This document shows positions 1 to 23,439 of a stretch of 23,439 nt of DNA, one piece after another (within the stretch, counting starts at the first letter, position 1; each line of letters begins with the position of its first letter). The position numbers were made by a program, and so were the translations under genes. A model generated the notes under the pieces. The model was not told the DNA's origin. It worked only from the letters and a program-made list of their open reading frames with translations, and did not search any database. This DNA comes from Bacteroidales bacterium. Its GTDB lineage: Bacteria; Bacteroidota; Bacteroidia; Bacteroidales; SM23-62. Location: contig JADHVS010000048.1 in assembly GCA_016783865.1 (NCBI GenBank), positions 1 to 23,439 on the forward strand, given 5' to 3'.

Positions 1-1738
1 CCGGTTCCATACCGAAGGCACCCCAGGCACTGGGCCGGTATACCTGGTCTTCAGGAACATTATGCATGCAGACCGGGATGCGTAACATGGAAGCCAGGGT
101 GATCAGGTCCGAACCGATGTGTCCATAACTGATGGCACCGTGATTGGCACCCCAGTTGGCCATTACAGAATACACATCGCGGAATGCACCCTTACCTGTC
201 AGGGTAGGTGCAAACCAGGTAGTGGGCCATGTTTCATTGGTCCGTTTATCGAGTACATCGTGTACATCCCCGGGCAGATCAACACTAAATCCTTCAGCAA
301 TCTGAAGGGCCGGTCCGAGTCCTTTGATCAGGTTGATCCTTGACATGGTCACGGGCATTCCTCCTCTTGTAAGGTAATTGGAAGAATAACCACCACCCCT
401 GAAATATTCTGTTATTGCAGGATACCAGGTAGTAGCATCGAGACATTTCTGAGCTTCACCATCAGTAATTTCCCAGTAAGGTTTCATGGCAGGTTTGCCA
501 TCTGTCTCCTGCAGACCTGTACCATCCAGTGTAGCCGAACCGGAATTGATCAGGTGAATGATGCCTTGTGCCGCAAGACCTTCCAATGATTTCCCTGTCA
601 CCCTTTTAACAGCTTCAGGGCTCCAGTATGTCCTGACATCAGCAAATATCTGGGCCGTATTCGTAAGCAGGTGCCCGAATAACATAACTACACCGTTCAG
701 CGCATCATTCTCAGTGGCCACCATAAATGGCTGGCGGATACCATTCCAGTCAAAGGAGGAATTCAATATGGCTTCCATGAAATCGCCGTTTGGCAGATGA
801 TCGGTCCATTGCCGCTGCCCCTGAAAACCACTCAGTATGGCATTCCTGCCAAGTGCCTCTTCCCCATAACCAATTTCAGCGAGCCTTGTATTTCCAATCA
901 TAAGGTCCCTCATGATCATGGTCATCTTCACTACATATTGCCATGTCTCATCTTTATCTTCCCGGCTCTTTTGCTTTTCAGTCGGATTCAGGTCTGCACC
1001 TTCCTTACAATTCTTCCTCACCCAGTCATTTGCTTTTTCAAATTCAACTGGATCGTATATTCCTTCATTTATTCTCCTGTAGATCTCAGTCATATCTACA
1101 TATTCATTTCGCATACCCAGGTATTCCTGGAAAAAACTCTCATCTATGATAGAACCTGCAATACCCATGGATACAGCACCCAGTGAAAGGTATGACTTTC
1201 CTTTCATGGTGGCTACAGCCAATCCGGCTTTAGCGAACCTTAACAATTTTGTTTTTACATCATCGGGAATGATCTTATCGCCGGCATCCTGAACATCACG
1301 ACCATAGATACCAAATGCTGGCAGGCCTTTCTGGCTGTGTCCTGCCAGGGCAGCAGCCAGATATACGGCACCCGGCCGTTCGGTACCGTTAAAACCCCAG
1401 ATCGCCTTGGGTATTTCCGGATCCATATCGATGGTCTCACTGCCATAGCACCAACACGGAGTAACCGTAAGTGAGACACCTACTCCTTCTTTTCTAAACT
1501 TCTCTGCAGTCATAGCAGCTTCCGCTACGCCTCCGATACATGAATCTGCTATTACACATTCTACCGGCGAGCCATCCGGATGAACCAGGTTTTCAGTAAA
1601 GAACTTAGCCACATTGGTAGCCATGTTCATGGTTTGATCCTCAAGCGATTCTCTTACACCATCCATGCGACCGTCGATGGTAGGCCTGATGCCTATTTTG
1701 GGCAATGGTCCCCGTAAACGGTTATTTCCTTTTGTCAT
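1..1738 (-). CDS. fucI: L-fucose isomerase (3' end cut by window edge)
   Basis: Cytoplasmic enzyme converting L-fucose to L-fuculose (family members also isomerise D-arabinose), the first step of fucose catabolism. The translation follows E. coli FucI from memory almost end to end. It opens [20 protein letters not shown] and contains [69 protein letters not shown] and [17 protein letters not shown]. The metal and catalytic residues known from E. coli FucI (E337, D361, H528) correspond to E343 (VATEND), D367 (FADVRTYW) and H533 ([12 protein letters not shown]). About 579 codons are present; the family is about 590-595 aa, so only roughly the last 12-15 residues are missing. The ATG at 1738-1736 gives the family N-terminus; no alternative fits better. 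It is divergent from the susC operon, so the two may share control from the 601-bp gap. No signal peptide is seen. Confidence 0.97.
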
Positions 1739-1785
1739 GATTTTTCTGTTATTGGTTTAAATTTGATTATTAGTCTAAAAATAAA

Positions 1786-1872
1786 GCTGTATTTCAACAT
1801 TTATGTTTATTGCAGATTTCAAAAAAGTAGAATAAACCGCCCGAGGTAGGAATTATCTTTCAAAAAGGTGTA
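1786..1872 (-). repeat. Left array of TTCYAC-YTTTTTTGAA boxes, facing fucI
   Basis: On the minus strand there are copies ATTCTACTTTTTTGAA (1833-1818) and TACACCTTTTTGAAA (1872-1858), about 41 bp apart. A degenerate copy, ATTCCTACCTCG, lies between them. A separate 12-bp element, TTGAAATACAGC (1797-1786), lies closer to fucI. All of these recur in opposite orientation in front of susC at 2188-2255. The array ends 47 bp before the fucI start codon. It may be an operator shared with susC or one end of an old mobile element; the sequence does not decide. Confidence 0.55.
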
Positions 1873-1894
1873 AAAAGAATCTTATTCTCGTGAA

Positions 1895-2135
1895 ATGAAA
1901 TATTTCTTTCCCTGAGTACAATAAAAATTAAAGAAGTTGATGCCTTGGATGGCTATAACTCTAGCAGATCTTAAATTTAATCCTGAGCAGGATTTTTTTA
2001 CTTTGATAAAAATTAGGGTGAATCTGCGATGGTATTGAACTTGTTGATCCAGGCTCGTTATTAGACATTGTGAGGCATCGGCACTTTTTCAAAAATGATA
2101 ACTTCCGTGAAGAAGATCCTATAATGAAATATTGA
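1895..2135 (+). pseudogene. Decayed small gene, possibly DUF2442-like
   Basis: Three short reading-frame pieces on the plus strand look like one broken protein of about 75 aa. The first frame gives TIKIKEVDALDGYN near 1918-1959. A second gives MAITLADLKFNPEQDFFTLI and continues IKIRVNLRW up to a stop near 2036. A third gives DGIELVDPGSLLDI and continues to KNDNFREEDPIMKY with a stop at 2133-2135. The order resembles small DUF2442 proteins as I remember them: a start like KEVxALDGYN, a DL step, then xRVxxxxW, then nGxDLxPxxLY. At least two frameshifts and an internal deletion would be needed. This is a weak, pattern-based call; the pieces could be chance reading frames. It lies between the two repeat arrays, as a passenger gene in a mobile element would. 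Confidence 0.3.
1979..1999 (+). terminator. Terminator-like hairpin in the fucI-susC gap (weak)
   Basis: AATCCT-GAGC-AGGATT forms a perfect 6-bp stem (7 with a 2-base loop), followed by a run of seven T (1993-1999). No plus-strand gene ends just upstream except the doubtful decayed ORF, in which the hairpin is embedded. It could be a chance palindrome or could stop leftward-promoter readthrough toward susC. Confidence 0.3.
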
Positions 2136-2187
2136 TATTATGCTTAAGTAACAGTTTTTCAGGACAATAAGTATTTTTCATGATTTG

Positions 2188-2255
2188 TGATTCCACTTTT
2201 TTGAAGGATATTTCCACCTTCATATATGCTGACTCCACCTTTTTGAAATACAGCA
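2188..2255 (+). repeat. Right array: three boxes spaced exactly 21 bp, facing susC
   Basis: TCCAC occurs at 2192, 2213 and 2234, a strict 21-bp period. The first and third copies are full (ATTCCACTTTTTTGAA and ACTCCACCTTTTTGAAA); the middle is TTTCCACCTTCATAT. The last copy runs into TTGAAATACAGC (2243-2254), which is present inverted before fucI. The array ends 85 bp before the susC ATG. A 21-bp period (two helical turns) suits direct-repeat binding by AraC-type domains such as those of HTCS regulators. Multiple terminal repeats are also typical of IS21-family ends. No clear TAnnTTTG promoter box follows; TAATTTGC at 2282 is only a near match. Confidence 0.6.
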
Positions 2256-2339
2256 GATACCAACTTTAGAATATATATTCATAATTTGCTTCAAAATTAT
2301 TTTATTACCTTTTACTCTAATCTAAAAACTAAATCTAAA

Positions 2340-5300
2340 ATGGGAAAAATTAAACTTTTACTCGTTATCTTCTTTCTCGGAATATTTTCTGCCTTTAGCA
2401 TGGCGCAGGAAATAACGGGAAAGGTTACAGATGAAAACGGGGCAGGCCTTCCCGGCGCGAATGTAACCATCAAAGGTACCACCGAGGGCACCGTTACCAA
2501 TCTTGATGGGGAATATTCGATAACCGTAGGTGAGACCAGTGATATTCTGGTATTTTCCTTCATCGGTTATTTAACCCAGGAGCATGCGGTGGCAGGCCTT
2601 ACCGTGATTGATGTCCAACTTGAACCCGGTGCATATGAACTGGCGGAGGTGGTTGCTGTTGGGTACGGAACGATGCGAAGAGCAGATCTTACAGGGTCTG
2701 TGGTATCGGTCAGGGGAGACGTCATTGCTGAGAGACCACTGACCAACCTTAACACTGCTCTTATTGGTCAGATGGCTGGTGTGTCAGTTGAATTAAATGA
2801 TGCTACACCGGGAGGATTGACCTCTGTAAAGATCAGAGGTGCCGGATCTATCTCTGCCGGAAATGAACCTCTGTACGTAATCGATGGTTATCCGGTTTCT
2901 CAATTAGAGGCAAATTCACTACTTCCGGCCGACATTGCATCGATCGATGTATTGAAAGATGCTTCTTCCACTGCTATTTATGGCTCACGCGGAGCCAATG
3001 GAGTAATCCTGATCAATACAAAATCAGGAGCTAATATGACACCCAGATTTAATCTTGATGTTTCATATGGTATTGCCAATGTCGCAAAAAGAGATTATTA
3101 CGATTTATTAGATGCGGATGAATATGTAGAATTTATCGGGGTAGTTAAGGAGGAGCTATATGTCAGGGACGGCTTCGATCCTTCTGTCCCAATGGCAGAT
3201 AGGCCGATAGCTTATCAAATTCCGGATTATGTAAAAAACCGGGACCCGAATATTAACACGGATTGGCAGGATGTCATTTTTGAACCAGCCAATATGAAGA
3301 ATTATGCCATGAGCGTAAGAGGTGGCAATGACCGGTCGAAGTATTATGTGTCAATGGGTTATGCCGGTGATGAAGGAGTTGTAGTCGGATCAGATTATGA
3401 GAAATATACGGCCAGGGTAAAAATCGATGCTAATTTGATTGATAATCGTTTGACGGCTGGATTTAATCTTTCTCCATCTTTTGCAAATAAAAGGATGGGT
3501 ATAATTAACCAGGGTGATGTTTTTTCCTCCGTTATTGGATCCGCTATTGCCATGCCACCAATAGTCCCTGTATATAATGATGATGGTACGTATGGCAGTA
3601 CTGCAGGAATACCTGGATTGATGTTTTATGGTAATCCACTGCAACTGGCAAAAGAATATGAGGACAATTACAGCCTGTTTACTTCAATGGCCAACAGTTA
3701 TCTTGATCTTTCCATCATAGAGGGACTGAACCTTAGAACATCATTTGGTTTTGTTTTCAATAACACAACACATGATGTTTTTCGTCCGGAAAGCTTATGG
3801 AGGCCTTTCGATCCTGCTCCATCCTATGCTGATGGATCATCTTCATACAATAATGGAATAAACTGGTTATCAGAAACAACTCTTGGATACACCAAAACAT
3901 TCAGCGATGTACATAACATAAACCTTATGGCGGGTCTCACTGCACAAAAAGACCATGGCTGGAGCAATTACATGTATGCAAATAATTTCCCCAATGACCT
4001 GGTCACCACATTAAATGCCGGAGAGGTACAGAGAGGGAATAGTGATATCTCAGAATGGTCTCTGTTATCTTATCTTGGACGAGTTAACTACTCTTATGAT
4101 GATCGCTACCTGATTACAGGTACATTGAGAGTGGACGGCAGCTCCAGGTTTGGAATGGATAACCGTTATGGGACCTTCCCCTCAGCGGCTATCGCCTGGA
4201 GAGTATCGGAAGAATCATTTCTGGAAAACTCTGTGACAATCAGCAACCTGAAACTGAGAGCCAGTTATGGAATGACTGGTAATAACGCCATTGGTAATTA
4301 TGCTCATATCGGGCTGGTAGGAAATACTAATCAAACCTTTGGTATGGGAGCAGGTAGTAATTTCTCCGGGATATATCCAACAACAATAGGTAACCCTGGA
4401 TTTTCCTGGGAAGTTTCACGACAATTTGACATTGGAATGGACCTGGGTCTTTTTAGGCAAAGGATTTCTTTAGTTTTGGACTATTATAACAATCATACCT
4501 CAGACCTTCTTTTAAATGTTAATCTGCCGACCACAACAGGTTTCTCCTCTGTCCTTCAAAATATTGGTGAGGTTGAAAATAAAGGGTATGAGATCTCTTT
4601 GTTTACAAGAAATATTGAAGGAAAATTTAAATGGAGTACTGGCTTTAACATTTCTTATAATCACAACGAAGTACTGAAACTCGGGCCAAACGATGATCCA
4701 ATCTTTGACTTCTACGGAACAAGAATTACAGAGATTGGTGAGGAAATTGGGGCAACCAACGGTTTGGAAGTAATTGGCGTATTAACCCAGGCTGATATTG
4801 ATGCGGGAGTCGCCATTTTCCCGGGAGAATTCGCCGGTTGGGTTAAATGGCGTGATGTTGACGGAGATGGTGTGATAAGTAATTTCAACGGTCCGGACGG
4901 GATAAATATTGGAAATCCTTTTCCTGATTATACATTTGGTATGTCGAATATGTTTACCTATGAGAATTTTGATCTTTCAATTTTCCTGAATGGACAAACA
5001 GGTGGAAGAACGCTGGATCTGGTTGGCCAGGGTATGTGGAGCTCAGGAGGTAACAATATATTTAAGAACTGGTATGAAAACCGGTATATATCGGATAACG
5101 AGCCTGGAGATGGAGAAACTCCCACCTTGACATTTGGTCTGGGGGGGTTGCCTGACACACGTCTTCTGCAAAAAACAGACTTTATTCGAATTACCAATGT
5201 AACGTTGGGTTATAACCTGCCTACAAAAAATATTTCTTACTTGTCAGGTTTTCGGATCTATGTGTCCGTTGAGAACCTGACTACCTGGGACCGGTTCGAT

Positions 5301-5423
5301 GGATATAATCCCCAGCAAAAATCTCTGGGTGCGGAACAAAAAAGTACCCTTGGAGGATTTGCCCTTGGAGGAGCATATCCGTTACCCAGAACGATTTCGT
5401 TTGGACTTAATTTATCATTTTAA
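2340..5423 (+). CDS. SusC-like TonB-dependent outer-membrane transporter
   Basis: Outer-membrane barrel that imports glycan fragments with energy from TonB, paired with the SusD-like lipoprotein that follows. The start at ATG 2340 gives MGKIKLLLVIFFLGIFSAFS, a Sec signal peptide with likely cleavage near SMA-QE. A TTG-initiated extension to 2286 would bury that signal, so it was rejected. Next comes a carboxypeptidase-regulatory-like domain (about residues 22-110, GKVTDENGAGLPGANVTIKG). The TonB plug follows (about 120-240), with the SusC signatures EPLYVIDGYPV near residue 177 and STAIYGSRGANGVILINTKS. The remainder is the barrel, ending in YPLPRTISFGLNLSF with a C-terminal aromatic residue. 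Length 1027 aa is normal for the family. The next gene starts 13 bp after the stop, so the two form an operon. Substrate cannot be read from the sequence. Confidence 0.97.
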   Translation: MGKIKLLLVIFFLGIFSAFSMAQEITGKVTDENGAGLPGANVTIKGTTEGTVTNLDGEYSITVGETSDILVFSFIGYLTQEHAVAGLTVIDVQLEPGAYELAEVVAVGYGTMRRADLTGSVVSVRGDVIAERPLTNLNTALIGQMAGVSVELNDATPGGLTSVKIRGAGSISAGNEPLYVIDGYPVSQLEANSLLPADIASIDVLKDASSTAIYGSRGANGVILINTKSGANMTPRFNLDVSYGIANVAKRDYYDLLDADEYVEFIGVVKEELYVRDGFDPSVPMADRPIAYQIPDYVKNRDPNINTDWQDVIFEPANMKNYAMSVRGGNDRSKYYVSMGYAGDEGVVVGSDYEKYTARVKIDANLIDNRLTAGFNLSPSFANKRMGIINQGDVFSSVIGSAIAMPPIVPVYNDDGTYGSTAGIPGLMFYGNPLQLAKEYEDNYSLFTSMANSYLDLSIIEGLNLRTSFGFVFNNTTHDVFRPESLWRPFDPAPSYADGSSSYNNGINWLSETTLGYTKTFSDVHNINLMAGLTAQKDHGWSNYMYANNFPNDLVTTLNAGEVQRGNSDISEWSLLSYLGRVNYSYDDRYLITGTLRVDGSSRFGMDNRYGTFPSAAIAWRVSEESFLENSVTISNLKLRASYGMTGNNAIGNYAHIGLVGNTNQTFGMGAGSNFSGIYPTTIGNPGFSWEVSRQFDIGMDLGLFRQRISLVLDYYNNHTSDLLLNVNLPTTTGFSSVLQNIGEVENKGYEISLFTRNIEGKFKWSTGFNISYNHNEVLKLGPNDDPIFDFYGTRITEIGEEIGATNGLEVIGVLTQADIDAGVAIFPGEFAGWVKWRDVDGDGVISNFNGPDGINIGNPFPDYTFGMSNMFTYENFDLSIFLNGQTGGRTLDLVGQGMWSSGGNNIFKNWYENRYISDNEPGDGETPTLTFGLGGLPDTRLLQKTDFIRITNVTLGYNLPTKNISYLSGFRIYVSVENLTTWDRFDGYNPQQKSLGAEQKSTLGGFALGGAYPLPRTISFGLNLSF

Positions 5424-5436
5424 AAAAATATAGATA

Positions 5437-6831
5437 ATGAAAAGATATATTTGGATAACAATAGTTACTGGTATTCTGTTGGGAATATTCAGTAGTTGTG
5501 AAGATTTTCTCAATCTGACACCTGTTTCGCAGGCCAATGTTGAGGACTTCTATCAGACACCGGCCGATATCAACAATGCTGTAATGGCGGCCTATAAATT
5601 TCATAAAGCAATCTATTCAGACAGGTTCTGCTGTCAGCATATCATGGATGAATATAGGTCAGATAATACAGGTGTGGACGGGACCTATAGTGTGGATGAT
5701 TTTACCACTGATACAGGAGTAGAATGGTATATGTGGTCATGGGATCTTTGTTACCGGGCAATATATATGTCCAATATTGCCATGGAGAAAGCAGCGGATG
5801 TTGAAATGGACGCTGATTTACAAAACAGGTACATAGCCGAAGCAAGGTTTCTCAGGGCGATCACCTATTTTGAGCTGGTAAGAAATTATGGAGGAGTGCC
5901 ATTAGTACTTGAAACTCCTAAGTCGCTTGAAAAGGAAGATGTGAATGTATATCGCAACACTGTGGATGAAGTATATACCGGAATCATAGCTGACCTGCAA
6001 TTTGCTGAAACCAATCTTCCTGTTTCTTATCCTGATGATGCGGATGTAGGAAGGGCAACCAAAGGAGCAGCTAAAGGCTATCTCGCCAAAGTCTATTTAA
6101 CCACGGGAAATAATAGTGGTGCAGAGACTAAATTAAGAGAGGTATTAACCCTTGGCTATTCATTGCAGGCTAATTATGAAGATGCGTTCGGGGCAGGCAA
6201 TGGGAATAATTCAGAGATAGTATTCGAACTTCAATATAAATCAGGTACTGATGCTTGTCCTACGATTTATATATTTACCTCTATGCAGGTAGATGTTAAT
6301 CCAGGCATAGGTTATAATAAAGGCACCCAGGATCTGTATGATGCTTTTGAAGTTGGTGATCCACGTAGGGATTATTCAATGGCTCTGGATAATGAAAGCT
6401 TGTATTATTGTACCAAGTATAGTGACCCTGCTGCTTCTCCGGTTTCAGATGCTGACAATAATATACCTCTGATGAGGTATTCCGAAGTTTTGCTATTACT
6501 GGCCGAAAGCCTGGGAGAAACTACCGAAGCATACGGATTGATAAACCAGGTAAGGGCAAGGGTCGGCCTTGCTCCGATCGATGCATCAACACCCGGAACT
6601 TTTGAGGAGAAATTACTTCAAGAGAGGAGAGTGGAACTGGCATTTGAAAATCATCGCTGGCATGATCTTCTTCGTTTTGGTGTGGCCATTGAGGTCATGA
6701 ATGACTTTTTTGATACCTGGAAAAATGGTCGAGTGACAATAGGAGAGGATAATCTGTTGTTCCCAATACCTAATTTTACCCTGTTAAATAATCCGAACCT
6801 GGAACAAAATCCAGGTTATCCATCAGTTTAA
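5437..6831 (+). CDS. SusD/RagB-like surface glycan-binding lipoprotein
   Basis: Surface lipoprotein that caps the SusC-like transporter and binds the glycan. It opens MKRYIWITIVTGILLGIFSS followed by Cys21, a signal peptidase II lipobox. The start of the mature protein, CEDFLNLTPVSQANVEDFYQ, is the usual SusD opening. RYIAEARFLRAITYFELVRN and YGGVPLVLETP in the TPR-like N-terminal half are family signatures. So is the C-terminal block LLQERRVELAFENHRWHDLL, with RFG after it. The end, LLFPIPNFTLLNNPNLEQNP, is also typical. At 464 aa it is at the short end for SusD proteins (often 500-600), which may mean fewer surface loops. A strong terminator follows within 10 bp, so susC-susD can be a separate transcription unit from the enzyme genes. 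Confidence 0.96.
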   Translation: MKRYIWITIVTGILLGIFSSCEDFLNLTPVSQANVEDFYQTPADINNAVMAAYKFHKAIYSDRFCCQHIMDEYRSDNTGVDGTYSVDDFTTDTGVEWYMWSWDLCYRAIYMSNIAMEKAADVEMDADLQNRYIAEARFLRAITYFELVRNYGGVPLVLETPKSLEKEDVNVYRNTVDEVYTGIIADLQFAETNLPVSYPDDADVGRATKGAAKGYLAKVYLTTGNNSGAETKLREVLTLGYSLQANYEDAFGAGNGNNSEIVFELQYKSGTDACPTIYIFTSMQVDVNPGIGYNKGTQDLYDAFEVGDPRRDYSMALDNESLYYCTKYSDPAASPVSDADNNIPLMRYSEVLLLLAESLGETTEAYGLINQVRARVGLAPIDASTPGTFEEKLLQERRVELAFENHRWHDLLRFGVAIEVMNDFFDTWKNGRVTIGEDNLLFPIPNFTLLNNPNLEQNPGYPSV

Positions 6832-6838
6832 CCTCATA

Positions 6839-6877
6839 AACCTGGCACAGGATTCTCCCGTGCCAGGTTATTTTTTT
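6839..6877 (+). terminator. Strong intrinsic terminator after susD
   Basis: A perfect 10-bp stem (AACCTGGCAC with GTGCCAGGTT) closes an 11-base loop and is followed by A then seven T (6871-6877). It begins 7 bases after the susD stop codon. It should end or attenuate the susCD transcript before the enzyme genes that start at 7074. Confidence 0.9.
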
Positions 6878-7073
6878 AAACTATTGATTACAAATTCTGC
6901 TTTTCTCAGCAGATGAGAAAAGGATAACTGTAATTATTCTCTATAATGGTATAATCAAATCCATCGATCAGATTAAAAATGGATCAATATAGTATAGGTG
7001 ATTTTATTTAGCATGGGATCCAATCAATTGTTGACTCTAAAATTTTCAGTCACCAGGATTAAAATAGTTGTCT

Positions 7074-9731
7074 ATGACATTCCATAATTTATACATTATA
7101 ATTATTCTCAGCTTGTGTTCCCTGTGGAGTTGCCAAAATGACACGGTCATACAATACAGCAAGAATAATGATGGACTGGTTGTAACGGATGGTGAGGTCA
7201 AAGCCGTTTTCACAGAAGATGATGAAGGTTATCCGTTACAGGTTTTTTATGTAAAAGAGGAAGAAGGATATAAAGAGATTATCAGGTCTTTCAGGCCCAA
7301 CATACCTGATGCTTTCCGGAATGATACTGCCAACGATTATGCACGTTTTTATGATACCAGGATCACTCCAAAAAGATACTTGATCACTGAACAAAAAGCG
7401 AATACCCGTTATGACAAAAAGAGTAGTACGATCATATTGGAAGGTGATAATAATGGTTTAACGGTCAATCAATACATTAATATTATACCATATGAAAAAA
7501 GGATTCATTATAAGGTAGAGTGCGAATTGCCTGATTCAAATCTCGATTATTTAATGAGCACCTTTCAGGTCAACATGGAGGCAGAACCTTTTTTTGTGCA
7601 CACTCCGGCACTAAAATATGATAATGAAGAATCGGGACAGAACCGGTTTAATATGTCTCCATCACAGGATCAGATAATTGGTGACAGATGTTTTCATGCA
7701 CCTGCCATCATCCTTCAGGATAAATCCTTTTTTGTGGCATTGGTCCCCTGCCTGGAGGCCATTAATAAGTATAAGTTAATTTCACCGGATGCCAGAAGAG
7801 AGAGCCTGATCCCAAGAAACCGGTTTGGAGTGCCAGTTGAAGATGATAAGTACACCATGCCTGCTGCTCTTGATCTGAATATTAAGAGCGGATTATCCTC
7901 AAAACCCATTTTAGCTTACGGATATGCGGATGCCATCATAGGCCATCATATGCACTTCAACCGGATGAATGACACAAGCATGATCAGAAAGGTCAACCAG
8001 AACAAAATAATATATGAGTTTGACCTGTTTCTTGATACAGAAATAAAAGAACACGTTGATTATCCGAAAATAAGCAGGTTCATCTGGGAAGAATACGGAC
8101 ATGAAGTTTTTAAGAACCGTCCACACCTGGCCATGCCTTTTGAAGAATACAGACGTATTATTGACAGCATAACGTTCAGGCCGAGTCCCTATCAGGAAAT
8201 TGATGTCCCTGTTCCGGGATATCCCAATACCGGATCATGGCTGCAATGGGAGGAGAATGGTATCCCAATGGGAGGTTATCGCTCAGCTATAAACTGGTGG
8301 AACGATAAACTTCATAATTCCGCCTTCTGGAATAATGCCCGGGATGCCTCAGGTTTCTGGTTTTGGGCCAAAGAACACAACGATTCCATTGCATTAGACC
8401 GTGCCCGCAGGATAATTAACTGGTGCCTGTCAGCCCCACGCAACGAACAAGGTTTATTTGCTACATTATATAATGCCGAAGAAAAATATTGGGGATTGCA
8501 ATTTTCTGATCCCGTTCATGGAGAAAACCGCTTTTTTCTTGAAGACAGCAGAAGTTACAACATAGCTACCATGAGCAAAACCGGGGCTCACCTGCTGGAT
8601 TATTATTTGCGTTGTGAGCCGGACGAAAGAATTGTTAATTATCTCAAACCCTATGGTGATTGGTTAATATCAGTGATTGATGAAAGAGGCAGTGTGCCTG
8701 CCTATGTTTCCGAAGAAATGGTCAATTCTGACATTCTTCGATATTCCGCCCATCCTGCTGCAAGTTTATGGTTCCTGGCAAACCTTTATCGTTCAACTTC
8801 CGAACCCGCATACCTTGAAGGAGCAAAAAAAATTGCTGTTTACCTTGAACAGGAGGTCCTGCCTGAAGCAAAATGGAAAGATATGGAGCAGTATTTTTCA
8901 TGTGGTGCAAAACCACTTTCCTTTACACGCGATCGATTACAGCACCAGATTGCAAGAGGTAATCTGTGCATTATATGGGCTTCCGAAGGATTCGCTTCCC
9001 TAGCTGATGCTACAGGTTCAGAAAGATATGTAAAAGATGGTCTGATGGCCGTCGAGTACCTCGTCTTTACCCAGTGCAGCTGGGATCCACACTTTATTTA
9101 TACGGCTTTCCCTTTTGGGGGATTCAGTGTTGATAATGCTGATGTTACAACATTTCTTGATGCACGTCAGGCTGAAACAGTCAAACCTTTGATCTGGTAT
9201 GCAAAAAAGGCAGGAAGACAGGATCTGTTAGAAAGAGCTGTTGCAGCTGCCCGTTCTTCTATTGTTTTGATAAATCATCCATTGCACAAATCGAACAATA
9301 TATACAGGCACACAAATATCTATCCTTTTGGTTTAGGCCCTGAGAATATCGATCATGAAGGGTATCCCCAGTCTGCTATGAGAACACATCCCAGTTGGGG
9401 AGAAGGATCAGGTATTTATACCGGGCTCGCGGAGGCTGCGAGAGCTCTTGGTGGATTGTATATCAATACAGAAAAAGAAATCGCAGTGGGTGTTGATGGG
9501 TTGCGGATATCGAAAATAACTTTTGAAGAAGAACAAGTGATAGTGGATGTAGAGAGTTGGTTATCAGAAAAATACCTAAAGGAACCCTGGGTAAAACCCT
9601 ATCATACAAATTTAGTGATTGATGGTGATATAAAGAGGATCATTTTCAATGATGAAAAAAATGATATTGACAACCGGATTGTTGATTTGGTAGTCTTGCC
9701 TGGTAAATATGTTCGTATTGTTAAAGAATAA
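7074..9731 (+). CDS. Large exported lipoprotein, probable alpha-barrel glycosidase, family not recognised
   Basis: I do not recognise this 885-aa protein as a named family. ATG 7074 gives MTFHNLYIIIILSLCSLWSC, a lipobox with Cys20 as the lipidated residue; a TTG two codons earlier is less likely. Residues about 25-330 are rich in beta-strand-like segments (DGLVVTDGEVKAVFTEDDEG, GLTVNQYINIIPYEKRIHYK). From about 380 on it has alternating helical blocks with many Trp, Tyr and acidic residues: GSWLQWEENGIPMGGYRSAI, NNARDASGFWFWAKEHNDSI, FLEDSRSYNIATMSKTGAHL. This layout is typical of enzymes with a beta-sandwich followed by an (alpha/alpha)6 barrel. It heads a run of genes (next start 16 bp after its stop) that includes GH116-like and GH94-like proteins of the same general build, so a role in glycan cleavage is inferred. 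The 242-bp gap upstream has no promoter I can name. Confidence 0.75.
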   Translation: MTFHNLYIIIILSLCSLWSCQNDTVIQYSKNNDGLVVTDGEVKAVFTEDDEGYPLQVFYVKEEEGYKEIIRSFRPNIPDAFRNDTANDYARFYDTRITPKRYLITEQKANTRYDKKSSTIILEGDNNGLTVNQYINIIPYEKRIHYKVECELPDSNLDYLMSTFQVNMEAEPFFVHTPALKYDNEESGQNRFNMSPSQDQIIGDRCFHAPAIILQDKSFFVALVPCLEAINKYKLISPDARRESLIPRNRFGVPVEDDKYTMPAALDLNIKSGLSSKPILAYGYADAIIGHHMHFNRMNDTSMIRKVNQNKIIYEFDLFLDTEIKEHVDYPKISRFIWEEYGHEVFKNRPHLAMPFEEYRRIIDSITFRPSPYQEIDVPVPGYPNTGSWLQWEENGIPMGGYRSAINWWNDKLHNSAFWNNARDASGFWFWAKEHNDSIALDRARRIINWCLSAPRNEQGLFATLYNAEEKYWGLQFSDPVHGENRFFLEDSRSYNIATMSKTGAHLLDYYLRCEPDERIVNYLKPYGDWLISVIDERGSVPAYVSEEMVNSDILRYSAHPAASLWFLANLYRSTSEPAYLEGAKKIAVYLEQEVLPEAKWKDMEQYFSCGAKPLSFTRDRLQHQIARGNLCIIWASEGFASLADATGSERYVKDGLMAVEYLVFTQCSWDPHFIYTAFPFGGFSVDNADVTTFLDARQAETVKPLIWYAKKAGRQDLLERAVAAARSSIVLINHPLHKSNNIYRHTNIYPFGLGPENIDHEGYPQSAMRTHPSWGEGSGIYTGLAEAARALGGLYINTEKEIAVGVDGLRISKITFEEEQVIVDVESWLSEKYLKEPWVKPYHTNLVIDGDIKRIIFNDEKNDIDNRIVDLVVLPGKYVRIVKE

Positions 9732-9747
9732 TGAAATAACTCAAGCT

Positions 9748-12282
9748 ATGAAAAAGATATTAATCATTTTGACCATTTGCATACTAACTGTTGGACTGAC
9801 AGGAGTAAACGCTAAGGATTGGCCGGTGCTGAAGCATTATGACCAGGATCATACCTGTAAAATTGCATTGCCCATTGGGGGTATCGGAACAGGAACTGTT
9901 TCAATGGGAGGAAGGGGTAATTTGCAGGATTGGGAAATAATGAACCGGCCGGCAAAAGGTTATAATCCCGGATCAGGAAGAGAGAATTCACCCTTTTTTA
10001 CTCTTTATACTGATGTAGGTGGTAAAAAAGACCTACGTCTGCTGGAAGGCCCGGTTCCGTTTTTCCTCTATGAAGGTATGGCAGGTGCAGTGGCTACAAA
10101 TCACGGACTTCCAAGGTTTAAGAATGTCTCTTTTGATGCAGCCTATCCATTTGGTCAGGTTAACCTGAGTACGCCACAGTTGCCCCTGGAGGTAAAAATT
10201 AAATCTTTTAATCCGTTAATTCCGGGAGATGTTGATAACAGTAGTATTCCTGTTGCTGTTATCGATTTTGAAATTACGAACACCTCTGATGAAGAAATTG
10301 TTTTCAGTATATGTGGGACAATGCAAAACTTTATTGGAGAGGATGGAACCGAAGGGAAGGCGCAAGACAACTTAAATACATATAAAAAAGAACAGGACTT
10401 TTGTGGTATTTTTTTTAGTTCCGATGGTGTGAATAAAAAGGCAGACCAATATGGGGAGATGACCCTGATTACCACTCATGCCGGAGATGTTACTTACAGG
10501 ACTGCCTGGAAACCCGAACACTGGGGATCCTCCATTCTTGACTTCTGGGATGATATGTCACAGGACGGAAAGCTGGAGAACAGGAAGGATGAAGAATCTG
10601 ATAAACCAATGGCATCTTTATCTGTCAGCGATGTTATCCCCGCAAAAGAAACAAAAACGATCCGGTTTTTAATAACCTGGTACTTTCCAAACAGAACAGC
10701 ATGGTCTAGTGAATCATTGGTTAATTATTATTGTACAAAATATGAGGGGGCCTGTGATGTGGCGATGAAAACAATACCTGAATTAAATTATTTGGAAGAA
10801 AAAACGATTGAGTTCGTTGAAGCTTTCTGTGAAAGTGACCTTCCGGAGGTGGTGAAAGAGGCAGCCCTGTTTAATATAAGTACGCTCAGAACCGAAACTT
10901 GTTTCCGCCTTTCAGATGGAAATTTGTTTGTATGGGAAGGATGCCTTGATAAAGTGGGTTGCTGTTTTGGTTCCTGTACGCATGTCTGGAATTATGAAAC
11001 AGCCACCGGATTTTTATTTGGCGACCTGGCAAAAACCCGGAGGTATGTAGAATTCGGACATGCTACCCGGGATGATGGCTTGATGAGTTTTCGTGTAAAG
11101 TTGCCTTTGGAAGATATCTCGGAATATTCATATGCGGCGGCCGATGGCCAGATGGGGACCATTATGAAGTTTTACAGGGATTGGCAACTGTCCGGCGATG
11201 ATGATTTTTTTAAACCGTTATACCCGGCGGCTAAAAATGCCCTTTCTTATGCCTGGATAGAAGGGGGCTGGGATGGGAACCAGGATGGAGTTATGGAAGG
11301 TGTTCAACACAATACTATGGATGTTGAGTATTATGGTCCTAATCCGCAAATGACCATATGGTACCTTGGAGCCCTGAGGGCTGTTGAAGAAATGGCTAAT
11401 CATATGAATGATAAAAAAATGGCTGCAAAGTGCAGTAAGCTATTTAAAAAGGGGAGTCAATGGGTGGATGAAAACCTGTTTAACGGCGAATATTATTATC
11501 ATCAGATCATTGTTCCTGATAAAGATAATATTCCCGAGGAACAGCTTGTTGGCATGGGTGCAGAAGATTACGGTAATCCCGATTATCAGCTGGGTGAAGG
11601 ATGCCTGGTGGATCAAATGGTAGGCCAGTATATTGCCCATGTCTGTGGCCTGGGTTACCTGCTGGAAAAAGACAATGTGGGTAAAGCCCATCAAAGTATA
11701 ATGAAATATAACTACAGAGAAAACTTATCAGATCATTTTAATTGTTTTCGGACCTATGCCCTGGGTGATGAGGCTGCATTGCTAATGGCCTCTTATCCAA
11801 AATCACGGCCTGTGAATCCCTTTCCATATTTTACAGAAGTGATGACAGGATTTGAGTATACTGCTGCAATAGGCATGTTGTATGAAGGTCAGATCGACAA
11901 TGGATTAAAGTGTATTCAAAATATCAGGGACCGTTATGATGGTAGAAAAAGGAGCCCGTTTGATGAAGCAGAATGCGGTCACCACTATGGCCGTGCCATG
12001 GCCAGCTGGTCAGCATTGTTGGCGCTGACCGGGTTCCATTATTCTGGTTTATCAGAAGAGATCACATTCAATAATATATCCGGAAAATATTTCTGGTCGA
12101 ATGGTTATGCTTATGGGACCGTTAATCTGGATGACAAGGATGGTGGCAAGCAGATGGAACTGACCATTCTGAACGGCACTTTGCAGCTCTCAAGCATTCA
12201 TATTGAAACTGTTGGAAAACTTACTCTGCCTGAAAGCAGAATCCTTAAGACCGGAGAAATAGCCACGTTTAAAATAAATTAA
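9748..12282 (+). CDS. GH116-like (GBA2/DUF608) glycosidase, Sec-exported
   Basis: Retaining beta-glycosidase family; characterised GH116 members act on beta-glucosides, beta-xylosides or GlcNAc glycosides. The preferred start is ATG 9748, giving MKKILIILTICILTVGLTGV and likely cleavage after VNA. The ATG at 9709 would overlap the upstream gene and hide the signal. The N-terminal GBA2_N region begins with LPIGGIGTGTVSMGGRGNLQ and continues DWEIMNRPAKGY, a family hallmark. The catalytic (alpha/alpha)6 domain has DGNLFVWEG, CCFGSCTHVWNYETATGFLF and DGQMGTIMKFYRDWQLSGD. By alignment from memory to human GBA2 (E527, D677) the nucleophile is E397 (WEG) and the acid/base D525 (NTMDVEYYG). Both are present, so it should be active. 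Length is 844 aa. The next gene starts 2 bp after the stop, so translation is probably coupled. Substrate within GH116 is not predictable here. Confidence 0.9.
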   Translation: MKKILIILTICILTVGLTGVNAKDWPVLKHYDQDHTCKIALPIGGIGTGTVSMGGRGNLQDWEIMNRPAKGYNPGSGRENSPFFTLYTDVGGKKDLRLLEGPVPFFLYEGMAGAVATNHGLPRFKNVSFDAAYPFGQVNLSTPQLPLEVKIKSFNPLIPGDVDNSSIPVAVIDFEITNTSDEEIVFSICGTMQNFIGEDGTEGKAQDNLNTYKKEQDFCGIFFSSDGVNKKADQYGEMTLITTHAGDVTYRTAWKPEHWGSSILDFWDDMSQDGKLENRKDEESDKPMASLSVSDVIPAKETKTIRFLITWYFPNRTAWSSESLVNYYCTKYEGACDVAMKTIPELNYLEEKTIEFVEAFCESDLPEVVKEAALFNISTLRTETCFRLSDGNLFVWEGCLDKVGCCFGSCTHVWNYETATGFLFGDLAKTRRYVEFGHATRDDGLMSFRVKLPLEDISEYSYAAADGQMGTIMKFYRDWQLSGDDDFFKPLYPAAKNALSYAWIEGGWDGNQDGVMEGVQHNTMDVEYYGPNPQMTIWYLGALRAVEEMANHMNDKKMAAKCSKLFKKGSQWVDENLFNGEYYYHQIIVPDKDNIPEEQLVGMGAEDYGNPDYQLGEGCLVDQMVGQYIAHVCGLGYLLEKDNVGKAHQSIMKYNYRENLSDHFNCFRTYALGDEAALLMASYPKSRPVNPFPYFTEVMTGFEYTAAIGMLYEGQIDNGLKCIQNIRDRYDGRKRSPFDEAECGHHYGRAMASWSALLALTGFHYSGLSEEITFNNISGKYFWSNGYAYGTVNLDDKDGGKQMELTILNGTLQLSSIHIETVGKLTLPESRILKTGEIATFKIN

Positions 12283-12284
12283 AT

Positions 12285-14777
12285 ATGAAGGGGAAATTAA
12301 TTATTATTCTGACTCTGTCCTTTATTTTTATAGCAACTAATGCCAGTGAGAAGGATTGGTATGAATTCTCCCCGGATGGCCAAGTTTGTCATATTTATAA
12401 TCGAAATCTGCCAACTCCATGGTTTAACAGGCTTACGAATGGTTACCTGACAGCGTGGGTAACCCATAAAGGAGGGATTGAGGTTTTTTTGTCTGATCCT
12501 TCTATCAATGGTTTGGTCAATCCCCAGGAAGTTTCCGGAAACTTTTATGTTACCAGGGCAGGTAGTGACAAAATCACCTGGGTAAATAATCCTGAAAATG
12601 AAGATCAGTGGGAATGCAGGGTCGGCCTTGGTTATTCTACCATCTCTTGCACCAAGGATAATATTAAAACGGAGGTGACCTATTTTATTCCATTGGACGA
12701 TAATGTTCTTTTAATGTCTATTGAGATGACTAATCTTTCAGCATCAGATCAGGATGTAAATATATATGTTCAGGTGGAATGGAACTTAGGTGATGCTGTT
12801 AAGTATATTGTACAGCGTGGAGATGGCCGTGCCGGAAGCCAGCAAAATCTTTACAAAAAAACCTGGTTCACTGATAACACAATATGGGCCGTTCACCCTA
12901 ACTGGAGAAATGTTGGAGCCTGCAGGGCATGGCCTTATACCGGTTACCTTAGCTCAAATTTCCCTGTTGAATCCTATGAAACCATACGTTCAAAATTCCT
13001 GGGATATGAATTTGATTTTAGCCATCCTCAGGCAGTAAAAATTGGTGAATTGTCCAACACTGATTTCTGGAGCGAGGATGATTACCCCTGGGGGGTATTG
13101 CATACAAAAATCAGCCTTAAACCTGATGAGACAAAAGAATTTACCTATATACTGGGTATGGAGAGGGATGAAGAAAGTGCGACCAGAATACTTAAAAAAT
13201 ATGCAGAACAGAATATGGTAAATGAAGAATTTGCAAGGTTACAGGATCACTATAACGATTTGATTGAACATTCAATTAATATTAACACTCCGGATATCGA
13301 TAATGACAGGATTATTAATATTTGGTCGAAGTACCATTGGAATCAGGTCATTAAAAGAAGTCAGAACGATGATGCTCTTGGAGTTGGATTGTGGTGCTAC
13401 GGTATTGAGGGTGGTGGCATGTCAGTGCATCCCGAACACATCATGTTACCCAATGACAAGGACATCCTGTATCAGGAAATTAATTATATGTTGAGAAACC
13501 AGACGGAAGATGTATCTAAAACATCTATTTATACAAGTCAGACTGCAATGCTTTATGAGGATTTACAAATGGATTCAAGACCAGGATTTCCGGCAAATCA
13601 CTTCGATGTTCCTCATCATCATAATATCTGGGGATTTCTCACCTCTCTTTTATTCTATATGAAAGAATATGGTGATAAAGATTTTATTGATAAAGAGATC
13701 GCCTTTTTTGAAGGGTCCAGCGGTGATATCTGGGAGCACATCGATAAGGCAATTATAATAAGTTTATCCGGCTTATCCCCCAATGGTCTTCCACTAATCC
13801 CGGCAAACGTCGGTGACTGGATGGATGAGTTTACAAAGATCAGCCAGAACGGGAATGCAGAAAGTGTGATGCTTGGAATGCAATTGTGTTTTTATTTAAA
13901 GGAATTTGCAAAAATTGCAGAATTGGCCGGCCAGGGAGAACTGCAAAAGAAATGGGAAAAACATTATGAAAGTCTTAAAAACGCCATAAATGAGACAGCC
14001 TGGGATGGGAACTGGTATATACGGGCCTTTTCTGACAGGAACGGAAAGCGAACCCCGGTTGGCACTCATATGAATAATGAGGGTAAGATATATCTCAATG
14101 CACAATCCTGGAGTGTACTGGGTGGGGTGGCTTCCGGGGATCGGGCCAGCAAGGCACTTCATTCTGTCGGATCCATGATGATCAGTGATTTCGGACCAAT
14201 GATCTTTTACCCCCCTTATAGCTCATTTAATGAATACGTTGGAACCCAATCCTTGTATTCTCCTGGTTTCAGGAATGGATGTATCTATTTGAGACCCACA
14301 AGCTGGGCAATCATGGCAGCATGTCTGGCTGGTGAGAGTGACCTTGCCTGGGAGATGTATAATAAGGCTTCGCTGGTAAATCAAACCAGGGACATAGAAA
14401 GGTTTCAGTGTGAACCATATGTATATCCTGAAAATTATGTAGGCCCGGATCACAGGTTAGCCGGGAAGGGCCAGTTTCAATGGTGTCTTGGAGAAGCTAC
14501 ATCGTGGATGTGGGTAGCTTACAATTATTATCTGCTTGGAATACGTCCTGAGTATGACGGGTTATTAATCGATCCAAAAATGCCGGAAGATTGGGACCAT
14601 TTCTCTGTAGAGAGACCGTTCCGGGGCGACCATTATTCAATCGATATTATGAAAATTGAAAAACTCTCACCAGGTAAAATAAAGATATATCTGGACGGTA
14701 AACCTATAAAGGGAAACCTGATCAGACCAGTTGGAGATGGAGAACAGCACAAGGTTCGGGTGGAGATAGGTCAATAA
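12285..14777 (+). CDS. Secreted GH94-like protein with altered phosphate site
   Basis: The build is that of GH94 (cellobiose and chitobiose phosphorylases): an N-terminal beta-sandwich, a linker helix near residue 330, an (alpha/alpha)6 barrel and a C-terminal beta piece. Landmarks are ANVGDWMD (D514 matches the catalytic acid of the DWND motif), AQSWSVLGGVASGDRA, and the tail GIRPEYDGLLIDPKMPEDWD with FSVERPFRG. Unlike typical GH94 enzymes it begins with a Sec signal (MKGKLIIILTLSFIFIATNA). The two phosphate contacts are changed: the usual HANPW is RPTSW (R670) and the usual TGSA is LGEA (L735, G736, E737). The 65-residue spacing between these positions equals that of H666-T731 in Cellvibrio gilvus cellobiose phosphorylase, as I recall it. 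It may be a hydrolase or transglycosylase rather than a phosphorylase; that is inference. Length 830 aa. The gene starts 2 bp after the GH116-like gene. Confidence 0.85.
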   Translation: MKGKLIIILTLSFIFIATNASEKDWYEFSPDGQVCHIYNRNLPTPWFNRLTNGYLTAWVTHKGGIEVFLSDPSINGLVNPQEVSGNFYVTRAGSDKITWVNNPENEDQWECRVGLGYSTISCTKDNIKTEVTYFIPLDDNVLLMSIEMTNLSASDQDVNIYVQVEWNLGDAVKYIVQRGDGRAGSQQNLYKKTWFTDNTIWAVHPNWRNVGACRAWPYTGYLSSNFPVESYETIRSKFLGYEFDFSHPQAVKIGELSNTDFWSEDDYPWGVLHTKISLKPDETKEFTYILGMERDEESATRILKKYAEQNMVNEEFARLQDHYNDLIEHSININTPDIDNDRIINIWSKYHWNQVIKRSQNDDALGVGLWCYGIEGGGMSVHPEHIMLPNDKDILYQEINYMLRNQTEDVSKTSIYTSQTAMLYEDLQMDSRPGFPANHFDVPHHHNIWGFLTSLLFYMKEYGDKDFIDKEIAFFEGSSGDIWEHIDKAIIISLSGLSPNGLPLIPANVGDWMDEFTKISQNGNAESVMLGMQLCFYLKEFAKIAELAGQGELQKKWEKHYESLKNAINETAWDGNWYIRAFSDRNGKRTPVGTHMNNEGKIYLNAQSWSVLGGVASGDRASKALHSVGSMMISDFGPMIFYPPYSSFNEYVGTQSLYSPGFRNGCIYLRPTSWAIMAACLAGESDLAWEMYNKASLVNQTRDIERFQCEPYVYPENYVGPDHRLAGKGQFQWCLGEATSWMWVAYNYYLLGIRPEYDGLLIDPKMPEDWDHFSVERPFRGDHYSIDIMKIEKLSPGKIKIYLDGKPIKGNLIRPVGDGEQHKVRVEIGQ

Positions 14778-14861
14778 TAAATGGAGTAAGAACATACGAA
14801 AGTTCGATGAACAGAATCTGATACGATAAATTTATTTTAAATAAATGTCTCATTAAAAATT

Positions 14862-15044
14862 AATTCCGGGGGTACTGTTGTTTGCATGCCTGCTGCATTC
14901 AGGGTAGTTTACTAAGTTCTTTGTCAGGTTAAATTTTAGGTTTATAGGTCAATAATAGGTGGAACTATGGTTAATTTGGTTTAGTTAGGTTTATGCAGGT
15001 TTCTATTTAGGGTTTATGGGCACCTTTCAAAATCCCCCGGAATT
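14862..15044. repeat. Gap with 11-bp inverted repeat and reiterated GG-TTTA motifs
   Basis: The 304-bp gap (14778-15081) holds no gene I can see. AATTCCGGGGG at 14862-14872 is mirrored exactly by CCCCCGGAATT at 15034-15044, bounding 183 bp. Inside, AGGTTTAT occurs at 14938 and 14987, with variants AGGTTTCTAT at 14997 and AGGGTTTAT at 15009, and there are many other GG pairs on the plus strand. ATAGGTCAATAATA at 14944-14957 also occurs at 14766-14779, across the stop codon of the GH94-like gene. It could be a small mobile-element relic or a regulatory leader for the next gene. No promoter or T-tailed hairpin is clear. Confidence 0.5.
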
Positions 15045-15081
15045 TTTTAACCTCTATGCGTGAATTGATTTAACATTGAAT

Positions 15082-17910
15082 ATGGAGAAGAATACAAAGT
15101 GCTCTGTATCAGGATGCTGTGGCAATCAACATGAAAAGGATTCCGCCTTTCAAATATCAAGAAGAGACTTTGTAAAGATAGCAGGACTGGGGACCTCAGG
15201 TTTTGTACTCATGCCTCCTGCAGGCGCGAAAGTCATGGCGGGTCCATTCACAGCACAGGATTTCCAACACCTGATCCCGGAGGACAAAAAATTGTCGCCT
15301 GAATGGGTACGATCACTTACTAAGAGGGGTGAGCCTGAGATATTCTCCTCTCAAGCTGATGAGCTTAAATATATCGGGATGCCTATTGGAGGCATCTGTT
15401 GCGGCCAACTCTATATTAGTGGTGATGGAAGACTCTGGCTTTGGGATATTTTCCAATCCAATTATGAGCGGGAAGCCCCTGCTACTGGTGGCTGGCGTTT
15501 GGACCAGTTTACATTTGGCGGGCTCTATGCCAAACCCAGGACATCCATGGGCAATGATAAACACTCAGTGGATCAGGGTTTTGCACTCAAGGTGGTCAGC
15601 GATAAGATGACCATCACAAAAACACTGAATCATGATGGATTTAATGACATCACCTTTCGGGGTGAATATCCTGTCGCAAAAGTAACCTACAAGGATCAGG
15701 GTTTTCCACTGGAAGTGGACCTCACGGCTTTTTCGCCATATATTCCCCATAATACAAAGGATTCAAGCATACCAGTCACGATACTTCAATATAACATCAA
15801 AAACACTGGCAAGAAAAATTGGTCCGTTTCACTCGCTGGGTGGCTGGAAAATAAGGTTTGCCCTGACCTGGGTGAGGGAATTGAGGGAGAAAGAATAAGC
15901 GAAATTCTAATAAGTGCTCAGAGAGTTACATTATTTCACCATGCCAAAGGGGAAGGATTGAGTGAAAGAAAAGGATTTGGTGACATGGCTTTGTCGGTGA
16001 TCGGAGGTGGAGAAATAAAATATTCGACAGAGGTGGGAAAAGAAGTAAATGCTCAAGCAGTTTTCCGGTCGGTACTAGAAAATAAATCATTAAGACAAAG
16101 TCGAAGTTTTGACGAATCTCTTGTGGGCGCTATTGCAAAGGAATTCAAATTGGAACCCGGAGAGACGAAAACAGTAACATTCCTTCTATCCTGGTATTTT
16201 CCCTACTATAATGAGCAGAATCCTGCCGGGGGACAAATGCAGGACATAACAGAATTTTACTTCCTGCACCGTTATTACAAGAATATATTTGACTCAGCTG
16301 ATGATGTTGCGGCTTATGTCACCGACCACTTCGACAGGCTGGTAAATACAACACTGCTCTGGAATAATACCTGGTATGATTCCTCTTTGCCCTGGTGGTT
16401 TCTCGACAGAACCTTTATTTCCATGGATTGTCTGGCATCCCAAACCTGCCACCTGTTTGACAACGGTCGATTCTGGAGCTGGGAAGGAGTGGATTGTTGC
16501 GAGGGTACTTGCACCCATGTATGGAATTATGCCCAGGGAATGGCCCGGGTATTTCCTTCTCTTGAGAAAGACCTGCGCCAGCGGGTGGATTTTGGGATTG
16601 CCTACAATGAGGATGGTTCGATTTCTTACAGGGGGGAGAATAAAGACAGGTACACCGGCCAACAATTTGCAACGGATGGTCAACTTGGGACAATTTTAAG
16701 AGTCTATCGCGAACATCAAATGTCTGCTGATTACCACTTTTTAGAAAGTATATGGTACAGGGTAAAACAGTCTATGCAAAACATTATTGATCAGGATAGA
16801 GATCAGGACGGAATTTTGGAAGGAAAACAATCTCACACCTTAGATGCTTCATGGTACGGACCAATGGGATGGATCAGCTCATTATACCTGGCTGCCCTTT
16901 CAGCCTGTATAGAGATGGCTGGTGAGTTAGGGGACGAGGATTTTTCAGTGAAGTGCAAAACACTACTTGAGAAGGGCCAAAAGACAATAGTGAAGGATCT
17001 GTTTGACGGAGAATATTTTATCCACATTCCCCCTGATTTCAACTCGATTAACACAAACGATGGCTGCCATATTGATCAGGTCGTTGGTCAAAGCTGGGCG
17101 TGGCAGGTACACCTTTCCAGGATATTGCCGAAAAAAGAAACCCTGGCTGCTTTATCCTCCTTGTGGAAATACAATTTTGCGCCCGATGCCGGACAATACC
17201 GTATCGACCACAAAACCATAAAAGGTGCAAGGATTTATGCTATGCCAGGGGAAGCGGGTTTACTAATGACCACCTGGCCAAAAGGTGGCGACGAAAAAGC
17301 AGTACCCGGCATGGCAGACAGGCAGGAAGATCAAATTCACTGGCCCGGGCCGGGAGGCTATTTTGATGAATGCATGAATGGTTTTGAATACCAGGTGGCA
17401 TCACATATGGTATGGGAAGGGATGATCACAGAAGGGATGGCCATTACAAAAGCAATACACGAGAGGTACAGTGCTAAAAAACGCAACCCTTATGATGAAA
17501 TTGAATGTTCCAGTCATTATGTCCGCTCAATGGCCGCCTTTGGAATTTTCCTGGCTGCATGTGGTTATAAATACCATGGGCCGAAGGGATATCTTGGTTT
17601 TGATCCACGCATTCACCCGGAGAATTTCAAATGCCCTTTTACGGTAGCCGAGGGCTGGGGAACATATGCGCAACAGATAGAGGAAGCAGGGCAGAAACAC
17701 AAGGTAATGTTGAAATATGGCCAATTGATGTTAAAGAGCCTTTCATTTGGCCTGATAAAGAGAGATGCCGAAGTTGTTTCTGTAATAGCCGGCCTGGGTA
17801 ATGAGGAAGTAGATGTTTCATTCAGGCAAAATGAAGATAAGCTTTTGCTCAATTTCAATACTATTCATTTCCAGGATTCTACTGAACTGGAAATAATGGT
17901 GAAGTATTAG
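15082..17910 (+). CDS. GH116-like (GBA2/DUF608) glycosidase with Tat signal
   Basis: Second GH116-like enzyme, 942 aa from ATG 15082 (a TTG two codons upstream is unlikely). The N-terminus has a Cys cluster (KCSVSGCCGNQ) and then a twin-arginine signal SRRDFVKIAG with R27-R28, a hydrophobic stretch GLGTSGFVLMPP and a likely cut near VMA-GP. This predicts export in folded form. The GBA2_N part opens YIGMPIGGICCGQLYISGDG. The barrel has FWSWEGVDCCEGTCTHVWNY, ATDGQLGTILRVYREHQMSA and GPMGWISSLYLAAL. The expected nucleophile E468 (WEG) and acid/base D588 (HTLDASWYG) are both present. It is a paralogue of the 9748 gene but diverged, about 100 residues longer and using a different export route, so the two probably do not share a substrate or folding need. 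It follows a 304-bp gap and may have its own promoter. Confidence 0.9.
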   Translation: MEKNTKCSVSGCCGNQHEKDSAFQISRRDFVKIAGLGTSGFVLMPPAGAKVMAGPFTAQDFQHLIPEDKKLSPEWVRSLTKRGEPEIFSSQADELKYIGMPIGGICCGQLYISGDGRLWLWDIFQSNYEREAPATGGWRLDQFTFGGLYAKPRTSMGNDKHSVDQGFALKVVSDKMTITKTLNHDGFNDITFRGEYPVAKVTYKDQGFPLEVDLTAFSPYIPHNTKDSSIPVTILQYNIKNTGKKNWSVSLAGWLENKVCPDLGEGIEGERISEILISAQRVTLFHHAKGEGLSERKGFGDMALSVIGGGEIKYSTEVGKEVNAQAVFRSVLENKSLRQSRSFDESLVGAIAKEFKLEPGETKTVTFLLSWYFPYYNEQNPAGGQMQDITEFYFLHRYYKNIFDSADDVAAYVTDHFDRLVNTTLLWNNTWYDSSLPWWFLDRTFISMDCLASQTCHLFDNGRFWSWEGVDCCEGTCTHVWNYAQGMARVFPSLEKDLRQRVDFGIAYNEDGSISYRGENKDRYTGQQFATDGQLGTILRVYREHQMSADYHFLESIWYRVKQSMQNIIDQDRDQDGILEGKQSHTLDASWYGPMGWISSLYLAALSACIEMAGELGDEDFSVKCKTLLEKGQKTIVKDLFDGEYFIHIPPDFNSINTNDGCHIDQVVGQSWAWQVHLSRILPKKETLAALSSLWKYNFAPDAGQYRIDHKTIKGARIYAMPGEAGLLMTTWPKGGDEKAVPGMADRQEDQIHWPGPGGYFDECMNGFEYQVASHMVWEGMITEGMAITKAIHERYSAKKRNPYDEIECSSHYVRSMAAFGIFLAACGYKYHGPKGYLGFDPRIHPENFKCPFTVAEGWGTYAQQIEEAGQKHKVMLKYGQLMLKSLSFGLIKRDAEVVSVIAGLGNEEVDVSFRQNEDKLLLNFNTIHFQDSTELEIMVKY

Positions 17911-17913
17911 GCG

Positions 17914-17935
17914 AAGTCATGATGTTTGATGACTT
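17914..17935 (+). other. Small intergenic hairpin after the Tat GH116-like gene
   Basis: AAGTCAT (17914-17920) pairs perfectly with ATGACTT (17929-17935) around an 8-base loop, four bases after the stop. Only TAATT follows, not a T-run, so it is a poor terminator; it could be an mRNA 3'-end or processing hairpin within the operon. Confidence 0.3.
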
Positions 17936-17978
17936 TAATTCGATTGGTAATGTAATAGTTAATAAATTTTAATAAACC

Positions 17979-19226
17979 GTGAAAAATAAAATACTCCTCA
18001 TATCTGCAATCATAATATTAGCTGGTTGCAACAGCAATAATGTGAATAATAAATCTTCAAATCAAAGTAATATGAATACAGCCTTTTTACCAGGAACATT
18101 TGGTTATGATATTGAGTTGATTGGTTCTCAACATGAATTGGTCATTCTTAAAGGGGAAAACGAACAATCTGTTATTGCTGTAAGTCCTGCCTGGCAAGGA
18201 CGTGTGATGACCAGTTCCCTGGCAGGCCCGGAAGGGAAAAGTTTAGGTTGGATCAACCATGAATTGATTCAATCAGGACGAACTGAAGAACATATCCATG
18301 CTTATGGTGGTGAAGACAGGTTCTGGCTTGGTCCTGAAGGAGGGCAGTTTTCCATATATTTTAAGCCGGGTATTCAATTTACTTTCGAAAATTGGTTTGT
18401 TCCGGAAGAAATTGATACCAAACCATTTGACATTATTGATCAAAGTCAATCAGAAGTGAGTTTTCGAAAAGCAATGAGCCTGTTGAATTATTCTAACATA
18501 AGGTTTGATCTGTTGGTTGAAAGAAAGGTGAAATTACTAGATCCAAAAGGAGTATCCCGTGTACTTGGTCTTGAAACACCAGGTCTTGATATGGTTGCAT
18601 ATGAAAGTGTTAACACCATTACTAATACCGGTAAAAATGAATGGACGAAAGAATCGGGAATGCTTTCCATTTGGATACTGGGTATGTTTCAGCCATCAGA
18701 ATCCACTACTGTCATTATTCCTTTTATATCGGGATCAGATTCTGATCTGGGGGCCAGGGTTAACGATACCTACTTTGGTAAAATTCCGGATGACAGGTTA
18801 AAGGTGGCAGAGGATGTACTCTTTTTTCTGGCAGATGGTAAAAAACGTGGTAAAATAGGGATATCTACAAAGAGAGTGCAGGAATTTATGGGCGCATATA
18901 ACGAAGAAACAAATCTGCTGACAATTGTAAATTTCACTCTGGATAAGGAAAATACAGATTATGTGAATTCTATGTGGGAATTGCAGGAAGATCCGTTCTC
19001 AGGTGATGTTATTAACTCGTACAATGACGGCCCGCTTGAAGATGGCAGCCAGATGGGGCCTTTTTTCGAATTGGAAAGTTCATCTCCTGCTGCCGGGCTG
19101 GCACCTGGTTCCAGCCTCACTCATGTTCATAGAACCATTCACATCACGGGTGATAAAGCTAAGCTTGATTCAATATCACAAAAAGTACTGGGTGTGACTT
19201 TAGCTGAAGTTTATGCAGCATTTTAG
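17979..19226 (+). CDS. DUF6786-like lipoprotein
   Basis: A 415-aa exported lipoprotein of unknown activity. It starts with GTG at 17979: the resulting N-terminus MKNKILLISAIIILAGC has a clear lipobox with Cys17, which the next Met (residue 32) would lose. The mature protein is beta-rich, with SVIAVSPAWQGRVMTSSLAG, HAYGGEDRFWLGPEGGQFSI, and a C-terminal block GPFFELESSSPAAGLAPGSS followed by LTHVHRTIHI. This pattern matches proteins I remember annotated as DUF6786, which look like galactose-mutarotase-type beta-sandwiches. The His residues in THVHRTIH and the acidic GGEDRFW segment are candidate site residues. It sits 68 bp after a GH116-like gene and before a sulfatase, so sugar binding or epimerisation in the periplasm is plausible but unproven. 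Confidence 0.7.
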   Translation: MKNKILLISAIIILAGCNSNNVNNKSSNQSNMNTAFLPGTFGYDIELIGSQHELVILKGENEQSVIAVSPAWQGRVMTSSLAGPEGKSLGWINHELIQSGRTEEHIHAYGGEDRFWLGPEGGQFSIYFKPGIQFTFENWFVPEEIDTKPFDIIDQSQSEVSFRKAMSLLNYSNIRFDLLVERKVKLLDPKGVSRVLGLETPGLDMVAYESVNTITNTGKNEWTKESGMLSIWILGMFQPSESTTVIIPFISGSDSDLGARVNDTYFGKIPDDRLKVAEDVLFFLADGKKRGKIGISTKRVQEFMGAYNEETNLLTIVNFTLDKENTDYVNSMWELQEDPFSGDVINSYNDGPLEDGSQMGPFFELESSSPAAGLAPGSSLTHVHRTIHITGDKAKLDSISQKVLGVTLAEVYAAF

Positions 19227-19299
19227 TACAGCTTGCTATGCTAATATAGATGCAAATAAGGATACGTATAATTTTCATCATAATGAGAGGTTTAAAACC

Positions 19300-20883
19300 A
19301 TGAATAAATTAAAATGTTCTCTAAATACCTTCTTAATATTCATTTTGGTAATGGGTTTGGGAGGTTGCGGACGTCTGGTTGACAGGGGATATCCGGGCTA
19401 TCTTCCCAATATTATTATAATTCTGGCAGACGATCTGGGTTACAGTGATTTGAGCTGTTATGGATCAGAGAAGATAAATACACCTAACCTGGATAAAATG
19501 GCTTCAGATGGCATGGCCTTCACAAATTTCTGGACAACTTGCAACGTTTGCAGCCCTTCCCGTGCATCGTTACTTACCGGTCGATATCCCCAGCGATGTG
19601 GTGTCCCTTTTGCCCTGGGAGGAGTTTATAGTGATCTCGGATTACAGGATGATGAAATAACCATTGCAGAGTTACTTAAGGATAAAGGTTATTCGACGGC
19701 TGCAATTGGAAAGTGGCACCTGGGGATTCCACTTGGCTTTAATTATACTACTCACCAAGGATTTAACAGCAGTTCTGAATTTCACCCTAACAACCAGGGA
19801 TTTGACCTGTTTTTTGGTGCAGTGGGAAATGCATTCCCTGATGGACGCATTCCTCTTATAGAAAATGAAATTGTAGTGGATGATTCAGTTACAGTGGCTA
19901 CTGTGACTGATCATTACAATTCAAGGGCCATTGAATTCATAAAGGAGAATAAAGAAAATCCGTTTTTTATCTATTTTGCCCATACAAGGCCGCATGCCCC
20001 ATGGACACCCAATCCCCGGTTTGATGGCACTTCTGATGGCGGAGTATATGGAGATATGGTGGAGGAACTGGATGCCAGTGTTGGTGAAGTGATAGCTGTA
20101 TTGAAAGACTTGGAATTAGATGAAAAAACACTGGTCATATTTACATCTGATAACGGTGCAGCGATAACTGAAGACCAGCGATATGGATCGAATCTGCCTT
20201 TCAGGGGTGGAAAAGGTACTACATGGGATGGCGGTCATCGTGTACCTGGCATTTTTTACTGGCCGGGTAAGATAGCTGCAGGGGAAGTCAGTAATCAGAT
20301 GGCAACAGTTATGGATCTGTTGCCTACCATAAAAAATATGGCTGGAGCAGAATTACCTGATGATCGAGTTATAGATGGTTACAACATCTGGCCGTTGCTA
20401 TCAGGTGATGATAAAACGGAACAACCAGGGCAAAGTTTTTATTATTATAACGGATTCAATCTTCAGGCAATCCGAGATGGCAAATGGAAATTGCATCTTC
20501 CAAGGGAGGAAAAAATGCTTGTCTGGTGGGAGAGTGGATTAAGGGATTTAAAGGACCCCCTGTTATTTAACCTGGATAATGATAGCAGCGAAAGTATAAA
20601 TGTTGCTGATGAAAATCCTCAGGTCGTAAACCGCTTACTTGATCAGGCTCAAAAAGTGCGAAATGAACTTGGATCATGGGATATTCCGGGCACCGGCCAA
20701 AAAGACATCGAACGCTTGTTAAATGACCGGACAACTTTACGAATATTAAGATCACATCAGGATCATCAAAATTTAGGTGTTTCAAAATTGGATACTACCA
20801 CCCCTGAAATAAATCTGTATTATTGGGAGATAGCAAAGGAAAACAGACGAAAAAAATTGGAAGAATTATCTGAAAAGAATTAA
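19300..20883 (+). CDS. S1-type (formylglycine) sulfatase lipoprotein
   Basis: Hydrolyses sulfate esters, most likely from carbohydrate. ATG 19300 gives MNKLKCSLNTFLIFILVMGL then GGC, a lipobox with Cys23; the longer frame from 19213 would overlap the upstream gene and add no signal. The maturation motif CSPSR (C84, converted to formylglycine by an anaerobic or oxygen-dependent maturase not in this window) lies in CNVCSPSRASLLTGRYPQRC. Metal ligands are visible at D44-D45 (ILADDLGYSD) and D284-N285 (FTSDNGA). KWHLG, HTRPHAPW and GGHRVPGIFYWPGK are further family blocks. Length 527 aa is normal and all key residues are present. Being next to glycosidases and SusCD it most likely desulfates the PUL substrate. 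I cannot assign the S1 subfamily. Confidence 0.95.
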   Translation: MNKLKCSLNTFLIFILVMGLGGCGRLVDRGYPGYLPNIIIILADDLGYSDLSCYGSEKINTPNLDKMASDGMAFTNFWTTCNVCSPSRASLLTGRYPQRCGVPFALGGVYSDLGLQDDEITIAELLKDKGYSTAAIGKWHLGIPLGFNYTTHQGFNSSSEFHPNNQGFDLFFGAVGNAFPDGRIPLIENEIVVDDSVTVATVTDHYNSRAIEFIKENKENPFFIYFAHTRPHAPWTPNPRFDGTSDGGVYGDMVEELDASVGEVIAVLKDLELDEKTLVIFTSDNGAAITEDQRYGSNLPFRGGKGTTWDGGHRVPGIFYWPGKIAAGEVSNQMATVMDLLPTIKNMAGAELPDDRVIDGYNIWPLLSGDDKTEQPGQSFYYYNGFNLQAIRDGKWKLHLPREEKMLVWWESGLRDLKDPLLFNLDNDSSESINVADENPQVVNRLLDQAQKVRNELGSWDIPGTGQKDIERLLNDRTTLRILRSHQDHQNLGVSKLDTTTPEINLYYWEIAKENRRKKLEELSEKN

Positions 20884-20902
20884 ACCGGTTCGCACATTAA
20901 TA

Positions 20903-22120
20903 ATGAAATCCAGGAAAACAGATAAACAGGATCATAACTACCCGGAAATTAATTTAGCCATCGATAATTGTTTTGCTTCAAAGAGATTTACAGAACCATC
21001 TGAGTGGATGAGTATAATACAGGACCTGGGAGTTAAGTATATTGAAGCAAGTGCTGATACTGAATGCGATCCCTTATACATGACTCGGGATTATATGATG
21101 AGTTGGAGGGACGAAGTAAAAAAAGCTGCATCACTATATAACACTTCTGTTTGCAATTTATATTCAGGCCATGGAACATATGCCACCCTTGGCTTATCTC
21201 ACACTAGTGAAAGGATTAGGGATCGAATATTGAATGAGTGGTTAAAACCGATGGTTGAGATGGCATCGGATCTGGGTGCAGGTTTAGGTTTTTACTGCCA
21301 TGCCTTCGCTGATCAGGTTTTGCAGGATACTGAGAAATATTATACTTATAAAGAAGACCTGGTTGCCAGGCTGGCTGAACTGGCCCGTTTTGCAGCTGAA
21401 TCAGAATGCTCTGCTGTTGGCGTTGAGCAAATGTATTCACCGCACCAGATCCCCTGGACGATAAACGGTGCTAAAAATCTTATAAGAGAGGTTTTTAAAA
21501 AATCCGGCAAACCTTTCTATATAACCATAGATACAGGGCATCAATCAGGACAGAACAGATTCAGGAAAATTCAAAGAAATGACATCATCGAAGTCCTGAA
21601 GCGCTACAATGGAAAAGACAAACTTCTCAACCTCTGGCTTGGCCCCCGATCAGCATATAATCTGCTTGAAAGATCTTATGATCTTAAAATGGGCGAATAT
21701 GATGACCTGGCCAGAGAAATTTGCAAGGAGATGGATAAATATCCTTACCTGTTTTCAGAACTGCAGGATAGTTCTCCTTACCAATGGCTGGAAGAACTGG
21801 CCTGTTATTCTCCGATTATTCATCTGCAGCAAACAGACGGGACAGTATCCAATCACTGGCCATTTACAAAAGAATATAACGATAAAGGCATAATCGATGG
21901 TGAAAAGCTATTGATGGCCGTAAAAAAATCATATAATCAACATTATCCTTCAATGCCTGAAAAAGTTAAAAAGATTTTTCTGACCATTGAAGTATTTGCT
22001 TCTACGGCAAGTATAAATTATGATACAATTCAACAGCTGAAGGAAACGGTCAGATATTGGCGGCAATTCGTTCCTGAAGACGGTAAAAAACTGGACGAAT
22101 TAGTAGTAGAAATGAAATAA
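20903..22120 (+). CDS. Xylose-isomerase-like TIM-barrel protein, probable sugar isomerase/epimerase
   Basis: A 405-aa protein without signal peptide, so cytoplasmic, unlike its exported neighbours. It resembles the xylose isomerase-like TIM-barrel (AP endonuclease 2) superfamily. Candidate metal-site residues follow the usual order at strand ends: E175 (VGVEQM), D210 and H213 (ITIDTGHQ), H307 (PIIHLQQTDG) and E363 (LTIEVF). It begins with NLAIDNCFASKRFTEPSEWM, consistent with the first barrel strand. ATG 20903 lies 19 bp after the sulfatase stop and the next gene starts 9 bp after its stop, so it is in the operon. It may convert a monosaccharide released by the PUL before FucI or kinase steps; the substrate is unknown. 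Other superfamily roles (dehydratase, epimerase) cannot be excluded. Confidence 0.8.
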   Translation: MKSRKTDKQDHNYPEINLAIDNCFASKRFTEPSEWMSIIQDLGVKYIEASADTECDPLYMTRDYMMSWRDEVKKAASLYNTSVCNLYSGHGTYATLGLSHTSERIRDRILNEWLKPMVEMASDLGAGLGFYCHAFADQVLQDTEKYYTYKEDLVARLAELARFAAESECSAVGVEQMYSPHQIPWTINGAKNLIREVFKKSGKPFYITIDTGHQSGQNRFRKIQRNDIIEVLKRYNGKDKLLNLWLGPRSAYNLLERSYDLKMGEYDDLAREICKEMDKYPYLFSELQDSSPYQWLEELACYSPIIHLQQTDGTVSNHWPFTKEYNDKGIIDGEKLLMAVKKSYNQHYPSMPEKVKKIFLTIEVFASTASINYDTIQQLKETVRYWRQFVPEDGKKLDELVVEMK

Positions 22121-22129
22121 CTATCTGCA

Positions 22130-23439
22130 ATGAGATCAAATGAGGCATTCTTCTTCATCCTGATAATTTTTAGTTTAACGGTTGTATCTGTTATTTCGTG
22201 TTCTCCGGCAGGAGATCAATTCCCAGAGGGGGCCATAACCAGTTTCGGTGAGCTCAGAAAGGAATTCAACGAGCCTTCAAAAGAATATCGAACCATACCA
22301 TTTTTCGTATGGAATGGCAAAATTACCAAGCAGGATATTGATGATTTCATGATTGAATTCAAAGAAGCGGGTTGTGGAGGGGTTTTTATACATGCTCGTC
22401 CGGGTTTGATAACTCCTTATTTATCAGAAGAATGGTTTGAGCTTTTTAAGTATACTGTAAACAAGGGTAAGGACCTGGGAATAAATGTCTGGATCTACGA
22501 TGAATATAACTTTCCAAGCGGATTTGCGGGTGGTCATGTGCCGGACCAGATGCCGGAATCGTATAACCAGGGCCAGGGAATACAGATGCAGAAATTTGAT
22601 ATTTTACCTGATCACCTTGAGGATTATTATTTGTTGTTAAAGGAAGAAAATAATCAATACTCAGAAGTTGTTGATCCTGAAAAAGAAGCTGGGAATAAAG
22701 GGAATTACTATCTTTTTTCAAAAGCATATTACTACAAGGGAGACAACGATTACTACTTTCATGGTCACTATTATGGTGGGTTTACCTACGTTGATGTGCT
22801 TTATCCCGGCGTAACAGAAAAATTCATCCAGGTAACAATGGATGGATATGAACAATATACAGGAGATGAATTTGGGAAGACAATGCCGGGCATATTTACG
22901 GATGAGCCCCATCTTAACTCACCTGGGGGTATTCGCTGGACACCGGATCTTTTCGATGTGTTTAAAAAACAATGGGGATATGACCTCAAATTGAATCTTC
23001 CTTCCCTGTTTGAAGAAGTTGGCGACTGGAAAAAAGTTCGTCACAACTATGCCCAAACCCTTCTACAATTGTTTATCGACCGGTGGGCAAAACCCTATTA
23101 TCAGTACTGTGAGAACAAAGGATTGTTGCTTACAGGTCATTACTGGGAACATACATGGCCTTTCATAAGATTAGGGCCTGATAATATGGCTATGTATCCC
23201 TGGTTTCAGATCCCTGGAATAGACATGCTCTTCAATCAATTCAACGAAACATCAACCAGTGCCCAGTTTGGAAATGTAAGGGCGGTCAAGGAACTGGCAA
23301 GTGTTGCAAACCAGGTTGGTCTGCATCGGACATTATGTGAAACGTATGGTGGAGGAGGATGGGATGTATCGTTTACCGATATGAAACGGCTGGGAGATTG
23401 GGAGTATGCCTTGGGAGTAAATATGATGAATCAACATAT
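22130..23439 (+). CDS. GH106-like glycosidase lipoprotein (3' end beyond window)
   Basis: The first 436 codons of a large enzyme that runs off the window. ATG 22130 gives MRSNEAFFFILIIFSLTVVS then VISC, a lipobox with Cys24. The N-terminal (beta/alpha)8 region shows RTIPFFVWNGKITKQDIDDF, AGCGGVFIHARPGLITPYLS, VWIYDEYNFPSGFAGG (D124, E125), IFTDEPH (D258, E259) and LCETYGGGGWD (E404). These blocks match the group of Bacteroidota glycosidases around GH106 (alpha-L-rhamnosidase) as I remember them. Related families that act on L-fucose-type sugars share this layout, so GH106 itself is not certain. Such proteins usually exceed 800 aa with C-terminal beta-sandwich domains, so probably half is missing here. 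Spacing of 9 bp to the previous stop puts it in the same operon. Confidence 0.8.
   Translation, partial: MRSNEAFFFILIIFSLTVVSVISCSPAGDQFPEGAITSFGELRKEFNEPSKEYRTIPFFVWNGKITKQDIDDFMIEFKEAGCGGVFIHARPGLITPYLSEEWFELFKYTVNKGKDLGINVWIYDEYNFPSGFAGGHVPDQMPESYNQGQGIQMQKFDILPDHLEDYYLLLKEENNQYSEVVDPEKEAGNKGNYYLFSKAYYYKGDNDYYFHGHYYGGFTYVDVLYPGVTEKFIQVTMDGYEQYTGDEFGKTMPGIFTDEPHLNSPGGIRWTPDLFDVFKKQWGYDLKLNLPSLFEEVGDWKKVRHNYAQTLLQLFIDRWAKPYYQYCENKGLLLTGHYWEHTWPFIRLGPDNMAMYPWFQIPGIDMLFNQFNETSTSAQFGNVRAVKELASVANQVGLHRTLCETYGGGGWDVSFTDMKRLGDWEYALGVNMMNQH

What the first reader, a model, noticed from the sequence alone, without database searches (positions are those of the whole stretch)
12285..14777. Secreted GH94-like protein that lost the phosphorylase phosphate site
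Seen: a Sec signal, the GH94 fold landmarks and catalytic D514 in GDWMD. The two positions that contact phosphate in characterised GH94 phosphorylases are replaced: HANPW becomes RPTSW (R670) and TGSA becomes LGEA (L735-A738). Known: in clan GH-L the phosphate of GH65/GH94 occupies the place of the general base of GH15 glucoamylases. Inference: E737, two residues after the lost Thr, could serve as a new base, making this an exported inverting hydrolase or a transglycosylase. The periplasm or outside would also be an odd place for a phosphorylase.
Basis: partly seen in the sequence, partly recalled or inferred. Interest (0 to 1): 0.75.

Follow-up and report, generated by a model that had tools for sequence, protein, structure and literature searches.

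The report
Secreted GH94 relative without phosphate site
A secreted bacterial sugar-cleaving protein has the fold of enzymes that cut sugars with phosphate, but its family has lost the phosphate site and carries acidic residues suggesting that it cuts with water instead.

The parts
12285..14777 (+). GH94-fold exported protein, 830 aa (Pfam: supersandwich 43-291, catalytic domain 322-752)
12285..12344 (+). Sec-type signal peptide, residues 1-20 (cleavage after TNA, by eye)
   Evidence: hydropathy heuristic; direct reading
13362..13364 (+). Q360, at the place of phosphate-binding R351 of CgCBP
   Evidence: PMC5501786
13407..13412 (+). E375-G376, aligned with subsite -1 residues R367-D368 of CBP (alignment gapped here; no [FYM]RD motif anywhere in the loop)
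13434..13436 (+). E384, acidic residue shared with the sister clade, absent in canonical GH94; second-choice base
13818..13826 (+). W512-M513-D514; D514 = general acid (D490 of CgCBP)
14292..14294 (+). R670, replaces phosphate-binding H666
14430..14432 (+). E716, proposed general base (ENY-x12-F-x-W motif)
14487..14489 (+). L735, replaces phosphate-binding T731
14493..14495 (+).
2286..5423 (+). SusC-like TonB-dependent transporter (named by eye)
   Evidence: related sequence in 3 of 14 loci
5437..6831 (+). SusD-like lipoprotein (named by eye)
   Evidence: related sequence in 3 of 14 loci
7068..9731 (+). 887-aa lipoprotein-like protein, beta-sandwich plus alpha/alpha barrel, distant GH127 hint; related sequence in 10 of 14 loci
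9709..12282 (+). GH116 protein (857 aa)
15076..17910 (+). second GH116 protein (944 aa), twin-arginine-like N-terminus by eye
17979..19226 (+). DUF6786 protein (PF20583)
19213..20883 (+). sulfatase (PF00884), CSPSR motif by eye
20903..22120 (+). xylose-isomerase-like TIM barrel protein (PF01261)
22130..23437 (+). GH106-like protein, cut by window end

Best explanation
The protein is an exported, phosphate-independent inverting glycosidase with the GH94 fold. Inferred mechanism: D514 protonates the leaving group, as D490 does in cellobiose phosphorylase; the phosphate pocket (R351/H666/T731) has been dismantled and water attacks instead, activated by a general base, most likely E716, at the place where GH63 and GH37 inverting hydrolases appear to carry theirs. 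Loss of the -1 pair R367/D368 and of E659 points to a glycone and aglycone unlike those of cellobiose-type enzymes. It probably trims oligosaccharides of a sulfated glycan next to GH116 enzymes and a sulfatase. Shown: residue losses, clade-wide conservation, predicted fold, export-like N-termini, gene neighbourhood. Inferred: hydrolysis, base identity, inversion, substrate.
For: R351, R367, D368, E659 are 64/64 in unique canonical GH94 rows, H666 61/64 (3 Gln), T731 63/64 (1 Ser). In clade A no row has R351 or R367 (0/66), H666 or T731 (0/64 covering) or E659 (0/64 covering); Asp in the D368 column in 2/66. Clade B: R351 0/39, R367 0/39, D368 0/39, H666 0/39, T at 735 in 1/37, but E659 kept in 38/38. 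D514 and W512 are invariant in 66/66, 39/39 and 64/64. A scan of acidic columns conserved in at least 95% of clade A finds two in the catalytic domain that are also conserved in B and acidic in under a quarter of canonical rows: E384 (0/64) and E716 (7/64). ENY-x12-F-x-W is in 52/66 clade A proteins and 1 of 3300 shuffles; E. coli YgjK has ENY-x12-F-S-W with E750 = E727 after removal of 23 residues; a PDB title calls E727A a glycosynthase mutant. Profile alignment: YgjK-family base on E716 in 4/4 wide windows (Prob 97.2, 69.8, 43.5, 0.4); GH37 base on E716 in 24/24 windows (Prob 0.2-88.7) (TreA residue 496 checked). PMC7263609: sulfate in GH94 sits at the general-base position of GH63/GH78/GH37. 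Quick tree of 83 rows: A, B, canonical and A+B each one side of a branch, 99-100 SH-aLRT. Export-like N-termini: A 58/63, B 30/35, canonical stand-alone 2/25 (heuristic).
Against: No activity data. No coordinates, so E716 was not placed in space. The profile placement depends on the motif itself: with E716-N717-Y718 masked, YgjK alignments keep their score (Prob up to 97.3) but no longer reach the base (0/12), so the significance comes from the barrel upstream, and GH37 alignments shift to residue 715 (9/9). The clade B profile puts the YgjK base at column 711 in 6/6 windows and does not reach the GH37 base (0/6); the canonical profile without Glu rows never reaches it (0/12, 0/9). Many of the short windows have Prob under 5. 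Seven of 64 canonical rows have Glu at column 716 with an intact phosphate site, so that Glu alone does not make a hydrolase. R670, and clade B's Lys at 737, leave a cationic option for another anion.
Confidence: 0.57

Rival explanations
1. Exported inverting hydrolase in which E737, two residues after the lost Thr, is the general base.
For: E737 63/64 in clade A, S/T/A in 64/64 canonical rows; it lies in the first turn of the helix whose N-terminus held phosphate (helix 735-750).
Against: Lys in 35/37 and Ala in 2/37 clade B rows with the same phosphate-site loss; no alignment or 94 puts a GH63 or GH37 base there.
Confidence: 0.15
2. Still a phosphorylase, or an enzyme using another anion, with a rebuilt pocket around R670.
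For: R670 64/64 and 39/39; G736 kept; fold and acid kept.
Against: Three of four contacts lost clade-wide, invariant Glu at 716 and, in clade A, 737 near the site; exported, where sugar-1-phosphate is of little use.
Confidence: 0.09
3. Transglycosylase or retaining enzyme on the same scaffold.
For: GH121, a structural relative, is described as retaining although its neighbour families invert (PMC7263609, passage).
Against: D514 and the proposed base position are those of inverting relatives; the polysaccharide-locus setting suits hydrolysis.
Confidence: 0.1
4. Catalytically dead binding protein.
For: -1, +1 and phosphate residues all changed.
Against: D514, W512, E716, R663 and N664 stay invariant or nearly so over a clade down to about 38-40% identity to the query.
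Confidence: 0.06

Closest known systems
GH94 cellobiose/chitobiose phosphorylases (clan GH-Q)
   Different: R351, H666, T731, R367, D368, E659 lost; exported; E716 and E737 fixed
GH65 alpha-1,2-glucosidase FjGH65A (PMC8626586, passages)
   Same: Precedent: member of a phosphorylase family with the phosphate site replaced and a Glu general base; Bacteroidota
   Different: GH65, alpha-glucoside; -1 residues conserved among GH65 hydrolases, whereas here the GH94 -1 pair is lost
GH130 beta-mannosidases (PMC4599007, abstract start)
   Same: Precedent: basic phosphate residues replaced by carboxylates, hydrolysis
   Different: Other family and fold (fold recalled)
GH63 YgjK / GH37 trehalase
   Different: alpha-glycosidases; little sequence similarity elsewhere; Z far below GH94

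Membership tests
GH94 (Pfam/fold sense) | PF06165 + PF17167 above curated cut-offs | tested here: met
   115 and 234.7 bits against 23 and 27
GH94 (Pfam/fold sense) | GH94 fold over full length | tested here: met
GH94 phosphorylase | General acid Asp in DWND | tested here: met
   D514, Asp in 66/66
GH94 phosphorylase | Phosphate residues R351, H666, T731 | tested here: not met
   0/66, 0/64, 0/64 covering clade A rows
GH94 phosphorylase | Subsite -1 R367/D368 | tested here: not met
   R367 0/66, D368 column Asp 2/66, [FYM]RD in the loop 0/66; the alignment is gapped here
GH94 phosphorylase | Phosphate-dependent cleavage | not testable with these tools
   needs assay
GH63/GH37-type inverting hydrolase (works like) | Glu general base at the E727/E496 place | tested here: inconclusive
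   for; masking control and clade B profile against
GH65/GH15 (clan GH-L) | Sequence or fold membership | tested here: inconclusive
   No such Pfam match for the query at E 0.001, though clade A member P0061 matches the GH65 C-terminal domain weakly (24.6 bits, cut-off 22); no GH65/GH15 entry among the 50 rows shown

The most novel reading that the evidence does not exclude
The first hydrolytic lineage in clan GH-Q: two exported sister clades of GH94-fold enzymes that dismantled the phosphate site and the glucose-type -1 site together and carry a GH63-type general base (E716), with a clade-specific partner at 737 (Glu or Lys) suggesting two different specificities. It would merit its own GH family.
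Probability: 0.5. Interest if true: 0.68.

Novelty: new variant of a known kind. Interest (0 to 1): 0.55.

Why it matters
PMC12102758 (passage) describes clan GH-Q as sharing catalytic, phosphate and -1 residues. A lineage that breaks the last two but keeps the acid would be a third family, after GH65 and GH130, in which phosphorolysis and hydrolysis interconvert. It also warns against automatic labels: 12 of the 68 proteins and 12 of the 49, all in these two clades, bear the source name cellobiose phosphorylase. And it offers a target for a new activity on an unknown, probably sulfated, glycan.

Tried and rejected

Rows dropped before counts: P0113 from canonical counts (misaligned); P0112, P0114, P0115 never aligned; two duplicate canonical rows; of 63 loci taken for the canonical set 58 gave a domain over 650 residues; P0066, P0067 and P0103-P0106 (fragments) left out of tree and signal counts, and near-identical rows thinned for the tree. 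Some of the 25 canonical N-termini come from uncertain starts, and two genes are counted twice there. The script stopped with an error before its last canonical windows.

Full report
What is there. The ORF at 12285-14777 (+) encodes 830 aa. It begins 2 bases after the stop of a GH116 gene, in a same-strand array: SusC-like, SusD-like, an 887-aa lipoprotein-like protein, GH116, this protein, GH116, DUF6786, sulfatase, xylose-isomerase-like, GH106-like (SusC/SusD named by eye). Pfam matches are PF06165 and PF17167; no NCBIfam model matches at E 0.001. The closest solved sequences are GH94 phosphorylases.

Active site. CgCBP phosphate residues are R351, H666, T731, G732 and sugar residues R367, D368, W488, Y653, E659, N660, F664 (PMC5501786, passages). 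In alignment the query has Q360, R670, L735, G736; the FRD loop is replaced; W512, Y658, N664, Y668 stand at the sugar places; E659 is deleted. On 64 unique canonical rows: R351 64, R367 64, D368 64, E659 64, H666 61 (+3 Gln), T731 63 (+1 Ser). Clade A (66 rows, two of them fragments without residues 655-680): R351 0/66, R367 0/66, D368 column Asp 2/66, H666 0/64, T731 0/64, E659 0/64. Clade B (39 rows; P0065, P0069-P0106): R351, R367, D368, H666 0/39, T at 735 in 1/37, E659 kept in 38/38. D514 is Asp in every row of the three sets.

Two clades. Homologues of the query and of P0065 form clades A and B. A quick IQ-TREE of 83 rows puts canonical, A, B and A+B each on one side of a branch with 99-100 SH-aLRT. 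A heuristic reads export signals in 58/63 A, 30/35 B (27 Tat-like) and 2/25 canonical stand-alone proteins. P0061 (A) and P0101 (B) both come from 81,236-base Bryobacteraceae contigs, probably the same one (inferred from length and name).

Which base? The scan of acidic columns (same letter in at least 95% of clade A) found, conserved in B and acidic in under a quarter of canonical rows: E384 (A 65/66, B 39/39, canonical 0/64) and E716 (A 64/64, B 38/38, canonical 7/64) in the catalytic domain, and D170 (9/61 canonical) in the supersandwich; E461 is intermediate (29/64 canonical). E515 and E737 are fixed in A only; position 737 is Lys in 35/37 B rows. E716 starts ENY-x12-F-x-W, present in 52/66 A proteins and 1/3300 shuffles; YgjK has ENY-x12-F-S-W around E750, i.e. 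E727 after removal of 23 residues, and two YgjK relatives keep it. A PDB title calls E727A a glycosynthase mutant. Profile alignments put the YgjK-family base on E716 in 5/6 clade A and 5/6 A+B windows and in 2/6 of an all-GH94 profile, the rest not reaching it; in 4/4 wide windows (Prob 97.2, 69.8, 43.5, 0.4); and the GH37 base on E716 in 24/24 windows, two of them above Prob 80 and most under 5. TreA residue 496 is that Glu; that E496 is the base is recalled. Against: masking the motif leaves the YgjK alignments strong but short of the base (0/12), and shifts the GH37 ones by one (9/9); clade B's profile places the YgjK base at column 711 in 6/6 windows and does not reach the GH37 base (0/6); the canonical profile never reaches it (0/12, 0/9). 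Independently of alignment, PMC7263609 (passages) states that sulfate in GH94 sits where GH63, GH78 and GH37 have the general base. I hold E716 as the most likely base, E737 and E384 as alternatives.

Known or new. Phosphorylase/hydrolase switches are known in GH65 (PMC8626586, passages) and GH130 (PMC4599007, abstract start). PMC12102758 (passage) describes clan GH-Q as sharing catalytic, phosphate and -1 residues. No title or abstract start in my listings (empty) reports a hydrolytic GH94. I rate it a new variant of a known kind.

Noticed in passing
7068-9731: 887-aa protein with no Pfam match above cut-off and no PDB sequence relative at E 1; beta-sandwich plus alpha/alpha barrel, distant GH127 hint; related sequence in 10 of 14 loci, in two copies in L001, L002, L003 and L008.
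   Followed up: partly
P0065, P0069-P0106 (clade B): Sister clade of exported GH94-fold proteins with Lys instead of Glu at 737 (35/37) and Pro instead of Glu at 710 (37/38), mostly Tat-like signals.
   Followed up: partly
P0068, L016, L017, L133, L135-L137: GH94 subfamily without export signal, with an intact phosphate site yet Glu at column 716; may be a phosphorylase keeping an old base position.
   Followed up: no
L013 10001-12319: Flavobacterium sp. NK2020 copy lies in several frames with stops, apparently a pseudogene.
   Followed up: no
L014 4283-4816: Two short GH94-like remnants beside GH116 and 887-aa-type genes in Acidobacteria AH-259-O06.
   Followed up: no
G008 C456:1206-2273: Very divergent GH94-domain match (E 2.9e-15, open frame 987 aa) in a genome that also has a clade A protein.
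   Followed up: no
15076-17910: Second GH116 enzyme has an SRRDF twin-arginine-like motif near its start, unlike the first GH116.
   Followed up: no
2-1738 (-): L-fucose isomerase gene, divergent from the locus, cut by the window edge; may point to fucose in the substrate.
   Followed up: no
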